Below the pieces are notes generated by a model that was given only the letters and a program-made list of their open reading frames with translations, searched no databases and was not told where the DNA came from. 64,000 bases of DNA, from contig NZ_LKBA01000019.1 of the NCBI RefSeq assembly GCF_001307765.1, positions 124,001 through 188,000 of the forward strand. Direction: 5' to 3'. Source of the DNA: Aliiroseovarius crassostreae. GTDB lineage: Bacteria > Pseudomonadota > Alphaproteobacteria > Rhodobacterales > Rhodobacteraceae. The first letter of the stretch is position 1. Each line of letters begins with the position of its first letter. Both the position numbers and the translations under genes were made by a program. Of the stretch, positions 1 to 64,000 are shown piece by piece.

Positions 1-18
1 TGTTTTATTCAGAGGGTT

Positions 19-1473
19 TTACCCTTCACGCCGCTCATCAAAGCTCTTGGCGATGAAATCAGGGGTGTGATCCCCCATTCCCATGATCCTGCCATTGTCA
101 CGTCGGCTGGAATTGCTGCGTCCGCGCGAAGAGCTGCGGCTGTCACTCTGGTAACGCTCGCTTTGCTTGGGGGCAGGAGCCGACGGGGCGGTCGAGGCCG
201 GGCTGTCTTTGCTGCTGCGGGCTGAACTGCTGGCCGAAGGTTTTGACGATTTGCTTTCGCTTTTCGACGGGCTGTCCGTTTTCTCATCCGTGGCCTTACG
301 TGAGCGCGATTTGCGCTCCTCGGGCGGCAGCGGGCTCTCCACCCGCGGAATTGCCTTTTCGATCAGACGTTCCACCGCATCGAGGTTCTTCTCGTCACGG
401 GGTTCGCAGATCATGATTGCCTTGCCGCTGCGCCCGGCGCGTCCGGTGCGCCCAATCCGGTGGACATAGTCCTCAGCATGGCCCGGCACGTCGTAATTGA
501 ACACATGGCTGACATTCGGAATGTCCAGTCCGCGTGCCGCCACATCAGAGGCACAGAGGAAATTCAATGTGCCAGCGCGGAACCCGTCCAGAACTTCCAT
601 CCGTTTGGATTGTTCCAGATCCCCATGGATCGGAGCGGCATTGTAGCCGTATTTCTTCAGCGACTTCGCGCAGATATCCACATCGGTCTTGCGATTGCAG
701 AAGATGATCGCATTGGTGCAGCTTTCGCCTTCCCGGTCGATCAGCGCCCGCAGCAACGTGCGTTTCTGAGAGGCGGCGCGATCCTTCCGGGTCGCCTTGA
801 ACATGCACAGTTCCTGCGTGATTGTTTCCGATGTGGTGGCCTGGCGGGCCACTTCGATCCGCTCGGGGTTTGACAGGAACGTATTGGTGATCCGCTCAAT
901 TTCAGGCGCCATTGTGGCCGAGAAGAACAGGGTCTGGCGGGTGAATGGGGTGAGGCCGAAGATGCGTTCGATATCGGGGATGAACCCCATGTCGAGCATC
1001 CGGTCGGCTTCGTCCACCACCATGATCTGCACGCCAGTGAGCAGCAGTTTGCCGCGTTCGAAATGGTCAAGCAGGCGGCCGGGCGTGGCAATCAGCACAT
1101 CAACACCCCGGTCGATCAGGGCATCTTGTTCCTTGAAACTGACGCCGCCGATCAAGAGCGCCTTGGTCAGCTTCACGTTCTTGGCGTAAATGTCAAAGTT
1201 CTCCGCCACCTGGGCTGCCAGTTCTCGCGTGGGGCAAAGCACCAGCGAACGGGGCATTCTCGCCCGCGCCCGGCCACGCGCAAGGGCGGTGATCATGGGC
1301 AGGGTGAACGAGGCGGTTTTGCCGGTGCCTGTCTGGGCAATGCCCAGCACATCGCGCCCTTCAAGAGCGGGGGGAATCGCGCCGGCCTGAATAGGGGTCG
1401 GGGTTTCATACCCAGCTTCATCAATGGCTTTCAAAACCTTGGGGCTGAGTTTCAGATCAGAAAATTTGGTCAT
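19..1473 (-). CDS. rhlE: DEAD-box ATP-dependent RNA helicase, RhlE-like
   Basis: This is a 484-residue cytoplasmic RNA helicase that unwinds or remodels RNA during ribosome assembly and RNA decay. All the family motifs are visible in order: a Q motif (GYETPTPIQ, about 21-29), Walker A AQTGTGKT (46-53), PTRELA (81-86), TPGR (130-133), DEAD (154-157), SAT (185-187) and a C-terminal HRIGRTGRAGR block near 350. After the two RecA-like domains comes a basic, Ser/Arg-rich low-complexity tail of about 100 residues, as is common in RhlE-type proteins. The start MTKFSDLKL fits the family N-terminus. It is transcribed alone toward the left window edge. Assignment to RhlE rather than another DEAD-box subgroup is by general resemblance. 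Confidence 0.93.
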   Translation of the reverse strand: MTKFSDLKLSPKVLKAIDEAGYETPTPIQAGAIPPALEGRDVLGIAQTGTGKTASFTLPMITALARGRARARMPRSLVLCPTRELAAQVAENFDIYAKNVKLTKALLIGGVSFKEQDALIDRGVDVLIATPGRLLDHFERGKLLLTGVQIMVVDEADRMLDMGFIPDIERIFGLTPFTRQTLFFSATMAPEIERITNTFLSNPERIEVARQATTSETITQELCMFKATRKDRAASQKRTLLRALIDREGESCTNAIIFCNRKTDVDICAKSLKKYGYNAAPIHGDLEQSKRMEVLDGFRAGTLNFLCASDVAARGLDIPNVSHVFNYDVPGHAEDYVHRIGRTGRAGRSGKAIMICEPRDEKNLDAVERLIEKAIPRVESPLPPEERKSRSRKATDEKTDSPSKSESKSSKPSASSSARSSKDSPASTAPSAPAPKQSERYQSDSRSSSRGRSNSSRRDNGRIMGMGDHTPDFIAKSFDERREG

Positions 1474-1730
1474 ATATGTCCATATTTCACGGACACTTCT
1501 GGCCCGTGCATCTAGGAAAGGAGGCCCGGATGGCCGTGACGCGTCTGGTATTTTTCAGCGCGCCCTCTCGGATGAGGAAGGGGTAAAGAAAAATCCGTCC
1601 ATGGTCAACGCGTTCCCCAGAAATATGGACGATTCCCGCAATATCTTGCGATTGTTGCTACATTTCTAAGCCAAATGGCCGCTTTCATGTCGTTCCGGGC
1701 ATAGCCCCGGGCGAGGATCTGCAGGCTAAA

Positions 1731-1773
1731 GCGTTTCGAGATTAACTTGAGACACAAGTTGATTTCGAAATGC
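1731..1773. repeat. 43-bp palindromic intergenic repeat, copy 1
   Basis: This is a near-perfect hairpin. The outer arms GCGTTTCGAGAT and ATTTCGAAATGC pair with two mismatches, the inner arms AACTTG and CAAGTT pair exactly, and the loop is AGACA. A second copy of the same length lies at 62787-62829. It sits about 60 bp upstream of the remains of an IS200-type transposase, so it may be an end of that element or a REP-like sequence it mobilised. The rest of the gap after the helicase gene (1474-1830) holds nothing else I can name. Confidence 0.7.
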
Positions 1774-1835
1774 CCGCAACTTGATTTTCCTGCTATTGGA
1801 GATAAACTACGGGCTTCGAGCCGGTCCGCTGCAGC

Positions 1836-2265
1836 GAATCTTCTGATGATCTCTCCTCGTCATCCGCGACCACGCGATTTTATCACAGGTTCCACGTCGT
1901 GTGGGTCACAAAATACCGCTACAAGGTTTTGCAGGGTCCGATGCGGGAACGCATCCGGGACATCATCGGCCAGACTTGTGAGGAGATGGGTGTTCACATC
2001 GTGCGCGGTGTGCTGGCGCGCGATCATGTCCATATGTTCCTGTCGATCCCGCCGAAACTTTCGCTGTCCGACGTCATGCAGCGCATCAAGGGCCGCTCGT
2101 CGCGCCGTATCCGGATGGAGTTTCCCGAGCCGCGCAAATGCTACTGGGCAGGCGGTTTTGGGCGCGTGGGTATTTTCGACGACATCGGGAAATGTGACCG
2201 ACGATATCATACTTCAGTATCTGGAATTACATTCCAAACGGAATGCTACCAGCGTCAGGCGGTAG
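1836..2265 (+). pseudogene. tnpA: Degenerate IS200/IS605-type transposase TnpA
   Basis: Translation across two frames gives a typical small HUH transposase. One frame carries HVVWVTKYRYKVL (from 1893), the HUH motif DHVHMF and the LSDVMQRIKGRSSRRI helix. The C-terminal block STTSGNVTDDIILQYLE, with the expected catalytic Tyr, is in the +1 frame and ends at 2265. The switch lies about 2140-2175, where the sequence should read like RRFWARGYF. Reading upstream, the similarity runs to about 1836 but no usable start codon is present. It is therefore a frameshifted and probably start-less relic. No TnpB partner is nearby. An active gene rescued by frameshifting seems unlikely but cannot be excluded from sequence alone. 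Confidence 0.85.
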
Positions 2266-2273
2266 TGGTTCAC

Positions 2274-2918
2274 TCAAAGTGACCAGCCGCAGGCCTTCAT
2301 TACGGGGGAAAGAGCTGCTTCAAGTCCTGAAATGTTAAACACTGCGGTAACTGGGCTTTCGTTGTATGGCGTTGTTTGCGCGACAAATGAATCGCTTTTC
2401 ACCATTTTTTTCAATCTCGGTATTGGGGAGCCGGGGGTGAATGTGGCTTTGGAATCGGTCGACAATCCCCATTTCTCAGTCTCGCTTTTAGCATCGCCAA
2501 TTCGCGTGAGAACGTATTTCACTTCGTTATTATAGTTCCCGTCATTTCCAAGATAGTCGTTCCAAACAATATACATTTCAGTTTTGTTGGATTGACAGCG
2601 AATGACTAGCCCAACCTTGTTTCCCCACCTGTTTTGCCCGGTTTCTGCCTCCAGTGCCAGGACAACAGTTTTGCTGTCATCAATCGGATTGATCTTCTCT
2701 CGTATATCCCACTTACCAGTGTTCCCTTCGACACCAGTGACTTCGGCGGTCTGCGGTCCATTAAGATTAAGTGCTTCGGCAAGATCGTCGTAGCATTGCA
2801 GCCGCTCCAAACTCCCACGCTGAGCTGCGCAAGCTGCGATCTCGCTTTCTGCAGAGTTTTTTGAAAGCGCGGGATGAGACACAAGCAACATCACGCTGGC
2901 GAGTAAAACCTGCTTCAC
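2274..2918 (-). CDS. TagO/VasI-like secreted protein (orphan)
   Basis: A 214-residue protein with a cleavable signal peptide (MKQVLLASVMLLVSHPALS). The mature part begins with a Cys-containing stretch IAACAAQRGSLERLQCYDDLA, typical of small periplasmic proteins. It then shows the pattern GKWDI, PIDDSKTV, VIRC, EMYIVWNDYLG, FVAQTTPYNESPVTAVF and a terminal ACGW. This matches the TagO/VasI family, first noted as a type VI secretion accessory protein but often found alone in genomes and prophages. No other type VI genes are in the window, so a secretion role is not supported here. Its 3' end meets the transposase relic. Confidence 0.72.
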   Translation of the reverse strand: MKQVLLASVMLLVSHPALSKNSAESEIAACAAQRGSLERLQCYDDLAEALNLNGPQTAEVTGVEGNTGKWDIREKINPIDDSKTVVLALEAETGQNRWGNKVGLVIRCQSNKTEMYIVWNDYLGNDGNYNNEVKYVLTRIGDAKSETEKWGLSTDSKATFTPGSPIPRLKKMVKSDSFVAQTTPYNESPVTAVFNISGLEAALSPVMKACGWSL

Positions 2919-2982
2919 GGGAAATCTCCGGCATTAGAATCTATCATTGATAGAATTCAATGCCGGAAAGAAGGGGTCAAGC

Positions 2983-4590
2983 TTAAACCATCATTTCCTT
3001 GGTCGCGGTCAGTTTCACACCGTCGAAATCACGTTCAACACGGTCGATATCCCATTGGAGACGTGTCAGAAACACGGGATCTCCATCATGATCATGCGCG
3101 ATATGTTGCTTGTTGGTGTTGATCAGTCGCTCCACCACATCCTTCGCCCCAGACACCCAGCGGGCCGAGGTGAATTGCGATGGTTCAAAGCGCACCGGCA
3201 GCCCGTATTCCATCTCGATCCGCGAGGCGAGCACTTCGAATTGCAGCGCCCCCACAACACCCACGATAAAGCCCGAACCGATATGCGGTTTGAACACCTT
3301 GGCTGCGCCCTCTTCGGCGAATTGCATCAGGGCTTTTTCAAGGTGCTTGGCCTTCATCGGATCACCCGCGCGCACGCCTTGCAAAAGTTCCGGCGCAAAG
3401 CTTGGGATGCCGGTGGCGCGCAGCATTTCCCCCTCGGTCAGCGTATCGCCAATGCGCAGCTGTCCGTGGTTGGGAATGCCGATGATATCCCCCGCCCAGG
3501 CCTCTTCCGCCAGCTCACGGTCCGAGGCCAGAAACAGCACGGGGTTCGAAATGGCCATCGGCTTTTTCGACCGCACATGGGTAAGCTTCATACCCCGTTT
3601 GAAATGCCCCGAGGCGAGCCGTACAAAGGCCACACGGTCACGGTGTTTCGGGTCCATATTGGCCTGCACTTTGAAGACAAAGCCCGCGACTTTTTTTTCA
3701 TCGGGGCAAATCTGGCGCGGTTCGGCCTGTTGCGGCTGCGGCTCGGGGCCGAAATCGGCAATGCCGTTCATCAGTTCCTGCACGCCGAAAGAGTTGATCG
3801 CGGAGCCAAACCAAATCGGCGTCATATGCCCTTCCAGAACCGATTGCGGATCCAGCGCGGGCAAAAGCTCCTTCGCCATCTCCACTTCTTCAAGGAACTG
3901 TTCCAAAAGATGTGCTGGCACATGTTCTGCGAGCTTCGGGTCGTCCAGCCCTGAGATCTGGATCGTTTCCGCCACCACGTTTCGGTCGGCCCGGTCCATC
4001 AGTTCCAGCCGGTCATTCAGCAGATCGTAACAGCCCATGAAGTCACGACCCATGCCGATCGGCCAGGAGGCAGGGGTGACGTCGATCGCCAGCATTTCCT
4101 GAATTTCGTCGATGATCTCAAACGTGTCGCGGCTTTCGCGGTCCATCTTGTTACAGAAGGTCAGGATCGGCAGGTCCCGCAGGCGGCAGACCTCAAACAG
4201 TTTCTGGGTCTGGCTTTCCACACCTTTCGCGCCGTCGATAACCATTACGGCCGCATCCACCGCGGTCAGCGTGCGATAGGTATCTTCCGAGAAATCCGAG
4301 TGACCGGGCGTGTCCACCAGATTGAAACGGAAGTTTCTGAAATCAAAGGACATTGCCGAGGCCGAGACCGAGATGCCCCGGTCTTTTTCCATCTGCATGA
4401 AGTCCGAGCGCGTGCGCCGCGCTTCCCCCTTGGCGCGCACCTGCCCAGCCATCTGAATAGCGCCACCATAAAGGAGGAACTTTTCCGTCAGCGTGGTTTT
4501 GCCCGCATCCGGGTGCGAAATGATCGCAAAGGTCCGGCGGCGCGCAATTTCGGGCGGCAATTCGGGGCGGTTTGTGTGCGTATCCAACAT
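2983..4590 (-). CDS. prfC: Peptide chain release factor 3
   Basis: RF3 is the GTPase that recycles RF1 and RF2 from the ribosome after termination. The 535-residue product carries the translational GTPase G1 motif HPDAGKTT, the ARRTRSDFMQMEKDRGISV switch region, DTPGHSDF (G3) and NKMD (G4), followed by the RF3-specific C-terminal domains. I chose the start MLDTHTNRPELPPEIARRRTF because the family begins just before the ARRRTFAIISHPDAGKTT block; an in-frame start nine codons upstream also exists. Length agrees with the E. coli protein (529). It is a single gene with about 65 bp to its downstream neighbour. Confidence 0.95.
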   Translation of the reverse strand: MLDTHTNRPELPPEIARRRTFAIISHPDAGKTTLTEKFLLYGGAIQMAGQVRAKGEARRTRSDFMQMEKDRGISVSASAMSFDFRNFRFNLVDTPGHSDFSEDTYRTLTAVDAAVMVIDGAKGVESQTQKLFEVCRLRDLPILTFCNKMDRESRDTFEIIDEIQEMLAIDVTPASWPIGMGRDFMGCYDLLNDRLELMDRADRNVVAETIQISGLDDPKLAEHVPAHLLEQFLEEVEMAKELLPALDPQSVLEGHMTPIWFGSAINSFGVQELMNGIADFGPEPQPQQAEPRQICPDEKKVAGFVFKVQANMDPKHRDRVAFVRLASGHFKRGMKLTHVRSKKPMAISNPVLFLASDRELAEEAWAGDIIGIPNHGQLRIGDTLTEGEMLRATGIPSFAPELLQGVRAGDPMKAKHLEKALMQFAEEGAAKVFKPHIGSGFIVGVVGALQFEVLASRIEMEYGLPVRFEPSQFTSARWVSGAKDVVERLINTNKQHIAHDHDGDPVFLTRLQWDIDRVERDFDGVKLTATKEMMV

Positions 4591-4696
4591 GATATCGCTA
4601 TAGCCGTGCAAGGTCACGGGTGCAATGGGGCGCGCGATCTGTCATGGTGGGTGTCATGATCGGATTTGCCCAAACGGCAGGGGAAACCGGATCCCG

Positions 4697-5728
4697 TCAA
4701 AGCCTGCGGGGACCTGCGCCCTTGACCGCTCGTAATGTGCCAAGTGCGTTGTCAGGCTTTGCGCATTGCACCAGTGCATCCTTACCCAGCTCTCGGGCAT
4801 GGGTTCTCTGGGCGTGAGGGGCAAGACCCTCGGGCAGGGCCGGGCTGTTGATCTGGTCGACAAACAGGCTTTCGGCGGGGATCCCTTCGGCATAGATGAT
4901 TTCGTGCTTGTCGAAGAGCAGTTGGAAATAATCGACAAAGCCGCCTTCGCTGCGGGTCACATCCGGGCCGCCCACCAGATCACGCGCGCGCACCAGCACC
5001 TCTTTCTGTCCCGCTTTCAGGGCGTCAACGCGTTGGTAGATGAACAATCGGTGGCTCGGGCTGAGGGTCAGCTCTGCTTCGTTGTTCAACGCCCCTGCCG
5101 CGATGGTGATCGGTGCAAAGGCCCCGGTGGCGCGCACCGTCTGCTGACCGATCCAGCGAATGGGTTGCGGGCCACTGTCACGGGTAAGGACCCGGTCACC
5201 GGGGGTGAGGGTTTCGATCGGTGCCTGCCGCCCGTCCGCCAGCGTGATCTGCGTGCCACGGGTGAACGAAACAGAAGCCGTCTGTGCCAGTCGGGCGCGG
5301 GGATTTTCGGTGTTGATCGTCACCAGCGTATATTGAACCCCGGAGCGCATTGGTGTCAGCGGGTAGAGATAAATGGCGGCGATGCGGGTCCTGTCCGGCG
5401 TGGTTTCGACCAGAACAATCGCCTCCAGGGTCTCTCCATGGGGGGGCATGAAGGTCAGCACGCAGTCCAGAAATACGGGCGTCCCCGGCGTGCCGACTTC
5501 TGATCCTTCAGCGATACACAACGGCCCGTCATGATCAGGAATGGTCATGGACAGAAGCGAGGTGCGCGGGGTGATCAGCGCATAGTCATCTTCCAAAAGC
5601 AGCTCTGACGCATCGCCCAGGGCGTCCCCTTCATTCACCCCCTGCACGACACGAAAATCGCCTGCGTCATGCACGGGGAGTGTCAATGACGGCAAGTCTG
5701 CGTGTTCGGGGGCGGCAAAGCTGGACAT
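4697..5728 (-). CDS. Hint-domain protein (Hint_2 type)
   Basis: A 343-residue protein. From about residue 150 the C-terminal half is a hedgehog/intein (Hint) domain, recognised from FTRGTQITLADGRQAPIETL, PGDRVLTRDSGPQPIRWIG, FAPITIAAGAL and LSPSHRLFI. Such Hint proteins are abundant in Rhodobacterales, where some act in self-splicing or surface-protein processing. The N-terminal half (1-145) is acidic and beta-like and I recognise no domain in it. In many relatives a Cys precedes the FT.GT motif as the nucleophile; here the residue is Ser (VSFTRGT), so autoprocessing may be lost or altered. No signal peptide is evident. Confidence 0.8.
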   Translation of the reverse strand: MSSFAAPEHADLPSLTLPVHDAGDFRVVQGVNEGDALGDASELLLEDDYALITPRTSLLSMTIPDHDGPLCIAEGSEVGTPGTPVFLDCVLTFMPPHGETLEAIVLVETTPDRTRIAAIYLYPLTPMRSGVQYTLVTINTENPRARLAQTASVSFTRGTQITLADGRQAPIETLTPGDRVLTRDSGPQPIRWIGQQTVRATGAFAPITIAAGALNNEAELTLSPSHRLFIYQRVDALKAGQKEVLVRARDLVGGPDVTRSEGGFVDYFQLLFDKHEIIYAEGIPAESLFVDQINSPALPEGLAPHAQRTHARELGKDALVQCAKPDNALGTLRAVKGAGPRRL

Positions 5729-5944
5729 GTTTCAACCTGAAATAAATTTTGTAAGTCCCTGTCGCGGTTGCGTTGTGGCGGTTGGGTCGGTCTGAAACTC
5801 TAGAATGAATGCAGGGGGGGGTCAATTCAGTCCGGGCCCGGAATTGGGGCAAATTGGTCAACAAACTGTAAACACTCTGGCCACGTCCTCTCTTTCCCAG
5901 ATCGAACCGGAGTGTTAGGGCTGGGGCAAATAGGGAGAATTGAT

Positions 5945-6724
5945 ATGGATCTGGGAATTTCTGGCAAGAAAGCCCTCGTATGTGCCTCCTCCAAGGGATT
6001 GGGGTTCGGGTGCGCGCAGGCTCTGGCGCGCGAAGGCGTTGATGTAGTGATGAATGCGCGCTCATCCGAGGTGCTGGAAGCGGCCGCTGAGGCGCTGCGT
6101 GTCGAGACCGGTGTGACGATCACTACGGTTGCTGCTGATGTCACCACCGAAGAGGGGCGGGGGGCCGTTCTGGAGGCCGCGGGTGCGGTCGATATTCTCG
6201 TCACCAATGCGGGGGGGCCACCGCCGGGGATGTGGCAGGATTGGGGGCGGGAGGATTTTATCGCCGCCATTGACGCCAATATGCTCACCCCCGTTGCCCT
6301 GATGCAGGCGCTGGTTCCGGGCATGATGGAGCGGGGCTGGGGCCGGGTGGTGAACATCACATCGCAATCGGTGAAGGCGCCGATCCCGGTGCTGGGTCTG
6401 TCCAATACCGCGCGCACCGGGTTGACCGGTTTTGTTGCGGGCACCGCCAGGCAGGTGGCTGCAAACGGGGTGACGATCAACAATCTGCTCCCCGGCATTC
6501 ATGATACCGACCGGGCGGTGGCGCTGGACGGTGGCGTCGTGGCCCAGCAGGGGATCACGATGGAGGAAGCCCGCACCGCGCGTATGGCCACGATCCCCGC
6601 CAACCGCTATGGAACGGTTGAGGAATTTGGCGCGACCTGTGCCTTTCTCTGTTCTCAGTACGCTGGTTTCATCGTGGGGCAAAATGTGCTGCTGGATGGC
6701 GGCGGTGTGAATGCCACGATCTGA
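5945..6724 (+). CDS. Short-chain dehydrogenase/reductase, atypical active site
   Basis: A Rossmann-fold oxidoreductase of 259 residues. The nucleotide-binding glycine-rich turn is ASSKGLGFG (14-22), followed by TNAGG near residue 88 and a C-terminal GQNVLLDGGG typical of FabG-like SDRs. The usual YxxxK catalytic pair is replaced: the region reads VLGLSNTARTGLTG, with an N-T-x-R type arrangement that defines a divergent beta-ketoacyl-reductase-like subfamily. The start at 5945 is favoured by an AGGGAGAA ribosome site 6 bases upstream. It lies 33 bp before the aldo-keto reductase in the same direction, so the two may be co-transcribed. The substrate is unknown. Confidence 0.85.
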   Translation: MDLGISGKKALVCASSKGLGFGCAQALAREGVDVVMNARSSEVLEAAAEALRVETGVTITTVAADVTTEEGRGAVLEAAGAVDILVTNAGGPPPGMWQDWGREDFIAAIDANMLTPVALMQALVPGMMERGWGRVVNITSQSVKAPIPVLGLSNTARTGLTGFVAGTARQVAANGVTINNLLPGIHDTDRAVALDGGVVAQQGITMEEARTARMATIPANRYGTVEEFGATCAFLCSQYAGFIVGQNVLLDGGGVNATI

Positions 6725-6757
6725 CCCGAAAAGACTGCGCAACAGGAGAGAATTGTC

Positions 6758-7801
6758 ATGAAGATGAACAGCCTTGCACGGGGCGCGCTGGAGGTCAGCA
6801 CACTCTGCCTCGGGTCAATGACATGGGGCAGCACCAATACAGAAGCAGAGGGGCATGACCAGATTGACATGTTCCTCGATCATGGTGGCAACTTCATTGA
6901 TACAGCCGAAATGTATCCGGTGAACCCGATCCGGGCCGAAAATTGCGGCAAATCCGAGAGGGTGATCGGGTCCTGGCTGGCGCGGTCGAAGCTGCGTGAG
7001 CAGGTGGTGATTGCCACCAAAGTGTCCGGGGTGAACGGGGGCTTTATCCGCGAAGGGCGCGGATTTGACGGCGCGATCATTCCCGGCGCAATTGATGACA
7101 GCCTACGCAAGCTGGGCACGGATTATATCGACATCTACCAGTTGCACTGGCCGGACCGGGGCAGCTATGCATTTCGCCAGAACTGGACCTATGATCCCAC
7201 CGGACAGGACCCGGTTGCAACCGAGGCGCATATGCGCGAGGTGCTTGTGGCGATGACGGCGGCGGTCAAGGCCGGCAAGGTGCGCCATTTCGCCCTGTCG
7301 AATGAAAGCGCCTGGGGCACAATGCAATGGCTACGACTGGCGCGTGAGATGGGGGCGCCCGAGGTGGTGTCGATCCAGAACGAATACAGCCTGATGTATC
7401 GTCAGGCCGACACGGACCTTGCGGAACTGTGCCACAATGAAGACGTGCGGATCCTGTCCTATTCCCCCCTCGCCACCGGGCTGTTGACCGGGAAATACCA
7501 GCATGGCGCCATCCCGGAAGGGTCGCGTATGCAGGTCTATCCGGAACTGGGCGGGCGCAAGACCGCGCGCGCGTTCGAAGCGGTGGAGGCCTATCAGGCG
7601 GTGGCCAAAAAGCACGGGCTTGACGTGGTGCAGATGGCGCTGGCTTTTGTCATGTCACGCCCCTTCATCGGCTCCACCATCTTTGGCGCGTCGAATACGG
7701 ATCAGCTGTCGCGCATCCTGGCGGGCAAGGATCTGGTGCTGTCGGAGGAGGTGATGGCAGATATTGATCTGGCCCACCGGGCGCATCCGTTCCCGTTTTA
7801 A
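6758..7801 (+). CDS. Aldo/keto reductase, Tas-like
   Basis: A 347-residue NADPH-dependent aldo-keto reductase with a TIM-barrel fold. The family signature is clear: GSMTWG near the N-terminus, FIDTAEMYP with the catalytic Asp and Tyr (about 47-54), IATKVSG with the catalytic Lys, and QLHWPDR with the His. The C-terminal cofactor loop contains STIFGASNTDQL. The long MYPVNP and FRQNWTYDPT insertions resemble E. coli Tas. An AGGAGA ribosome site lies just upstream. It follows the SDR gene closely. The physiological substrate cannot be told from sequence. Confidence 0.88.
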   Translation: MKMNSLARGALEVSTLCLGSMTWGSTNTEAEGHDQIDMFLDHGGNFIDTAEMYPVNPIRAENCGKSERVIGSWLARSKLREQVVIATKVSGVNGGFIREGRGFDGAIIPGAIDDSLRKLGTDYIDIYQLHWPDRGSYAFRQNWTYDPTGQDPVATEAHMREVLVAMTAAVKAGKVRHFALSNESAWGTMQWLRLAREMGAPEVVSIQNEYSLMYRQADTDLAELCHNEDVRILSYSPLATGLLTGKYQHGAIPEGSRMQVYPELGGRKTARAFEAVEAYQAVAKKHGLDVVQMALAFVMSRPFIGSTIFGASNTDQLSRILAGKDLVLSEEVMADIDLAHRAHPFPF

Positions 7802-7825
7802 TTCACGCTTCGCATGTGGCTGGGT

Positions 7826-7863
7826 CCGAGGCCTCCGGCGGGGATATTTTTAACAAGAAAAAG
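7826..7863. repeat. Dispersed intergenic repeat, copy A (inverted)
   Basis: The sequence GAGGCCTCCGGCGGGGATA followed by TTTTTAACAAGAAAAAG matches, on the opposite strand, the CTTG...CAAATATCCCGGGG core of the copies at 12505, 35457, 46422 and 58135. It lies between the converging ends of the aldo-keto reductase and the carnitine regulator, where a transcription terminator would be expected. Confidence 0.5.
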
Positions 7864-8838
7864 TCATCTGCGCTCTCGCAGGTGACTTACGCTTTGGCCA
7901 TGGGCCGATTTGAAGGCGCGTGCAAAACTGGCGGGTGATCCGAACCCGGTCCGCAACGCAATCTCATTTACCGGCAGCGCCGTGTCGGTTGCCAGCCTGC
8001 GCGCTTCATCCAGGCGTAGGGTCAGGAAGTATGCACCGGGAGAGGTGCCAAGGGCAGATTTGAAACGGGTTTCCAAACTGCGGGGGCTGAGCCCAAGTTG
8101 ACGTGCTAGCGCCCGTATCGGCAGAGGATCCTCCAGATGCTCCTCCATCAAACGGATCGCCTGCGCCACTTTCGGGGCCCGCGCGCTGAGACGGGCAGGG
8201 GAGGTGACGCTTTGCGGGCGGGTATCTGAGGAGGCGGGTTCGTAGATCAACGCCCCTGCAACCCGCATGGCCAGGGCATCCCCGTGCCGGATGCGGATCA
8301 GGTGAAGCATCAGGTCAAGGGCTGCCCCGGCCCCGCCAGTTGTCAGGCGATCTCCGTCCACCACAAACCTGTCTTTTGCGACATCAATTTCGGGGAACTG
8401 CACCGTGAATTTTTCCAGATCTTCCCAGTGAGTTGTGGCGCGATAGCTGTCAAGCAAACCGGCGCGCGCCAGAATCCATGGCCCGCCATCCACCCCACCC
8501 AATGCCATTCCTTTGCGGGCGAGCCCACGCAGGGTGCGGCTGAGATGCGGGGTGGCTTGCTGCTCAAGCTCAAACCCGGCGATCACAAAGAGCGCATCCA
8601 TCTCGATCTCTTGCGACAGCGGGGCACCGGGGACCGCGAGGCCGGATGTCAGTGTGGCGGCCTGTCCGTCGACCGTAAACCAATCCCATTGGAAAAGCTC
8701 TCGTCCGGCGCGCCTGTTGGCTGCGCGCAGGGGATCAACAACGGCGGCCAGGGATAAGGTGTTCGCGGCATTGAGAATGAGCAGGCCGATGCGAAGGGGC
8801 GCGGTCGCAGGCTGGAATATTTTTGCGCTTTTCATCAT
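7864..8838 (-). CDS. GlxA-family AraC-type regulator of carnitine genes (CdhR-like)
   Basis: A 324-residue transcription regulator with an N-terminal DJ-1/PfpI-like glutamine amidotransferase-fold domain (LRIGLLILNAANTLSLAAVVDPL onward in shorter blocks) and a C-terminal AraC double helix-turn-helix (LGLSPRSLETRFKSALG, then FGSPASFARAFKSAHG). This GlxA arrangement is that of CdhR, the activator of carnitine dehydrogenase genes in Pseudomonas. It is transcribed divergently from the carnitine operon with about 70 bp between starts, which strongly suggests it controls that operon. The start MMKSAKIFQPA is preferred over a longer form because the domain begins soon after it. The identity of the inducer is inferred. 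Confidence 0.82.
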   Translation of the reverse strand: MMKSAKIFQPATAPLRIGLLILNAANTLSLAAVVDPLRAANRRAGRELFQWDWFTVDGQAATLTSGLAVPGAPLSQEIEMDALFVIAGFELEQQATPHLSRTLRGLARKGMALGGVDGGPWILARAGLLDSYRATTHWEDLEKFTVQFPEIDVAKDRFVVDGDRLTTGGAGAALDLMLHLIRIRHGDALAMRVAGALIYEPASSDTRPQSVTSPARLSARAPKVAQAIRLMEEHLEDPLPIRALARQLGLSPRSLETRFKSALGTSPGAYFLTLRLDEARRLATDTALPVNEIALRTGFGSPASFARAFKSAHGQSVSHLRERR

Positions 8839-8910
8839 GTTTTCATCGTTAAGTGTAAACTCGCTCCGGTCAAGCATCGCAATATGAAGGAAATGAACAG
8901 GGAGGCCCAA

Positions 8911-9828
8911 ATGCCGCTTCAAATGAATCGCGAAGTTTTCATCACCGCTGCTGTGACCGGATCAGGTGGCACGCAGGACCGCAGCCCGCATGTTCCGCGC
9001 AGCCCTGCGCAGATTGCGGCTTCTGCAATTGATGCGGCAAAGGCCGGGGCGGCGATTGTGCATTGCCATGTGCGCGACCCGGACACGGGCGCCCCGTCGC
9101 GCGACCTCGCGCTTTACCGCGAAGTGACCGACCGCATTCGTGACGCCGAGGTGGATGTGGTTCTGAACCTGACCGCCGGGATGGGGGGCGACATCGTGTT
9201 CGGCAACCCCGAAAGCCCTTTTCCAGTCAATCCCGAGGCCACCGACATGATCGGCGCCACCGAACGTATGGCCCATGTTGCCGAATGCCTGCCCGAGATC
9301 TGCACGCTCGATTGTGGCACAATGAATTTTGCCGAGGCCGATTACGTGATGACCAACACGCCCGGCATGTTGGAAGCCATGGGGCGGATGATGACCGAAC
9401 TGGGGGTGAAACCTGAGATCGAAGCCTTTGATACCGGTCACCTTTGGCACGCGAAAACTCTTGTAGAGAAAGGGGTTCTGGACAGCCCGGCACTGGTGCA
9501 GCTGTGCATGGGGGTGCCGTGGGGTGCCCCCAATGACATGAACACCTTCCTCGCAATGGTCAACAATGTGCCTGCCGACTGGACCTGGTCGGCCTTCTCG
9601 CTGGGGCGCGATCAGATGGCCTATGCGGCGGCGGCCACGCTGGCCGGGGGCAATGTGCGCGTTGGTCTTGAAGATAACCTCTGGCTGGAAAAAGGTGTGC
9701 TGGCCACCAATGCCCAACTGGTCGATCGCGCCGCCACCATCATCACCAACATGGGGGCCCGCGTCATCGGCCCTGAAGAGGTGCGCAAAAAGCTGGGGCT
9801 TGTGAAACGTCCCCCGGTTGCCGCATGA
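8911..9828 (+). CDS. 3-dehydrocarnitine cleavage enzyme (BKACE/DUF849)
   Basis: A beta-keto acid cleavage enzyme of 305 residues with a TIM barrel and zinc bound by an HCHVRDP motif (near residue 46). In carnitine catabolism this family takes 3-dehydrocarnitine and acetyl-CoA to betainyl-CoA and acetoacetate. Other family landmarks are AAVTGSGGT at the N-terminus, NLTAGMGGD, GTMNFA, EAFDTGHL, and VRVGLEDNLWLEKG near the end. The start at 8911 has a perfect AGGGAGG ribosome site 6 bases upstream; an in-frame ATG 27 bases earlier is less likely. DUF849 enzymes vary in substrate; the carnitine assignment comes from the adjacent carnitine dehydrogenase and CdhR-like regulator. Confidence 0.88.
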   Translation: MPLQMNREVFITAAVTGSGGTQDRSPHVPRSPAQIAASAIDAAKAGAAIVHCHVRDPDTGAPSRDLALYREVTDRIRDAEVDVVLNLTAGMGGDIVFGNPESPFPVNPEATDMIGATERMAHVAECLPEICTLDCGTMNFAEADYVMTNTPGMLEAMGRMMTELGVKPEIEAFDTGHLWHAKTLVEKGVLDSPALVQLCMGVPWGAPNDMNTFLAMVNNVPADWTWSAFSLGRDQMAYAAAATLAGGNVRVGLEDNLWLEKGVLATNAQLVDRAATIITNMGARVIGPEEVRKKLGLVKRPPVAA

Positions 9829-9879
9829 AGAAGCTGAACCGCCGGGTGGTCCGGGGGGATAGGCTATGACGAGGATATA

Positions 9880-10404
9880 ATGGCGGGGACGGTTGGACGG
9901 CTTCTTTTTTCTGTGTTGGCGTTGGTTGGACTGTCGGCCTGTCTGGACAGTGGCGCGGGTGGGGTGGAATTTCACCGCAACACCAAAACCAAGATCAGTT
10001 CGACAACCCGGTTTGATGCAGAGCGTTTTGCCGGGAAATGGCAGTTCCGTGGAGAGTTCGTCTACCCTGACGAGGTGATGGAAAACGGTGTGGTCGAATT
10101 TCGCGTTCATGCGGGGGAGGTCAGCCAGATCGCGCTTTACAACGCGCGAGGCCGGGTAAGTGACATTTATGATGTGGACCAGCCCCAAGCGGGGCGGTTC
10201 ATGCTGGGCGAAAAGCCTTATCAGACTGAATATTGGGTGCTGTGGGTCGACGAAGGGTATCGCACCGCCGCAATCGGCACCCCGTCGGGCAGTTTTGGCT
10301 GGATCCTTGATCGTGCCCGGTCCGGAGGGGAGGATCGGGTCAAGGCTGCCCGAGAAGTTTTTGATTTTAACGGCTACAATCTGGCGCGGCTCAAAATGAA
10401 CTGA
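9880..10404 (+). CDS. Lipocalin-like lipoprotein in the carnitine operon
   Basis: A 174-residue predicted lipoprotein: a hydrophobic signal followed by the lipobox LSAC (cysteine near residue 21). The mature part has the lipocalin pattern, with AGKW in the first strand (the G-x-W motif), then YWVLWVDEGYRTAAIGTPSG and FGWILDRAR, resembling the bacterial Blc/apolipoprotein D type. It would sit on the inner face of the outer membrane and bind a small hydrophobic or membrane-derived ligand. It is inserted between the cleavage enzyme and carnitine dehydrogenase in the same direction (gaps 51 and 21 bp), so it may help handle acylcarnitines or lipids. That role is inference. Confidence 0.75.
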   Translation: MAGTVGRLLFSVLALVGLSACLDSGAGGVEFHRNTKTKISSTTRFDAERFAGKWQFRGEFVYPDEVMENGVVEFRVHAGEVSQIALYNARGRVSDIYDVDQPQAGRFMLGEKPYQTEYWVLWVDEGYRTAAIGTPSGSFGWILDRARSGGEDRVKAAREVFDFNGYNLARLKMN

Positions 10405-10425
10405 TCCGGCCAGCAGGGAGAGAAC

Positions 10426-11871
10426 ATGACCAAAACAGCAGCGATCATTGGCGGGGGCGTGATAGGTGGCGGATGGGCCGCACGGTTCCTTTTGATGGGA
10501 TGGGATGTGCGGGTGTTTGACCCCGATCCCGAGGCCGAGCGCAAGATTGGTGAGGTGTTGGACAATGCCCGCCGCGCGCTGCCGGGCCTGTCTGATGTGA
10601 TGATGCCCGATGAAGGGACGCTCAGCTTTCACGAGCATTTGGCAGATGCGGTGGATGGCGCGATTTGGGTTCAGGAAAGTGTGCCAGAGCGGCTTGAGTT
10701 GAAACAGAAGGTTTATGGCGGGTTGATGGATGCGATCGGTGAGGACACCATCGTAGGGTCGTCGACATCGGGTTTCAAGCCGTCGGAACTGCAAGAGGGG
10801 CTTGCGCGCGCGGGGCAGGTTCTGGTCGCCCATCCGTTCAATCCGGTTTACCTTTTGCCGGTGGTGGAACTGGTGCCGACGGATGCGAACCCTCCTGAAG
10901 TCCGGGAACGGGCAATGGGTATCCTGACCGAAATCGGTATGAAACCGGTTGAAATCAAAAAAGAAATCGATGCACATGTGGCGGATCGCCTGCTGGAAGC
11001 GGTCTGGCGTGAGGCGCTTTGGCTGGTGTCCGATGGCATTGCGACCACCGAAGAGATCGACGATATCATGCGGTTCGGCTTCGGTCTGCGTTGGGCGCAG
11101 ATGGGGTTGTTTGAAACCTACCGTGTTGCCGGTGGCGAAGCGGGTATGAAGCATTTCATGGCGCAGTTTGGCCCGGCGCTGAAATGGCCCTGGACCAAGC
11201 TGATGGATGTGCCGGAATTCACCGATGAGCTGGTGGACCTGATTGCGGGTCAGTCAGACGCGCAATCCGGCCATATGTCGATCCGCGAATTGGAACGCAG
11301 CCGTGACGACAACCTGGTGGCGATGATGCGGGCCCTCAAAGGGCGCGATTGGGGGGCAGGGCGCCTCCTGAACGACGTCGACAAACGTCTGGGACATCCC
11401 GAGGTCGACATATCCCGACCGATCACCACACTGGCCACCGCGATCCCCGTGGACTGGCTGGACTATAACGGCCACATGACCGAAAGCCGCTATCTGGATG
11501 CCTTTGCGCGTGCCACCGACCGGTTCATGGAAATTATCGGCTGTGATGCGGATTATATCGCCACCGGTGGCAGCTATTTCACCGCCGAAACCCATATCCG
11601 ACATCTTGATGAGGCCCATCTGGGGCAACGCATCCGTGTGGAAACCCGGTGCCTCTATGGCAAAGGCAAAAAGATGCACCTGTTCCACAGCATGTATGAA
11701 GGTGAGCGCCTGCTTGCGACCGGGGAACATGTGCTCCTGCATGTCAGCCTTGACACCCGCCGTCCTGCCCCCCCAGCAGACCATATCGAAGCGCGGATGG
11801 TGGAAATCGCGATGGCCCATGCCAAGCTGCCCGCACCGGACGGGGTGGGGCGGTCCATCAAGGTAGGCTAG
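10426..11871 (+). CDS. lcdH: L-carnitine dehydrogenase fused to betainyl-CoA thioesterase
   Basis: A two-domain protein of 481 residues. Residues 1-320 form a 3-hydroxyacyl-CoA dehydrogenase-like enzyme with the NAD fold (AIIGGGVIGGGWAARFL), SSTSGFKPSEL and HPFNPVYLLPVVEL; in this family it oxidises L-carnitine to 3-dehydrocarnitine. Residues 335-481 are a hotdog thioesterase (DWLDYNGHMTESRYLDAFA, VETRCLYGKGKKMHLFH) expected to release glycine betaine from betainyl-CoA. The fusion joins the steps before and after the DUF849 enzyme encoded two genes upstream. In Pseudomonas these activities are on separate proteins. A GGGAGAG ribosome site precedes the ATG. Confidence 0.92.
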   Translation: MTKTAAIIGGGVIGGGWAARFLLMGWDVRVFDPDPEAERKIGEVLDNARRALPGLSDVMMPDEGTLSFHEHLADAVDGAIWVQESVPERLELKQKVYGGLMDAIGEDTIVGSSTSGFKPSELQEGLARAGQVLVAHPFNPVYLLPVVELVPTDANPPEVRERAMGILTEIGMKPVEIKKEIDAHVADRLLEAVWREALWLVSDGIATTEEIDDIMRFGFGLRWAQMGLFETYRVAGGEAGMKHFMAQFGPALKWPWTKLMDVPEFTDELVDLIAGQSDAQSGHMSIRELERSRDDNLVAMMRALKGRDWGAGRLLNDVDKRLGHPEVDISRPITTLATAIPVDWLDYNGHMTESRYLDAFARATDRFMEIIGCDADYIATGGSYFTAETHIRHLDEAHLGQRIRVETRCLYGKGKKMHLFHSMYEGERLLATGEHVLLHVSLDTRRPAPPADHIEARMVEIAMAHAKLPAPDGVGRSIKVG

Positions 11872-11894
11872 CTTTTTAAAGGCACCCATGGCAG

Positions 11895-12504
11895 ATGGGG
11901 ATCATGCAAGCCTGGATCCCCATCACCATTGCCGCAGCTTTCAGTCAGAATTTGCGCTTCATGCTGCAAAAGCGGCTGAAAGACACAAAGCTCTCGACCA
12001 AGGGGGCCACCTTTGCCCGCTTCGTCTATTCGGCGCCTTTGGTGGCGGGGCTGGAAGCGGTTTTCCAATAGGGCCGCGGGTCTGGGTCTGCTCTCTGGTC
12101 TGCTTTTTGCCGTCTCGGCAACCGGTTATCGGGGGGCGTCGTTTTCGCTCGGGATCGAGAATGTGATTGTGCGGGCCGGTTTCACACTCGCCTGCGTGAC
12201 CGCATATCAATCTGTCATCATGGCCATCTGGATGCGCTTTTCCGACCCGGGAGAGATCTCTTGCGTGCTGCACGCCTGGCGCGTTGGGGCGCTGGTGGGG
12301 CTCAGCTCAATGATCGGCAGTTTCTGCTGGTTCACTGCCTTTACCCTGCAAAATGCCGCGCTTGTGAAATCGCTGGGGCAGGTGGAACTCCTGTTCAGCT
12401 ATGCCACCACAATTTTTGTCTTCCGTGAAACCGTCACCAGACGAGAGATCACCGGCACGGCGCTGATCCTCCTGTCCGTGCTGGTGTTGGTGCTGTTTCT
12501 CTGA
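11895..12504 (+). pseudogene. Broken EamA/DMT-family transporter
   Basis: Two pieces of a drug/metabolite transporter remain. The N-terminal piece (11895-12071, 58 codons, MGIMQAWIPITIAAAFSQN onward) contains the first helix and the KGATFARFVYSAPL second-helix region, then stops at TAG. The C-terminal piece continues in another frame from about 12073 (GLGLLSGLLFAVSATGYRG) through several helices to LILLSVLVLVLFL at 12504. About 95 residues of a normal 290-300-residue protein are missing at the junction near 12055-12075, so an internal deletion with a frameshift is the simplest explanation. It follows the carnitine operon in the same direction. Confidence 0.8.
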
Positions 12505-12557
12505 TTTTTCTTGCCACAAATACCTCGGGGGAGGCGCAGCCGGGGGCAGCGCCCCCT
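12505..12557. repeat. Dispersed intergenic repeat, copy B
   Basis: TTTTTCTTGCCACAAATACC is followed by TCGGGGGAGGCGCAGCCGGG and a GGGGGCAGCGCCCCC hairpin. It matches the copies at 35457, 46422 and 58135 with variation. It lies between the converging transporter relic and the NUDIX gene, and the hairpin could act as a terminator. Confidence 0.55.
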
Positions 12558-12633
12558 TGCCGAGCGCCGCGAGGCTATGAATTAATAGTCCCGAGCGTAG
12601 CGAGATCAACAAACGCATTGCGCCCACTGCACC

Positions 12634-13335
12634 TCATCCCTGCGCGGAGAATGGCCCCACTCCACCCAGACGCTCAAACAGGCTTTCTTCATCGGTGTTG
12701 TTGAAAAAAGGCACCTGTTCCGGCGCTCCGAGATTGGGAAGGTTCCCGGCAATCTCAGCCAGAACGACCTCCGTGATGAAAGGAAGGTCAAAGCGGCGCA
12801 CCTTGTCCATCGGGATCCATTGCAGATGGCTCAGCTCATCTGAAGCGCGGGAAAAATCATCCGGATCCGTTTTCAGTTTCGACGCGTCTGCCACGAAAAA
12901 CCTTGCATCAAATCGGCGCGGTCGTCCCTTGGGGGTGATCGCCCGGAACGCAAAGGCCAACCCATCGGCAGAGGGAACATACCCGGCCTCGGAAAAGCTC
13001 TTCCAGTCTGCGGGCACATCGCCGGGCCATGTCCCCGGTGCGCCAAGGATCTGACCGGTCTCTTCCCAAAGCTCACGAATGGCCGCCACCAGCAGGGCCT
13101 GGGCCAGGTTAGGGTCCGCATCCTCTCCCAGCCGGGTCAGACAGGGTTCCGCCCCCCCTTGAGCAAGAGGCACCGCGCCGTCAGCGGTATCCACGGCGCC
13201 GCCGGGAAAAACAAACTTGTTTGGCATGAAGGCCGCTTTTGCCCCGCGTTGCCCCATCAGAACCTGGGGGGCCGTTTCCGCGTCGCGGATCAGGATCACC
13301 GTTGCGGCGTTGCGAATGATCTTGGATTTGTCCAT
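12634..13335 (-). CDS. NUDIX hydrolase
   Basis: A 233-residue NUDIX-fold phosphohydrolase. The N-terminal strand RNAATVILIRD and FVFPGGAVD lead into a NUDIX box whose glycine part is separated by an insertion of about 30 residues from AAIRELWEETGQ (about 84-95), which supplies the metal-binding REXXEE core. Downstream FDARFFVADA and LSHLQWIPMDKV complete the fold. This long form with a split box resembles the NUDT19-like branch active on CoA derivatives, but substrate is uncertain. It converges with the transporter relic and is transcribed away from the EF-hand cluster. Confidence 0.86.
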   Translation of the reverse strand: MDKSKIIRNAATVILIRDAETAPQVLMGQRGAKAAFMPNKFVFPGGAVDTADGAVPLAQGGAEPCLTRLGEDADPNLAQALLVAAIRELWEETGQILGAPGTWPGDVPADWKSFSEAGYVPSADGLAFAFRAITPKGRPRRFDARFFVADASKLKTDPDDFSRASDELSHLQWIPMDKVRRFDLPFITEVVLAEIAGNLPNLGAPEQVPFFNNTDEESLFERLGGVGPFSAQG

Positions 13336-13601
13336 GTCAGGCCCCTTATCGTCACTGCCCTAACCCATGGTCAATTCAGCCAAAGGGTCAAGCGTAACCC
13401 TGCGTAGCTTCTCTGGTTGGTTGCCCATGCGCGGCCGCCATATCGGTCAGGCACATTCTGGTGCGTGTAAAAAATGCGACGGAAACCCCGGGACCACACG
13501 TTTGATGCATATGACGCCGGACAGAAAGGCTCCGGCAGGGACAGGCCAACAACGTGGGTCGGACAAGACGGCCCGGGATAAAACAACCACTGGAGTATGA
13601 C

Positions 13602-14234
13602 ATGAAACGTGCAACAAAAATTGCGGCAATTGCCCTCCTGGCAGGATCGGCTGTGACCCTGACTTCGCTTGCGGCCAGCGCCCATGGCGGGAAAGCTGGT
13701 TTTGCTGGCAAGATGGGGGGAATGCGATCGGTTCTGCAGATGGAGTTTGCTGATCTCGACCTGGACAAAAATGGCCAGATCACCGTGGATGACCTGAAAG
13801 CTCAGGCTGAGGCACGCTTTGCGACGGCGGACCAAAACGGTGACGGGCAGTTGGATCTGGATGAAATCAAAGCGCAGGCTGAAGCCCGTATGGCTAGCCG
13901 TATGGTGGATGGCAATGCCATGCGACAGGGCGGCCGGAACGGGCAGGACGGGCGAGGGTGGATGCCTAGCCCGGAGCAGCGCATGGCTTGGTTTGCCGAA
14001 AAGATGATCAACCGGCAGGATGCCGATAAAAGCGGCACGCTCTCTGCTGCAGAAATGATGCCCGATCAGGCCCGGCTGGAGCGGATGATCGACCGGTTTG
14101 ATACTGATGATGACAACGCCCTTTCCGCCGCCGAATTTGACCAGGGCCAGAAAGAAATCTGGACCCGGACGAAGGGTCGGAAAAACCACGGGGGAAAATG
14201 GGAAAAGCATGGCAAAGGACGTAGTGGCAATTAA
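13602..14234 (+). CDS. Secreted EF-hand calcium-binding protein
   Basis: A 210-residue exported protein. The signal peptide ends near AASA (TLTSLAASAHG). The mature chain has four EF-hand-like loops: DLDKNGQITVDDL and ADQNGDGQLDLDE in the first half, then DADKSGTLSAAE and DTDDDNALSAAE in the second. The first three loops fit the D-x-D/N-x-N/S-G consensus, while the fourth lacks the central Gly and may bind Ca2+ weakly. The C-terminal tail is very basic. The start at 13602 gives a proper signal peptide. It lies 86 bp upstream of an ECF sigma factor gene in the same direction, an arrangement that suggests joint control of an envelope or metal response. Confidence 0.87.
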   Translation: MKRATKIAAIALLAGSAVTLTSLAASAHGGKAGFAGKMGGMRSVLQMEFADLDLDKNGQITVDDLKAQAEARFATADQNGDGQLDLDEIKAQAEARMASRMVDGNAMRQGGRNGQDGRGWMPSPEQRMAWFAEKMINRQDADKSGTLSAAEMMPDQARLERMIDRFDTDDDNALSAAEFDQGQKEIWTRTKGRKNHGGKWEKHGKGRSGN

Positions 14235-14320
14235 CAAGGTCTGGAATGGTCGCGCCCCGTATGGGGCGTGATCCCCGTGAAACCGTTGTTTTGGATCTGG
14301 GACCGGGTTAGTCACACAAT

Positions 14321-14911
14321 ATGAATATGGCGCTTGACGCATATACTGACGGTTCGGATGAGGTCCTGTTGATCCTTTATGGCAACGGCGACCCCACGGC
14401 TGCGCAGGTCCTGACCGCACGCCTTGGCCCCCGGGTGATGGGCTATGCCGCGCGCCTGTTGGGGGGGGACCGGGCCGAGGCCGAGGATGTCACGCAAGAG
14501 GCCATGCTCCGGCTGTGGAAACAGGCCCCCAACTGGCGCCAAGGCGAAGCGAAAGTCACGACCTGGCTTTACAGGGTGGTGTCCAATCTTTGCACGGACC
14601 GGCTGCGCAAGCGGCGTTCGGTTGATATTGACGCCATCGAAGAACCTGCTGACGACATGCCCAGTGCGGTTGAAAGCATGATGGAGCAGGACCGGGCAAA
14701 TGCTTTGCAGGCCGCCCTTATGGCCCTGCCGGAACGGCAACGTATCGCGGTGTCCCTGCGGCATCTCGAAGGGGCGTCCAACCCCGAGATTGCCGAAATA
14801 TTGGAAATCAGCGTCGAAGCGGTGGAAAGTCTGACCGCTCGGGGCAAACGGGCGTTGGCGGCCGCATTGGCCGGGCGACGCGAGGAGTTGGGATATGGCG
14901 AAGATGGATAA
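14321..14911 (+). CDS. ECF-type RNA polymerase sigma factor
   Basis: A 196-residue sigma-70 family factor of the extracytoplasmic-function type. Region 2 includes RLLGGDRAEAEDVTQEAMLRLWKQ and TWLYRVVSNLCTDRLRKRR; region 4 includes LMALPERQRIAVSLRHLEG, NPEIAEILEISVEAVESL and the ARGKRALAAAL recognition helix. Regions 1.1 and 3 are absent. It probably directs transcription of its own envelope regulon. The stop overlaps the next gene by 17 bp, so the downstream membrane protein is translationally coupled and is the natural candidate for its anti-sigma factor. Confidence 0.92.
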   Translation: MNMALDAYTDGSDEVLLILYGNGDPTAAQVLTARLGPRVMGYAARLLGGDRAEAEDVTQEAMLRLWKQAPNWRQGEAKVTTWLYRVVSNLCTDRLRKRRSVDIDAIEEPADDMPSAVESMMEQDRANALQAALMALPERQRIAVSLRHLEGASNPEIAEILEISVEAVESLTARGKRALAAALAGRREELGYGEDG

Positions 14912-15299
14912 AGACCCCGTTGATGATCTCGAATTGGAGACGTTCTTTCAGGCTGGCCGTGCGGCGACAATCGCGCCGTCTGACAGGTTGATGGTCGCGA
15001 TCTTGCAGGATGCACAGACCCATCAGCCCTCCTCCCCCCTCCTTACCCCGACATCACGATCGAAGTCCTTCTGGCAGGAGCTGCTTTCACAGATCGGGGG
15101 CTGGCCTGCCCTTGCCGGTATGGCAACCGCAACGGTGGCTGGGCTTTGGATCGGGTTTGCAGCCCCCAATGAGCTTGAAATGCTTTCCGGTGGGCTGGTG
15201 CTGGCAGGAGATTACACAGCAGCCGAAATTCTTTACGCCCCCGAAGACCTTAGCCCGAGCTATTTCTCCGAAGACCTGATGCTGGCAGAGGAAGGATGA
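14895..15299 (+). CDS. Single-pass membrane protein, putative anti-sigma factor
   Basis: A 134-residue protein with no clear family motif. The N-terminal 60 residues are soluble and acidic to polar (DDLELETFFQAGRAAT), then one hydrophobic segment (WPALAGMATATVAGLWIGFA, about 85-104), then a short acidic C-terminus. A cytosolic N-terminus, one helix and a periplasmic tail, with a 17-bp overlap with the ECF sigma gene upstream and a 4-bp overlap with a metal-sensor-like gene downstream, fits an anti-sigma factor. No zinc-binding HxxxCxxC is present. The function is inferred from position. Confidence 0.6.
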   Translation: MAKMDKDPVDDLELETFFQAGRAATIAPSDRLMVAILQDAQTHQPSSPLLTPTSRSKSFWQELLSQIGGWPALAGMATATVAGLWIGFAAPNELEMLSGGLVLAGDYTAAEILYAPEDLSPSYFSEDLMLAEEG

Positions 15300-15859
15300 G
15301 TATGACTGATTATCAAACACCCCCACAGCCTGAACAGATCCCTGTGCGCAAGAGGCGCAAATGGGTGCGGGCGCTTTTTGTTGCCTCCCTGACCCTCAAT
15401 CTTTTGGTGATTGGTCTGGTGGCCGGGGCCAAAATCTCTGACCGAGGTGGTCACGGGTTTGACCCGCGGGGACCCGAACGGGGGCTGATCCGCGATCTCG
15501 GGCTGGGGCCGATCGCGTCGTCGTTGTCGCGCGAAGATCGCCGGGCCATTGGTCGGGCGCTCAGAGAGCAGCAAGGCAGTTTCCGTGAAAAACGCACGGC
15601 CCTCAAGCGCGACTTCGATCGCATGTTGGAGCTATTGCGAGCCGATCCTTATGACCGTGATCAGCTTGAGAGCATCATGACAGCGCAACGAAATCGTGTG
15701 CTGGAATTTGGGGATGTGGCACGTGGGCTGGTCCTGGAGCGCATTGAGCAGATGAGCCATGAGGAACGGCAGGAGCTTGCAGAGGCGCTGTCGCAAAATG
15801 TGCGTTTTGACCGCCGGAAACATCCAATCAGAAATGACTATGATTGTGAAAAACGCTGA
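15296..15859 (+). CDS. Periplasmic heavy-metal sensor-like protein
   Basis: A 187-residue protein with an N-terminal membrane anchor (WVRALFVASLTLNLLVIGLV, about 22-41) and a helical periplasmic part rich in charged residues. That part has SREDRRAIGRALREQ, FDRMLELLRADPYDRDQLE and a late SHEERQELAEAL. This is the pattern of the heavy-metal resistance/periplasmic sensor family related to CpxP, Spy and CnrX. It starts at ATG in the ATGA overlap with the putative anti-sigma gene, so all three genes behave as one operon. It probably senses metal or misfolded protein in the periplasm and feeds into the sigma/anti-sigma pair. Confidence 0.8.
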   Translation: MSMTDYQTPPQPEQIPVRKRRKWVRALFVASLTLNLLVIGLVAGAKISDRGGHGFDPRGPERGLIRDLGLGPIASSLSREDRRAIGRALREQQGSFREKRTALKRDFDRMLELLRADPYDRDQLESIMTAQRNRVLEFGDVARGLVLERIEQMSHEERQELAEALSQNVRFDRRKHPIRNDYDCEKR

Positions 15860-16009
15860 TCCGTTCAGCCCGGATCAAGCGAGCTACAGCATGTTCCAGC
15901 CCGTTGGGTGATGGATAGGGGAAGCTTTAGGTAATTTGCCTAAGTGGCTTTGATCAAAAGAAAATTTTCGCAACGCCAATGAAGGTTTGTTTTCTTTTTG
16001 TTCTTCCGT

Positions 16010-17398
16010 CTAGGCCGCGCTTTGGATAAAGGTCACCTGATTTCGTCCTTCGGATTTTGCAGCATACAAGGCGCGATCAGCGCTTTGGAGCAGCCGCTGA
16101 ACCTCACCGGGTGCAACCTCCCCGGCATGAGCCACTGCAACGCCGATTGACATGGTGACGGGCACATTGGTACCGGAGCTGGGGGACAGCACGGGTTGAT
16201 TACCAACGATCGTCCGCAAACGCTCAGCCATCGCTATCGCCCCTTCAAACTCGGTATCCGGCATCGCGATCAGGAACTCTTCCCCCCCGTAACGCGCCAG
16301 AAGATCCATATCCCTGATCCCGTCCCGGAGGCGCGCCGAAACCTCTACCAGAACGTCGTCACCAACAATGTGACCATGGCGATCATTGATGGATTTGAAC
16401 CTGTCCAGATCCATCAGCATCACCGCAAAACCCTTGCCGCTTTGTTGCGACTGGATTTCCAGCCGTTCAAGATAGCTGCTGGCATAGCGGCGGTTATAAA
16501 GCCCGGTCAACGGGTCCGTGACCGCCATGGACAGTCGCTGGTCAACAGTGTTACGCAGGCGGTCAGAAATGAACTTTGCCGGGATAAGAAGCTCCAGCCT
16601 CGCGGCGATCTCTTCTGCATCGAAATGCCCAGGCATCACCGCATTTGCCCCAAGATCCAGAGCCATGGCCGCGGCAGGGCCGTTGCGGATGTCGTCAATG
16701 AAAATGATGACGGAGTGGCGGGTGGACAGGCGCGAACGCAGTTCGGACACCAGCCGCAGCCCATCTCCCTGTTCTGTCAGATTAGACGCAATAACAAACA
16801 CATCCGGGACGGAATTCCCCTGTGCGCTGTCTTCAAGCGCCTTGCCTTTGCTGATGACATCAACCTTCTGGCCCAGCTCCTGCGTCAGGGCTTTGCGCCA
16901 CATCAGGCCGGTTTCCACGGCCGGGGCCAGCAGGGCGATCCGGGCAAGGCGCTGGAAAGAGGAGGACGGTTCGGCAAAGCCCATTTCTTCGGCCAGTTTC
17001 TCACGCCGCTGCATCTCTTGTCGCGCGGCATGGGCACGCATGAGGTTGCGCACGATGGCTAGAAGGGTGGTTTCGTCGAGGGGCTTGCTCAGGAAATCTT
17101 CTGCTCCGGCACGAAGGGCCTCAAGCCGTGCGTTCCGGTCTGTTGTTGGAGAGATGATCACCACCGGAATGGCGCTCAGGTCCTTGATGGCTTTCAGGCG
17201 CTGACAGGCCTCGATCCCGCCGCCCCCTTCGAGGGTCTGACCAAGAAGGATCAGATCAGGGCGCTGCTGGGAAGCCATCGCAATGACATCTGACACGTTC
17301 GCGGCCTGGGCGACATCGTAGCAGGCTGAGGTGAGTTTCACCTTCAGCACAATACGGTTTGTAGCCACGTCGTCCGCGATGAGGATGCGTCCTGACAT
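16010..17398 (-). CDS. pleD: PleD-like diguanylate cyclase response regulator without phosphoacceptor Asp
   Basis: A 462-residue protein with the PleD layout REC-REC-GGDEF. In the first receiver the acidic pair (IADD, 9-10) and the conserved Lys (LSKPLD) are present, but the residue that should be phosphorylated, position 53, is Gly (DLILLGQTL). The second receiver also lacks an Asp, as expected for a pseudo-receiver. The cyclase domain has DPLTGLYNRR, the active-site YGGEEF and an upstream RDMD product-inhibition site five residues before it. It should make c-di-GMP. The start MSGRILIADD is chosen five codons inside a longer reading frame. Confidence 0.88.
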   Translation of the reverse strand: MSGRILIADDVATNRIVLKVKLTSACYDVAQAANVSDVIAMASQQRPDLILLGQTLEGGGGIEACQRLKAIKDLSAIPVVIISPTTDRNARLEALRAGAEDFLSKPLDETTLLAIVRNLMRAHAARQEMQRREKLAEEMGFAEPSSSFQRLARIALLAPAVETGLMWRKALTQELGQKVDVISKGKALEDSAQGNSVPDVFVIASNLTEQGDGLRLVSELRSRLSTRHSVIIFIDDIRNGPAAAMALDLGANAVMPGHFDAEEIAARLELLIPAKFISDRLRNTVDQRLSMAVTDPLTGLYNRRYASSYLERLEIQSQQSGKGFAVMLMDLDRFKSINDRHGHIVGDDVLVEVSARLRDGIRDMDLLARYGGEEFLIAMPDTEFEGAIAMAERLRTIVGNQPVLSPSSGTNVPVTMSIGVAVAHAGEVAPGEVQRLLQSADRALYAAKSEGRNQVTFIQSAA

Positions 17399-17484
17399 TT
17401 TAGGTCCTTGCATGTCTGAGTTTTGCGTATGTTCAGCTTGCGGGAATTTGGTTAAGAAAACCTTTCCAAAGGAAGGAAAGATGA

Positions 17485-17763
17485 ATGAAATCTGAAGATG
17501 CAGAGGTCATTGGGTTAACGGCTTTGACATGGCTGGTTGGCAATGAGGAGCTGCTGCCGGTGTTTCTGGGCGCAAGCGGGGCGGGAATTGACGACCTGAA
17601 ACAAGGGGCTGGCAACCCAGAATTTCTGGCCGCGGTCCTTGATTTCCTTACGATGGATGATGACTGGGTGGTCGAGTTCTGTCGTGCGAACACGCTGCCG
17701 TATGATGCGCCAATGCGGGCCCGACATGCACTGCCTGGTGGGGGGCAAATGAATTGGACTTGA
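17485..17763 (+). CDS. DUF3572 family protein
   Basis: A 92-residue cytoplasmic protein common in alphaproteobacteria and of unknown function. It shows the family pattern AEVIGLTALTWLVGNEELLPVFLGASG (given here in parts: GLTALTWLV, LLPVFLGASG), then FLAAVLDFL and DDWVVEFC. It lies between the divergent pleD-like gene and a HAD phosphatase 55 bp downstream. Confidence 0.8.
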   Translation: MKSEDAEVIGLTALTWLVGNEELLPVFLGASGAGIDDLKQGAGNPEFLAAVLDFLTMDDDWVVEFCRANTLPYDAPMRARHALPGGGQMNWT

Positions 17764-17818
17764 CCTGCACCGATTTCCAAGTTGTTGATTGCGGGCATGC
17801 GGTTAGGGAGGAAGCCAA

Positions 17819-18508
17819 ATGACTGTGAAAGCCTTGCTGTTTGACAAGGACGGGACCCTGTTTCAATTCGCGGCGACCTGGGAAAGCTGGGCGCGCGCCG
17901 TTTTGAAACGCCTGACGGGTGAGGATATTGACCGTGCGCGTGAGGTTGGGGCGGCCATCGGTTTCGACTATGATGCGGGGCAGTTTGAACGCGACAGTAT
18001 CGTGATCGCCGGCACCCCGGAGGAAGTGGTTAACGCATTGTCTGGTTTTTTTGATCATTCCCCTGACGAGTTGGAAATCATCCTTAACGAGGAAGCTGCC
18101 ACGGCCCCTCAGGCGCAGGCCGTCAACCTGCGGGATGTGCTTGGGCATTTACGGTCCCTCGGGCTTGGTCTGGGGGTGGCCACAAATGATGCGGAAATGC
18201 CTGCGCGGGCGCATCTGGAGGGGGCGGGGATCACCGATCTGTTCGATTTCGTGGTTGGCTATGACAGTGGATTTGGTGGAAAGCCTGCACCGGGGCAATG
18301 CCTTGCATTCGCTAAACAACTGGGGGTGGCCCCGGAGGATGTGGTCATGGTGGGTGACAGCCTGCATGACCTTCATGCCGGGCGGGCCGCCGGGATGAAA
18401 ACCGTTGGGGTTCTGACGGGTCTTGCCAGTGAAGAGGAACTGGCCCCGTTTGCTGATGCAGTGATGCCGGATATCGGCCACCTGGCCAGTTGGTTGGCAC
18501 GACTTTGA
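17819..18508 (+). CDS. HAD-superfamily phosphatase, Gph-like
   Basis: A 229-residue haloacid-dehalogenase phosphatase. Motif I is LLFDKDGTLF with the nucleophile Asp near residue 9, motif II lies at LGVATND, motif III is the Lys of FGGKPAPG, and motif IV is MVGDSLHDLHAG. The cap-domain insertion after motif I is of the phosphoglycolate phosphatase size. It resembles Gph, which removes 2-phosphoglycolate, but related enzymes have other substrates. A GGGAGG ribosome site lies upstream of the ATG. Confidence 0.85.
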   Translation: MTVKALLFDKDGTLFQFAATWESWARAVLKRLTGEDIDRAREVGAAIGFDYDAGQFERDSIVIAGTPEEVVNALSGFFDHSPDELEIILNEEAATAPQAQAVNLRDVLGHLRSLGLGLGVATNDAEMPARAHLEGAGITDLFDFVVGYDSGFGGKPAPGQCLAFAKQLGVAPEDVVMVGDSLHDLHAGRAAGMKTVGVLTGLASEEELAPFADAVMPDIGHLASWLARL

Positions 18509-18511
18509 TAC

Positions 18512-18540
18512 ATATTTGATGCACAGATCTGATCAAATAT
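18512..18540. repeat. Inverted repeat between HAD and H-NOX genes
   Basis: Perfect 9-bp arms ATATTTGAT and ATCAAATAT are separated by 11 bases. There is no T-run after it, so it is not a standard terminator. It ends 99 bp before the H-NOX-like gene and could be an operator for that operon. Confidence 0.45.
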
Positions 18541-18639
18541 TTGTGTAATCGTTGAAAACAATGGGGAAAGAGGGAAACTTTTCCTCCTTCCCAAAGCCGT
18601 ATTTCCTTTTTTTTAACTCCCCTCGTCTACGTTTTTTGT

Positions 18640-19251
18640 ATGTTTGATGAGGATCAGAAGGCAATGCATGGTCTGATTAACCGATCTTTTGAAGTATTTT
18701 TGCGTGGAACCTATGGCAATGAGTTCTGGCGTGAAATTGTGGGGGAACTTGGGCTTGGATTTGAAAGCTTTGAGCCAATGTTTCATTACGAAACGAACAT
18801 GTCGCTGGAGATGGTGGAAACGGCGGCGCGAAAGCTGGGCAAGTCACATGAGACCCTGCTTGAAGATTACGGAACCTTCCTGATTGTCGATCCACGCTCT
18901 TCCCGCGTGCGTCGTTTGCTGCGCTTCGGTGGGGTGAATTATACCGAATTTCTTTATTCTCTTGAGGATCTGCCCGGGCGCGCACGACTTGCTGTTGCCG
19001 AACTCGATATGCCGGAAGTCGAGGTGGATGAGCTTTCGGAAGGATCTTATCAGGTGATGATCCGCCATCCTGTTCCTGGGTTCGGACATGTCATTCTGGG
19101 GGCTTTGCGCGCACTTGCTGATGATTATGGGGCCCTGGCCTTGCTTGATCACAATGGCCGCACGGGAGATACGGAGGAATTGATGGTCTATTTGCTGGAT
19201 GTAGCCCATGCAGAAGGGCGCAAATTCGATTTGGCGGCAGGTGCGGAATGA
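18640..19251 (+). CDS. H-NOX-fold (heme NO-binding domain) protein lacking the usual heme ligand
   Basis: A 203-residue protein of the HNOB/H-NOX family: MHGLINRSFEVFLRGTYG at the N-terminus, LLEDYGTFLI, RLLRFGGVNYTEFLYSL and GFGHVILGALRALADDYGAL. H-NOX proteins normally bind heme through one His and sense NO or O2, then control a partner such as a cyclase. Here the position aligned to that His (the IH of relatives) is Pro112 in EDLPGRAR, and the propionate-binding YxSxR motif is not seen. Its stop overlaps the start of a diguanylate cyclase by four bases. It probably regulates that enzyme, but heme binding is doubtful. Confidence 0.82.
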   Translation: MFDEDQKAMHGLINRSFEVFLRGTYGNEFWREIVGELGLGFESFEPMFHYETNMSLEMVETAARKLGKSHETLLEDYGTFLIVDPRSSRVRRLLRFGGVNYTEFLYSLEDLPGRARLAVAELDMPEVEVDELSEGSYQVMIRHPVPGFGHVILGALRALADDYGALALLDHNGRTGDTEELMVYLLDVAHAEGRKFDLAAGAE

Positions 19252-20246
19252 CAGTGCATCTGCCATTGACTGTTGGTTTCGAAGCCATTGACCACATGAT
19301 GCCGATGGGGGTCGTGCTCAATTCAAAAGGCGGGGTGGTTCACGCTGGCCCGACACTGAAGAAGGTGTTTCCCTATAAGAAAATTCAAGGCATGAGCATC
19401 TTTCGGTTGGTCGAGCTGCGCCGCCCGAAACGCATAAGCAACATGGAGCAGATCCGTCAATTCGATGGTGTAAAGCTTTACATGCGCATCCGCGATCAGT
19501 TCGGATTGCCGTTGATAGGGAATCTTACGTGTCTGCCAGGATCAGAGTTGATCCTTTTGAACCTATCTTTTGGAATTGGCGTGGTGGATGCTGTCCGGGT
19601 CTACGATCTTGCTGGGTCCGACTTTGCTCCAACGGATCTGACTGTTGAACTCCTCTACCTGGTTGAGGCAAATGCTGCGGCGATGGAGCTTTCGAACAAG
19701 ATGGCGCTGCGGCTATATGGCGAAAAGAACGAAGCCGAAGCTGAGGCCCTGTCCGACGAACTAACCGGCCTTCACAACCGCCGCTCCTTTGAATTGGTTG
19801 TAAAACGGCTGTTGGAACGTCAGGAAAATTTCGCATTGATGCATCTGGATCTCGATTTTTTTAAAGCGGTCAACGATACTAAAGGTCATGCGGCTGGTGA
19901 CTGTGTTTTGCAAAAGGTGGCCTCTGTTTTGAGCGAAGAGACGCGGGAGGGGGATACTGTCGCCCGGGTGGGCGGAGATGAATTTGTCATCGTGCTTCCC
20001 AAATTGACAGATGATCACAGGCTGTCCTCCATCGCGCAGAGGATGATACAAAAGCTTGAAGAGCCGATATCTTTTCGCGGAGAGAGTTGCATGATTTCTG
20101 CCAGTGTCGGGATCGTTAAAAGCACGGATTATGAACAACCAGATGCTGCCCAGATGGTCGATGATGCGGATGTGGCGCTTTATGCGTCAAAAAAGGCGGG
20201 GCGCGCGCAATATACTATCTACTCCAAGGTGCTCAGGTCGGATTGA
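19248..20246 (+). CDS. Diguanylate cyclase with HNOB-associated N-terminal domain
   Basis: A 332-residue protein. Residues 1-150 resemble the HNOBA domain, which links H-NOX proteins to cyclases (GVVLNSKGGVVHAGPTL, GMSIFRLVELRRP). A short coiled linker (ELSNKMALRLYGEKNEAEAE) leads to a GGDEF domain with DELTGLHNRRS, LDLDFFKAVND, the active-site GGDEF at 242-246 and an RxxD inhibition site at 233-236. It should make c-di-GMP from GTP under control of the H-NOX-like partner, whose gene overlaps it by ATGA. Paired H-NOX/cyclase genes are known in other roseobacters. Confidence 0.9.
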   Translation: MTVHLPLTVGFEAIDHMMPMGVVLNSKGGVVHAGPTLKKVFPYKKIQGMSIFRLVELRRPKRISNMEQIRQFDGVKLYMRIRDQFGLPLIGNLTCLPGSELILLNLSFGIGVVDAVRVYDLAGSDFAPTDLTVELLYLVEANAAAMELSNKMALRLYGEKNEAEAEALSDELTGLHNRRSFELVVKRLLERQENFALMHLDLDFFKAVNDTKGHAAGDCVLQKVASVLSEETREGDTVARVGGDEFVIVLPKLTDDHRLSSIAQRMIQKLEEPISFRGESCMISASVGIVKSTDYEQPDAAQMVDDADVALYASKKAGRAQYTIYSKVLRSD

Positions 20247-20401
20247 GCCAGATGTGGTTTTTCCGTCCGGTCGGGAAGATGTATCAAAGTAACCCGCTCT
20301 TTGCCGGGTAGGTGCCGGGGGATACCCAGCGCTTGACACATCTGCTGGGTTTGCTTACCGCTCGCTCTGGTGACAAAGGGTAGGGTTGCGTTGGTGTTTT
20401 C

Positions 20402-20764
20402 ATGATGAAAAACGTGCTTGCAGCAGGCGTGTTGGTTCTATTGTTGGGAAGTGCGGTCTGGGCCGAGTTTGCTGCATCCGACAGCGGGCAGACGGTTCAG
20501 TCTATTCTTGGGCGAAAGCTTGAGAGCGAGCATGTGAAGAATGCCCATATCTACGCGGATGGCACCTTTGATGGGATTTATAACGGTATTTCCTACGCGG
20601 GTGACTGGAGCCTCGAAGATGGTAAATTCTGCCGTGAAATCAAACGGGGACTGGACAGCGCAAGGGCGTGCCTCACCCTGGTTCCGGTTTTCGGGGAAGC
20701 TGGTGAGATCATTGCCGTCGACTTTCTGTCTTCAGGTTCGGCGACACGGTTTCATCTGCGCTGA
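20402..20764 (+). CDS. Small secreted protein of unknown function
   Basis: A 120-residue protein with a signal peptide (MMKNVLAAGVLVLLLGSAVWA). The mature part has FDGIYNGISYAGDWSLEDGKFC, then a second Cys in SARACLTLVPVF, suggesting a disulfide. The layout of G-x-W plus Cys is like another small secreted protein at 56300 (GTWEWRDEMYC...DDC), so the two may be distant relatives. I do not recognise a named family. Two adjacent ATG codons make the exact start uncertain by one residue. Confidence 0.7.
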   Translation: MMKNVLAAGVLVLLLGSAVWAEFAASDSGQTVQSILGRKLESEHVKNAHIYADGTFDGIYNGISYAGDWSLEDGKFCREIKRGLDSARACLTLVPVFGEAGEIIAVDFLSSGSATRFHLR

Positions 20765-20924
20765 CGCCCTTTGAAAATGACGGATGATATCCGAAGTTAC
20801 CTTTCTTCACGATGGAAACAGCATCGCGGATAAAGAGGTGCAGACAGGATTGTGCTTCGCAAAAAAGGCCGCGACGACATCAAGCTATGCCGATCTGGCT
20901 GCATTATAGATTTCATGGAAGAAA

Positions 20925-20999
20925 TGGCAGCCCGTAGGGGAATCGAACCCCTCTTTCCAGGTTGAAAACCTGGCGTCCTAACCGATAGACGAACGGGCC
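20925..20999 (-). tRNA. tRNA-Glu (UUC), copy 1
   Basis: A 75-nt cloverleaf read on the minus strand. It has acceptor stem GGCCCGT/ACGGGCT, anticodon stem CCAGG/CCTGG with loop TTTTCAA (anticodon TTC), T-arm GGGG-T-TCGATTC-CCC and an encoded CCA. It is identical over all 75 nt to the copy at 31891-31965. Its 5' flank also shares TTTTAGGGGAAGCG with that copy. Confidence 0.95.
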
Positions 21000-21074
21000 G
21001 CGCTTGGCGTGAGAAGGCTTTTAGGGGAAGCGCGGCGGGGACGCAACCCCTGTTTTTTGCAATACTGGAAGATT

Positions 21075-22121
21075 TCAAACACCTTTGCCGCGCCCGCTTG
21101 GTTGGGCCTGATCCGGGCGCGCATCCACTGCTCCACTGATCAGGTTTTCACAATGCAACCGCTGGGCCAGCGTCCCTCTGGAGATGCTGATTTTTTCGAG
21201 ATACTTCGCGGCAGTGGAGGCCTTTTTTCGTACGATTTTAACTGCCTCTTGGGCCGTAACTTGTTCAAAGCGCAGCCTGTCACCAGCGCGCAGCTGGGCC
21301 ACATGATCCAGATCGGCTGATATGATCGTGGCTATTTTGGGATATCCGCCGGTTGTCTGGTGATCTGCCAGCAGGATTGTTGGCGTGCCATCCCCGGCGA
21401 CCTGAATGGATCCGCGTGTAACCGGTTCGGACGGGATGGACAACGCATCCTTGAACGACAGGGGAGGGCCGGAAAGGCGCACCCCCATTCGATCAAAACT
21501 CGTCGTCAGAGCAAAGCTTTCCGTGGTAAAGGCATCAAGAGAGACCTGAGGGAAAAACCGGTCCTGCGGCCCCATCACGACACGGGCAACCCGTTGATTT
21601 TCCGTATAATCAGGGCGGGGAATGGGGCCGAGCCGGTCTTCGCGCAGCTCCGCCGCCTGAACCGAGATGATGTGTCCCGTGTGAATGGCCCCGCCACCCA
21701 AATTTGAAATGGAGTGCGTGGCGCTGGCGCCAAGCCAGTTTGAAACCTGAAGGTCACCGGAAAAGGCCAGATAGGCCCAACTGCCAGAAGGGCCAGCCCG
21801 CAAGCTCAGAGTTTCTCCAGCAAAAAGGGACAGAACCTGCCAATCCAGGCTTTTCCCACGCGGATGATCGCAGAGAAATTCACCACCGGTCACCGCGAGA
21901 GTGATCGCCCCTTCGAGGCACTCAAGCACCAGCCCCCCCATCGACACTTCGATGCCCGTGGAATTCAGGTTGTTACCCAATGCGGCATTGGCCGCGTTGA
22001 AGGACAGCTGATCCATCGGACCTGAGCGGGGCACCCCAAACCGCATATGTCCGGGGCGTCCCCCGTCTTGAAAGCTGACAAAGGGGCCTGCAAAGCGGAC
22101 GGACAGTTTTGCGTCACCCAT
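21075..22121 (-). CDS. pxpC: 5-oxoprolinase subunit C (biotin-dependent carboxyltransferase family)
   Basis: A 348-residue subunit of the PxpABC 5-oxoprolinase, which opens pyroglutamate to glutamate with ATP. It shows FVSFQDGGRPGHMRFGVPRSGPMD at the N-terminus (in blocks FQDGGRPG and GVPRSGPMD), NAALGN, FDRMGVRLSG and LADHQTTGGYPKIATI near the end. These are standard for the PxpC/AHS2 family. The start MGDAKLSVRF overlaps the end of pxpB by 8 bp; a start 24 codons upstream would bury much of pxpB. It is the last gene of the pxpA-pxpB-pxpC run. Confidence 0.9.
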   Translation of the reverse strand: MGDAKLSVRFAGPFVSFQDGGRPGHMRFGVPRSGPMDQLSFNAANAALGNNLNSTGIEVSMGGLVLECLEGAITLAVTGGEFLCDHPRGKSLDWQVLSLFAGETLSLRAGPSGSWAYLAFSGDLQVSNWLGASATHSISNLGGGAIHTGHIISVQAAELREDRLGPIPRPDYTENQRVARVVMGPQDRFFPQVSLDAFTTESFALTTSFDRMGVRLSGPPLSFKDALSIPSEPVTRGSIQVAGDGTPTILLADHQTTGGYPKIATIISADLDHVAQLRAGDRLRFEQVTAQEAVKIVRKKASTAAKYLEKISISRGTLAQRLHCENLISGAVDARPDQAQPSGRGKGV

Positions 22122-22815
22122 GCCGGGCCTCTCCTCGAAGGTGGGCGTCATATGTCGCGCGGTCGATGCGATTGAAGCGCACGTGATCCCCAACGTTGAA
22201 CAGAAACGGGTGATCTTCCGAGTGGCGCAAAATCCGGGTGGGGGAGCGGCCGAGGATTGACCAACCGGTGGGCATGGTCAGGGTGGTGACCAGACATTGA
22301 GGCCCTGCAATGATCACGCTACCGGCAGGAACATCGCGCAGGGCGGTTGATTTGCGCGGCAGGTTGAGCATCGGATCCAGCCCGGTCAGATAGGCATATC
22401 CGGGCGCAAACCCATACATGCCAACACGAAATTTTGATCCAAGATGGGCGTTGATCACCGTGTCGATACTGACGCCTAGGGCCGACGCCACCGCGTTCAG
22501 GTCTGGTGACAGGTCGCTATCATAACAGATATCGACCTGATGCGTGGTCACGGGAATGCGAATGTTGGCCACGGTCTGCAACAAGTCAACGAGGCTCGCT
22601 TGCAGTGCGTCATGATCGGTGACAAGCGGGTCAAATTCCACCAGAAGATTGACAAGAGCCGGGACCACTTCCTGCACCCCGAGGGGCGGGGTGGCTGCAA
22701 TGGCGTGATCCAGTGCCAGCACCTGCTGGGACAGGCGCTCTGAAATCTCTTCCCCCAGTTCCACCAACAAGGCGTGGTCTGCTACCGGTACAAAATGTGG
22801 AAACCGGGGCGTCAT
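22114..22815 (-). CDS. pxpB: 5-oxoprolinase subunit B
   Basis: A 233-residue AHS1/KipI-family protein that with PxpA and PxpC forms ATP-dependent 5-oxoprolinase. Characteristic blocks are HALLVELGEEIS near the N-terminus, GVQEVVPALVNLLVEFDP, FAPGYAYLTGLDP and the PAGSVIIAGPQCLVTTLTMPTGW region. Start overlaps the pxpA stop by four bases (ATGA) and its stop overlaps pxpC, so the three subunits are translationally coupled. Confidence 0.92.
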   Translation of the reverse strand: MTPRFPHFVPVADHALLVELGEEISERLSQQVLALDHAIAATPPLGVQEVVPALVNLLVEFDPLVTDHDALQASLVDLLQTVANIRIPVTTHQVDICYDSDLSPDLNAVASALGVSIDTVINAHLGSKFRVGMYGFAPGYAYLTGLDPMLNLPRKSTALRDVPAGSVIIAGPQCLVTTLTMPTGWSILGRSPTRILRHSEDHPFLFNVGDHVRFNRIDRATYDAHLRGEARHG

Positions 22816-23573
22816 CTGGTTGCAAAACCCGCAAGTGTAATGCCAGCGCTTTCCAGGCGGCTACGGATTTCGCGTGCCATGGATACGGCTTCGGGGCCGT
22901 CCCCGTGCACGCAGATGGAATGGGCATCCAGCTTGATCGGGTCGCCATCAATCACCGGCATCAGACCGGTCTTAAGCATGGAAATCAGGCGGTCCGCTGC
23001 AATTTTGGCATCGTGGATCATCGCCTCGGGGTGTCCGCGCGGCACCAGATGACCCGTTGACAGATAGCCGCGGTCAGCAAAGATCTCGGAATATGTGTCC
23101 AATCCCGCCGCCTTTGCGGCGTCTTCAAACGCGGTGCCTGAAATGGCCAGCACGGCCAGGCCGGGGTCGATTTTGCAAATGGCTGAAGCGATGGCCGTGG
23201 CGACGCGATCGTCCGCTGCGGCCAGATTGGCCAGCGCCCCATGCGGTTTGACATAGGACACTTTGACAGGGACCAAAGCAGCCACCCCGATCAGCGCGCC
23301 AATCTGGGCTGCAACCATATGGGCGATTTCTTCGGGCGCCATCGGGATCACACGGCGGCCAAACCCTTCGCGATCATTATAACCGGGATGCGCCCCCACA
23401 GTCACACCGTGCTTTGCTGCCAGAGCGAGGGTTTTGAACATGGTGTCCGGGTCGCTGGCATGTCCACCGCAGGCAATATTGGCGCTGGTAACAATCGACA
23501 GCATGGTGGCGTCATCGCCCATGGGCCAGGGGCCAAACCCTTCCCCCAGATCAGAATTCAGGTCGATTTTCAC
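22812..23573 (-). CDS. pxpA: 5-oxoprolinase subunit A (LamB/YcsF family)
   Basis: A 253-residue LamB/YcsF-family protein, the subunit that binds pyroglutamate in the PxpABC complex. It has DLNSDLGEGFGPW, NIACGGHASDP, HGVTVGAHPGYNDREGFGRR and KPHGALANLA, all highly conserved. It is the first gene of the operon, with a GGGAGGG ribosome site upstream of the ATG. The 5' end lies 190 bp from the 17-bp repeat that marks the left end of the integrated element. Confidence 0.94.
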   Translation of the reverse strand: MKIDLNSDLGEGFGPWPMGDDATMLSIVTSANIACGGHASDPDTMFKTLALAAKHGVTVGAHPGYNDREGFGRRVIPMAPEEIAHMVAAQIGALIGVAALVPVKVSYVKPHGALANLAAADDRVATAIASAICKIDPGLAVLAISGTAFEDAAKAAGLDTYSEIFADRGYLSTGHLVPRGHPEAMIHDAKIAADRLISMLKTGLMPVIDGDPIKLDAHSICVHGDGPEAVSMAREIRSRLESAGITLAGFATR

Positions 23574-23762
23574 GCGTCCCTCCCTGGGTCATTTCAGGTG
23601 CTGTGCCTGCCGCTTTACACCGACAATACGCACAGAGCAGTGGTGTGTGAATGCGGAATTAGGGGAAATTACACGGGCATCGCGCGGAAATGACAGCGTT
23701 GCCGTGGCCACCAGAGACCAAAGTCAGGTAGGCCTGTGCTGATTGTCGCTGAAATGGGAGAG

Positions 23763-23779
23763 GTGGCAGCCCGTAGGGG
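23763..23779. repeat. Left attachment site, tRNA-Glu 3' fragment
   Basis: GTGGCAGCCCGTAGGGG matches 31890-31906 exactly and equals the last 16 nt of the tRNA-Glu gene plus one base. The match ends at 23780, where G replaces the A of the tRNA. No other part of a tRNA is present here, so it is a displaced attachment site, not a gene. Confidence 0.85.
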
Positions 23780-23815
23780 GCTGCCGCTTCTGTTTGGAAT
23801 CAGGCGGTTAGCGAA

Positions 23816-23873
23816 AAGTGGGACACTTAGTATTCCCATATGAACACAAGGGTTTTCGGCTTTATTGTCCCAC
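23816..23873. promoter_or_regulatory. Candidate integrase arm sites, left end
   Basis: Two sites share a GTGGGACA core: AAGTGGGACACTT at 23816-23828 on the plus strand, and TGTCCCAC at 23866-23873, which is the same core inverted. The matching pair at the right end has the mirror arrangement (31807-31819 and 31839-31846). Position just inside both attachment sites suggests arm-type binding sites for the integrase or its excisionase. Confidence 0.55.
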
Positions 23874-23908
23874 CAAACTGCCCCTTGCAGCGCGGGGGAC
23901 AGGTCACG

Positions 23909-24289
23909 TCAGACCAATCTGAGTGGCGCGGGGGAAAGGTTGTTTTTCATGTCCAGGAGAAGGCGGACGCCCTGGCGGATGGACCACGGCCGATAGCCCT
24001 GCACCTGGCGGACGTCGCGGCGGAGTTCGACATAGACGGACCCGGCGGACACGCCGTCCCGTGCCAGGCGGATCGCGCCGCGCTTTGCGTGGGCCTCGAG
24101 GCCCGTAAGCATCGTGTCCGGTTCCACGCCATAGTCCTGGTGCATCTGATCCAGAGACAGCCACGCTCGGACGTCCTCCGGCGCTTCCAGGTCGCAATCG
24201 TCCTCCAACAGGATTTCCGTCCCGTGGCCGCACACATAGAACGCGGCCAAGGCCAGCAATTCTTCGGCCGATGTAAACCGTTTCTCCAT
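23909..24289 (-). CDS. Hypothetical protein of the integrated element
   Basis: A 126-residue soluble protein with no family I recognise. It is rich in Leu, Arg and Asp and likely mostly helical: SAEELLALAAFYVCGHG, EDVRAWLSLDQMHQDYG, HAKRGAIRLARDGV and QGVRLLLDMKNN. It contains GSVYVELRRDVRQVQGY, which could be a beta hairpin. A strong GGAGGG ribosome site lies 6-7 bases before the ATG. It is the leftmost gene of the element and points toward the left attachment site. Confidence 0.65.
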   Translation of the reverse strand: MEKRFTSAEELLALAAFYVCGHGTEILLEDDCDLEAPEDVRAWLSLDQMHQDYGVEPDTMLTGLEAHAKRGAIRLARDGVSAGSVYVELRRDVRQVQGYRPWSIRQGVRLLLDMKNNLSPAPLRLV

Positions 24290-24973
24290 TTCGATCCCTC
24301 CATTCGCTTTGCCTGGTCAGGCGCTTGCCGCACGCGCAAGGATATCGTCGGGCGTGGTTAATAGTCGGTTAAGGGTTGAAGTGATTTAGGCAATCAGCCC
24401 CGCGCCCCAAACGGTCCCGAGGCCGCCCGGGGACCCCGCTTCACGGCCCAATCCGGGCCGCGCCAAGACAACGCTGGACCGCCTGCGCGCTTCACCGCCG
24501 AACCTTCCCCGCGCCCCCGCCCATCTCCCTAGATCAGGGACCCCGGGGAGGGAAGGAAGGTCTTTGCGGCCAGGCCGCAAGCGGCCTGACGGTGAATTCA
24601 GAAGGGCAAAGCTGCTTCTTGGGGATAGCGGGGAGTGTAACAGGGAAGGTTCCGGGGACCTGAAAGGCCATATTATTGAATGAAATCAGTATAATTTTTC
24701 TATAGGGAGGATAGGGAGGGGTATATAAAGCATACGAGAAAAACGCAGAAACAAAGTATTTTGCACAGGAGGGCGCAAACCCCTCCCCGGCGTCCCTGCT
24801 ATCCCCGAGCGGGTTTCGGCCTAGTCCGGCCTGGCGGTTTTGGGTCCTTCCGTGGGGTCGCAACGTGGGTATATTCGCGTCCCGTTGTTCAATAAGAAGC
24901 TGGCCTTTAGGGAGGTGGGCTTTTCCATTGGGGTTGTTGATGTTGCAAAAGCCACTCGGACATATTCGGAACC
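24290..24973. other. Long non-coding stretch inside the element
   Basis: No convincing gene is seen in 680 bp. A reading frame on the minus strand (24534-24977) has odd composition and no motif. The stretch contains a perfect 8-bp-arm palindrome, CAGGCCGCAAGCGGCCTG (24571-24588). It also has an AT-rich patch at about 24669-24735 with two GGGAGG-type purine runs followed by TATATAAAG, in otherwise GC-rich surroundings. Such a region could hold a replication origin, a packaging site or promoters for the two leftward genes, but nothing shows which. Confidence 0.4.
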
Positions 24974-26746
24974 TCATTGATCCGGTACAAGTCCATTAAG
25001 ATCACCGCCAGTAACACCGAATGCGCCAGAGACACTCCCTATTAGTTGCGCGCCCTGAATCACCAGGGGCGCGGACCTATCCACACCGATCCGAGTATAA
25101 CATTCTTCTACATCCGAGCTTGAAAGGTGCGCATCAGATGAGCGCAAATCATAAACCCCGAAAAGGGGGCCCATTCTGTCATGCGCATACGCCTCATCAG
25201 TGTACTTTGCCAGCAGCCTTTGTAAGAGTTTCAAGGTTCCATGATCAGACTTGCCCTCACCTAGTGCTTGGATAAGGCTCTTTTTGTTGATTCTCTCAAT
25301 CGAGAATTTCACAACGTCTTTAGCCAAGGACCGAAGTCCGTCTTCACTTACACCACGAAACCTGGTGATTTTCTGCCTTAGTGCGGCTGTCTCATGGTGA
25401 TCACGCAAGAGAGAGACTTCAAATTTCGCTTGGATTACACCATGCAACCACACTAGCGCATCGGGCAGCAACACCTCTGGCGCAGAGGTGCGGGCTGGAC
25501 GGCACTCCATCTGAGCTTGCATCAACTCAGCAGAAACCCCGCCGTCCGGGCGACAATTAAATCCGGCCCATATACGACGTTCCCAAAGAGGGCGGCGAGC
25601 AATATCGTAGGCATATGCGTTAACCAGACCAATCTTGTTCATACCGAAATGGACTAGCCAATCAGGTGACGGAGAAACACCACCCGTATTCTCAGTGTAC
25701 CATTCAAGGCAAGCCCCTCGCTGCGAAAGCAACTCATTGACCACACCTGGTTTGAACCAGAGGTATTTTCCAATTTCCTCACGGTTCAGTGTCTCAAGGT
25801 CGACTCTTGCCCCTCCATCAAGCTGCACCATCAATGCTTCGGACGGCTCTGAATAACCGATCCTTTCAGAAGCAGCCGCTGGCTCGATCCACTCACCTCT
25901 CCATAGTTCACCTGAAACCGAAAACCTATCACTTTCGTTTCCGCGCACGCCGCTGGTCGAGGCCGACTCTGTATTTTCATCGTCGTAGCCAGAAAAATCC
26001 GGTACGTCTTCTTCTGGATCAACATCAGTGCGACGGGCAGTAAACATTGCCCAAGTGGTGCCAGGGAAATCCCCCGACCCATCAATTTCGTGGCACCTGA
26101 CTTCGCACCGATCATTTGGCTCAGAAACTAGCGCGAAATCCTCAGGCCAATCAAAGCCTGGATTGTAATCAAGGACGGCCTTCCGTTCACGATAATAGTA
26201 CAACCGCAGGGCGGCCTTTCGGGCTGCGAGGTAATCCTTCAAATATTCGGCGCGCACCTCGACAAAGATGACAGTCCCTTCGTCATTACGCGTCTGTCGA
26301 ATGACCTCTTCATAGCCCTCCCCAGGCCGCACCCAAGAATTTCCTTCCTTGAGCAGGCTATATGCAAGTATGAAATCTTGGTGCATCAAGACCTGCCGGG
26401 GATGCAGCGAATTGTGATATTGGCTTAAGACAAGCCTGAACCCAAGGCTTCCTTCAAATCCAGGCTGGAAGTCGTCAGCTTGGTTGTATGTCCCGTCGTC
26501 TTGTAAGTATGGGGTAGTCTGATCCAACGACCAGTGGTGCCAATCCAAGTTCTCGGCAAACTCTCGCTTGTCTTCGTAGATTACAGCCGATCCAACGGCT
26601 AGAGTTTCTTCGACATGCCCTATTTCGGGATACTTGCCCCTCTTAATTGGATGAAGCGTTCCGTAAACTGGCACCCACATGGCCCGCGCAAATTTCCGTC
26701 GTCTAAGGTCCTCGAGCTCAAACCACTCTTGGCTCAATTCATCCAT
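24974..26746 (-). CDS. Large unknown protein with HEPN-like motif, possible defence gene
   Basis: A 590-residue soluble protein without a family I can name. Near the C-terminus it contains YDLRSSDAHLSS, an R-x4-H pair (about Arg535 and His540) set in a helical context like that of HEPN ribonuclease domains in abortive-infection and toxin proteins. The preceding region is helical (VVKFSIERINKKSLIQALG, LKLLQRLLAKYTDEAY). The N-terminal 450 residues have repeated aromatic stretches (LDWHHWSLDQTTPYL) and no recognised fold. By eye its GC content is near half, clearly below its neighbours, which suggests a separate origin. An antiphage effector role is inference from the motif and its place in a satellite. 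Confidence 0.6.
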   Translation of the reverse strand: MDELSQEWFELEDLRRRKFARAMWVPVYGTLHPIKRGKYPEIGHVEETLAVGSAVIYEDKREFAENLDWHHWSLDQTTPYLQDDGTYNQADDFQPGFEGSLGFRLVLSQYHNSLHPRQVLMHQDFILAYSLLKEGNSWVRPGEGYEEVIRQTRNDEGTVIFVEVRAEYLKDYLAARKAALRLYYYRERKAVLDYNPGFDWPEDFALVSEPNDRCEVRCHEIDGSGDFPGTTWAMFTARRTDVDPEEDVPDFSGYDDENTESASTSGVRGNESDRFSVSGELWRGEWIEPAAASERIGYSEPSEALMVQLDGGARVDLETLNREEIGKYLWFKPGVVNELLSQRGACLEWYTENTGGVSPSPDWLVHFGMNKIGLVNAYAYDIARRPLWERRIWAGFNCRPDGGVSAELMQAQMECRPARTSAPEVLLPDALVWLHGVIQAKFEVSLLRDHHETAALRQKITRFRGVSEDGLRSLAKDVVKFSIERINKKSLIQALGEGKSDHGTLKLLQRLLAKYTDEAYAHDRMGPLFGVYDLRSSDAHLSSSDVEECYTRIGVDRSAPLVIQGAQLIGSVSGAFGVTGGDLNGLVPDQ

Positions 26747-27118
26747 TGGTGTCTTTCCCTTCGCTCACGCTCAAAATGGGATCATTTTCCGATACTGCCG
26801 ATCTCCACCGCTGCTAAACCCAATCAACCCTAAAATGTCTGGAACGTCGTTTGGATTTAGTAATTCTAGGTTTGATCAGACCAGCGGGACATTCAGTTCT
26901 CCATTCAGCCGGAGCTTTAACAAAACCTAGTTGCGACCCCCGGCAACGCCGCAATATCGGCTACGAAACGGCAACGGTTCAACCCTGAATCGCAGATGCT
27001 CACCAAGAATTCTTCCTTGCGTGGGGAGCGAATCTTGACCTCAGAAAGGGCTTGACGCCCCGAATCCAGACCGTCGTTTTGATATCTATTCACTCTGCAA
27101 AGGAAACGGATAGACCTC
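26747..27118. other. Intergenic region between divergent element genes
   Basis: This 372-bp region separates the leftward HEPN-motif gene from the rightward structural/integration genes and must hold promoters for both. A TTGACG at 27050 is a possible -35 box for the rightward genes, but no good -10 box follows at normal spacing. No gene, tRNA or clear repeat is visible. Confidence 0.4.
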
Positions 27119-28063
27119 ATGACCACGCAAGCTGACAAACCAATGTATCGCCTATCCGTAGCCCTCGAGGCAGCGGGTGTGAAACCGGGCAAGTTCCACC
27201 GCCAATTTTATGATGGTGTCTTGGGCCAGGCCCTCAAGACCGATGGGGAGTTTGCGGCGCAGATAACCGATCCCATGCGGGGCGCGGGGGCCGGTCGCGG
27301 CGGTGGGCGGTTTGTCACCCTCGAGGGTGCGGTGTGCCTGGCGGTGTTTTTCCGGCTCCTGACAGGGGGCGTTCCCTCTGACCGAGCCTTGCGGATCGCC
27401 CGCGCTTTCATTTTAATGGACGAATTAATGGACGAAATCGGCAACGGCCTTCGTGCCTTCAACGCCACCATGCCACGTCCTGCCGGTCAAGTTTTTGACG
27501 GGTCGCAGGACACGTTCCTGGTCACGGTCGCGGGTGTGCTGCCCGCTGATGCACAGGACGCTATCGCGTTCGTTCCTGGGTGCGACCTGACAGCGTTTCA
27601 GATCATGGAGTGGCTGGACTTTCACGAAAGTGGATGCGCGCCTCTCTGCCTGGTGAACCTCTCCGAGCTGATCCAGCAAATGCGGGACGGCTTGGAGGCC
27701 GATCCGGTTGCGGCCGTCCAGCACCCGGGCGCGGGTTACGCCGCGACTGGTGACGCATCATCCGCGATAACCGATCCCGTTCCTGCGTTTCTGGCCGAAT
27801 TCACAATCCGCGATCCTTCTGCGCGCATGTCCAGCCTCGAGTTTCAGCGCGTCTTTCACGCTTGGCTTTCCGATTGGCAGGCGGCGGCGCGCCCACACCA
27901 CCAAGGGGATGCAAACAGCAACGCGGTAAACTTGGCCAATGCACTGGCGGCATGTGGTGGCCGCAAAGTCAAATCCAACGGCAAAATGGCATTCGCTGGC
28001 ATTCGGTGGAGCAAAACACCAGCCGCCCAAGCCTTCCTCACAGGTTTGTTGGAATTGAATTGA
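27119..28063 (+). CDS. Element protein with D5-primase-like C-terminal domain
   Basis: A 314-residue protein. The last 95 residues (FLAEFTIRDPSARMSSLEF, FHAWLSDWQ, LAACGGRKVKSNGKMAFAGI) follow the pattern of the winged-helix domain at the C-terminus of phage and plasmid D5-type primase-helicases, which binds DNA. No primase or helicase motif (no Walker A) is present upstream. The N-terminus (MYRLSVALEAAGVKPGKFHRQ, GGRFVTLEGAVCLAVFFRL) may be another DNA-binding region. It could be a replication initiator, a regulator or a packaging factor. It begins the rightward gene set of the element. Confidence 0.6.
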   Translation: MTTQADKPMYRLSVALEAAGVKPGKFHRQFYDGVLGQALKTDGEFAAQITDPMRGAGAGRGGGRFVTLEGAVCLAVFFRLLTGGVPSDRALRIARAFILMDELMDEIGNGLRAFNATMPRPAGQVFDGSQDTFLVTVAGVLPADAQDAIAFVPGCDLTAFQIMEWLDFHESGCAPLCLVNLSELIQQMRDGLEADPVAAVQHPGAGYAATGDASSAITDPVPAFLAEFTIRDPSARMSSLEFQRVFHAWLSDWQAAARPHHQGDANSNAVNLANALAACGGRKVKSNGKMAFAGIRWSKTPAAQAFLTGLLELN

Positions 28064-28117
28064 CGGCTGCGCCGTCTCCCTTCCCCGCCGATCCCGAACC
28101 CCAAAGGAACCCTTTCC

Positions 28118-28498
28118 ATGAACGCCAAAACCGCCACCGAAAACCCGATCGCTACCGCCCAGCGCGGCCGCGCGCATGTCGTGGCCGCCTGCCTTGCCGT
28201 GCTGACGCGTGAAATCCACGGCGCGGGCCTCGAGAAACACGCCGCCCTGGACCTGTTGCGGGACGCGCCGGACAAGATTGACGCTGCTCTGACGCGCGGC
28301 CCAGGGGCGCTGGTGGTTTACCGCCTTGACCGTCGCGGGGCGCGGGGCGTGGTCAGTGACAGCGAATCCCGGCTGGGGCATTTTACGGCCGCCGCCGAAC
28401 AAGAGGGCGCGCCGTTGTTCGGGTTCTGTCCCGGCGCGATTGCCGAGCTGGCCGCCCATATCGATGCGGGCGCGGCGTCCCTGAAAAAGGACGCCTGA
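28118..28498 (+). CDS. Small hypothetical protein before the capsid gene
   Basis: A 126-residue alanine-rich protein, MNAKTATENPIATAQRGRAH at the start, with likely helices (HVVAACLAVLTREIHG, KHAALDLLRDAPDKIDAAL) and a strand ALVVYRLDRRG. No family is recognised. An AAGGAA ribosome site lies upstream, and the stop codon is three bases before the protease-capsid ATG, so the two are co-translated. A role in capsid assembly or in steering helper-phage particles is possible but unproven. Confidence 0.6.
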   Translation: MNAKTATENPIATAQRGRAHVVAACLAVLTREIHGAGLEKHAALDLLRDAPDKIDAALTRGPGALVVYRLDRRGARGVVSDSESRLGHFTAAAEQEGAPLFGFCPGAIAELAAHIDAGAASLKKDA

Positions 28499-28501
28499 TC
28501 C

Positions 28502-30394
28502 ATGAAACATGAGCGGTTTGCAGATTTGAACAATCCCGCCTTTGGCCCCCAGGTTGCGGCCGAGGTGAAGGTGGAGGACGGGGACCGGACGGTCCTTCTG
28601 TCCTTCTCGAGCGAAATTCCGGTCCTTCGGGATACCCCCATGGGACCGGCCTTTGAGGTTCTGGGGCACGATCCAGGCGAGGTTGACCTGTCACGGCTCA
28701 ACAGCGGATCGGCCCCGGTCCTCAAGGATCACCGGCGCGACGTGGACTCGATGGTCGGGACGGTTGTTTTCGCCCGGATCGAGGGTCGCCGGGGTCGCGC
28801 AGTTGTGCGGCTTGCGGACACGAAAGAAGGCAACTCAATGCTAACCCGTGTGAAGGCGGGTGAAGTGCAGTCGGTATCGGTGGGTTACGCCGTCCATGAG
28901 TTGAAACCAGCGGGCGAACAAATCGGCTATCCCGTCTTGCGCGCCACAAAATGGGAAGCGGTCGAGGTGTCACTCGTCGCGGTCCCGGCGGACCCCACGG
29001 TCGGGGTCGGTCGGTCGCTGTCGGGCGGTTCTTCCGCGTCCATCCCTCATTTTCTGAAAGGTTCAAACATGACGACTCCCACCCCCCACACGACTCAGCA
29101 CCAGCCCGCCCCGGCGACCAGTTCCGTCAACGCCGAACGCCGCCGCGCGTCCGAAATCTCCGCCCTGGGCCGCAGCTTCAACATGCCCGCCGAGGATGTG
29201 GAAAGCGCGATTGCGGACGGCCTGTCCGTGGACGCATTCCAGCGTTCGATCCTGGACGGCATGTCCTCGAGCAACGGCCCGCAACCCGTCACGCGCGGCC
29301 GCATGGGCCTGCCCGCAATCGCGGCGGCCGAGCGGTCCTATTCGCTGTCCCGTGTCGCCCAGGCACAAATCACCGGCGATTGGACCCAGGCCGGTTTCGA
29401 GCGGGAAGTTTCCCAGGAGCTGCAAGGCCAGCTTGGCCGTAGCGCCTCGGGGACCTACGTTCCCACGGCCGCCCTGGCCGGACGCGCCCTGGTCACGACC
29501 GCCACCGCACCGTCGCTGATCGGCACCCAGCAGATGCACGACGCCTTTGTCGAGGTCCTGAAACCCCAGGTGCGGGTGATGGAGCTGGGCGCAACGGTTC
29601 TGCCGGGCCTGGTGGAAAACGTGTCGATCCCGCGCCAGACGGCCGGGTGTTCCGCCGAATGGATCGCGGAAAACAGCGAGGCGACGGAATCGGCCCCGGC
29701 CTTCGACGCGGTGACGCTGACCATGCACCAGCTTTCGGCCCACACGCGGATTTCGCGCCGTCAGCTCAAGCAAAGCCTGCCCGCCGTGGACCAGATTCTC
29801 ACCAATGATTTGCGCGCCCAGATCGCGGTTGCACTGGACAAGGCTGCGATTGCCGGAACCGGCGTTGGCCCCCAGCCCACGGGCATTCTCAACCTGGCCG
29901 GGATCGGTGACGTAGAAATGGGACCGGACGGCGATTTCGTGACCTGGGCCAAACTCATGGAGTTGGTCAGCATTGTGGAGTCGGCCAACGTCGATCCCAT
30001 GTCCCTGGGCTTCCTGTCCAACCTCAAGGTCAAAGGGCACCTCATGTCCACGCCGCGCATTTCTGGGACCGATACCATGATGCTGGACCCGGACGTCGCC
30101 GCCACGGCCGAGGACCTGCGCCTGGCCGGTTACAAGGCCCGGTTCTCCGGCAACGTGCCGTCCGACCTCACCAAGGGAACCGGGGCGGACCTGTCGGCCG
30201 TGATCTTCGGGGCCTGGGCTGACCTTCTGATCGGCCAATGGGGCGGTATCGACCTGATCGTGGACGATGTGACCGAAGCCGCGAAAGGTAACGTCCGACT
30301 GGTGGCGCATTCCGAATGGGACATTGCCACCCGCCATGCGGAATCCTTCGCGGATCCAGGACGCCCTGACCGCGTAAGAGCTAAGACGCCATAA
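28502..30394 (+). CDS. Prohead protease/major capsid protein fusion (HK97 type)
   Basis: A 630-residue fusion of two phage head proteins. Residues 1-175 are the prohead protease: LKDHRRDVDSMVGTV with the catalytic His77, VQSVSVGY with the catalytic Ser126, and WEAVEVSLVAVPADPTV. After a linker of about 90 residues that may act as scaffold, the HK97-fold capsid protein occupies the C-terminal half (TAGCSAEWIAENSEATES, LSAHTRISRRQLKQS, IAVALDKAAIAGTG, PTGILNLAGI). An internal ATG at 29069 (codon 190) with GAAAGG before it could make capsid protein without the protease. Fusions of this kind are known in phages and prophages. No portal or terminase gene accompanies it. Confidence 0.92.
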   Translation: MKHERFADLNNPAFGPQVAAEVKVEDGDRTVLLSFSSEIPVLRDTPMGPAFEVLGHDPGEVDLSRLNSGSAPVLKDHRRDVDSMVGTVVFARIEGRRGRAVVRLADTKEGNSMLTRVKAGEVQSVSVGYAVHELKPAGEQIGYPVLRATKWEAVEVSLVAVPADPTVGVGRSLSGGSSASIPHFLKGSNMTTPTPHTTQHQPAPATSSVNAERRRASEISALGRSFNMPAEDVESAIADGLSVDAFQRSILDGMSSSNGPQPVTRGRMGLPAIAAAERSYSLSRVAQAQITGDWTQAGFEREVSQELQGQLGRSASGTYVPTAALAGRALVTTATAPSLIGTQQMHDAFVEVLKPQVRVMELGATVLPGLVENVSIPRQTAGCSAEWIAENSEATESAPAFDAVTLTMHQLSAHTRISRRQLKQSLPAVDQILTNDLRAQIAVALDKAAIAGTGVGPQPTGILNLAGIGDVEMGPDGDFVTWAKLMELVSIVESANVDPMSLGFLSNLKVKGHLMSTPRISGTDTMMLDPDVAATAEDLRLAGYKARFSGNVPSDLTKGTGADLSAVIFGAWADLLIGQWGGIDLIVDDVTEAAKGNVRLVAHSEWDIATRHAESFADPGRPDRVRAKTP

Positions 30395-30419
30395 GACTGC
30401 ACCACGCCGCAGCGGCGCA

Positions 30420-30452
30420 GCCCGCCCCTTCAACGCCTGATCCGGGGCGGGC
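30420..30452 (+). terminator. Hairpin after the capsid gene
   Basis: Perfect 9-bp GC arms, GCCCGCCCC and GGGGCGGGC, are separated by 15 bases and lie 26 bp past the capsid stop codon. No T-run follows, so it may be a weak or factor-dependent terminator or an mRNA stabiliser. Confidence 0.5.
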
Positions 30453-30507
30453 TATCCCTCCAACTCTTTGCGTCATAGGTCCCATGCTTCAAACCGCCGC
30501 AAAACAC

Positions 30508-30549
30508 GACAGCCCGCGCCCTGCCGTTGCCGACACGGCGCGGGCTGTC
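30508..30549. repeat. Inverted repeat spanning the AlpA-like start
   Basis: Perfect 13-bp arms, GACAGCCCGCGCC (30508-30520) and GGCGCGGGCTGTC (30537-30549), enclose the proposed TTG start of the AlpA-like gene at 30527. In RNA the start codon would sit in the loop. In DNA it could be an operator. Confidence 0.5.
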
Positions 30550-30736
30550 ACGTGTCGAGGCAGCCGGTTACATCGGAATAGGCGCTTCAAAATTCGACGC
30601 GATGGTGGCTGATGGGCGTATGCCCAAGCCCAAAAAGATTGACGGACGGCGCGTGTGGGACGTTCGGTCCCTGGACCGTTCATTTGATGCTTTACCAGGT
30701 GGTGACGACTCGGACTACAATCCTTGGGATGAGTAG
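30527..30736 (+). CDS. AlpA/excisionase-like helix-turn-helix protein
   Basis: A 69-residue protein with the AlpA/Xis pattern: GLSRVEAAGYIGIGASKFDAM (written as RVEAAGYIGIG and SKFDAM), VADGRMPKPKKIDGRRVWDV and a short acidic tail. The winged helix-turn-helix of this type binds DNA and directs excision or activates the integrase gene. Its stop codon is immediately followed by the integrase ATG. The start is uncertain because only TTG (30527) is available in frame near the domain, and it lies within a strong inverted repeat. Confidence 0.75.
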   Translation: MPTRRGLSRVEAAGYIGIGASKFDAMVADGRMPKPKKIDGRRVWDVRSLDRSFDALPGGDDSDYNPWDE

Positions 30737-31801
30737 ATGAGCGAGGAGTCCATGAAATTTAAATTGAAATATGTCGTCGAGGACACGGACCGTCACGGGA
30801 ACGTGCGGCTCTACTATCGACGCGACGGCCGGAAAGTGCGCTTGCGCGGCCCGACCGGATCACCGGAATTCCTGACCGACTACCGCCGCGCTGCGGCAGG
30901 TCCAAAGGAATCCAAGTCAACAACCAAACGGGCAAGTCGCGTGAAGCCTAACTCGTTTCATTGGCTCTGCACCCAATACTACAAATCATCCATGTGGGCC
31001 GGGCTGGACCCAAAGACTCAAAAGACCAGACGCGCGATCCTCGAGCGGTTCGCGCTTCACAATGGCAATGGCGACAAACCGTTTCGCATGATGTTGGCGC
31101 GCCACATACGCAAACGGCGCGACGAGATGATGGCGACGCCAGAGGCGGCCAACAGCATGGTAAAAGTGCTGCGCCAGCTCTTTCGTTTCGCCGTCACTTA
31201 TGACTTGGCCGACACAAATCCGGCGAAGGACGTGGAGCTTCTGAAATCGAACCCAGATGGCTACCACTCGTGGACGCTCGCCGAGATAGAGAAGTTCGAG
31301 GAAACGCATCCAGAAGGCAGCACAGCGCGCCTGGCGCTGGCTCTGGCGCTCTACACAGGGCAACGCCGGTCTGACCTAGTGTTGTTCGGGAAACAGCACG
31401 TCCAAAAGGGCTGGCTCGTGTTCACGCAACAGAAGGGAAAAGGGCGGAACCCGGTCCGCTTGCAAATCCCGATTGTGCCAGAGCTAGAACGGATCATCGA
31501 GGCAAGCGAGACCGGCGACCTAGCTTTTCTCGTCAACGCCTATGGGCGGCCGTTCACGAATGCCGGTTTTGGTAATCGGTTTCGCAAGTGGTGCGACGAT
31601 GCAGGTTTGAAGCATTGTTCGGTCCACGGCCTCCGAAAGGCGGCCGCTGCGCGTCTGGCCGAGCTGGGATGCACCGAGTTCGAAATCATGGCGATCACCG
31701 GCCACCAGACCTCGAAAGAGGTCACGCGATACACGAAAGCGGCCAGCCAAAAAGTGCGCGCCCAGGCGGCCTCTCAGAAGATGCGCGCCGGACAGAGTTA
31801 G
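30737..31801 (+). CDS. int: Tyrosine recombinase/phage integrase
   Basis: A 354-residue site-specific recombinase. The catalytic residues are all in place: Arg210 (TGQRRSDL), the Lys in the QQKGKG beta-hairpin, His297 and Arg300 (VHGLRKAA), His323 (TGHQT) and Tyr332 (TRYTKA). The N-terminus (VRLYYRRDGRKVRLRG) is an arm-type DNA-binding domain and residues 72-165 the core-binding domain. The gene ends 89 bp from the reconstituted tRNA-Glu, the normal position next to the attachment site. It follows the AlpA-like gene without a gap. It catalyses integration into and excision from the tRNA 3' end. Confidence 0.95.
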   Translation: MSEESMKFKLKYVVEDTDRHGNVRLYYRRDGRKVRLRGPTGSPEFLTDYRRAAAGPKESKSTTKRASRVKPNSFHWLCTQYYKSSMWAGLDPKTQKTRRAILERFALHNGNGDKPFRMMLARHIRKRRDEMMATPEAANSMVKVLRQLFRFAVTYDLADTNPAKDVELLKSNPDGYHSWTLAEIEKFEETHPEGSTARLALALALYTGQRRSDLVLFGKQHVQKGWLVFTQQKGKGRNPVRLQIPIVPELERIIEASETGDLAFLVNAYGRPFTNAGFGNRFRKWCDDAGLKHCSVHGLRKAAAARLAELGCTEFEIMAITGHQTSKEVTRYTKAASQKVRAQAASQKMRAGQS

Positions 31802-31806
31802 AACAA

Positions 31807-31846
31807 AAGTGTCCCACTTTTTGCCCCCGTTCGACACGGTGGGACA
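31807..31846. promoter_or_regulatory. Candidate integrase arm sites, right end
   Basis: AAGTGTCCCACTT (31807-31819) is the exact reverse complement of the left-end site AAGTGGGACACTT, and GTGGGACA recurs in the other orientation at 31839-31846. Together with the left pair these make four core sites placed symmetrically within 110 bp of the two attachment sites. Confidence 0.55.
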
Positions 31847-31889
31847 AAACCGACACTTAACGCTCTGATGTTTCAAGAAGAAAATTTAA

Positions 31890-31906
31890 GTGGCAGCCCG
31901 TAGGGG
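31890..31906. repeat. Right attachment site within tRNA-Glu
   Basis: GTGGCAGCCCGTAGGGG, identical to 23763-23779. Sixteen of its bases are the 3' end of the tRNA-Glu gene, so the gene is restored by the integrated element. Confidence 0.85.
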
Positions 31907-31965
31907 AATCGAACCCCTCTTTCCAGGTTGAAAACCTGGCGTCCTAACCGATAGACGAACGGGCC
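31891..31965 (-). tRNA. tRNA-Glu (UUC), copy 2, integration target
   Basis: A 75-nt tRNA identical to that at 20925-20999, with anticodon TTC and encoded CCA. The integrated element abuts its 3' end. The 5' flank keeps GTGAGG and TTTTAGGGGAAGCG in common with copy 1, so this is the end that belongs to the chromosome. Confidence 0.95.
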
Positions 31966-32058
31966 ACTCTGTCGTGTGAGGCGGGTTTTAGGGGAAGCGG
32001 ACTGGGCGCGCAAGGGGGAAAATCGGCTTTTTGTAAAAAACTTGAAAACCGTTTAGGA

Positions 32059-33819
32059 TCAGGCGGTTGAGGCGTCGTCAAGGCGCAGTTGTGGGCTTGA
32101 TCTGCCCTGCCAGTGATTCACCTCCAGCTTGCCGGCCAGATGAAAGCGGCGACCGGCATGGTTTTCCAGAAGAGGGCCGAGCGGCCCATCAAAAGCCCCA
32201 AAGGAAATGGCATCAATCCGCGTGCCCATCCCGTCGCCGAAGCTGAGTTTCAGATGGTTTTGCCCAACCCGTTTTGCGAACAGGATCTGCACATCTGGAA
32301 AGGCAAAGCGCGGGGCAGGGGCTGAGGCCCCAAACGGTCCGGCCTGTTCCAGTTCTTCGATCAGGTCCACGGTAACGGCTGAGGGCATCAGCACGCCGTC
32401 AAGGCGCAGGTCGGCGGCCCCCTGCAATCCGGCTCCCTGTTTTGCCAGAAGGTCGCTCAGGCGGTTCATGGCCGGTTCCAGCTGGTCACGCGACAGGCTC
32501 AGCCCTGCGGCCATCTTGTGCCCGCCACCTTTCTGGATGACACCGTCCGAGGCCAGCCGCTGAATGGATGCCCCAAGATCGACCCCCGCAATCGAGCGCC
32601 CGGACCCTTTGCCGTCATCGCCGTCAAACCCGATCACCACGGCAGGGCGGTTGGTGGCCTCTTTCAGGCGGGAGGCCACGATGCCAACCACACCGGGATG
32701 CCAGCCCTCACCGGCGGCCCAGACCAGAGGGGCGTCCAGTCCGCGGGCTTCGGCCTGTTCCAGCGCAAGGGCCTGCACATTGGCTTCGATTTCGCGCCGC
32801 TCTGCATTCAGGTCATTCAGCCGTGCCGCAATGGCCTGCGCCTCGTGCATATCCATGGTCGACAGCAGGCGCGCGCCGAGATCGGCCCGGCCAACACGCC
32901 CCCCGGCATTCACTCGTGGCCCCATCATATACCCAAGGTGATAGGCGCGGGGTGCTTCGTTCATGCCCGATACATCCGCCAGCGCCACTATGCCCGGGCG
33001 GGCGCGGCGGGCCATGATCTTCAGGCCCTGACGCACCAATGCCCGGTTCGCCTCAATCAGCGGTGCCACATCCGCGACGGTTCCAAGGGCCACAAGGTCG
33101 AGCATGGAAATCAGGTCAGGTCCGGTGCGCCCGGCCTCGCGCAACATCCGGCCCAGCTCGACCAGCATTAGAAACACCACTCCCGCCGCGCAGAGATAGC
33201 CCGGCGCGTCCAGTTCATCCTGACGGTTCGGGTTCACCACCGCCACGGCAGGCGGCAGGGTTTCGCCCCCCAGGTGGTGATCGAGCACCACCACATCCGC
33301 GCCTTTGGCTTTCGCGGCGGCAATCGGCTCATGGCTCAGCGTGCCGCAGTCAACGCAGATGATCAGGCTATGATCCGCTGCCAGCAGCTCCATCGCGGGG
33401 ACATTGGGGCCATAGCCTTCGTTGATCCGGTCGGGGATATAAAGCGTGACATCGCGCCCCATCTGACGAAACCAGTCGATGAGCAGCGCGGCCGAGGTTG
33501 CCCCATCCACGTCATAATCGGCAAATATGGCGACTTTTTCCCGCTGATCAAAGGCTTGCAAGGTGCGGGATGCGGCGATCTCCATATCCTTCAAGCCACG
33601 CGGATCAGGCAGCAGTGTCTTGAGTGTGGGATCGAGGAATTCTGCAGCCCCTTCTGCGCCTATACCGCGCTGCGCAAGGATCTTGCACAGGGGCAGGGGC
33701 AATTGGGTCAGCTGGTGCAGGTGTTCACCCTGGCGTTCCGCCTCGATCCCCGGTCCGACCCAGCGTCGGCCCGTGGCAGAGCTGTCCACACCGAGAAAGC
33801 TCATCCCCGGTGCCGTCAT
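32059..33819 (-). CDS. recJ: Single-stranded-DNA-specific exonuclease RecJ
   Basis: RecJ degrades single-stranded DNA 5' to 3' in recombination and mismatch repair. The 586-residue protein has the DHH phosphoesterase motifs: FADYDVDGATSAALL (with the metal-binding Asp residues), ICVDCGTLS, VVLDHHLGGE, and GYMMGPRVNAGGR. The DHHA1 region has GKGSGRSIAG and the conserved GGGHKMAAG. The start is coupled to the isochorismatase-family gene upstream by an ATGA overlap; a second Met five codons in is possible. Length fits the family. Confidence 0.95.
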   Translation of the reverse strand: MTAPGMSFLGVDSSATGRRWVGPGIEAERQGEHLHQLTQLPLPLCKILAQRGIGAEGAAEFLDPTLKTLLPDPRGLKDMEIAASRTLQAFDQREKVAIFADYDVDGATSAALLIDWFRQMGRDVTLYIPDRINEGYGPNVPAMELLAADHSLIICVDCGTLSHEPIAAAKAKGADVVVLDHHLGGETLPPAVAVVNPNRQDELDAPGYLCAAGVVFLMLVELGRMLREAGRTGPDLISMLDLVALGTVADVAPLIEANRALVRQGLKIMARRARPGIVALADVSGMNEAPRAYHLGYMMGPRVNAGGRVGRADLGARLLSTMDMHEAQAIAARLNDLNAERREIEANVQALALEQAEARGLDAPLVWAAGEGWHPGVVGIVASRLKEATNRPAVVIGFDGDDGKGSGRSIAGVDLGASIQRLASDGVIQKGGGHKMAAGLSLSRDQLEPAMNRLSDLLAKQGAGLQGAADLRLDGVLMPSAVTVDLIEELEQAGPFGASAPAPRFAFPDVQILFAKRVGQNHLKLSFGDGMGTRIDAISFGAFDGPLGPLLENHAGRRFHLAGKLEVNHWQGRSSPQLRLDDASTA

Positions 33820-34364
33820 GCCAGCACCTCGGCCACGGATTTAACGGTGACAAATTCACCTGAAATATGGTCGATTGCGCTTTGATGGATCTGTTCGGGA
33901 TCCACCGCCCCGCCTTCGCGCCAGGCCGTATTGGCCCCTTCTGCAAAGGCCGCGGTCGCGTCATGCACCAGCGTCACGTTGAAGCCGAGATTGGCCGCCA
34001 TACGGCAGGTGGTGGATACGCAATGCGGTGTGGTGATCCCCGCGACAACCAGATCTGTAGTGCCGAAGGTGCGCAGGCGCTCTTCCAGATTGGTGCCGAT
34101 AAAGGCGGAATTGGCGGATTTCTGAATGACCGCCTCGCCCTTGGGGGCAATCGCCGGGTGGAGCTCGACGCCGGGTTTTCCGGGGAAAAGCGGGCTGTCG
34201 GGATTGGTTGACAGGTGCTGTATCAGAAAAACGGGCCAGCCCTGTGCGCGCCAATGCGCCAGAAGCTGACCCGCTTTTTGTTCTGCATCTGGATTGTTGC
34301 GCGCGCCCCAATAGGGATCGTCAAACCCCTGCTGAATATCCACCAGGATCAGCGCACACACCAT
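33816..34364 (-). CDS. Isochorismatase-family cysteine hydrolase
   Basis: A 182-residue hydrolase of the isochorismatase superfamily, with catalytic Asp in LILVDIQQGF (near residue 9), a Lys in VIQKSANSAF, and the nucleophilic Cys in VAGITTPHCVSTTCRMA. The final YVE-like loop FAEGANTAW is also present. Substrates in the family range from isochorismate to nicotinamide and ureidoacrylate, so the substrate is open. Its stop codon overlaps the recJ start by four bases, and its start is 5 bp from the glpX stop, so all three may share a transcript. Confidence 0.85.
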   Translation of the reverse strand: MVCALILVDIQQGFDDPYWGARNNPDAEQKAGQLLAHWRAQGWPVFLIQHLSTNPDSPLFPGKPGVELHPAIAPKGEAVIQKSANSAFIGTNLEERLRTFGTTDLVVAGITTPHCVSTTCRMAANLGFNVTLVHDATAAFAEGANTAWREGGAVDPEQIHQSAIDHISGEFVTVKSVAEVLA

Positions 34365-34369
34365 CCGGT

Positions 34370-35341
34370 TCAGCCTGCCTTGATCGGATTGCGATAGATC
34401 ATGCGACGGACCGAGCCGGTTTTCGACCGCATCAGCAGGGTTTCGGTGGTCAGGAAGCCGGGTTCACGCTTGATGCCCGACACGATTGACCCATCGGTCA
34501 CACCGGTGGCCGCAAAGATCACGTCAGCGGTGACCATCTCGTCGCGGGTGTAGATGCGATCAAGATCGGTGATGCCTGCCTTTGCGGCGCGGCCACGTTC
34601 GTCATCATTGCGGAAGGTCAGCTGACCCCACATCTGCCCGCCCATACATTTCAGCGCAGAGGCTGCCAGCACCCCTTCGGGAGCGCCGCCACGACCCATA
34701 TACATGTCGATACCGGTGATGTCTGCCTCGGCACAATGGATCACGCCGGCCACATCGCCATCGGTGATCAGGCGGATTGCGGCGCCGGTCGAACGGATGC
34801 CCTCGATCATCTCTTCGTGGCGCGGACGTTCCAAGACACAGACGGTGATGTCCGAGGTGGCGCAACCTTTGGTTGCGGCGAGAGCCTTCACGCGCTCAGC
34901 CGGGCTCATTTCAAGGCTGACAACATCGGTTGGATACCCCGGCCCAATCGCCAGTTTTTCCATGTATACATCCGGCGCGTGCAAAAGCGTGCCGCGCGGG
35001 GCCATGGCAATCACGGTCAGCGCGTTGGGCATGTCTTTCGCGGTCAGGGTGGTGCCTTCCAGCGGGTCCAGTGCGATGTCGACGGCGGGGCCTTCGCCGG
35101 TGCCGACCTCCTCACCGATGTAAAGCATCGGGGCCTCGTCGCGCTCGCCTTCGCCAATCACAACCGTGCCGGCAATTTCCAGCAGGTTCAGCTGATCCCG
35201 CATCGCATTCACGGCGGCCTGGTCGGCCGCCTTTTCGTCACCGCGACCCACCAGCGTGGCGGATGCCATCGCGGCAGCTTCGGAAACACGGGCGAGACCC
35301 AGCGACAACATACGGTCAGCGAAAACGACTTTATCAGCCAT
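34370..35341 (-). CDS. glpX: Fructose-1,6-bisphosphatase class II
   Basis: GlpX converts fructose-1,6-bisphosphate to fructose-6-phosphate in gluconeogenesis. The 323-residue protein has GRGDEKAAD, GEGERDEAPMLYIGEEVG, the metal-binding VDIALDPLEGTTLTAKDMPN and GRGGAPEGVLAASALKCMGG. All are hallmarks of class II enzymes. I chose the start MADKVVFADRML because the longer frame begins with a non-conserved 37-residue extension. It heads a cluster with the isochorismatase-type gene and recJ downstream. Confidence 0.94.
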   Translation of the reverse strand: MADKVVFADRMLSLGLARVSEAAAMASATLVGRGDEKAADQAAVNAMRDQLNLLEIAGTVVIGEGERDEAPMLYIGEEVGTGEGPAVDIALDPLEGTTLTAKDMPNALTVIAMAPRGTLLHAPDVYMEKLAIGPGYPTDVVSLEMSPAERVKALAATKGCATSDITVCVLERPRHEEMIEGIRSTGAAIRLITDGDVAGVIHCAEADITGIDMYMGRGGAPEGVLAASALKCMGGQMWGQLTFRNDDERGRAAKAGITDLDRIYTRDEMVTADVIFAATGVTDGSIVSGIKREPGFLTTETLLMRSKTGSVRRMIYRNPIKAG

Positions 35342-35456
35342 GAGAGCAATCCTCGAATAATCCAGTTGGCACGGGTTTAGTGATGGGGCGCTATCGGGGC
35401 AAGGGGAATGGCCCCTTTTCGCGCCATCAATCCCGGAATAAGCCGCCTGCACCCCG

Positions 35457-35515
35457 TTTTCCTTGTTTCAAATATCCCGGGGTGAGGGCAAAGCCCGAGG
35501 GGCAGCGCCCCTCGC
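35457..35515. repeat. Dispersed intergenic repeat, copy C
   Basis: CTTGTTTCAAATATCCCGGG continues with GTGAGGGCAAAGCCCGAGGG and GCAGCGCCCCTCG. It is nearly identical to the copies at 46422 and 58135. It contains two nested short hairpins, GGGC-AAA-GCCC and GAGGGGC-A-GCGCCCCTC. Confidence 0.65.
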
Positions 35516-35530
35516 AGGGGGGGCAAAGAC

Positions 35531-35560
35531 AAAAGGCGCCCCGGTCGAAGCGCCTTTTTC
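35531..35560. terminator. Rho-independent terminator after hom
   Basis: AAAAGGCGCCCCGGTCGAAG followed by CGCCTTTTTC forms a GC stem (AGGCGC/GCGCCT) with A/T runs on both sides, so it can work for either strand. It sits 31 bp downstream of the hom stop codon. Confidence 0.75.
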
Positions 35561-35590
35561 TGAGATCATCAGGTGATTCACTCCCGGCCA

Positions 35591-36895
35591 TCACACCTTT
35601 TCGATGCGGATCGCAACCGGCTCTCCATCCACCACGCCGGTTTTGGCAAGCCCCGACAGGGCCGTGTCCAGCGCGTCACGGGTGCATTTATGCGTCACGA
35701 TCAACACGGGCGCGCGCTCTTTTTCATGGCTGATCTGCCGCATCCGGTCGATCGAAACGGCCGCATCGCCGAGCACAGCCGCCACCTTGGCCAAAGCGCC
35801 GGGTTTGTCGAGCAGCGTCATCCGGATGTAATACGGGGCAGGCTTGGCGGCCTTGGCGCCATTCACAGGGCGCAGGGTGCGGGCGGGCTGGCCAAATGTG
35901 GGCAGGGCAAATCCGCGGGCAATATCCATGACATCGCCCATCACCGCGCTGGCGGTCGGGCCTTCACCGGCACCGGGGCCGCGCAGCACAACCTGCTCAA
36001 TCGCGTCCCCTTCGATCACCACCATATTGGTGCCACCTTCCAGTTGCCCCAGAGGAGAGGCCTCGGGCACGAGGCAGGGGGACATGCGCTGTTCCAGCCC
36101 CCGACCGGTCATCTGCGCAACCCCGAGAAGCTTGATGCGGAAACCCATTTCCGCTGCGTGTTCAATATCTTCCAGTTGAATGCGCTGGATGCCTTCCAGT
36201 TCAACCGCATCAAAGTTGATCTGGGTGCCAAAAGCAATCGATGATAGGATCGCCAGTTTGTGACCGGCATCAATGCCGCCCACGTCAAGGTTCGGATCCG
36301 CTTCCAGATATCCCAGCTCGGCACATTCCTCAAACAGGGCATTATATCCGCGCCCGGTGGCCTGCATCTGGGTCAGGATATAGTTGCAGGTGCCGTTCAT
36401 CACCCCCATGACGCGGGTGATGTCATTCCCGGCAAGACCTTCGGTCAGGGCTTTGATCACGGGAATACCCCCTGCGACCGCCGCCTCATAGCGCAGCCGG
36501 ACACCAGCGTCTTCTGCCGCCAGGGCGAGCTCCTGTCCGTGATGGGCCAAAAGCGCCTTGTTGGCCGTCACAATATCCTTACCCGCTGCAATCGCAGCCT
36601 CGACCGAAGCTTTGGCGGGGCCATCATGGCCCCCCATTAGTTCGACAAAAACGTCCACATCGTCCCGTTTTGCGAGATCAACGGCGTCGTCTTCCCAGGC
36701 ATACCCCGACAGGTCGATACCGCGATCCTTGTCCTTGGACCGGGCGGAAACTGCGGTAATCACCACGGGGCGACCGGCCCGCGCTTTCAAAAGCTGCGCC
36801 TGACGACGGATAATTTTCACCACACCAATGCCAACAGTGCCAAGCCCTGCAATGCCTAGACGAAGCGGCGCGCCGGAGGCGGATTTGTCACTCAT
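35591..36895 (-). CDS. hom: Homoserine dehydrogenase
   Basis: This enzyme reduces aspartate semialdehyde to homoserine on the way to threonine and methionine. The 434-residue monofunctional form has the NAD(P) fold LGIAGLGTVGIGV, TANKALLAHHG, YEAAVAGGIPVIKAL, MNGTCNYIL and the catalytic-site region GYLEADPNLDVGGIDAGHKL. A C-terminal ACT domain (about 350-434) allows feedback inhibition by threonine. The start MSDKSASG has GGAGA seven to eight bases upstream. It is transcribed alone, ending at a strong terminator. Confidence 0.95.
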   Translation of the reverse strand: MSDKSASGAPLRLGIAGLGTVGIGVVKIIRRQAQLLKARAGRPVVITAVSARSKDKDRGIDLSGYAWEDDAVDLAKRDDVDVFVELMGGHDGPAKASVEAAIAAGKDIVTANKALLAHHGQELALAAEDAGVRLRYEAAVAGGIPVIKALTEGLAGNDITRVMGVMNGTCNYILTQMQATGRGYNALFEECAELGYLEADPNLDVGGIDAGHKLAILSSIAFGTQINFDAVELEGIQRIQLEDIEHAAEMGFRIKLLGVAQMTGRGLEQRMSPCLVPEASPLGQLEGGTNMVVIEGDAIEQVVLRGPGAGEGPTASAVMGDVMDIARGFALPTFGQPARTLRPVNGAKAAKPAPYYIRMTLLDKPGALAKVAAVLGDAAVSIDRMRQISHEKERAPVLIVTHKCTRDALDTALSGLAKTGVVDGEPVAIRIEKV

Positions 36896-37040
36896 GTTGT
36901 TCTCCATCAGATGCGGTGATGTCTTGCGTCCCGCGAGGTCTAGCGAATGGCGGTCAAGGACGCAATGCGATCGTTGGCGGAATGCGGCCAGACCGGAAAG
37001 AATTCCTCAACAGGACGCCAGCAGACGGTATGCGCCCGCG

Positions 37041-37340
37041 TCAGTGCCGACGCAATGCGCCCATCATGCGGGCCCGTGTGGCCTGATCCACAATTGGCCC
37101 CCGCAGCCGGGCCGCACGGGCCCGCAGCGCACTGGCCCGGCTGGCCAGGGGGGCGGCAAAGTCGGTGGCGGTGCGGACATCCGTGCGCTGGGCTAGCAGC
37201 AGGTCAAGAGATTGGATGCGCGGATAATCTGCGTGCTGTGCCGCTGGGGACATGGGGATGTCGATCCCTGAGGGAGCAGAGCAGCCGATCAGGGCCGCCA
37301 CAGTCAGGATCACAGCAGGAAATTGGAAAAAGGAAGGCAT
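37041..37340 (-). CDS. Small lipoprotein of unknown function
   Basis: A 99-residue predicted lipoprotein: hydrophobic signal VILTVAALIGC with lipobox cysteine, then a short Pro/Ser segment and an Arg/Ala-rich helix (SRASALRARAARLRGP). The start MPSFFQFPA is preferred because it gives a normal signal peptide. I do not recognise a family. The position between hom and a TetR regulator gives no hint of function. Confidence 0.6.
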   Translation of the reverse strand: MPSFFQFPAVILTVAALIGCSAPSGIDIPMSPAAQHADYPRIQSLDLLLAQRTDVRTATDFAAPLASRASALRARAARLRGPIVDQATRARMMGALRRH

Positions 37341-37459
37341 CTGACTCGCAAACTGAAGGTGGCGAAAGGGCATAGGGCAGACCATAGCTCTGCCCTGATC
37401 GGGGGGCAAGCGGAAGGGTTCAGGCAGGTGTGGGGGAGGTGACAGGTTGGGCTTTTATT

Positions 37460-37473
37460 TGAACGACTGTTCA
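37460..37473. promoter_or_regulatory. Putative TetR-family operator
   Basis: TGAACGACTGTTCA, a dyad with 5-bp arms TGAAC/GTTCA around GACT, lies 14 bp upstream of the TetR-family start codon. Such dyads are common binding sites for this family and suggest self-repression. Confidence 0.55.
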
Positions 37474-37487
37474 GTTATCATGTCCCC

Positions 37488-38075
37488 ATGGCACGTAAAA
37501 CCGGATCCCACAGTGATATCACAGGCCCCAGGGTGCGAGAGGCAGCGCTTCGCCTCTTTGCGCGCCACGGATATGCCGCCGTCTCCATGCGCCAGATTGC
37601 GCGTGAGGTCGGGGTGCAGGCCGGGGCGCTATACCTCTATACCAAGGACAAGCAAAGCCTGTTGTTTGACCTGATGCGCGCCCATATGGACGAATTGCTG
37701 GCCGCATGGGAAGAGGTGCCAAAGGGGACCACTCCGCTTGAGCAGTTGGAAGTTTTCTCGCGTTTTCACATCCATTTCCACCTGGAACGTCCCGATGCGG
37801 TGTTCATCGCTTATATGGAGCTGCGCAATCTGAGCGAGGAAAACTTCGCCACGCTCGAAGCGTTGCGGCGTCAGTATGAACGCGGGTTGGAGCGTATTCT
37901 GGATGCGGGGCGTGAGGCTGGCGTGATCAATGTGCCTGACACGCGGCTTGCCACCATGGCGGTGATCGCGATGCTGACAGGGGTCAATACCTGGTATCGT
38001 GAGGGTGGACGCCTGAGCCAGGAAGCCGTGGCCGATATCTATTGGGATATGGTGCGCGGCGCGGTTGGGGCCTGA
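37488..38075 (+). CDS. TetR-family transcriptional regulator
   Basis: A 195-residue repressor. The N-terminal helix-turn-helix is typical (REAALRLFARHGYAAVSM, RQIAREVGVQAGALYLY, KDKQSLLFDLM). The helical ligand-binding part includes FHIHFHLERPDAVFIAYMELRNL and ends with MLTGVNTWYREGG, a pattern seen in TetR proteins tied to acyl-CoA or fatty acid metabolism. It has its own dyad upstream and no obvious target operon, since dnaG starts 42 bp downstream. Ligand and regulon are unknown. Confidence 0.85.
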   Translation: MARKTGSHSDITGPRVREAALRLFARHGYAAVSMRQIAREVGVQAGALYLYTKDKQSLLFDLMRAHMDELLAAWEEVPKGTTPLEQLEVFSRFHIHFHLERPDAVFIAYMELRNLSEENFATLEALRRQYERGLERILDAGREAGVINVPDTRLATMAVIAMLTGVNTWYREGGRLSQEAVADIYWDMVRGAVGA

Positions 38076-38117
38076 CTACCCGCTGGACTCGGTTCGCAAT
38101 TCGGCGGATAAAGAACC

Positions 38118-40097
38118 ATGTCTCTGCCACCCGGTTTCCTTGATGAATTGCGCACGCGCCTGACCCTCTCGGATGTGGTCGGTCGCAAGGTCATGTGGGA
38201 TAAGCGAAAATCGCAGCCCGGCAAGGGCGACATGTGGGCGCCATGCCCGTTCCACCACGAAAAAACCGCGTCTTTTCATGTGGATGACCGAAAAGGCTTT
38301 TACTACTGCTTTGGCTGTCACGCCAAGGGGGACGCGATTTCCTTCGTGAAGGACACGGAGAATGTCGGTTTTATGGAAGCGGTGGAAATCCTGGCCGGAG
38401 AGGCTGGGTTGCAGATGCCGGCCCGTGATCCGCGCGCGCAGGAAAAGGCCGACCGCCGCACCCAGCTGGCCGAGGTGATGGAGATGGCAGTGGCCCATTT
38501 CCGCCTGATGCTGAAGACAGCCGCCGGGGCGGCGGCACGTGATTATCTGGCCGGGCGGGGACTTGATGACGCCGCGCAGGAGCGTTGGGGGATCGGCTTT
38601 GCCCCGGATCTCTGGCAGGGGTTGTGGGATCATCTGAAGGGCAAGGGGGTTGCGGATGACCTGATCCTGGGTGCCGGGCTTGCCAAACCCAGCCAGAAGG
38701 GGGGCAATCCCTATGACACATTTCGGGGCCGGATCATGTTCCCGATCCGCGACGCGCGCGGGCGCTGCATTGCCTTTGGTGGGCGGGCGATGGACCCGAA
38801 TGACAATGCGAAATACCTGAATAGCCCGGAAACCGAGCTTTTTGACAAGGGTCGCACCCTTTACAATGTCGGTCCCGCCCGCGCGGCCTCGGGCAAAGGC
38901 CAGCCGCTGATCGTGGCCGAAGGCTATATGGATGTGATTGCCCTGTCCGAGGCCGGGTTCGCCTCAACAGTCGCCCCGCTGGGCACTGCGATCACGGAAC
39001 AGCAGTTGCATCTGATGTGGCGGATCCACCCGGAACCGGTGATTGCGCTGGATGGAGATACGGCCGGGCTGCGTGCTGCGATGCGGGTGATTGATCTGGC
39101 CCTGCCGCTTCTGGAGGCGGGCAAGGGGGTGCGCTTTGCCATCATGCCAGAGGGGCAGGACCCTGATGACCTGATCAAGGCGCAGGGGCCGCAGGCCATG
39201 CAGGCGGCGCTGAATGTGGCCGTGCCCATGGTTGATCTTCTGTGGCGGCGAGAGACCGAAGGCCGGGTTTTCGACAGCCCGGAACGCAAGGCCGCTCTGG
39301 ACAAGGATCTGCGCGAGGTGATTTCCCGCATTTCCGATCCTTCAATCCGCGCACATTATGCGCAGGCCATTAAAGATATGCGATGGGATCTGTTTCGGGC
39401 CCGTCCGAAATCCAACAAAACCGATTGGAACAACAAAGGCGACTGGAAGGCCCGTCGCGGTTCGGGCAAGGTCCAGAACCCGGTTCTGCCCACGACAAAA
39501 AGCTCTTTGCTGGCCGGGGGAAGTGGTGAGGCGGAGCTTTTGTTGAGCGAGGCGGTTGTTCTTGCGGTTTTGGTGCTGCGTCCGGACCTGCTGGAAGGTG
39601 TGGAAAGCCGGCTTGAGCGCATTGATATGCGGGATCGGGAACATGCAGAGATCCAGCGCATCCTGCTGAGCCACGCATTGGACGGCGAGCAGATCCTTCG
39701 GGATGAAATATGCAACCGTCTTGGCGCGACCTGCCTTGAAAAGCTGTTTGCGCTCAACCATGTAAAAATATCGGCAGGCGTTCGTCAGCCGGAAGATACG
39801 GAAATTGCCGAAGCAACGGTCATGTCCGCTCTGCGACGTCTTGAGGCTCTGCCGAGTGTTCAAAGCGAGGTGGGGGATGCTGCGCGGGATCTGGATGGGG
39901 TTGCGGATGAGGGGGTGACCTGGCGTCTTGCGCAGGCCGCTGAGGCGCGCAACCGGGCGACGGTCAACCAGACGGAAGACAAGACAACGTTTGAACGGGC
40001 GGCAAATGGTTTGCTGATCAGCCGTGAGGAGAAGGATGTATTTGACCGGATGCTCGCCGGGCTGTCCCTGACCAAGGGGAAAGACGGCGGCAGCTAG
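38118..40097 (+). CDS. dnaG: DNA primase
   Basis: DnaG makes the RNA primers for replication. The 659-residue protein has the CHC2 zinc finger (CPFHHEKTASFHV, YYCFGCHAKGD; about 40-65), the DnaG core with FRGRIMFPIRDARGR and AFGGRAM, and the TOPRIM domain with VAEGYMDVIAL and ALDGDTAG. The C-terminal third, which binds DnaB helicase, is variable as usual. It precedes rpoD in the same direction, the classical dnaG-rpoD arrangement, with 185 bp between that holds regulatory repeats. Confidence 0.96.
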   Translation: MSLPPGFLDELRTRLTLSDVVGRKVMWDKRKSQPGKGDMWAPCPFHHEKTASFHVDDRKGFYYCFGCHAKGDAISFVKDTENVGFMEAVEILAGEAGLQMPARDPRAQEKADRRTQLAEVMEMAVAHFRLMLKTAAGAAARDYLAGRGLDDAAQERWGIGFAPDLWQGLWDHLKGKGVADDLILGAGLAKPSQKGGNPYDTFRGRIMFPIRDARGRCIAFGGRAMDPNDNAKYLNSPETELFDKGRTLYNVGPARAASGKGQPLIVAEGYMDVIALSEAGFASTVAPLGTAITEQQLHLMWRIHPEPVIALDGDTAGLRAAMRVIDLALPLLEAGKGVRFAIMPEGQDPDDLIKAQGPQAMQAALNVAVPMVDLLWRRETEGRVFDSPERKAALDKDLREVISRISDPSIRAHYAQAIKDMRWDLFRARPKSNKTDWNNKGDWKARRGSGKVQNPVLPTTKSSLLAGGSGEAELLLSEAVVLAVLVLRPDLLEGVESRLERIDMRDREHAEIQRILLSHALDGEQILRDEICNRLGATCLEKLFALNHVKISAGVRQPEDTEIAEATVMSALRRLEALPSVQSEVGDAARDLDGVADEGVTWRLAQAAEARNRATVNQTEDKTTFERAANGLLISREEKDVFDRMLAGLSLTKGKDGGS

Positions 40098-40165
40098 GGA
40101 AAAACGGGAAGCCCTTTGGAGGTTTCCGCGTGAATCGCACGCAAAAACACATTACATGGGTTGGC

Positions 40166-40220
40166 GAATCAACGATTCGAATGTTTTGATTCGACAACCC
40201 GAATCAATCGCCTCCGATTC
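40166..40220. promoter_or_regulatory. Cluster of five GANTC sites upstream of rpoD
   Basis: GAATC or GATTC occurs at 40166, 40174, 40188, 40201 and 40216, five sites in 55 bp. Most are extended to GATTCG/CGAATC and arranged as inverted pairs, the clearest being TTGATTCG-N6-CGAATCAA (40186-40207). GANTC is the target of the alphaproteobacterial cell-cycle methyltransferase CcrM and is usually rare. The cluster ends 62 bp before the rpoD start codon. Confidence 0.65.
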
Positions 40221-40282
40221 GCCCCTTGCCGGATGGGACCCGGCAGAGGCCAGCAGATCGGACCGCAGTGCAAGGAGTGCCC

Positions 40283-42265
40283 ATGGCCGCCAAAGACACC
40301 GCATCGGACCGCAAGGACGATCAGGACGCCGAACCGATCGGCGATATGAGCCAAGCCGCCGTCAAGAAGATGATCGCGGAAGCTCGTGAAAAAGGTTACA
40401 TCACCTACGATCAGCTCAACCAGGTTCTGCCGCCTGATCAGGTCAGTTCGGAACAGATTGAAGACGTGATGTCGATGCTGTCCGAGATGGGCATCAACAT
40501 CATCGAAGATGAAGAGGCGGAAGAAGAAGAGAAAAACGCCGGCGAACTGGTCGTGAAAAACGCGGGCGGCGAGGTGGCTGTGGCCACTGCCGAGACCGAA
40601 AAACTCGACCGTACCGACGATCCTGTGCGCATGTATCTGCGTGAAATGGGCTCGGTTGAGCTGTTGTCGCGCGAAGGCGAGATCGCGATTGCCAAGCGGA
40701 TCGAGGCGGGGCGTAACACGATGATCGCGGGCCTGTGCGAAAGCCCGCTGACCTTTCAGGCGATCACGATCTGGCGCGACGAACTTCTGTCCGAAGACAT
40801 TCTTCTGCGCGATGTGATCGACCTTGATGCCACCTTTGGTAACCAGTTGGATGATGACGATGAAGAGGAAACCGTGCTGGGGAGCACGGGATCCGAAACG
40901 CCGAAATCTGAAAAAAAGGAAAAAGAACAAGAGCTTGACGCGGATGGCAACCCGCTGAGCAGCGATGATGATGACGACGAGGATGAAGCCGCTAATATGT
41001 CGCTTGCCGCGATGGAGGCCGCTCTCAAACCTCGCGTTCTGGAAACGCTTGAGCTGATCGCCCGTGATTACGCGGAGCTGAGTGAAATGCAGGACCTGCG
41101 CATGAGCGCAACCCTGAACGAAGATGACAGTTTCACCGATAAGGAAGAGAGCGCCTATCAGAAGCTGCGCTCGGAAATTGTTCTGCTGGTGAACGAGTTG
41201 CACCTGCACAACAACCGGATCGAGGCGCTGATCGACCAGCTTTACGGCATCAACCGCCGGATCATGTCGATCGATTCGTCCATGGTGAAGCTGGCCGATC
41301 AGGCGCGGATCAACCGCCGCGAATTCATTGATGCCTATCGCGGCCGTGAACTCGACCCGACCTGGTTTGACGACATGACCCAGAAATCCGGTCGTGGCTG
41401 GCAGATGTTCATCGAGAAATCCGCCGACAAGGTCGAGCAACTGCGCGGTGACATGGCGCAGGTGGGACAGTATGTCGGTGTGGATATTTCGGAATTCCGC
41501 CGCATTGTGCAACAGGTTCAGAAGGGTGAAAAAGAGGCCCGTCAGGCCAAGAAGGAAATGGTCGAAGCGAACCTTCGCCTGGTGATCTCGATCGCCAAGA
41601 AATACACCAACCGCGGGCTGCAATTCCTTGACCTTATTCAGGAAGGTAACATCGGCCTGATGAAGGCGGTGGACAAGTTCGAATATCGTCGCGGCTATAA
41701 ATTCTCGACCTATGCAACCTGGTGGATCCGTCAGGCGATCACGCGCTCGATCGCGGATCAGGCGCGTACCATCCGTATCCCGGTGCATATGATCGAGACG
41801 ATCAACAAGCTGGTGCGCACCGGTCGCCAGATGCTGCACGAAATTGGCCGCGAGCCGACCCCGGAAGAGCTGGCCGAAAAGCTGCAAATGCCGCTGGAGA
41901 AAGTGCGCAAGGTGATGAAGATCGCCAAGGAGCCGATCTCTCTTGAGACGCCAATTGGCGATGAGGAAGACAGCCAGCTGGGGGATTTCATCGAGGACAA
42001 GAATGCGGTGCTGCCCTTGGACAGCGCCATTCAGGAAAACCTTAAGGAAACCACAACCCGCGTTCTGGCCTCGCTCACCCCGCGCGAAGAACGTGTGCTG
42101 CGGATGCGCTTTGGCATCGGCATGAACACCGACCATACGCTCGAAGAGGTGGGTCAACAGTTCAGCGTGACCCGCGAGCGGATCCGCCAGATCGAGGCAA
42201 AGGCGCTCAGGAAACTGAAGCACCCCAGCCGCTCGCGCAAGCTGCGCAGCTTCCTGGACCAGTGA
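40283..42265 (+). CDS. rpoD: RNA polymerase primary sigma factor RpoD (sigma-70)
   Basis: The housekeeping sigma factor, 660 residues. It has region 1.1 ([18 protein letters not shown]), region 1.2 ([11 protein letters not shown]), a long non-conserved insert with an acidic stretch near 240, and region 2 with [20 protein letters not shown] and [13 protein letters not shown]. Region 3 has [10 protein letters not shown], and region 4 has [16 protein letters not shown] and the [15 protein letters not shown] helix. The start at 40283 follows an AAGGAG ribosome site by six bases. A strong terminator directly follows the stop. Confidence 0.97.
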
Positions 42266-42270
42266 TCAAA

Positions 42271-42300
42271 GCGCCCCCGCAAGGGGGCGTTTTTGTTTTT
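42271..42300 (+). terminator. Terminator of rpoD
   Basis: GCGCCCCCGCAAGGGGGCGT followed by TTTTGTTTTT: a 7-bp GC stem with a CA-A loop and a T-rich tail, beginning six bases after the rpoD stop. It is a textbook intrinsic terminator. Confidence 0.9.
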
Positions 42301-42315
42301 CAAATCAATTTATTT

Positions 42316-42660
42316 TTGGATACCCAATTGAATACGTCTTCACTTATCTTTGGTTGGTTTTGTTGGGCCAGTTCTGTCAGCTACTTTCTGATGTTCTTGG
42401 ATAAACGCAGGGCTGAACGAGGGGACTGGCGCATTAGTGAAACCACTTTGCAGATGTGGTTTCTTTTTGGTGGAGCTCTGGGAGGAAAGATCGCTCAGAA
42501 ACGTTTGCGGCATAAAACCCGAAAGCAGCCCTTTGCGAGGATGCTCAATGTTCGTCTGGGAATAAATCTGCTCATCTTTGCGATCCTTATTACGGAATAT
42601 GGCCGGCTTTTTGTGATGCTGAATGCCCTTCGTTTCCTGAGTTGGATTTTGCACCCGTAA
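42316..42660 (+). CDS. DUF1294 membrane protein
   Basis: A small inner-membrane protein of about 115 residues with the DUF1294 signature YFLMFLDKRRAERGDWRISE (in parts: FLMFLDKRRA, GDWRISE), FLFGGALGGKIAQ and HKTRKQPFA, and hydrophobic helices before and after. The function of the family is unknown. The frame is open back to the rpoD stop, but the intrinsic terminator lies between, so the true start is probably TTG at 42316 or 42328. That makes the exact N-terminus uncertain. Confidence 0.75.
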   Translation: MDTQLNTSSLIFGWFCWASSVSYFLMFLDKRRAERGDWRISETTLQMWFLFGGALGGKIAQKRLRHKTRKQPFARMLNVRLGINLLIFAILITEYGRLFVMLNALRFLSWILHP

Positions 42661-42816
42661 CCCACTCCGCGAACGGGTTTGCTGGTGATCGGGGCGGCAT
42701 GTTTCTTGGGCGCCGGAACGATACTGGCCGGTGTCAAGATGTCGGGTAAAGGCGTTGAACAGGGAGTTTGGCGCTGTGTTTGGCGGTTCCGATCTTGTGC
42801 CAGTGAGGCGCAGGTT

Positions 42817-43704
42817 TCAGGTCAGATATGTCTCAAAAAACGCCACCGTGCGCGACCAGGCAAGTTCGGCTGCGGCCTCGTCATAGCGGGGGGTGCTGTC
42901 GTTGTGGAAACCGTGGTTCACGCCCGGGTAGATATGCGCCGTGAAGGTTTTGCCGTGTTCCGTCAGCGCCGCCTCGTAATCGGGCCAGCCTGCGTTGATG
43001 CGCTCGTCCAGTTCGGCGTAATGCAGAAGCAGCGGGGCCTGAATTTTCGGCACGTCCCCTGCCTTGGCCTGCCGGCCATAAAACGGCACCGAGGCCGCCA
43101 GTTCCGGATAGGCCACCGCCAGTGCATTGCAGACCCCACCCCCATAACAGAACCCAACGCAACCAACCTTGCCGGTGCTGTCGGGCCGGGTCATGAGATG
43201 TTCGGCTGCGGCGAAGAAATCATTCATCAACAGGGTGCCATCCACGCTGCGTTGCAACTCGCGCCCATCAGCGTCATTGCCGGGATAGCCGCCAACCGAG
43301 CTTAGCCCATCAGGCGCCAGCGCCATGAAACCCGCCTTGGCCACCCGGCGGGCCACGTCTTCGATATATGGGTTTAGCCCGCGATTTTCATGCACCACCA
43401 GAACGGCCGGCAACGGGGCCTCTGTCCCTGCTGGGCGCACCAGATACCCGCGCACCTCGCCATGCCCCTGCGGGGAGGGATAGGTGATATACTCGGCTGA
43501 AATATCCGGGTCATTGAACGACACCTGTTCTGCCAGCGCATAATTCGGGCTGAGTTGATCCAGAAGCATGGCCGCCGTCACACTGCCAACGGCGAACTTC
43601 GCCGCTCGGTCAAGAAACTCCCGTTTGGTGATGATCCCGTGGGCATAGAAATCATACAGTTCCAGAAGGTCCTGATCGAAGTCCTTGGCGGTCATCCGGG
43701 TCAT
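42817..43704 (-). CDS. Dienelactone hydrolase family protein
   Basis: An alpha/beta hydrolase of 295 residues. The catalytic triad typical of dienelactone hydrolases is present: Cys in [11 protein letters not shown], Asp in [12 protein letters not shown] and His in [11 protein letters not shown]. The oxyanion region is [18 protein letters not shown]. The N-terminal 60 residues form an extension with [14 protein letters not shown] and a hydrophobic stretch resembling a Tat-like or membrane-targeting region. The start [10 protein letters not shown] is preferred over one 23 codons upstream. Substrate is unknown; this extended subgroup is often annotated only by family. Confidence 0.88.
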
Positions 43705-43878
43705 GGGGGTGCTCCTTTTTTTCAGCTGTGACAGAGGGAGTATATCACAGGCTGGGCTGGAACGCGGTGCCAATCTTGTGATGGCAACTGGTTGAGCCTT
43801 TCTGTAGTGTCGATCCCAAGACGCCCCCGGCGGATGGCAGTGACGCCCAACCCTATCGCCGTAAATTAAGGATCCCCA

Positions 43879-44163
43879 ATGTCCCTCTTATCCAAACTCT
43901 TCGGGGCTCGTTCCGCTGCCAATGATGCCGGGCCAGACCCGCAGATCTATGACGGTTTCACGATTTTTCCTGAACCGATCAAAGAGCCTGGCGGTTTTCG
44001 CATTGCGGCCCGGATTGAAAAAGAGATCGGGGGCGAATTGAAATCCCACATGATGATCCGGGCGGATGTGATTGGCTCGAAGGAGGCCGCCACAGCGGAA
44101 AGTCTGCGCAAGGCGAAGATTTTCATCGGCCAGATGGGGGACCGGCTGTTCCGGTCAGTCTGA
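43879..44163 (+). CDS. HlyU-family protein
   Basis: A 94-residue protein of the HlyU family, named for the Vibrio haemolysin activator but widespread in alphaproteobacteria with unclear role. It has [20 protein letters not shown] (in parts), [20 protein letters not shown] and the C-terminal helix [13 protein letters not shown]. The stop overlaps the next start (TGATG), so it is translated together with YjbQ. Confidence 0.85.
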
Positions 44164-44600
44164 TGCGGATGCGGTTCACAGTTTCGACCCATGGTCAGGG
44201 GCTTTATGAATTCACCCGCGACGTGGTGCGATTTGTCTCGGAGGAATGTGGCGGGCAGGGTGTGCGGGACGGAGTGCTCACCCTTTTTGTGCGCCATACC
44301 TCTTGTTCTCTGCTCATTCAGGAAAATGCCGACCCGGAGGTGCAGACGGATCTGCGCAATTTTTTCCACCGGCTGGTGCCACCGACCACCGATCCGTCCA
44401 TGTCTTACCTGACCCATACCTATGAGGGGCCCGATGATATGCCTGCGCATATCAAGGCGGCGATGCTGCCGGTCAGTCTGAATATCCCGGTCCTGGATGG
44501 CCGTCTGTCGCTTGGGACCTGGCAGGGCATCTACCTGTTCGAACATCGGGATGCCCCGCATCACCGGCAGGTGGTCGGAATGTTGATCCCGGCAGGGTGA
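44163..44600 (+). CDS. YjbQ/UPF0047 family protein
   Basis: A 145-residue protein of the YjbQ family (UPF0047), reported to have weak thiamine phosphate synthase activity. Conserved blocks are GVLTLFVRHTSCSLLIQENAD, DPSMSYLTHTYEGPDDMPAHIKA, and GTWQGIYLFEHRD, which include the conserved His and Glu residues of the active site. Translationally coupled to the HlyU-type gene. True cellular role is uncertain. Confidence 0.88.
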   Translation: MRMRFTVSTHGQGLYEFTRDVVRFVSEECGGQGVRDGVLTLFVRHTSCSLLIQENADPEVQTDLRNFFHRLVPPTTDPSMSYLTHTYEGPDDMPAHIKAAMLPVSLNIPVLDGRLSLGTWQGIYLFEHRDAPHHRQVVGMLIPAG

Positions 44601-44670
44601 GGGGGATGCTTTGTGCGTTTTTCCCACTGGACGGGGGCAATTCTTCATCTAGCGCAGGCAATTACCCCCT

Positions 44671-44710
44671 ACACAAACCCTAGTGTGCCCCATATAGTGA
44701 CTGTGGATAA
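44671..44710. promoter_or_regulatory. Possible NrdR box and consensus DnaA box upstream of nrdR
   Basis: ACACAAACCCTAGTGT (44671-44686) has the outer ACAC/GTGT of an NrdR box, and overlapping CATATAGTGA resembles another half. TGTGGATAA (44702-44710) is the exact complement of the DnaA-box consensus TTATCCACA. Both lie 70-110 bp before the nrdR start. The NrdR box is only a partial match to the consensus. Confidence 0.4.
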
Positions 44711-44782
44711 CTGGGTTGCCACCCACGCTATGAGGCGGTTTTCCCGGCTCTTTGCGGTCACAAACAGGAAAGGGACGCCTCC

Positions 44783-45253
44783 ATGCGCTGCCCGTTTTGC
44801 GGTAATATCGACACTCAAGTGAAAGACAGCCGCCCGGCTGAAGATCACGTGGCCATCCGTCGTCGGCGGTTTTGCCCGGCCTGCGGCGGACGCTTCACCA
44901 CCTATGAACGGGTGCAACTGCGCGATCTCGTGGTGATCAAGTCCAACGGGCGACGCGAAGATTTCGACCGTGAGAAGCTGGAACGCTCCATCCGTATCTC
45001 AATGCAGAAACGCCCGGTGGAACCTGAACGGATCGACCAGATGATTTCCGGCATCGTGCGGCGTCTGGAAAGTATGGGAGAGACGGATATCCCCTCCAAG
45101 ACAATCGGCGAGATCGTTATGGAAAGCCTCGCGCGGATCGACACCGTGGCCTATGTGCGCTTTGCCTCGGTCTATAAAAACTTCCAGGCGGCGGATGATT
45201 TTGACAAATTTGTCAGCGAGTTGCGCCCGAACTATCCCGTCGAAGAAGAGTGA
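44783..45253 (+). CDS. nrdR: Transcriptional repressor NrdR
   Basis: NrdR represses ribonucleotide reductase genes according to ATP and dATP levels. The 156-residue protein has the N-terminal zinc ribbon (MRCPFCGN, then [15 protein letters not shown]) and the ATP-cone domain ([36 protein letters not shown]). Length and motifs match the family exactly. Its stop overlaps the ribD GTG start by four bases, a conserved arrangement in proteobacteria. Confidence 0.97.
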
Positions 45254-46362
45254 ACGACCTCAGATATATGAAACTCGCGCTGGCCCTCGGTCGGCGCGGC
45301 ATGGGGCTGTGTGCCCCAAACCCGGCCGTGGGCTGTGTGCTGGTGCAACCAGATCAAAATGGCGGGCGGATCATTGGCCGTGGCTGGACCCAGAAGGGCG
45401 GTCGCCCCCATGCCGAAGTGGTCGCCCTGACCCAGGCCGGAAATGCCAAAGGGGCAACCGCCTATGTCACCCTTGAACCCTGCGCCCATCATGGCAAAAC
45501 CCCGCCCTGTGCACAGGCCCTGATCGAGGCCGGCGTGGCGCGGGTTGTGGTGGCGCTTGGTGATCCGGATCCACGTGTTGACGGAGGCGGATTTGCCATG
45601 CTGCGGGCAGCTGGCATTGAGGTGGAGACCGGGCTTTGTGCTGATGAGGCACGCCGTGACCTTGCCGGGTTCCTGCTCAAAGTGACCAAGACCCGCCCTT
45701 GGGTGACGCTCAAGCTGGCAAACAGCTTTGATGGCCGGATTGCAACCGCCTCGGGCGAAAGCCAATGGATCACCGGTCCCGATGCCCGCCGCTATGTGCA
45801 TGCTCTGCGCGCCCGGCACGATGCCGTCATGGTGGGAGGCGGCACAGCGCGTGATGACGATCCCGGCCTGACCATCCGTGGCCTCGGCGTCGCGCATCAG
45901 CCCGCCCGCATTGTTCTGTCGCGCCATCTGAGCCTGCCGGAGGACAGTCAGTTGTCGCGCACCGCGAAGGAGGTCCCCGTGATCCTGTGTCACGGTGCAA
46001 AAGCCCCGCCCGAGCGCATCAAGTTCTGGCAAGATTGCGGGGCAACCTGTCTCGCTGTCGAAGAGGCTGAGGGTGCTCTGGATCCGCGTTCGGTGCTCCA
46101 TGCGCTGGCCGGGCAGGGGCTCACGCGGGTGTTTTGTGAAGGTGGGGGCGCGCTGGCAGCATCGCTCATGCGCGCGGATCTGGTGGATGAGCTCATTGGA
46201 ATGACCGCAGGCGTCGCCCTGGGTGCCGAAGGCCGCCCCGCGCTGGCGGGAATGGGCATCACGCGCCTGGCTGATGCCCCAAGGTTCACACTCATTGAAA
46301 CCCGCGCCCTTGGCGGGGATGTGCTCCACCGCTGGTCGCGCGCCCGCGCAAAAGCTCCCTGA
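45250..46362 (+). CDS. ribD: Riboflavin biosynthesis protein RibD (deaminase/reductase)
   Basis: A bifunctional riboflavin enzyme of 370 residues. The N-terminal pyrimidine deaminase has the zinc motif PHAEVVAL and [13 protein letters not shown]. The C-terminal reductase has [30 protein letters not shown] and [13 protein letters not shown]. It starts with GTG overlapping nrdR. The remaining pathway genes (ribE, ribBX, ribH) lie 5-9 kb downstream, separated by capsule genes on the other strand. Confidence 0.96.
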
Positions 46363-46421
46363 GAGGTTTCCACCTTCCGCCGCTACGTTTTCCGGTCTCA
46401 GGGTGCAGCTGAAACGCCCTC

Positions 46422-46480
46422 ATTTTCTGGTCTCAAATATCCCGGGGTGAGGGCGCAGCCCGAGGGGCAGAGCCCCTGAG
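46422..46480. repeat. Dispersed intergenic repeat, copy D
   Basis: TTTTCTGGTCTCAAATATCC is followed by CGGGGTGAGGGCGCAGCCCG and AGGGGCAGAGCCCCTG. It lies between the converging ribD and kpsC ends and is the best match to copy C at 35457. Confidence 0.65.
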
Positions 46481-46482
46481 CG

Positions 46483-48549
46483 TCATCGCCACAGATATGC
46501 GTAGCTTGCAAACACGCCCTGCAGTTTTGCCAAAAGACGGTTGGCCCGCCCTCTGGCAGGCAAATCCCCGCTGGCAAGACGCTCCACCACCACCTCCACC
46601 GGACAGGCCGACCCGGTGATCGGGTCAAAATAGCGCGGGTAATCAATCAGCGCGGCATGGGCCAGACCGAAAAGATCCGGGCGGGCCTGACGGCGGGCGG
46701 GCACGTCTCCAAGATCCCGGGTCAGTCCCCAGCCTGCATAAAATGGTGCCCCAAGGCAGGTGACGGGCACACCCCGCAATAACGCTTCGAACCCCAGGGT
46801 CGAGGTCATGGTCCAGACCTCATCCACCTGATCCAGAAGCGCCATCGGGCTGGCCTCTTGCGCCACGAAATCCGAAAGCCGCGCCATCTCTGCCTCTGGA
46901 ATGATCCCGTCGCGCAACCCCGCCTCCACATCCGGGTGGGGCTTGTAGAGGATGACAGCCTGCGGGTTTTCGCGCCGCACATGTTCCAGCAGCGCAAGAT
47001 TGGTGCAGACCGCACCTGCGCCCAGACGGATCGAGGTATCATCTTCGACCTGACCGGGGACAAGAATGCGCGGCCCGGGCGGCAGGGCGCTCAGATCAGG
47101 GGCCGGACGGCTGAGATTATACTTGTCGATCTGCGCGTGACGTAAGGCACCCAGCAGCTGTTCAACCCGGTTGCGTGCGTGTTCCGGCAGGGACGCTCTT
47201 GCCGCAATCATCCGCTCCAGCCGGCTTTCACGGGTGGGGTCATAGTAGATACCCAGATCGTCGCGCACGAGAGACAGCGGCGGGACCAGCTCCGCGCCAA
47301 GGCCGCAAGAGCGCAGAAAGCCATCTTCAATACGCAAAAGAGGAGAGTCGCCGTTGTGTTCCGGCTCTTCCTTGCCAGCCCAGACCATCAGCGGACGCTG
47401 GACCAGCGCGGCCCCTTCCGCCGCGTGTGCCGCACGGTTGTCAAAGATCATCGAGGGGGCCGTGCCCTGCGCTGAAAAGAACCGCGACAGGGGCGCGCGT
47501 TTCCACAACCGCATCCCGGAGGCGACATAGCCGCGATGATCCTCTCGCCAGGCCCGCGTGCGGGCTTCCAGATTGTCGATAACGGTTTCGATCTCGCAAA
47601 GCTGGTCACGAAACGGATCATACCATGTGGGGTAAAGGATCATTGCCCCGGCAAAGATCTGTGCACGGGTGAGGGGGCGGCTTCGACGGTTCGGTGGCCG
47701 CTCATCCTGGGTAAGCCCCCATCCGGCGTAAAAGGGCTGGCCGAACACGCGTGGCTTGTGCCCGGCCAGAATGGCTTCGAACCCCATGCCGGAACTGACA
47801 GTGTAAACGGCGGTCGCGCCGGAAAGCAGCTCCCACGGGCTGGCGGGATCGGTGATCAGGCGGACCTGATCGTTTTCATCTTCTGGCCCATAATGTCCTT
47901 GCCGGTGGCCGCGTTGCGTTTCCGGGTGGGTCTTGATCAGGATGCGTTCATGGGGGTGGGCCAGACGGGCCTCGACCAGCATGTCGCGAAAGGTGCCTTC
48001 AGACGCGCCTGCATGGGCAATTGACGCATCTCCCATCGTCTGGTCGATCACCAGCACATAAGGCGCTTCAGGTGCGGGGATGGCCGGGTCGAATGCGTTG
48101 TATTTCGACAGATGGGCACCTTGCAGGCGGGCCATGGCATCGCGGGCACGGTTCAGCAGATGGGTGTCATCCAGCGGGTGTTCAGACAGGATCTGTTCCA
48201 GCCGGGACGGGGCTGAGCTGTCAAAATGCACCCCCATATCGTCGAGCAGAAGCCCCATAGGGGGCTCACCTTCGCGTCCGGGCAGGACAGAGCGGAGAAA
48301 GGCATCCTCGACCCGCAGAACCGGGCTGTTTTTCCAGTCCGAGATCCGTTCACCCCGGCCAGAGGTGGGGCTTTTGCCCCATGTGCCAACCCAATCCCCT
48401 TCACCCGGTAGGCCAACGTCCACCCGCCAACCTGCCAGCGACAGGATCCGGCGGATGCGTGACTGGGTGAGAAAGCCGCCATTGTAAACGCAAAGCCGCC
48501 GGGAAGAATTCTCCCCGGCGGCGGTTTTTGATGTCTGTGGTCGGGCCAC
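46483..48549 (-). CDS. kpsC: Capsule polysaccharide Kdo-linker transferase KpsC
   Basis: A 688-residue cytoplasmic glycosyltransferase that builds the poly-Kdo linker joining group 2-type capsules to lipid. It has two related transferase modules. The N-terminal module has LRVEDAFLRSV, DDMGVHFD, ILIKTHPET and FYAGWGLTQDE. The C-terminal module repeats this with LRIEDGFLRSCGLG, DDLGIYYD, ILYKPHPDVE and FYAGWGLTRD. That duplicated layout is typical of KpsC. It is the last gene of the kpsS-export-kpsC set, with 10 bp to the gene before it. Confidence 0.92.
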   Translation of the reverse strand: MARPQTSKTAAGENSSRRLCVYNGGFLTQSRIRRILSLAGWRVDVGLPGEGDWVGTWGKSPTSGRGERISDWKNSPVLRVEDAFLRSVLPGREGEPPMGLLLDDMGVHFDSSAPSRLEQILSEHPLDDTHLLNRARDAMARLQGAHLSKYNAFDPAIPAPEAPYVLVIDQTMGDASIAHAGASEGTFRDMLVEARLAHPHERILIKTHPETQRGHRQGHYGPEDENDQVRLITDPASPWELLSGATAVYTVSSGMGFEAILAGHKPRVFGQPFYAGWGLTQDERPPNRRSRPLTRAQIFAGAMILYPTWYDPFRDQLCEIETVIDNLEARTRAWREDHRGYVASGMRLWKRAPLSRFFSAQGTAPSMIFDNRAAHAAEGAALVQRPLMVWAGKEEPEHNGDSPLLRIEDGFLRSCGLGAELVPPLSLVRDDLGIYYDPTRESRLERMIAARASLPEHARNRVEQLLGALRHAQIDKYNLSRPAPDLSALPPGPRILVPGQVEDDTSIRLGAGAVCTNLALLEHVRRENPQAVILYKPHPDVEAGLRDGIIPEAEMARLSDFVAQEASPMALLDQVDEVWTMTSTLGFEALLRGVPVTCLGAPFYAGWGLTRDLGDVPARRQARPDLFGLAHAALIDYPRYFDPITGSACPVEVVVERLASGDLPARGRANRLLAKLQGVFASYAYLWR

Positions 48550-48559
48550 GGCAGCGGCC

Positions 48560-49687
48560 TTATTTCAGCGAGTTGCCAAGCGAGGTGATCGACCCGGCGC
48601 TGGACAGCGTGCCTGTGATGGTCGACAGCAGTTTGGTCCACTGCACATAGGGTGCTTCGGTGACATAAAGCGTGTCGCCATCGCGGATCACGAAATCACG
48701 CGCCATGAACATGCCATTGGGTTCGGTCAGGTTCAGGACATAGACCAGACGCTGCGGCCCGATCAGGTCATCGCGGCCCAGCACCTGATTGGCGATATCA
48801 GCGGGTTCGTTGCGGAAGACAAACACGCCGGTCGGATCGGCCACGGCACTTTGCAGGCCTCCGACCTGTGCGAGGGCTTCGATGGCAGACAGGGTCTTGG
48901 TCTCAAACTTCACGCGGGCCTGACCGCCGGTCGCACCCAGTGCGGTATAGGCGCGGGTGTCCGCCTCAACCAGAATACGGTCACCGCCGCGCAGGGCGAT
49001 ATCCAGCTGAGGATTGTCGAACAGGTCCTGGAACCAGATTTCGCCGGTCTGGGCACCTCGGCTGACTTTGACCTTGGCGATCTCGGGGGGCACGGCCACG
49101 CCGCCAGCCTTGGCCAGCATGGCAGACAGGGTGCGGGTCGGGCGTTCGATCGGATAGACGCCCTGGCCGGATACGGCCCCTGTCATGGTGACGGTGGACC
49201 CGTCACCCGCCAGGCGTCGCACGACAACCTGCGGATCGGGGGTCTGGCTTGCCAGTTTCTCGGTCACGATCCGGCGAATGGTTTCGGGGCTGTTGCCTGA
49301 CGCCTTGATGCGTCCCGCATAGGGAATAAAGATATAGCCCGCGCCATCCACCTGGATTTCATCCAGCGTAGCAGGGGCGCCCGCGGTGGTCAGGATCCCG
49401 TCTTCGACGTTTTCCCAGATCGCGATCCCCAGCACGTCACCGGCATTGGTCGTATCGGAGCCGACGACTGAGGCGTTTTGAAATTTCTCATCAAACCCAA
49501 GCGCGGGCACAACCGCCGTCGCACGGGTCACGCGGTCATTGACCGCAACGATAAAGGCGTCGCCCTGTCGTTCCACGCTGCCTGCGTAAATCTCGGATTT
49601 ATTAGGGCCTACACGGGGCAGACCGCAGGCGGCAACAGTGCCTGCCAACACCAAAAGCGCCGCACGGCGCGCAATTACTTTGCCCAT
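48560..49687 (-). CDS. Polysaccharide export outer-membrane lipoprotein (KpsD/Wza type)
   Basis: A 375-residue polysaccharide biosynthesis/export protein. The signal LLVLAGTVAACG provides the lipobox cysteine. Residues 85-180 form the Poly_export domain (GDVLGIAIWENV, IFIPYAGRIKASG, DPQVVVRRLAG), followed by two SLBB-like repeats (VSGQGVYPIERPTRTLSAML, FETKTLSAIEALAQVGGL). It should form the outer-membrane channel for the capsule made with KpsC and KpsS. The start MGKVIARRAAL is taken three codons inside an upstream ATG. Confidence 0.9.
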   Translation of the reverse strand: MGKVIARRAALLVLAGTVAACGLPRVGPNKSEIYAGSVERQGDAFIVAVNDRVTRATAVVPALGFDEKFQNASVVGSDTTNAGDVLGIAIWENVEDGILTTAGAPATLDEIQVDGAGYIFIPYAGRIKASGNSPETIRRIVTEKLASQTPDPQVVVRRLAGDGSTVTMTGAVSGQGVYPIERPTRTLSAMLAKAGGVAVPPEIAKVKVSRGAQTGEIWFQDLFDNPQLDIALRGGDRILVEADTRAYTALGATGGQARVKFETKTLSAIEALAQVGGLQSAVADPTGVFVFRNEPADIANQVLGRDDLIGPQRLVYVLNLTEPNGMFMARDFVIRDGDTLYVTEAPYVQWTKLLSTITGTLSSAGSITSLGNSLK

Positions 49688-49796
49688 TTTCGTCACTGCT
49701 CGGGCTCCTTTGTTGGAGGATGGCCTCGGTTTTCGTTGTTATTAAGAGGTAGATTATGCAGGAAATGCAGAAAAATCCAGCACTTCCTTGTTGTGG

Positions 49797-51095
49797 TCAA
49801 TGGACGATATGCAACTGTTGCCGTGGCGCCGCTGTGCCTGTGGAGAGCGCATCGTAAGGGTCGCGCGGGGCGAGCATCATGTCTACGACCAGCCGCAAAA
49901 GCTGCCGCCTGCCGCGCGCGGAATAAAAACCGCCGGGCACCTGGCTGGTTTCCAGAAGATATTGGCGGTAATCGCGATAGGCGTTTCGATCCGGCCGGGT
50001 TGGCTGTTGCAGAAACTCCGACAGGCCCTGGGTTGAGGCAAATTCGGGCTTGGCATAGACCGCCGCCCCAAAGACCTTGATCGGCAGGCCGCGCCACAGG
50101 GCCTGCTGGGCGGCGGTTGAATTGACGGTGATCACCGAGCGGGTGTGGTTGAGCAGTTGGGCGAGTTTGCCGCCGCGCACGTAATGCACCCGATCTTCGA
50201 GATTGTGTTTTTGGGACAGGCGTTTGATTTCACGTCGAATGGGGGCGCGGCCATCTTCCAGCGGGTGGGCCTTGAAGACGAGGTGATGGTGTGGGGCCGC
50301 CCCTTTGGCAAACCCGTCCATCACCAATTCCAGAAATGCGGACATGTTTTCAAACGGGCTATGCATCTGAAAACTGGAATCATGTTCCAGTTGCAGCAGC
50401 ACGAGATGATAGGGAAACCCCCCATATTTCACCCGGATCGTGGCCAGCCTGCGGTCGATGGACTGGGCGGGCATCAAAAGGAGGCGGCGCAGGTAGAGGC
50501 GAAATTCCTGCGTGACCGAATGGGCGCGGTGGGGTTTGAAATTCGCATAGCGGCGATTTCGAAACATCACGAACCAATGGTAAAGCGCGCCGTAAAAGAT
50601 ATGGTGCCGCATATCCCCCCAGACCGAGGGCGCTTCGGGCTGGTCAAGATCCACCCCTTCAAGGGCCTGCTGCATCTGTGGGATCGACATCTCCATCAGA
50701 CGGGAATTGCCGTTGGATCCGCCCCTTTCATAGGTCACCCAATAGGGGCGCAGATACCCTTCCTCGAACACATGCACGGTGATCCCCTGGGCCTTGGCGA
50801 TCCGCACGGCTTCGGCATGGATCGGGCGGGTGTCGCCGTAAAGCACGATGTCGGTGATGGATTTTTCATCCAGCAGGGCCGCGAAATAGCTGGCCCAGCT
50901 TTCCTGCGGTTCGGTGAAGGCAATATAGCTGTCGTGATCGCGCCAGAAAGCCTGATCCCCGCAATTGAACCCGACCCGCCAGACCGTGGCCCCCGCCTGG
51001 CGCAGCATCTGACCCAGACGCCAGAAGAAAGGCCCGTGCGGGCCTTGCAGGAACAGGAAGTTGTGGTTGTCACCGGTGATCACGTCGAAACTCAT
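49797..51095 (-). CDS. kpsS: Capsule polysaccharide export/Kdo transferase KpsS
   Basis: A 432-residue glycosyltransferase that adds the first Kdo of the capsule lipid linker. Characteristic blocks are FLFLQGPHGPFFWRL, VWRVGFNCGDQAFW, DIVLYGDTRPIH, FEEGYLRPYWVTYERGG, LVFKAHPLEDGR and TVNSTAAQQALWRGLP. It is the first gene of the leftward capsule set; a 109-bp gap separates it from the export lipoprotein gene. ABC transporter genes kpsM/kpsT are not in the window. Confidence 0.92.
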   Translation of the reverse strand: MSFDVITGDNHNFLFLQGPHGPFFWRLGQMLRQAGATVWRVGFNCGDQAFWRDHDSYIAFTEPQESWASYFAALLDEKSITDIVLYGDTRPIHAEAVRIAKAQGITVHVFEEGYLRPYWVTYERGGSNGNSRLMEMSIPQMQQALEGVDLDQPEAPSVWGDMRHHIFYGALYHWFVMFRNRRYANFKPHRAHSVTQEFRLYLRRLLLMPAQSIDRRLATIRVKYGGFPYHLVLLQLEHDSSFQMHSPFENMSAFLELVMDGFAKGAAPHHHLVFKAHPLEDGRAPIRREIKRLSQKHNLEDRVHYVRGGKLAQLLNHTRSVITVNSTAAQQALWRGLPIKVFGAAVYAKPEFASTQGLSEFLQQPTRPDRNAYRDYRQYLLETSQVPGGFYSARGRRQLLRLVVDMMLAPRDPYDALSTGTAAPRQQLHIVH

Positions 51096-51238
51096 TTCTG
51101 CGGGTATTTCAGCCCATTGGCCAGACTATAAGGTCAGCGTATCCCAGCGCAAACCCGCAAATAGCCTAAGGGCCCTGTGCGGCCAAAATATGTCTCATCT
51201 GGTGCATTTTTGGTAAAGAGGGGGGAAGAGGTGGGGGC

Positions 51239-51275
51239 GGTCCTGCGCCTTGCTGGGTATTTTTGCAAGACGGAG
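51239..51275. repeat. Partial dispersed repeat, copy E
   Basis: GCCTTGCTGGGTATTTTTGC followed by AAGACGGAG resembles the inner part of copy A at 7826 (GGGGATATTTTT..CAAGAA). It is degenerate and lacks the hairpin part. The surrounding 51096-51356 gap holds no gene and no recognisable FMN riboswitch ahead of ribE. Confidence 0.35.
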
Positions 51276-51356
51276 TGTGCAGGGATTGGCAAACCCCATG
51301 CCGCGGGCTAGGTGTTTGGCTGAGTTGAAACGGGCCATCTTGAAAGGGAGAGGCGG

Positions 51357-51947
51357 ATGTTTACCGGGATTATCACCGATGTGGGGCGCATTGTAACGCT
51401 GGAGCAGAAAGGCGACCTGCGCGCGCGGATCGAGACCGCCTACGACACGGCGACGATTGATCTTGGCGCGTCGATCGCTTCGGACGGGGTCTGCCTGACC
51501 GTGGTGGCGATGGGCGACAACTGGTATGACGTGGATATCTCGGCGGAAACCGTTTCGAAAACCAATCTGGGCGATTGGCAGGTCGGGCGTCAGGTCAACC
51601 TTGAACGAGCGCTGAAGGTCGGGGATGAGCTGGGCGGCCATATCGTATCGGGCCATGTGGATGGGGTGGCGGACATCATCTCGATGAAGACCGAGGGGGA
51701 CAGCACCCGTGTGCAGTTCCATGCCCCCTCCGAGCTGGCCAAATTCATCGCCCCCAAAGGGTCGGTGGCGCTGAATGGCACCTCGCTGACGGTGAATGAG
51801 GTCGAAGGGGACGTGTTTGGCGTGAACCTGATTTCACACACGAAAGAGGTGACCAATTGGGGGAATGCCAGGGTCGGTGACCGGATCAACCTCGAGATTG
51901 ACACGCTGGCACGTTACGTGGCGCGGCTGGCGGAATACAGGGGCTGA
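51357..51947 (+). CDS. ribE: Riboflavin synthase, alpha subunit
   Basis: RibE joins two lumazine molecules to make riboflavin. The 196-residue protein shows the duplicated lumazine-binding domains: MFTGIITDVGRI, SDGVCLTVV and LGGHIVSGHVDG in the first, then IAPKGSVALNGTSLTVNEV and LISHTKEVTNWGNARVGDRINLE (in parts) in the second. A GGGAGAGGCGG ribosome region precedes the ATG. It is separated from ribD by the capsule genes. Confidence 0.95.
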   Translation: MFTGIITDVGRIVTLEQKGDLRARIETAYDTATIDLGASIASDGVCLTVVAMGDNWYDVDISAETVSKTNLGDWQVGRQVNLERALKVGDELGGHIVSGHVDGVADIISMKTEGDSTRVQFHAPSELAKFIAPKGSVALNGTSLTVNEVEGDVFGVNLISHTKEVTNWGNARVGDRINLEIDTLARYVARLAEYRG

Positions 51948-52091
51948 GCCCAATCCGCCGTGCGGTCTGAGCGGTGTGGACACTCTGTTGGCCACACCGG
52001 GTGGATCTCACTGGTTGGCCTCATTGGGGCAACACCCCTGTTGCTAAATTCACATATGACTTAACGGGTGAACCATCCAGGGGAGCCCGTG

Positions 52092-53240
52092 ATGAGCCTG
52101 ATCAAACCCACTCGCCCCAATTTCAACAGACGTGACCTGTTGCGTATGGCCGCGCTGGCCCCTGCCTTTGCCATGCCCGCCACGGCAAAAGCAATGCTTA
52201 GCGCACCTGCGGAAGGCAATCCTGCGCATTTTAGCTTCACGCTCGGGCAGGCAAGGATCACCATTGTGTCGGATGGGTTTTTCACCCTCCCGTTCGGGGG
52301 GCAGGCGATGAATGCACCGCAGGAGGAGCGACGTGCTTTTCTGGCTGAACATCTGATTGATCCTGAAATGGGATATTCTCACACCAACCACATGTATATC
52401 GAACTGGGGGAGGCGAAGGTTCTGGTGGATGTGGGTTCCGGCAACCGCTGGTTTGACACGACCGGGCGACTGATGGGCAACCTCGAAGCTGCCGGGATCG
52501 ACCCGTTTGCGATCACCCATGTGGCGATCACCCATGCCCACCCGGATCACATCTGGGGCATTCGTGATGATTTCGACGAACCGATCCTTCCCGACGCCGA
52601 ATACGTGATCGGAGAGGCCGAGCGGACCCATTGGCTGCAGGATGGTCTGGTGAACCGCGTGGCCCCGGAGGATCAGCAATTCGTGCTGGGGGCGGTCAAC
52701 TCGATCAATGCCGAAGGTCTGGAGTGGACGCTTGCGCGCCATGATCAGGAGATCGCGCCGGGCATCCGCATGATCGACAGCCCCGGCCACACGCCGGGCC
52801 ATATGTCGGTGATGGTGGAAAGTGAGGGGCAGCAACTTCTGGCGCTGGGCGATTGCATGACCCATGCGGTGCTGAATTTTGCCCATCCTGAATGGTTCAG
52901 TGGCCGTGATGCGGATGGGGCGCAAACGGGCGCCACCCGTAAGCTTCTTCTGGATATGGCCGCAACCGACCGGATTGCGGTTCTGGGCTATCACTTCCCG
53001 TTCCCCGGTGTGGGCCATGTGGCGCGCGATGCGACGCCTATCGCTTTGTGCCGGCCCTGTGGCAATTCTGATCTCGTAGGACAGGCCGGGCGGTGTCCGA
53101 TGCGGGGCCGCCCGATTGAAAGTCCCAGACGATCCTCCGTCAGATGCCATGATCCCCGCAGTCCACACGCCGCCAAGGTCCCCGACCCCAATCCTTTGAT
53201 CTACTCGCATTTGGGATCCGCTCGCGTATCTTTCCTCTAA
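52092..53240 (+). CDS. MBL-fold metallo-hydrolase with frameshifted C-terminus
   Basis: A metallo-beta-lactamase-fold hydrolase, 382 residues as annotated. A Tat-type signal (NRRDLLRMAALAPAFAM) suggests export to the periplasm. The zinc site THAHPDHIWG (near 155) and DSPGHTPGHMSV are clear. Near the end the normal frame should read HVARD...YRFVPALWQF and stop at 53071, which is present in a shifted frame. Instead the frame runs on for about 60 unrelated residues to 53240. A one-base indel at 53028-53040 explains this. The enzyme core is complete, so it may still work. The start has GGGAG upstream. Confidence 0.82.
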   Translation: MSLIKPTRPNFNRRDLLRMAALAPAFAMPATAKAMLSAPAEGNPAHFSFTLGQARITIVSDGFFTLPFGGQAMNAPQEERRAFLAEHLIDPEMGYSHTNHMYIELGEAKVLVDVGSGNRWFDTTGRLMGNLEAAGIDPFAITHVAITHAHPDHIWGIRDDFDEPILPDAEYVIGEAERTHWLQDGLVNRVAPEDQQFVLGAVNSINAEGLEWTLARHDQEIAPGIRMIDSPGHTPGHMSVMVESEGQQLLALGDCMTHAVLNFAHPEWFSGRDADGAQTGATRKLLLDMAATDRIAVLGYHFPFPGVGHVARDATPIALCRPCGNSDLVGQAGRCPMRGRPIESPRRSSVRCHDPRSPHAAKVPDPNPLIYSHLGSARVSFL

Positions 53241-53268
53241 TGATTGAATTTATTGAGGAGGTTAATTT

Positions 53269-53904
53269 ATGGCGAAGGACGATCTCTCTCCGGTGATCAG
53301 GCAGGTGGCCCTGTTGATTGACGGAGAGAATATATCCAGTGCGCTGGCTGGGAAAATCATTATCGAGGCAAGGCGAGCAGGGGAGCTGACCATTCGCCGG
53401 GTTTATGGCAATGCCAAACGCATTCCCGGTTGGGATGAGGCGCCGGGCATCAAGCTGGTGCATTCCGGGACTGGTAAGAACGCGGCCGATATCCTTCTGG
53501 CACTGGAGGCGATGGAGCTTTGCCTGGATCGTCGTGTGACCTGCGTGGTCCTCGCCAGTTCGGACGGTGATTTCTCTCACGCGGCAACGCTGTTGCGTGA
53601 GCGGGGCGTTTGGGTGGTCGGGGTCGGAGAGAGCAAAGCGCCCGAGCATTTTCGCAAATCCTGTAGCGATTGGGTGACCATTGCCTCACCGCCGGGGGAA
53701 AATGACCGGCGGGTCGAAGAGGTGTTCGCGGCAAATCCCGCAGGGTTGTTGATTGCGCAGGTCAACCCGAATGTGGTGTCTCAGGCCAGGGTGACGCTTG
53801 CGGATTTCGATGAGAAAACCTGGCGAAAATACTTCGAAGCCCGTCCCGAGAAATACCTGATCGAGGGCAGTGGGCAGCAAACGCGGATCAGGCTCAGAAC
53901 CTGA
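53269..53904 (+). CDS. NYN-domain (PIN-like) putative ribonuclease
   Basis: A 211-residue protein with an N-terminal NYN domain (about 10-145): VALLIDGENISSALAG with the first metal-binding Asp, NAADILLALEAMEL, and VVLASSDGDFSHAATLLRERG with the second acidic cluster. This PIN-like fold is typical of LabA-type RNases. The C-terminal 60 residues (TLADFDEKTWRKYFEARPEKY, RIRLRT) look like an OST-HTH/LOTUS-type RNA-binding tail. It has an AGGAGG ribosome site. It lies between the MBL gene and ribBX. Confidence 0.83.
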   Translation: MAKDDLSPVIRQVALLIDGENISSALAGKIIIEARRAGELTIRRVYGNAKRIPGWDEAPGIKLVHSGTGKNAADILLALEAMELCLDRRVTCVVLASSDGDFSHAATLLRERGVWVVGVGESKAPEHFRKSCSDWVTIASPPGENDRRVEEVFAANPAGLLIAQVNPNVVSQARVTLADFDEKTWRKYFEARPEKYLIEGSGQQTRIRLRT

Positions 53905-54042
53905 AAAAGGAACCTGCCACGCGCAATTGCCATGACCCCGCGCGCGTGTGCGGGGCAAACTGTCGCCTTTTGGCTTTCCTTGCCCTCTGGGCTAAGGTAT
54001 TGCGGGCCAAAGAACTGGAACTGCCATCTGGGGACCCCTGAC

Positions 54043-55173
54043 ATGAGCGACAGCACCACCTATGAAATGCCGGGCCCGGTCGAGGCCAGCCTTGCCGACG
54101 CCATTTCCCCCGCCGAGGAGATCATCGAAGAGGCCCGCAAGGGGCGGATGATCATTCTCGTGGATCATGAAGACCGCGAAAACGAAGGGGATTTTGTGAT
54201 CCCGGCAGATGCCTGTAATGCGGAGGTCGTGAATTTCATGGCCACCCACGGGCGTGGCCTGATCTGCCTGCCGATGGAAGCACGCCGGATCGAAGAGCTG
54301 GGACTGCCGATGATGGCGATGCACAACTCGTCCCGCCATGAAACCGCCTTCACCACCTCGATCGAAGCGCGCGAAGGGGTGTCGACCGGCATTTCCGCTG
54401 CTGACCGTGCGCTGACCGTGGCCACTGCGATCAACCCGGCCAATGGTCCGGCTGCAATTGCCACCCCCGGCCACATCTTCCCGCTGCGTGCCCGCAATGG
54501 CGGGGTGCTGGTGCGGGCCGGCCATACAGAGGCCGCCGTGGACATTGCCCGGCTGGCCGGTCGCAACCCCTCTGGTGTGATCTGTGAGATCATGAATGAG
54601 GACGGCACCATGGCCCGTCTTCCGGAACTGGTTGAAATTGCGAAGAAACACGGGATGAAGATCGGCACGATCTCGGACCTGATCGCCTATCGCCGCCGCC
54701 ACGACAACCTTGTGCGCGAAACCGGCTGCGAGAAGATCACCTCCGAATATGGAGGGGAGTGGGAAATGCGCATTTTCACCGACCTGACCCACGAGATCGA
54801 ACATGTGGTGCTGATCAAGGGCGACATCTCCACCGCGGATCCCGTTCTGGTGCGCACCCATGCGCTGAATGAAGCGCAGGACGTGCTGGGCATGGGGCCG
54901 AAACCGGCTGATGAGCTGCCGCGTGCCATGCAGATCATTGCCAAGGAAGGGCGCGGCGTGGTCTGCCTGTTCCGTGAACCGCGCAAGACGCTTTATGCCC
55001 GCGACGAAGAAGAACCCGGCACCGTGCGCAATATCGGACTTGGCTCGCAGATCCTGTCGGCGCTGGGCCTCAGCGACCTTGTGCTGCTGACCGACAGCCC
55101 CGATACCCGCTATATCGGTGTCGACGCCTATGGGCTGAACATCACCGCCACCCGCCCCATTCAGGAGGATTGA
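54043..55173 (+). CDS. ribB: DHBP synthase with degenerate GTP cyclohydrolase II domain (RibBX type)
   Basis: A 376-residue protein. Residues 1-215 are 3,4-dihydroxy-2-butanone-4-phosphate synthase with VDHEDRENEGDFVIPAD, THGRGLICLPM, STGISAADRA and RAGHTEAAVDIARLAG, complete for activity. Residues 216-376 have the GTP cyclohydrolase II fold (VLVRTHALNEAQDVLG, QIIAKEGRGVVCLFREP, VDAYGLNITATRPI) but lack the zinc-binding Cys cluster and the GLRCDCGEQL segment. It is therefore a RibBX-type hybrid; a separate RibA is needed elsewhere. The start MSDSTTYEMP is favoured over a longer frame. RibH follows at once. Confidence 0.9.
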   Translation: MSDSTTYEMPGPVEASLADAISPAEEIIEEARKGRMIILVDHEDRENEGDFVIPADACNAEVVNFMATHGRGLICLPMEARRIEELGLPMMAMHNSSRHETAFTTSIEAREGVSTGISAADRALTVATAINPANGPAAIATPGHIFPLRARNGGVLVRAGHTEAAVDIARLAGRNPSGVICEIMNEDGTMARLPELVEIAKKHGMKIGTISDLIAYRRRHDNLVRETGCEKITSEYGGEWEMRIFTDLTHEIEHVVLIKGDISTADPVLVRTHALNEAQDVLGMGPKPADELPRAMQIIAKEGRGVVCLFREPRKTLYARDEEEPGTVRNIGLGSQILSALGLSDLVLLTDSPDTRYIGVDAYGLNITATRPIQED

Positions 55174-55175
55174 TC

Positions 55176-55739
55176 ATGGCCGCTGCTGAACAACACTATA
55201 TCCTGCCGCGCCCGGAATTTGACAAACCGGTCAAGCTGCTGATCGTGGTGGCGCCGTATTACAAGGATATCGCGGATAATCTTGTGGCCGGGGCCAAGGC
55301 GGAAATCGAGGCCGTTGGGGGCAGCTGGGACTTGGTGGAAGTGCCGGGCGCATTGGAAGTGCCCACCGCGATTTCCATCGCCGAACGGATGTCCAACTTC
55401 GACGGCTATGTGGCGCTGGGCTGTGTTATCCGTGGTGAAACAACACATTACGAGACGGTCTGCAATGACAGTTCGCGGGCGATCCAGCTGATGGGCCTGA
55501 ACGGTCTGTGCATCGGAAACGGCATCCTGACCGTGGAAAACCGTCCTCAGGCAGAGGTGCGGGCCGAGGTTGAAGGGCAAAATAAAGGCGGCGGGGCTGC
55601 TGCTGCGGCCTTGCATCTGATCGCGCTTTCGCGCAAATGGGGCGACACCAGCAAGGGGATCGGCTTCAAACCCATGGGGGAAAGCTATCGCCTGGCTGGG
55701 AATGCACAAGAAACCTCGCAGGATACCCCCTCGGCATGA
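55176..55739 (+). CDS. ribH: 6,7-dimethyl-8-ribityllumazine synthase
   Basis: RibH condenses the RibD and RibB products into lumazine. The 187-residue protein has VPGALEVPTAI, ALGCVIRGETTHYE with the catalytic His, and GLCIGNGILTVEN. The alanine-rich C-terminal helix (KGGGAAAAALHLIAL) is usual. The start follows an AGGAGG site by seven bases and comes two bases after the ribBX stop. The stop overlaps nusB. Confidence 0.96.
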   Translation: MAAAEQHYILPRPEFDKPVKLLIVVAPYYKDIADNLVAGAKAEIEAVGGSWDLVEVPGALEVPTAISIAERMSNFDGYVALGCVIRGETTHYETVCNDSSRAIQLMGLNGLCIGNGILTVENRPQAEVRAEVEGQNKGGGAAAAALHLIALSRKWGDTSKGIGFKPMGESYRLAGNAQETSQDTPSA

Positions 55740-56203
55740 CCCTTTCCGGCAACCAGAAACGTCAGATGAAATCCGCAGCCCGCCTGTTTGCGGTGCAGGC
55801 CCTCTTTCAGATGGAAGCGGCCGGTCAGACCGTGGACAAGGTGCGGGTGGAGTTCGAAGATTTCCGCTTTGGCGAAGAATTTGATGGTTACACCATGGCG
55901 GAAGGCGATACCAAGCTCTTTCGCAAACTGATCGAAGATGCGGTGAACCATCAGGCGAAGATCGACCAGATGACGGATCGCGCGCTGGTGGCGAAATGGC
56001 CGATTGCGCGCATTGACCCGACTTTGCGGGCCACATTCCGTGCCGCAGGGGCCGAACTGGTCGAAAGCAATACGCCGCCGAAAGTCGTGATCACTGAATT
56101 CGTGGATGTGGTGAAGGCGTTTTTCCCAGAGGGGGACGAGGCGAAATTCACAAATGCGGTTCTGGATCACATGGCCCGTGAGGCCAAGCCCGAAGCGTTC
56201 TGA
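55736..56203 (+). CDS. nusB: Transcription antitermination factor NusB
   Basis: NusB binds boxA RNA with ribosomal protein S10 to prevent early termination in rRNA operons. The 155-residue protein has RLFAVQALFQMEAAGQTVD near the N-terminus, then KWPIARIDPTLRATFRAAGAEL and VVITEFVDVVKAFFPEGDEAKFTNAVLD (in parts), matching the family. It starts in an ATGA overlap with ribH, a common gene pairing. An intrinsic terminator follows. Confidence 0.95.
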   Translation: MTLSGNQKRQMKSAARLFAVQALFQMEAAGQTVDKVRVEFEDFRFGEEFDGYTMAEGDTKLFRKLIEDAVNHQAKIDQMTDRALVAKWPIARIDPTLRATFRAAGAELVESNTPPKVVITEFVDVVKAFFPEGDEAKFTNAVLDHMAREAKPEAF

Positions 56204-56234
56204 GCACGGGTTTGCTACGCTTTAACAAACAAGG

Positions 56235-56264
56235 AAAGGCCAGGCGAACTGTCTGGCCTTTTTC
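56235..56264 (+). terminator. Terminator after nusB
   Basis: AAAGGCCAGGCGAACTGTCT followed by GGCCTTTTTC forms an AAAGGCCAG/CTGGCCTTT stem with a T-run, 32 bp past the nusB stop. It closes the ribBX-ribH-nusB transcript. Confidence 0.88.
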
Positions 56265-56299
56265 TGTTCTGATCCGTGTAACAGTCTGAAACGGATGTA

Positions 56300-56683
56300 T
56301 TATTCTTTGGGTTGTAACCGGGCCGTATAGGATTTCCCCTTGCCAAGATTACGGGTGATCCGGATTTCGTTGCCCTGCGCTTCGATGATCAGGCAATCAT
56401 CGCCTTTCTTGTCGACCTCATAAAAATCAATCTTGCGGCAATACATCTCGTCGCGCCATTCCCAGGTGCCGCGAAAATTGCCGTAGCCCGGCACGTGGCC
56501 GGTCAATGTTCCGTCTTCAAACGCCTCTTGCGTGCCTGAGGAAAAGTGCCAGACTGGCCCCACTGCCAGGCCCTTGAATGCCTCTTCGGTCTGAATGCGG
56601 CTCCAGTCTTCGGCCGCGGCGGCCCCTGTCATCAGGGCGAGGGTGGCCGTTGCGGCAAAAAATCCGGTAAGTTTATGAAACAT
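56300..56683 (-). CDS. Small secreted protein of unknown function
   Basis: A 127-residue protein with signal peptide MFHKLTGFFAATATLALMTG, cut near GAAAAED. The mature chain has FRGTWEWRDEMYCRKIDFYEV and KGDDCLIIEAQGNEIRITR, with two Cys that could pair. The Gly-x-Trp and Cys spacing recall the secreted protein at 20402, but similarity is weak. No named family is recognised. It converges with nusB. Confidence 0.7.
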   Translation of the reverse strand: MFHKLTGFFAATATLALMTGAAAAEDWSRIQTEEAFKGLAVGPVWHFSSGTQEAFEDGTLTGHVPGYGNFRGTWEWRDEMYCRKIDFYEVDKKGDDCLIIEAQGNEIRITRNLGKGKSYTARLQPKE

Positions 56684-56884
56684 AAGGATATCCTTTTGAG
56701 GTCTTGAGGCCAGTTTGGGGGTCAGTTTAGGGGATAGTTGCGGCGTGAACCTTGTCTTGAATCAAATCGAACCGGAGCGGGTGGGTGGATGAAATGCGCC
56801 GATCTAACGGGATGCGACCCTGTGCCCCTTTCCGTTCCCTGGTAAGCTGCTAAACTGGTGGATGAAACAACTCCGGGGAATCTC

Positions 56885-57220
56885 ATGCCCAAACTTGTCC
56901 GCCTTTATATCACCCATGTTCTGATTGGCTTTGGGCTGTCCGCGATTTTTGTTGGCGCGCTGCTCTATCTGAATGTGGCGAACCTCTGGCACCTGATTTC
57001 AAACTCCGACATGGGGTGGGTCGCGCTTACCATGCTGGTCATGTTCAATGGGATCGTGTTTTCCGGCGTGCAGTTTGCGATCGTGATCATGCGAATGGGG
57101 AACGAAGACAAGGGGCCGGGCAAAGGCAAGCGCATTCCTGTCGCCACCCAGATCCCGGTGCCGGTCGAAGCACGGGCCGAACGTCAGCCCCGGAGCACCG
57201 ATCTGCGGGGCAAAGTTTAA
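56885..57220 (+). CDS. Small two-helix inner-membrane protein
   Basis: A 111-residue membrane protein with two predicted helices (YITHVLIGFGLSAIFVGALL, about 7-27, and VALTMLVMFNGIVFSGVQFA, about 43-63) and a basic cytoplasmic tail ending in DLRGKV. Relatives of this size are common and unnamed in roseobacters. The start MPKLVRLY follows a GGGGAA site. The stop codon TAA lies inside a palindrome AAGTTTAAACTT. Confidence 0.65.
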   Translation: MPKLVRLYITHVLIGFGLSAIFVGALLYLNVANLWHLISNSDMGWVALTMLVMFNGIVFSGVQFAIVIMRMGNEDKGPGKGKRIPVATQIPVPVEARAERQPRSTDLRGKV

Positions 57221-57256
57221 ACTTCTTCCTGTCCCGAAAGGACAAAGTTTAAACTT
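57211..57256. repeat. Twin CAAAGTTTAAACTT palindromes
   Basis: CAAAGTTTAAACTT occurs at 57211-57224 and 57243-57256. Each contains the perfect 12-bp palindrome AAGTTTAAACTT, with centres 32 bp apart (three helical turns). The first overlaps the stop codon of the small membrane protein gene. Confidence 0.65.
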
Positions 57257-57290
57257 ATCCGCGTGCTCGAGGCCAAAATTGTAAATTTCG

Positions 57291-57318
57291 GGCCCGCCAC
57301 TTGGCGGGCTTTCTTTGT
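57291..57318 (+). terminator. Intrinsic terminator
   Basis: GGCCCGCCACTTGGCGGGCT followed by TTCTTTGT: a GCCCGCC/GGCGGGC stem with an ACTT loop and a T-rich tail. It terminates the small membrane protein transcript. Confidence 0.8.
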
Positions 57319-57601
57319 CTGAGGGCCATCTAAGCAAAGGTCGGAATAAAAGTGGCGGAACCGCACGCAGTCGTCGGGGTCTGAATTCCTGAGGACCTGT
57401 ATGTACAGGTGGGCGCCAGGTAACAAAGCCACGGCTATGCCAGAGCCAGCTCCCTCAGAATTGCTTAAGGCCACCGGAATATTACCCGCATGTGACGAAA
57501 AGGGCAGAAACCGCCTCCGCCTAGATAGGGGCAGGGGGGGCGTGATGCAAGAGGCATCCTGAGTAGGATCACCGATCTCCGGCTTCCTTACCCTCTCTCC
57601 A
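57319..57601. other. Gap before mmcB without a visible gene
   Basis: About 280 bp with no supported gene. The only structure seen is ACCTGTATGTACAGGT (57395-57410), 7-bp arms around TG, which could be a regulator site or part of a small RNA. The remainder shows no clear pattern. Confidence 0.45.
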
Positions 57602-57635
57602 TTGACAATTTGTTCATGAATTGTTCACATGACAT
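57602..57635 (+). promoter_or_regulatory. Promoter with LexA (SOS) box before mmcB
   Basis: TTGACA (57602-57607) is a consensus -35 box. GTTCATGAATTGTTC (57612-57626) is a perfect alphaproteobacterial LexA site, GTTC-N7-GTTC, in the spacer. Transcription would begin near the ATG at 57636, so the mRNA may be leaderless; no ribosome site is seen. Confidence 0.82.
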
Positions 57636-58103
57636 ATGACCCAACCAAATGACATGCTGCCCGAAAGGAAACCCGGACAGATCCTTGCCCGTGGCGTCTG
57701 CCGCCACATGATCTCTCATGGATTTGTTACGGTAGAGGAACTGATCCCCACTCGTGGCCTGCGGGTTGACGTGATGGCGCTTGGTCCGAAAGGCGAGATC
57801 TGGGTGATCGAATGCAAATCAAGCCGCGAGGATTTCACAGCAGACAAGAAATGGCAGGGCTATCTGGACTGGTGCGACCGATATTTCTGGGCGGTGGGCG
57901 CGGATTTCCCGACTGAGCTTTTACCGGATGAAACCGGGCTGATCATCGCTGATGGCTATGACGCGGACATCATCCGCATGGGGCCGGAAAGCAAACTCGC
58001 CCCCGCCCGCCGCAAAGTGATGGTACAGAAATTTGCCACCCATGCCGCGCGCCGCCTGCACGCCTTTCGTGATCCCGGCGTGGCGGCGCTTGTCTCGAAT
58101 TGA
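57636..58103 (+). CDS. mmcB: DNA repair endonuclease-like protein MmcB
   Basis: A 155-residue protein of the MmcB family, needed for survival of mitomycin C damage in Caulobacter. It has LRVDVMALGPKGEIWVIECKSSREDF, a PD-(D/E)XK-type nuclease core with D, E and K in place (given here in parts: RVDVMAL, IWVIECKSS). GYLDWCDRYFWAVG and PDETGLIIAD follow. It is preceded by a perfect LexA box, so it should be SOS-induced. The first ATG at 57636 lacks a ribosome site. Confidence 0.92.
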   Translation: MTQPNDMLPERKPGQILARGVCRHMISHGFVTVEELIPTRGLRVDVMALGPKGEIWVIECKSSREDFTADKKWQGYLDWCDRYFWAVGADFPTELLPDETGLIIADGYDADIIRMGPESKLAPARRKVMVQKFATHAARRLHAFRDPGVAALVSN

Positions 58104-58134
58104 GGCCCGGAGCAAAAAAGGCCCGGAAATCCGC

Positions 58135-58199
58135 GCCTCTTCCTCTTGCCAGAAATATCCCGGGGTGAGCCTTGCAAAGGCGAGGGGCAGCGCCCCTCT
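58135..58199. repeat. Dispersed intergenic repeat, copy F
   Basis: CTTCCTCTTGCCAGAAATAT is followed by CCCGGGGTGAGCCTTGCAAA and GGCGAGGGGCAGCGCCCCTC. It lies between the converging mmcB and DUF6324 genes and matches copies C and D, with a variant middle hairpin (GCCTT-GCA-AAGGC). Confidence 0.65.
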
Positions 58200-58240
58200 G
58201 TTCACCCATGGAAACTCTGGCCACTATGAAAACAATGGGA

Positions 58241-58471
58241 TCAGCGTTTCTTTTTGCCGCCCTTGTCCGATTTATCCGCAGCAGATTGTAAGATCGCACG
58301 CGCCTGTGCTGCTGCCGCCTGCAATTCCTCGGCAATTTCATCGGCTTCTTCCGGGTCGAAATCCATCGGGATCTCAATCCCGCCGCCCTCCACGAACAAC
58401 CGCACCATCCCGTCGGTGGTTGGCCCGATCTGCAGATTGGCTTCGATATCTCTTTCGTCGTTGATACCCAT
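58241..58471 (-). CDS. DUF6324 family protein
   Basis: A 76-residue acidic protein typical of Rhodobacterales. It has DIEANLQIGPTTDGMVRLFV, GGGIEIPMDFDPEEADEIAEEL and a Lys-rich C-terminus. Function unknown. The start MGINDERDIEA has AGGAG upstream; an in-frame start 23 codons earlier would add a non-conserved stretch. Confidence 0.82.
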   Translation of the reverse strand: MGINDERDIEANLQIGPTTDGMVRLFVEGGGIEIPMDFDPEEADEIAEELQAAAAQARAILQSAADKSDKGGKKKR

Positions 58472-58600
58472 CAGGTGCTCCTGTCCGGCCCGCCATCGGG
58501 GCCTCGTAAAAATCTTCCCCCGAGTTACGGATCTTTTCAAAATTTTTCAAGCATCACCTCTTGCGCAAGATGAAGGCTCGGTTTAAGACGCAGCTCACGT

Positions 58601-58677
58601 GCCGACATAGCTCAGTAGGTTAGAGCGCTTGATTGTGGATCAAGAGGTCCCCCGTTCGAGCCGGGGTGTCGGTACCA
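58601..58677 (+). tRNA. tRNA-His (GUG)
   Basis: A 77-nt tRNA with acceptor GCCGACA/TGTCGGT, anticodon stem CTTGA/TCAAG, loop TTGTGGA (anticodon GTG), T-loop TTCGAGC and encoded CCA. The discriminator is A and the base before the acceptor is T, so the usual G-1 opposite C73 is absent, as known for a group of alphaproteobacteria. Confidence 0.93.
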
Positions 58678-58691
58678 CCCCCCCCCAAGTT

Positions 58692-58955
58692 TTACCATTC
58701 AACGGAAAAATTGCAGCCGCCTGCGGTCGCGAGGGCGTCATAGCGGTCGACCACGCCGCCAAAGCGGGAATCATAGGCCTCTTTCGCTATGCCCAGCCCG
58801 ATGGCTGCCAGGCACCCGGTGACCGGGCTGCTGGTTTGTTTGGTGACATAATGCTGTGTCAGCGCTCCGGCGACGTAATGTAGTTCCTTGTCGGACTCGG
58901 CATAGGAAAAGCAGCCGGTCAGCAACAGAAGGCTGGAAAGGATCAAGGTGCGCAT
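58692..58955 (-). CDS. Small lipoprotein, YfiM-like
   Basis: An 87-residue predicted lipoprotein. The signal LILSSLLLLTGC supplies the lipobox Cys. The mature chain has DKELHYVAGALTQHYV and GLGIAKEAYDSRFGGVVDRYDALATAGG, a pattern (D-K-x-x-H-x-x-x-G, then K-E-x-x-D) like the E. coli YfiM/DUF2279 family. The role is unknown. I chose the start 30 codons inside a longer frame because only it yields a signal peptide. It ends 14 bp from the tRNA-His. Confidence 0.72.
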   Translation of the reverse strand: MRTLILSSLLLLTGCFSYAESDKELHYVAGALTQHYVTKQTSSPVTGCLAAIGLGIAKEAYDSRFGGVVDRYDALATAGGCNFSVEW

Positions 58956-59180
58956 TGGAACCTCGCTTGGGTCTGGGCCGGCAAAGCGCTTCGGGTCACG
59001 CGGATCGCGTGTTCGGCTGCACCACCGGTGTTTGGTTGTGGTCAAAGCGGTCCAGCCCCCAGGTCCGCAACTTACTTAAGGAGACCTAAACGAAACCTGT
59101 CGAATTTTCGACGTCTTTCTTAGCAAATGGTTAACCCTTGCGCCCCAGAATGCGCCCCAGAATGCGTCCCGTCCTGCAGC

Positions 59181-59507
59181 TCAGTTCGAGGCCGGGGCAA
59201 CCTGTATCGTTTGGCGCAGATCACCGCTGGCGCGGTCGAATATCAGGATCTGGTTGGCGTCCGTGATCACCGCATACCAATCGCCAGCCTGGGTAAAGCT
59301 CACGGCCTGCGCGCCGTCTGGCAGGGGGATCAGATCGGGCAGGGGGATGGTTGGTATTTCCTGAACCCTCATGACAATCACCGTGATCAGCACTATGAGA
59401 CCAATAATCGTGGTTGCGGTCAGCGTGGTCACAAGAATTTTCAGAAAGCGCACGGTGCCGTCGATCGGGGTGTCCGTGGTGATTTCATCCTGAGGAGTGT
59501 TGTCCAT
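59181..59507 (-). CDS. DUF6476 family membrane protein
   Basis: A 108-residue protein with one transmembrane helix (TLTATTIIGLIVLITVIVMR, about 30-49) and a periplasmic C-terminus with AVSFTQAGDWYAVITDANQI and LIFDRASGDLRQTIQV. This is the Rhodobacterales DUF6476 pattern; function unknown. The ATG at 59507 has AGGGA upstream and overlaps, on the opposite strand, the ATG of the pseudouridine synthase. Confidence 0.8.
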   Translation of the reverse strand: MDNTPQDEITTDTPIDGTVRFLKILVTTLTATTIIGLIVLITVIVMRVQEIPTIPLPDLIPLPDGAQAVSFTQAGDWYAVITDANQILIFDRASGDLRQTIQVAPASN

Positions 59508-60540
59508 GTCGGTCCCTGTGCACCTGATTGAGGTTATAATCGCGGAAAATCCGCCCAAGCGTCTTGATAAGGCGATTGCCCGTGATGTGCCAGAAGAAGC
59601 TGCGTTGTCGCGCTCGCGTCTGGCAAAACTGCTGGCCGAGGGGGCGATCACCCGCGCCGGTGAGGTCATCACCGATCCCCGCGCCAGGGTGGCCGAGGGC
59701 GATGTGCTGGTGATTGCCGTGCCGCAGGCCGTGGAAAGCCATATCGGGCCTGAGGATATCGCGCTGAATATTGTGCATGAGGATGATGACCTGATTGTGG
59801 TCAACAAACCTGCGGGCATGGTGGTGCATCCCGCGCCGGGCTCGCCGGGGGGGACGCTGGTCAATGCGCTGCTGCATCATTTCGGAGGCGAACTGTCCGG
59901 TGTGGGCGGCGTGGCGCGTCCGGGGATTGTGCACCGGATTGACAAGGACACGTCAGGTCTTCTGGTGGTGGCGAAATCGGATGCGGCGCATCACGGGCTG
60001 GCCGAACAGTTTGCCGCCCACACGGCCGAACGTCATTACCGCGCCGTGGTGCATGGGGCGCCGGATCAGGCTGACCCGCGTCTGGGGGGCGTGAAAGGGG
60101 CAAGCTTTGAGCCGGGCAATATCCTTAAGATCACCACGCAGCTTGCCCGCCACAAGACAGACCGGCAGAAACAGGCGGTGCTGTTTTCCGGCGGGCGCCA
60201 TGCGGTGACACGCGCGCGCATTATCGAAGCTTTCGGCACGCCCGCCCAGGCTGCGCTGGTGGATTGCTGGCTGGAAACCGGGCGCACCCACCAGATCCGG
60301 GTGCATATGGCCCATGCGGGCCACGGATTGATCGGCGATCCGACCTATGGAGGCCGGCGCAAGCTGAACGCCAAGGCGATCGGGGAAGGGGCGATCGAGG
60401 CCGCGCGTGTCTTTCCCCGTCAGGCGCTTCATGCGGCCACCTTGGGGTTCAAGCATCCTGTGAGTGGTGAAAAACTCAGCTTTGAAGCACCGCTGCCGGA
60501 CGATATGCTGGCCCTGATAGAGGCTCTTCGAAACGGATAA
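59506..60540 (+). CDS. RluA-family 23S rRNA pseudouridine synthase (RluD-like)
   Basis: A 344-residue enzyme that converts uridines to pseudouridine, probably in 23S rRNA. It has an N-terminal S4 domain (RLDKAIARDVPEEAALSRSR), the catalytic PGIVHRIDKDTSGLLVVAK with Asp near residue 147, and GRTHQIRVHMAHAGHGLIGDPTYGG. The closest subgroup is RluD/RluA; the target sites are inferred. The ATG has GAGGAG nine bases upstream and overlaps by two bases the start of the divergent DUF6476 gene. Confidence 0.92.
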   Translation: MSVPVHLIEVIIAENPPKRLDKAIARDVPEEAALSRSRLAKLLAEGAITRAGEVITDPRARVAEGDVLVIAVPQAVESHIGPEDIALNIVHEDDDLIVVNKPAGMVVHPAPGSPGGTLVNALLHHFGGELSGVGGVARPGIVHRIDKDTSGLLVVAKSDAAHHGLAEQFAAHTAERHYRAVVHGAPDQADPRLGGVKGASFEPGNILKITTQLARHKTDRQKQAVLFSGGRHAVTRARIIEAFGTPAQAALVDCWLETGRTHQIRVHMAHAGHGLIGDPTYGGRRKLNAKAIGEGAIEAARVFPRQALHAATLGFKHPVSGEKLSFEAPLPDDMLALIEALRNG

Positions 60541-60544
60541 GCGC

Positions 60545-62023
60545 ATGGATTGGGCTACGGATTTTCTGACCGACTGGCCGTCCGACTGGGCATCCGGCTG
60601 GGCGTTGTTCGTCTTTCTGTTGCACCTGTCGGTGATGGGGCGGGCCCTGACCCGCGACCATCGCTCACCCGCATCGCGGCTGGCTTGGGTGGCTGTGATC
60701 ATGGCGCTGCCCGGGCTGGGCATCATCGCCTATTTCTTTTTTGGTGACCCGAGTGCGAGCTGGCGCATGGATCGCAAGCTGACCACGCTGCGCAAGGCGC
60801 TGCCCCGTCACCCGCAGGGGGATGTCCCTTCCCCGGATATCCCGCCGGCATACCGGCCAAGCTTTGCCCGTGCGGCTGCGGTGAACGGGTTTGCCCCGGT
60901 TGGCGGGAACCGGGCGGAACTCACCGCTGACAGCAATGAGAGCATCGACTGGCTGGTGGCCGATATCGAGGCCGCGCAGGATCATGCCCATCTGTTGTTT
61001 TATATCTGGCTGCCGGATGAAAATGGCACCCGGGTGGCACGCGCGATGATGGCGGCGGCAGGACGGGGGGTATCTGCGCGGGTGATTGTTGACGGGCTTG
61101 GCGCGCGCAGGCTGTTGTCCCACCCGCTATGGCGCGAGATGCAACAGGCAGGCGTTCAGACGGTTGTGGCCTTTGACATCTCCTATCCGCTGATTGTCGC
61201 GCTTTATCAGCGGCTGGATATTCGCAACCACCGCAAGATCGTGGTGATTGATCATGGTGTGACCTATCTGGGCAGCCAGAACTGCGCCGATCCCGAATTT
61301 CGCATCAAGGCCAAATATGCCCCCTGGGTCGACACGATGCTGCGGATCGAAGGGCCGGTTGCATGGCAGGCGCAGCGGCTGTTTATCGGCGACTGGATGG
61401 CCCATGGGGGGGAGGATATCTCGGCCCTGCTGGAGCGCCCCGCCCCTGATCCCCGTCACGAAGGGGAAGAGGCGGGATTTGTCGGGGTGATGGCTGGCAC
61501 CGGGGCGGTGCAGACGCGCGAAGGCGTGTCGGACATGATCCAGACCTTTCTGGCCTCTGCCCAGCATGAGGTGCTGATCACCACGCCATATTACGTGCCG
61601 TCAGATGCGCTGCATCAGGCGATCTGTTCGGCGGCAAAACGGGGGGTGCGGGTGCAGATCACCCTGCCGGCCCGCAATGACAGCTGGGTGGTGAACCTTG
61701 CCTCGAAAAGCTATTACGCCAGTTTCCTGCGCGCCGGGGTCGAGATCAACGAGTTCAAGCCGGGCCTTTTGCATGCCAAGCTGATCACCGTGGATGGGGA
61801 GGTGGCGTTTGTTGGCTCTGCCAATCTGGACCGGCGCAGCATTGATTTGAACTTTGAAAATACGATGCTGCTCTACGACCCCGCGCTCACCCGCGAAATC
61901 CGCCTTCAGCAAGAGGCGTTTCGGGAAGACGCTTACGAGATTGACGCAGAGGATGTGGCGCAATGGTCGCGCCTGCGCCGGCTGGTCATGAATGCGGTGG
62001 GGACCATGGCACCGCTGCTGTAG
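60545..62023 (+). CDS. cls: Cardiolipin synthase
   Basis: A phospholipase D-family enzyme of 492 residues that makes cardiolipin in the inner membrane. Two N-terminal helices (WALFVFLLHLSVMGRAL and LAWVAVIMALPGLGIIAYFF) anchor it. The two HKD motifs are HRKIVVIDHGVTYLGSQN and HAKLITVDGEVAFVGSANLD. It starts four bases after the pseudouridine synthase stop, so they are co-transcribed. Confidence 0.93.
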   Translation: MDWATDFLTDWPSDWASGWALFVFLLHLSVMGRALTRDHRSPASRLAWVAVIMALPGLGIIAYFFFGDPSASWRMDRKLTTLRKALPRHPQGDVPSPDIPPAYRPSFARAAAVNGFAPVGGNRAELTADSNESIDWLVADIEAAQDHAHLLFYIWLPDENGTRVARAMMAAAGRGVSARVIVDGLGARRLLSHPLWREMQQAGVQTVVAFDISYPLIVALYQRLDIRNHRKIVVIDHGVTYLGSQNCADPEFRIKAKYAPWVDTMLRIEGPVAWQAQRLFIGDWMAHGGEDISALLERPAPDPRHEGEEAGFVGVMAGTGAVQTREGVSDMIQTFLASAQHEVLITTPYYVPSDALHQAICSAAKRGVRVQITLPARNDSWVVNLASKSYYASFLRAGVEINEFKPGLLHAKLITVDGEVAFVGSANLDRRSIDLNFENTMLLYDPALTREIRLQQEAFREDAYEIDAEDVAQWSRLRRLVMNAVGTMAPLL

Positions 62024-62182
62024 GGGGATCAGATGGGCCTGCCGGTTATCTGGTGATGGCGTCTGGCACGCCGTGCCGAAAAAACAGCTCTGATCACCAA
62101 TTTTTGGTTGTCTGCGGGCCGCGTTCAGGAAATGGTTGAAACGCACGTTCTTTGTTCAACCCGTAATAAGGTCCATATTGTT

Positions 62183-62662
62183 TTGAAAAAATTTGTCCTT
62201 TCAGCTTGTCTGGCAAGCTTGCTCACCGCCTGTGTTTCAACTGTTTCGGATTATCAGTCACCCACGACAGGTGCCAATTTGCAGCTCACACCGCAACTTG
62301 GCGGTGCGCTGCTCGCGGTGCGCCGTGCCAATGTCTATATCGCCGAAGAGGTGACATCCTGCGGGTTTGAGACCCAGGGCGTGGTTCGAAATGCGGATCT
62401 GCCGCGTTCGATTGCCGTGGTGCCGGGCAAGACCTACAACCTGCGAACAGTGTTTGAAACGGTTGGCAGACAGATCGATGGCACTGTTGTTGTCGACCAT
62501 CTGTTTGAGCCGAAACCGGGCGCGCGTTATGAGTTGAGAATGACGTCCAACCGAGATGGGCAGATTGTTCATCTTCTGGAAAACGGGCGCGTTCTGCCGT
62601 TGCGGCGGCCCTGTCTCACGAATACGACCTCGTCTTACGGGCGCGAACAATCCGTGAAGTGA
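62183..62662 (+). CDS. Small lipoprotein of unknown function
   Basis: A predicted lipoprotein of 159 residues. LKKFVLSACLASLLTAC gives a signal with lipobox Cys, starting at TTG (62183). The mature chain, VSTVSDYQSPTTGANLQL then VRRANVYIAEEVTSCGFET, ends in RPCLTNTTSSYG. No family is recognised. The frame is open further upstream, with an ATG at 62132, so the start is uncertain. Confidence 0.6.
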   Translation: MKKFVLSACLASLLTACVSTVSDYQSPTTGANLQLTPQLGGALLAVRRANVYIAEEVTSCGFETQGVVRNADLPRSIAVVPGKTYNLRTVFETVGRQIDGTVVVDHLFEPKPGARYELRMTSNRDGQIVHLLENGRVLPLRRPCLTNTTSSYGREQSVK

Positions 62663-62786
62663 TCTGAACCAGAGGTGATCTGGCCATGGGCAGGTGCATT
62701 TCTGCGCGCTCACGGCCAGACCGGGACCAGATCTGAGCCGGATCGGGAACAGGGCTGTGGCACCTGTTCCCCGGATCTGCCTTAAA

Positions 62787-62829
62787 GCGTTTCGGGATAC
62801 ACTTGAGACACATGGTTATTCCGAAACGC
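62787..62829. repeat. 43-bp palindromic intergenic repeat, copy 2
   Basis: GCGTTTCGGGATACACTTGA, then GACACATGGTTATTCCGAAACGC. The length and outline equal the copy at 1731-1773 (GCGTTTCG.GAT..ACTTGAGACACA). The outer arms pair (GCGTTTCGG/CCGAAACGC), while the inner arms are weaker than in copy 1. Downstream (62853-62925) GCGTTTCGG and CGGAACGC recur around a GTTTTTGCCCTGT tandem, probably another decayed copy. Confidence 0.65.
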
Positions 62830-62919
62830 CACGACATTGAGATCTCTTGCAGCGTTTCGGTTTTGCCCTGTGTTTTTGCCCTGTGTTTTTGCCTTGTGTC
62901 AGGTTAAAAGCGGAACGCT

Positions 62920-63447
62920 TTAGGGCAGTTTCGGGCAGACGATGCTCTCTCCACGGGTGGCAGCGACCAAGGTCTTCACATAGCTGGACAGCCCCACGGT
63001 CGCTGCGATCGTCAATTTGGTGGAGGAGGCATTCACCGGTTCAATCCGCGTCGACACCGCCGCATTGAACCCTTTGCCACCTTTGCCCAAGACGAAGGTG
63101 GAATGCCCGCCGAATTTGCGGAACAGGACATGGCGGGTGGTGCCATCTTCATTGGTAAAGATCGGGACGTAATCAATCTGCGTCGCGGCATCCCCCGGGA
63201 AGCGCCCGTATTTGACACTGACAGACAGACATCTGCTTGAGAAATCTTCGAGGGCCGACATGACCTGCGCCTTGGATCTTTCGACAAGGTGCTGTTCGGA
63301 TTTTACGACAAATGACCCGGACGCCGCGATCCGTTCCAGCGCCGTGCCTGACCGCAGACCATCCTTCATGGCTTGCTGCGTCTCTGCGTTACAGCCTGCC
63401 AGCCCCAGGGCCAGGGCCGAGATAAGAGATAGTTTTTTGAAATTCAT
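62920..63447 (-). CDS. Lipoprotein of unknown function
   Basis: A 175-residue predicted lipoprotein. The signal KKLSLISALALGLAGC provides the lipobox. The mature chain has SFVVKSEQHLVERSKAQVMSAL, RCLSVSVKYGRFPGD and IEPVNASSTKLTIAATVGLSS, with a likely alpha/beta fold. The start MNFKKLSL follows an AAGGAG site by seven bases. No named family is recognised. Confidence 0.68.
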   Translation of the reverse strand: MNFKKLSLISALALGLAGCNAETQQAMKDGLRSGTALERIAASGSFVVKSEQHLVERSKAQVMSALEDFSSRCLSVSVKYGRFPGDAATQIDYVPIFTNEDGTTRHVLFRKFGGHSTFVLGKGGKGFNAAVSTRIEPVNASSTKLTIAATVGLSSYVKTLVAATRGESIVCPKLP

Positions 63448-63490
63448 GAACAAACTCCTTAATCATTCACACTTGCAACGAACGCCCGAT

Positions 63491-63532
63491 CTGACAGGCT
63501 AAATTTGACAGGCCAAATCTGACAGGCCAAAA
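63491..63532. repeat. Short tandem repeat, three 14-bp units
   Basis: CTGACAGGCTAAAT, TTGACAGGCCAAAT and CTGACAGGCCAAAA stand in direct tandem 44-85 bp upstream of the divergent lipoprotein start. The middle unit contains TTGACA, so it may touch the promoter. Confidence 0.7.
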
Positions 63533-63618
63533 CAGGGCGCCATACTGAGGCCCTAGCCGGGTCACAGGCCTGATGAGGCTCATAAAACCCAGCTTCGGAA
63601 ACATAATTGCTTGTTACA

Positions 63619-63819
63619 ATGTCAGGTGGTTCCAAGTCCACTATTTCTCTTATCGAGGGTATTTCATTGCAAAATCTGTTTCGAAAGAAGGGATCGGATG
63701 GTGTCCCTTGGGCGCATGCCCGAAACCTGCGGGAAAGGTGTGGCGCCGACATCTGGAGGATACGGCGTCAGGTGGTCAGATTACTGCTGGCGTCCCCCCG
63801 GAATGTGCCCGAAATGTAA
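63619..63819 (+). CDS. Possible small protein, low confidence
   Basis: A 66-residue open frame beginning MSGGSKSTISLIEGISLQ, with a basic middle (RNLRERCGADIWRIRRQ). It has no visible ribosome site and no known motif. It is the most gene-like frame in the last 550 bp, where overlapping frames on both strands compete. It may equally be non-coding. Confidence 0.25.
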   Translation: MSGGSKSTISLIEGISLQNLFRKKGSDGVPWAHARNLRERCGADIWRIRRQVVRLLLASPRNVPEM

Positions 63820-63875
63820 CCTCAAGCACGAAGCCGTGAGGTCGCTTCACAAGGGCTGCTCCTGAGGGCATATAG

Positions 63876-63900
63876 CGTTAAACTGATTTTAACGGTTTTT
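63876..63900. terminator. Candidate intrinsic terminator near right edge
   Basis: CGTTAAACTGATTTTAACGG followed by TTTTT: 7-bp AT-rich arms CGTTAAA/TTTAACG with a T-run. It is weak in GC but placed after the possible small gene. Nothing further can be named in 63900-64000. Confidence 0.45.
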
Positions 63901-64000
63901 CATCTTGCCTCGATTATGAGGACTTGAAACCTGCAAGAGAGATCCTATCTTGATGTTAAGCCTTGATACATTCAAGAAGCACACAGGATAAGTTTGGCCC

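Follow-up and report, generated by a model that had tools for sequence, protein, structure and literature searches.

An 8.1-kb rhodobacterial island that pairs a protease-capsid fusion with a helper-type packaging signal is a likely satellite of Cronusvirus-like phages

An integrated element that encodes a phage shell, and little else of a virion, raises the question of how its DNA might be packaged. Such an element, an island of 8.1 kb, lies at positions 23763-31906 of the window (the whole 64-kb stretch of DNA that was analysed), where 17-bp repeats bound it on both sides and a tRNA-Glu gene adjoins it. Seven genes were considered, namely six from a codon-based caller, which gave the 590-aa gene a later start, and a 69-aa AlpA-like frame taken from the ORF list (Table 1). 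The initial annotation had described an integrase, an AlpA protein, and a capsid fusion on this island, and family searches bore out all three. A specific attachment site and an intact island, both features of Gram-negative PICIs, are present. Among 20 other genomes of the same genus, 19 have a tRNA-Glu/recJ junction that is free of element sequence over the ~1 kb examined beyond it. An Rfam scan returned the tRNA only, and a promoter scan was uninformative (one found, 2.6 expected in shuffles).

Table 1. Features of the island and its integration target, in window coordinates.
Feature	Position	Strand	Basis
Left attachment repeat, 17 bp	23763..23779		Identical to 31890-31906; same 17-mer flanks relative L037
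126-aa protein	23909..24289	-	Gene call; partial relative in L037; no family above cut-off (Pfam, PHROGs, NCBIfam)
cos-type packaging site, non-coding block, ~105 bp	24842..24945	+	Matches Cronusvirus cos (cohesive-end packaging) site
590-aa cargo protein	24974..26746	-	Gene call; no family above cut-off
314-aa module protein	27119..28063	+	Relatives in L032, L033, L037; partial in L031, L035
126-aa module protein adjoining capsid gene	28118..28498	+	In 7/8 type A relatives, not L036
Prohead protease-major capsid fusion, 630 aa	28502..30394	+	Pfam, PHROG, NCBIfam profiles
AlpA-like regulator/excisionase, 69 aa	30527..30736	+	phrog_25900 2.2e-12
Tyrosine integrase, 354 aa	30737..31801	+	PF00589 3.5e-16
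Right attachment repeat, 17 bp	31890..31906		Overlaps tRNA 3' end
tRNA-Glu(ttc), integration target	31891..31965	-	

The same annotation had found none of the genes for terminase, portal, tail, or lysis functions and had proposed profile searches of the unknown proteins for portals and terminases. None of these families was detected among the seven proteins with Pfam, PHROGs, and NCBIfam, and tblastn queries taken from RcCronus and prophage L051 (TerL, TerS, and portal) returned nothing in the window at E 1e-5. A portal or terminase concealed among the unknown genes received no support from Pfam, PHROGs, NCBIfam, PDB-profile, or profile-profile searches, with shallow alignments of 6 and 7 sequences. 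As positive controls for the same Pfam library, TerL, portal, connector, protease, and capsid were found in L053, from the same genus, and TerL and portal were found in L051. Using Cronusvirus-type queries, tblastn detected no portal, TerL, or TerS in 12 satellite loci; in the contrast set, a portal is present in 47 of 48 viral relatives. For L085 and L099, the upstream sequence spans only 2.3-2.7 kb. A portal is also absent from L068 by tblastn, yet its gene list places tail-like genes downstream of the capsid, and this locus is therefore probably an ordinary phage.

The shell gene encodes a 630-aa protein that matches Pfam Peptidase_S78 (1.9e-7) and Phage_capsid (3.3e-35), PHROG 617 across residues 23-617 (2.9e-125), and, below its cut-off, the NCBIfam protease/MCP fusion model NF045541. 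Satellite capsids gave dN/dS values of 0.083-0.256 over 21 pairs, which indicates purifying selection; the protease, linker, and capsid parts are all constrained, the capsid part most strongly. In the capsid tree, nine satellites form one clade that branches apart from the Cronusvirus capsids, to which satellite capsids are ~36% identical. Based on this identity and separate branching, the fit of a satellite capsid to a Cronusvirus portal is presumed only. Compared with RcCronus, R4C, and L051, the linker is shorter by 20-40 residues. As a marker of head size, linker length is not diagnostic, since the satellite length is ordinary among other phages (a value was obtained for 42 of 87 non-satellite capsids). 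A single-protein scan of IMG/VR revealed no satellite, and in an alignment scan the 80 top-ranking relatives out of 587 (L054-L133) reached no more than 40% identity.

How such a shell might be filled is suggested by the cos-type block. The initial annotation supposed that the element brings only a shell; this was mistaken, as the element also carries its presumed helper's packaging signal, which had been overlooked. Good matches to the block among phages were confined to the ends of Cronusvirus records (E 0.02 in five records of three phages and E ~4 in the other four). RcCronus virion ends have been mapped as 13-base 5' overhangs (PMC4882933, PMC8601537), and these mapped ends fall inside the shared motif. 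By comparison with RcCronus, a 13-base cohesive end is predicted at 24868-24880. The motif closely precedes terS in L051 and L058. In L140 it precedes a terS-like ORF, and it was not found upstream of the CRP-831 terS. Despite differing cargo, 8 of the 12 satellite loci contain the motif, which is missing from L031 and L036, and an alignment of eight satellites with two phages has 45 invariant columns out of 118. Shuffling of the window produced the motif in 0 of 100 shuffles. Neither a second cos site nor a TerL of Cronusvirus type was found in the window's own genome, and thus no resident helper is known.

Searching other genomes for the same gene set, as the annotation had suggested, showed that the module recurs in other Rhodobacterales genera with a shared gene order. 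Five loci with both ends visible measure 7738-8586 bp, though their cargo differs, and relatives carry other cargo genes, some of which are defence-like. The AlpA-like gene is kept beside the integrase in all eight type A relatives; its product also matches TIGR01764 below the cut-off (0.0023) and has no Pfam match. The 126-aa module protein is fragmented or partial in some type A relatives and has a type B counterpart at 64% over 87-88 aa. A role for it as TerS received no support from profile comparison. This protein had no plasmid matches at 0.01, its profile had none in IMG/VR, and a search of the phage collection at E 1 matched neither this protein nor the 314-aa one. The 314-aa protein may bind DNA in replication or regulation. 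Its relative in L037 weakly matches PHROG 6088 (primase C-terminal end, E 0.0039); the window protein has no PHROG match, and no primase family was found in any of the seven proteins (Pfam, PHROGs, NCBIfam). Matches to it occur in 3 of 390 genomes from the order; one of them is a fragment, located next to an AbiU-like gene in L158. Relatives of the 590-aa protein are found on plasmids of other bacteria (13 records, 11 with at least 80% coverage), with 33-37% identity among the matches listed (8 of 13).

Because the element has its own shell gene and a copy of a helper packaging signal, the motor and tail are probably borrowed from the helper, and we consider the element likely to be a cos-packaged satellite of Cronusvirus-like phages. 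On infection by a helper, the AlpA-like protein would switch on excision, and the excised element would replicate as a concatemer. The borrowed cos would then serve as the recognition site for helper TerS and TerL, and the 8.1-kb unit lengths of DNA that they cut would enter heads made mainly of the element capsid protein on the helper portal. These heads, smaller than the roughly 60-nm, 36-kb heads of the helper, would be finished with helper connectors and tails, and building them would also divert the helper. That the element's capsid protein forms small heads, or redirects assembly towards them, is our inference. More tentatively, the element could represent an alphaproteobacterial satellite lineage that depends on a single essential virion gene, for a self-maturing capsid, and makes its own very small tailed-phage heads (T ~7/3 to T = 3) with a foreign portal and, via the borrowed cos, a foreign terminase. 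In a published tailed-phage model, as far as the available text of its source sets it out, a unit of 8.1 kb falls at T ~7/3 or at the lower limit for T = 3 (PMC7762592). The element is thus a concrete candidate for the head sizes that the same text calls puzzlingly missing.

A satellite with the same cos logic could instead redirect its helper in the manner of Ccm, with the element capsid protein co-assembling with the helper capsid to yield a small head and to poison helper growth. We regard this as possible though rather unlikely. The precedent is SaPIbov5, which, in the available descriptions, combines a helper-type cos with a capsid homologue 19-23% identical to that of the helper; this Ccm occurs in mixed capsids and shifts the phage phi12 capsid protein to a small head. 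The satellite capsid is likewise a distant homologue, and its shorter linker fits this reading as well. Compared by description, SaPIbov5 and the cos-type SaPIs also resemble the window element in being small chromosomal islands with an HK97-fold capsid homologue, and those accounts report no portal or large terminase of their own. The window element differs in its hosts and helper, its size of about 8 kb, its fusion of capsid to prohead protease, and its AlpA protein in place of the Stl-type repressor of SaPIs described in PMC6092414. Against co-assembly, the protease, linker, and capsid parts are kept under constraint, as an independent shell would need, and no protease is identified in the available accounts of SaPIbov5. 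The presumed helper capsids are also protease-fused, so retention of the protease is compatible with co-assembly.

Improbable, in our estimation, is the packaging of multimers, in which about four copies would enter full-size heads from cos and the capsid gene would only interfere with the helper or matter little. The narrow size of the elements fits four copies per head (4 x 8.1 = 32.5 kb, 90% of a 36-kb genome), and PICMIs are described as placing concatemers in full-size heads (PMC10803314, available text). EcCICFT073 is reported to encode a capsid homologue yet to travel in full-size heads (PMC6092414). However, multimer packaging leaves unexplained the strong constraint on the whole protease-capsid gene in both types. 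The Gram-negative PICIs EcCICFT073 and PmCI172 share int, alpA, and a capsid homologue with the window element in the portion of PMC6092414 available, which also describes working cos sites for EcCICFT073 and small heads of 38-39 nm for PmCI172. The helper type differs, and EcCICFT073 carries a pri-rep that is described as needed for efficient transfer, where the window element has only the unplaced 314-aa protein. The initial annotation had called the strategy of the element unusual. It is indeed uncommon, but it is not unprecedented, since published work already describes satellites with a capsid homologue but an incomplete complement of head and packaging genes (SaPIbov5 Ccm, PmCI172, and EcCICFT073, per the available accounts).

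Other satellites are less similar. A cfPICI likewise has its own capsid and head protease; however, it is described with a portal, connectors, both terminase subunits, and HNH (PMC10690885, available text), none of which was found in the window element, and the absence of portal and terminase means that the element is not a cfPICI. The Mulch and Flayer satellites of Streptomyces phages also encode a capsid, but are described as carrying terminase, portal, scaffold, and terminal repeats. PICMIs and P4-like satellites are small and helper-dependent, and PICMIs share an AlpA-type regulator and an integrase; the available text of PMC10803314 gives PICMIs no capsid-remodelling genes, a primase, and a fis-linked site, whereas the window element has a capsid and a tRNA-Glu site. 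P4 is described as redirecting the head through Sid and as encoding no capsid protein. Charybdis elements, which in the available text of PMC12324425 are without an HK97 capsid, are not related.

Use of the capsid outside packaging, as an antiviral decoy or an encapsulin-like compartment of a defence island, is very improbable. The capsid gene stands alone next to cargo that is defence-like in some relatives, but the cos site, conserved protease part, attachment sites, and narrow size point to packaging. Scarcely credible is a decayed remnant of a larger prophage, the outcome that the initial annotation had named as contrary to a satellite, because the single virion gene and some broken relatives are outweighed by a module whose gene order is common to several genera, the purifying selection on the capsid, the satellite-only capsid clade, the intact ends at similar spacing, the element-free junctions of the same genus, and the lack of any larger version among the relative loci examined.

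If the satellite reading is true, it would establish a family of satellites within a major group of marine bacteria, name the likely helper type from the packaging signal, and set the minimal needs of a satellite at an integrase, a regulator, cos, a capsid, and two small module genes. The family would also move defence-like genes between genera. Wider sampling at E 1e-70 matched 3 of 385 genomes of the class and 3 of 147 relatives of G160, with no new satellite recognised. Damaged copies affect the integrase and upstream gene of L031, the 126-aa gene of L033, and the capsids of L037, L038, and L039. Separately, one more genome of the genus has a cfPICI-like island (L053).

The island is bounded by identical 17-bp repeats, the right one overlapping the 3' end of a tRNA-Glu that remains intact. 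A second tRNA-Glu(ttc), with 59 bases identical to the attachment-site copy, lies ~10.9 kb leftward. Family searches gave a confident identity to only three of the seven island proteins (protease-capsid, AlpA-like and integrase). The initial annotation had reported no terminase or portal, and this holds: TerL, TerS and portal of phage RcCronus and of L051, a Cronusvirus-like prophage in genome G355, had no match across the whole window (E 1e-5), and family searches returned none. As a positive control, the same Pfam library finds TerL, portal, connector, protease and capsid in L053, an island from the same genus, and TerL and portal in L051. The 590-aa cargo protein, which has no assigned function, has relatives on 13 plasmid records (Agrobacterium, Shinella, Cupriavidus, Acinetobacter and others); among those listed, they are 33-37% identical and annotated as hypothetical.

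Coordinates and sizes of the features discussed (element lengths are measured between the starts of the two repeats; five loci show both ends)
Feature	Locus	Coordinates	Size	Strand
Island	window	23763-31906	8127 bp	
Gene 1 (genes in left-to-right order)	window		126 aa	-
Gene 2, cargo	window	24974-26746	590 aa	-
Gene 3	window		314 aa	+
Gene 4	window		126 aa	+
Gene 5, protease-capsid	window		630 aa	+
Gene 6, AlpA-like	window		69 aa	+
Gene 7, integrase	window		354 aa	+
Second tRNA-Glu(ttc)	window	20925-20999		
Non-coding stretch with inverted repeats	window	24535-24835		
Conserved stretch without called genes	window	24653-24942		
Predicted cohesive end	window	24868-24880		
Element, without cos motif and two upstream genes	L036		7738 bp	
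Element	L037		7973 bp	
Element	L050		8225 bp	
Element	L046		8586 bp	
Major-tail-protein homologue	L046	10168-10557	129 aa	
Major-tail-protein homologue	L050	10772-11161	129 aa	
TmtA/HATPase-like gene	L051 (G355)	3-716		
Island with TerL and portal	L053 (G008:C36)	~4009-13021		
Locus with cos motif	L155 (G378:C56)	3348-9734		
Lone cos-like block	L157 (G400:C20)	10990-11075		
Bases at record start	RcRhea (L144, KR935216)	1-81		
Portal matches in own genome	G000	C24:164855; C20:21034		

The suggested search for the same gene set elsewhere was productive. A scan of genome contigs gave nine relative loci (L031-L039), eight of which (L031-L038, type A) carry capsid, AlpA and integrase, with capsids 82-94% identical in the best segment; L039 is a capsid fragment without those module genes. 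The 126-aa gene occurs in 7/8 and the 314-aa gene in 5/8 of these, some partial, and the capsid genes of L037 and L038 are broken. Genomes G230 and G160 of another set have contigs equal in length to L033 and L035, and each pair was counted once. Two type B satellites, L046 (G046) and L050 (G195), have a capsid of 57% identity and related upstream genes, a different integrase and a site adjoining tRNA-Cys. Directly after the capsid gene they carry a major-tail-protein homologue (phrog_1407, 3.4e-24 in L046), and no further tail gene was recognised in either. The capsid matched in 6 of 394 family genomes (E 1e-60), namely five satellites including the window and the prophage of G355, and it is present in one of 21 genomes of the genus. 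In 19 of the 20 other same-genus genomes tRNA-Glu stands beside recJ without element sequence within ~1 kb past the tRNA; in the twentieth the region is interrupted by a contig end. The left flank of the window likewise had no match at tRNA-Glu/recJ of these genomes, and the junction evidence thus concerns the tRNA/recJ side. The contig of L036 is labelled as a Methylocystaceae MAG, and its capsid is 83% like the roseobacter copies, possibly reflecting mis-binning or a wide host jump.

That the island might be a decayed prophage is disfavoured by the module shared among relatives, by capsid dN/dS of 0.083-0.256 (21 pairs of seven intact genes; medians of 0.173 for protease, 0.229 for linker and 0.079 for capsid) and by the tree. 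There, the nine intact satellite capsids form a single clade among 96 capsids (support 100; 0/500 shuffles as low), in a quick-method tree for which the program issued long-branch warnings. The island is a member of a family and very probably not a remnant. Portal, TerL and TerS were found in none of 12 satellite loci (window, L031-L036, L046 and L050 at E 1e-5; L037-L039 at E 1e-3), of which L032, L034 and L039 cover only part of an element. Among the best 80 of 587 confirmed viral-contig relatives, 48 extend 3 kb or more upstream of the capsid, and tblastn found portal in 47 and TerL in 37 of these. Satellite capsids are at most 40% identical to those best 80 contigs, and all 122 matching phage records fall below 60% identity (37% at the top of 40 listed). 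Between protease and capsid core, the satellite protein has 20-40 residues fewer than those of RcCronus, phage R4C and L051. Shortening of this kind is discussed for Ccm and head size by Carpena et al. (PMC5052747, in part), but in other phages compared the stretch is as short or shorter.

The element had been said to bring only a shell, which understates its content, as it also carries a cos-type site matching Cronusvirus genome ends. Alignment revealed that the stretch without called genes is kept across relatives despite differing cargo nearby, and its core recurs shortly upstream of terS in L051 and viral contig L058, and in locus L140 upstream of an ORF whose start resembles L051 TerS. 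Phages RcCronus, RcRhea and RcSaxon have 13-base 5' overhangs (PMC4882933; PMC8601537, in part), and in R4C the 5' cohesive end is 14 bp long and lies upstream of terS (PMC6836515, in part). The end of the RcCronus record falls inside the motif and its start continues it, with the final 13 bases recurring there; the cohesive end of the window is predicted by this comparison. Searching the window block against 50,697 phage records matched nine, five of them from three Cronusvirus phages at genome ends (E 0.02) and four at E ~4. Across eight satellites and two phages, 45 of 118 columns are invariant, and these run up to the bases that precede the start of terS. The pattern (≤3 mismatches) occurs once in the window and in 0/100 shuffles. 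The motif is present in 8/12 satellite loci; it was not found in L031 and L036, which have lost all or part of the upstream module, and the sequences of L032 and L034 begin too late to show it. Family-wide, the pattern (≤3 mismatches) occurs in 7/394 genomes (three satellites, L051, L155, L156 and L157), and a reversed control gave one match (G408); type B sites, with a spacer of 11 bases, escape the pattern. L155, on a 10.1-kb contig, has the motif with one mismatch adjoining Gabija GajA/GajB and a D5-type primase fragment, and is perhaps another satellite type using the same helper terminase. Close to the L156 site is what may be a remnant of the 314-aa gene (41% over 29 aa). The lone site of L157 lies between genes of host type, and no phage gene was called in its vicinity. 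Inverted repeats (I11, I18, I24) pair across the non-coding stretch adjoining the cos block, a possible replication origin or structured RNA. About 80 bases precede the cohesive end in the RcRhea record, which is exactly 80 bases longer than that of RcCronus. These presumably contain sequencing adapter.

In the best-supported mechanism the element integrates at tRNA-Glu, as its sequence shows, AlpA would control excision as in Gram-negative PICIs (PMC6092414, in part), and a Cronusvirus-like terminase would most likely package it from cos. The heads may be built from the satellite capsid on a portal supplied by the helper, or may be of mixed composition like those with Ccm. The window's own genome had no second cos-like site (≤2 mismatches) and no TerL of L051 type (a search without positive control), which makes an incoming phage the probable helper. 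Two portal-protein matches in this genome outside the window may belong to a gene transfer agent and to a further prophage.

Cos packaging limits size: SaPIbov5 transfer dropped with a genome 10% larger or 18% smaller (PMC6893505, in part). One model gives 8.14 kb for T ~7/3 and 11.78 kb (8.1-17.1) for T = 3, and the P4 head is larger than its genome predicts (both PMC7762592, in part). A 36-kb head would be 90% full with four copies, so size alone is not decisive. The cargo is AIPR/AbiU-like in L037 and HATPase/TmtA-like, below the Pfam cut-off, in L033 and L036 (a fragment in L035); L038 has type I restriction genes close by, either inside or outside the element. L051 also has a member of this TmtA/HATPase-like family next to it, which hints that helper and satellite exchange genes.

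The strategy, a satellite with capsid but without terminase or portal, is unusual as had been proposed, but not categorically new: SaPIbov5 combines cos with Ccm, and PmCI172 and EcCICFT073 encode a capsid homologue but not the complete head set. Among the open-access titles and abstracts listed by the literature searches, none describes this Rhodobacterales family or a Cronusvirus satellite. There may be overlap with the marine satellites Tycheposons and VEIMEs. The cfPICI definition used here is that of PMC10690885 (in part). The compact island L053, from a different genome of the genus, has capsid, connector and protease genes by Pfam besides TerL and portal, and an integrase 34% like that of the window; it looks like a capsid-forming PICI.
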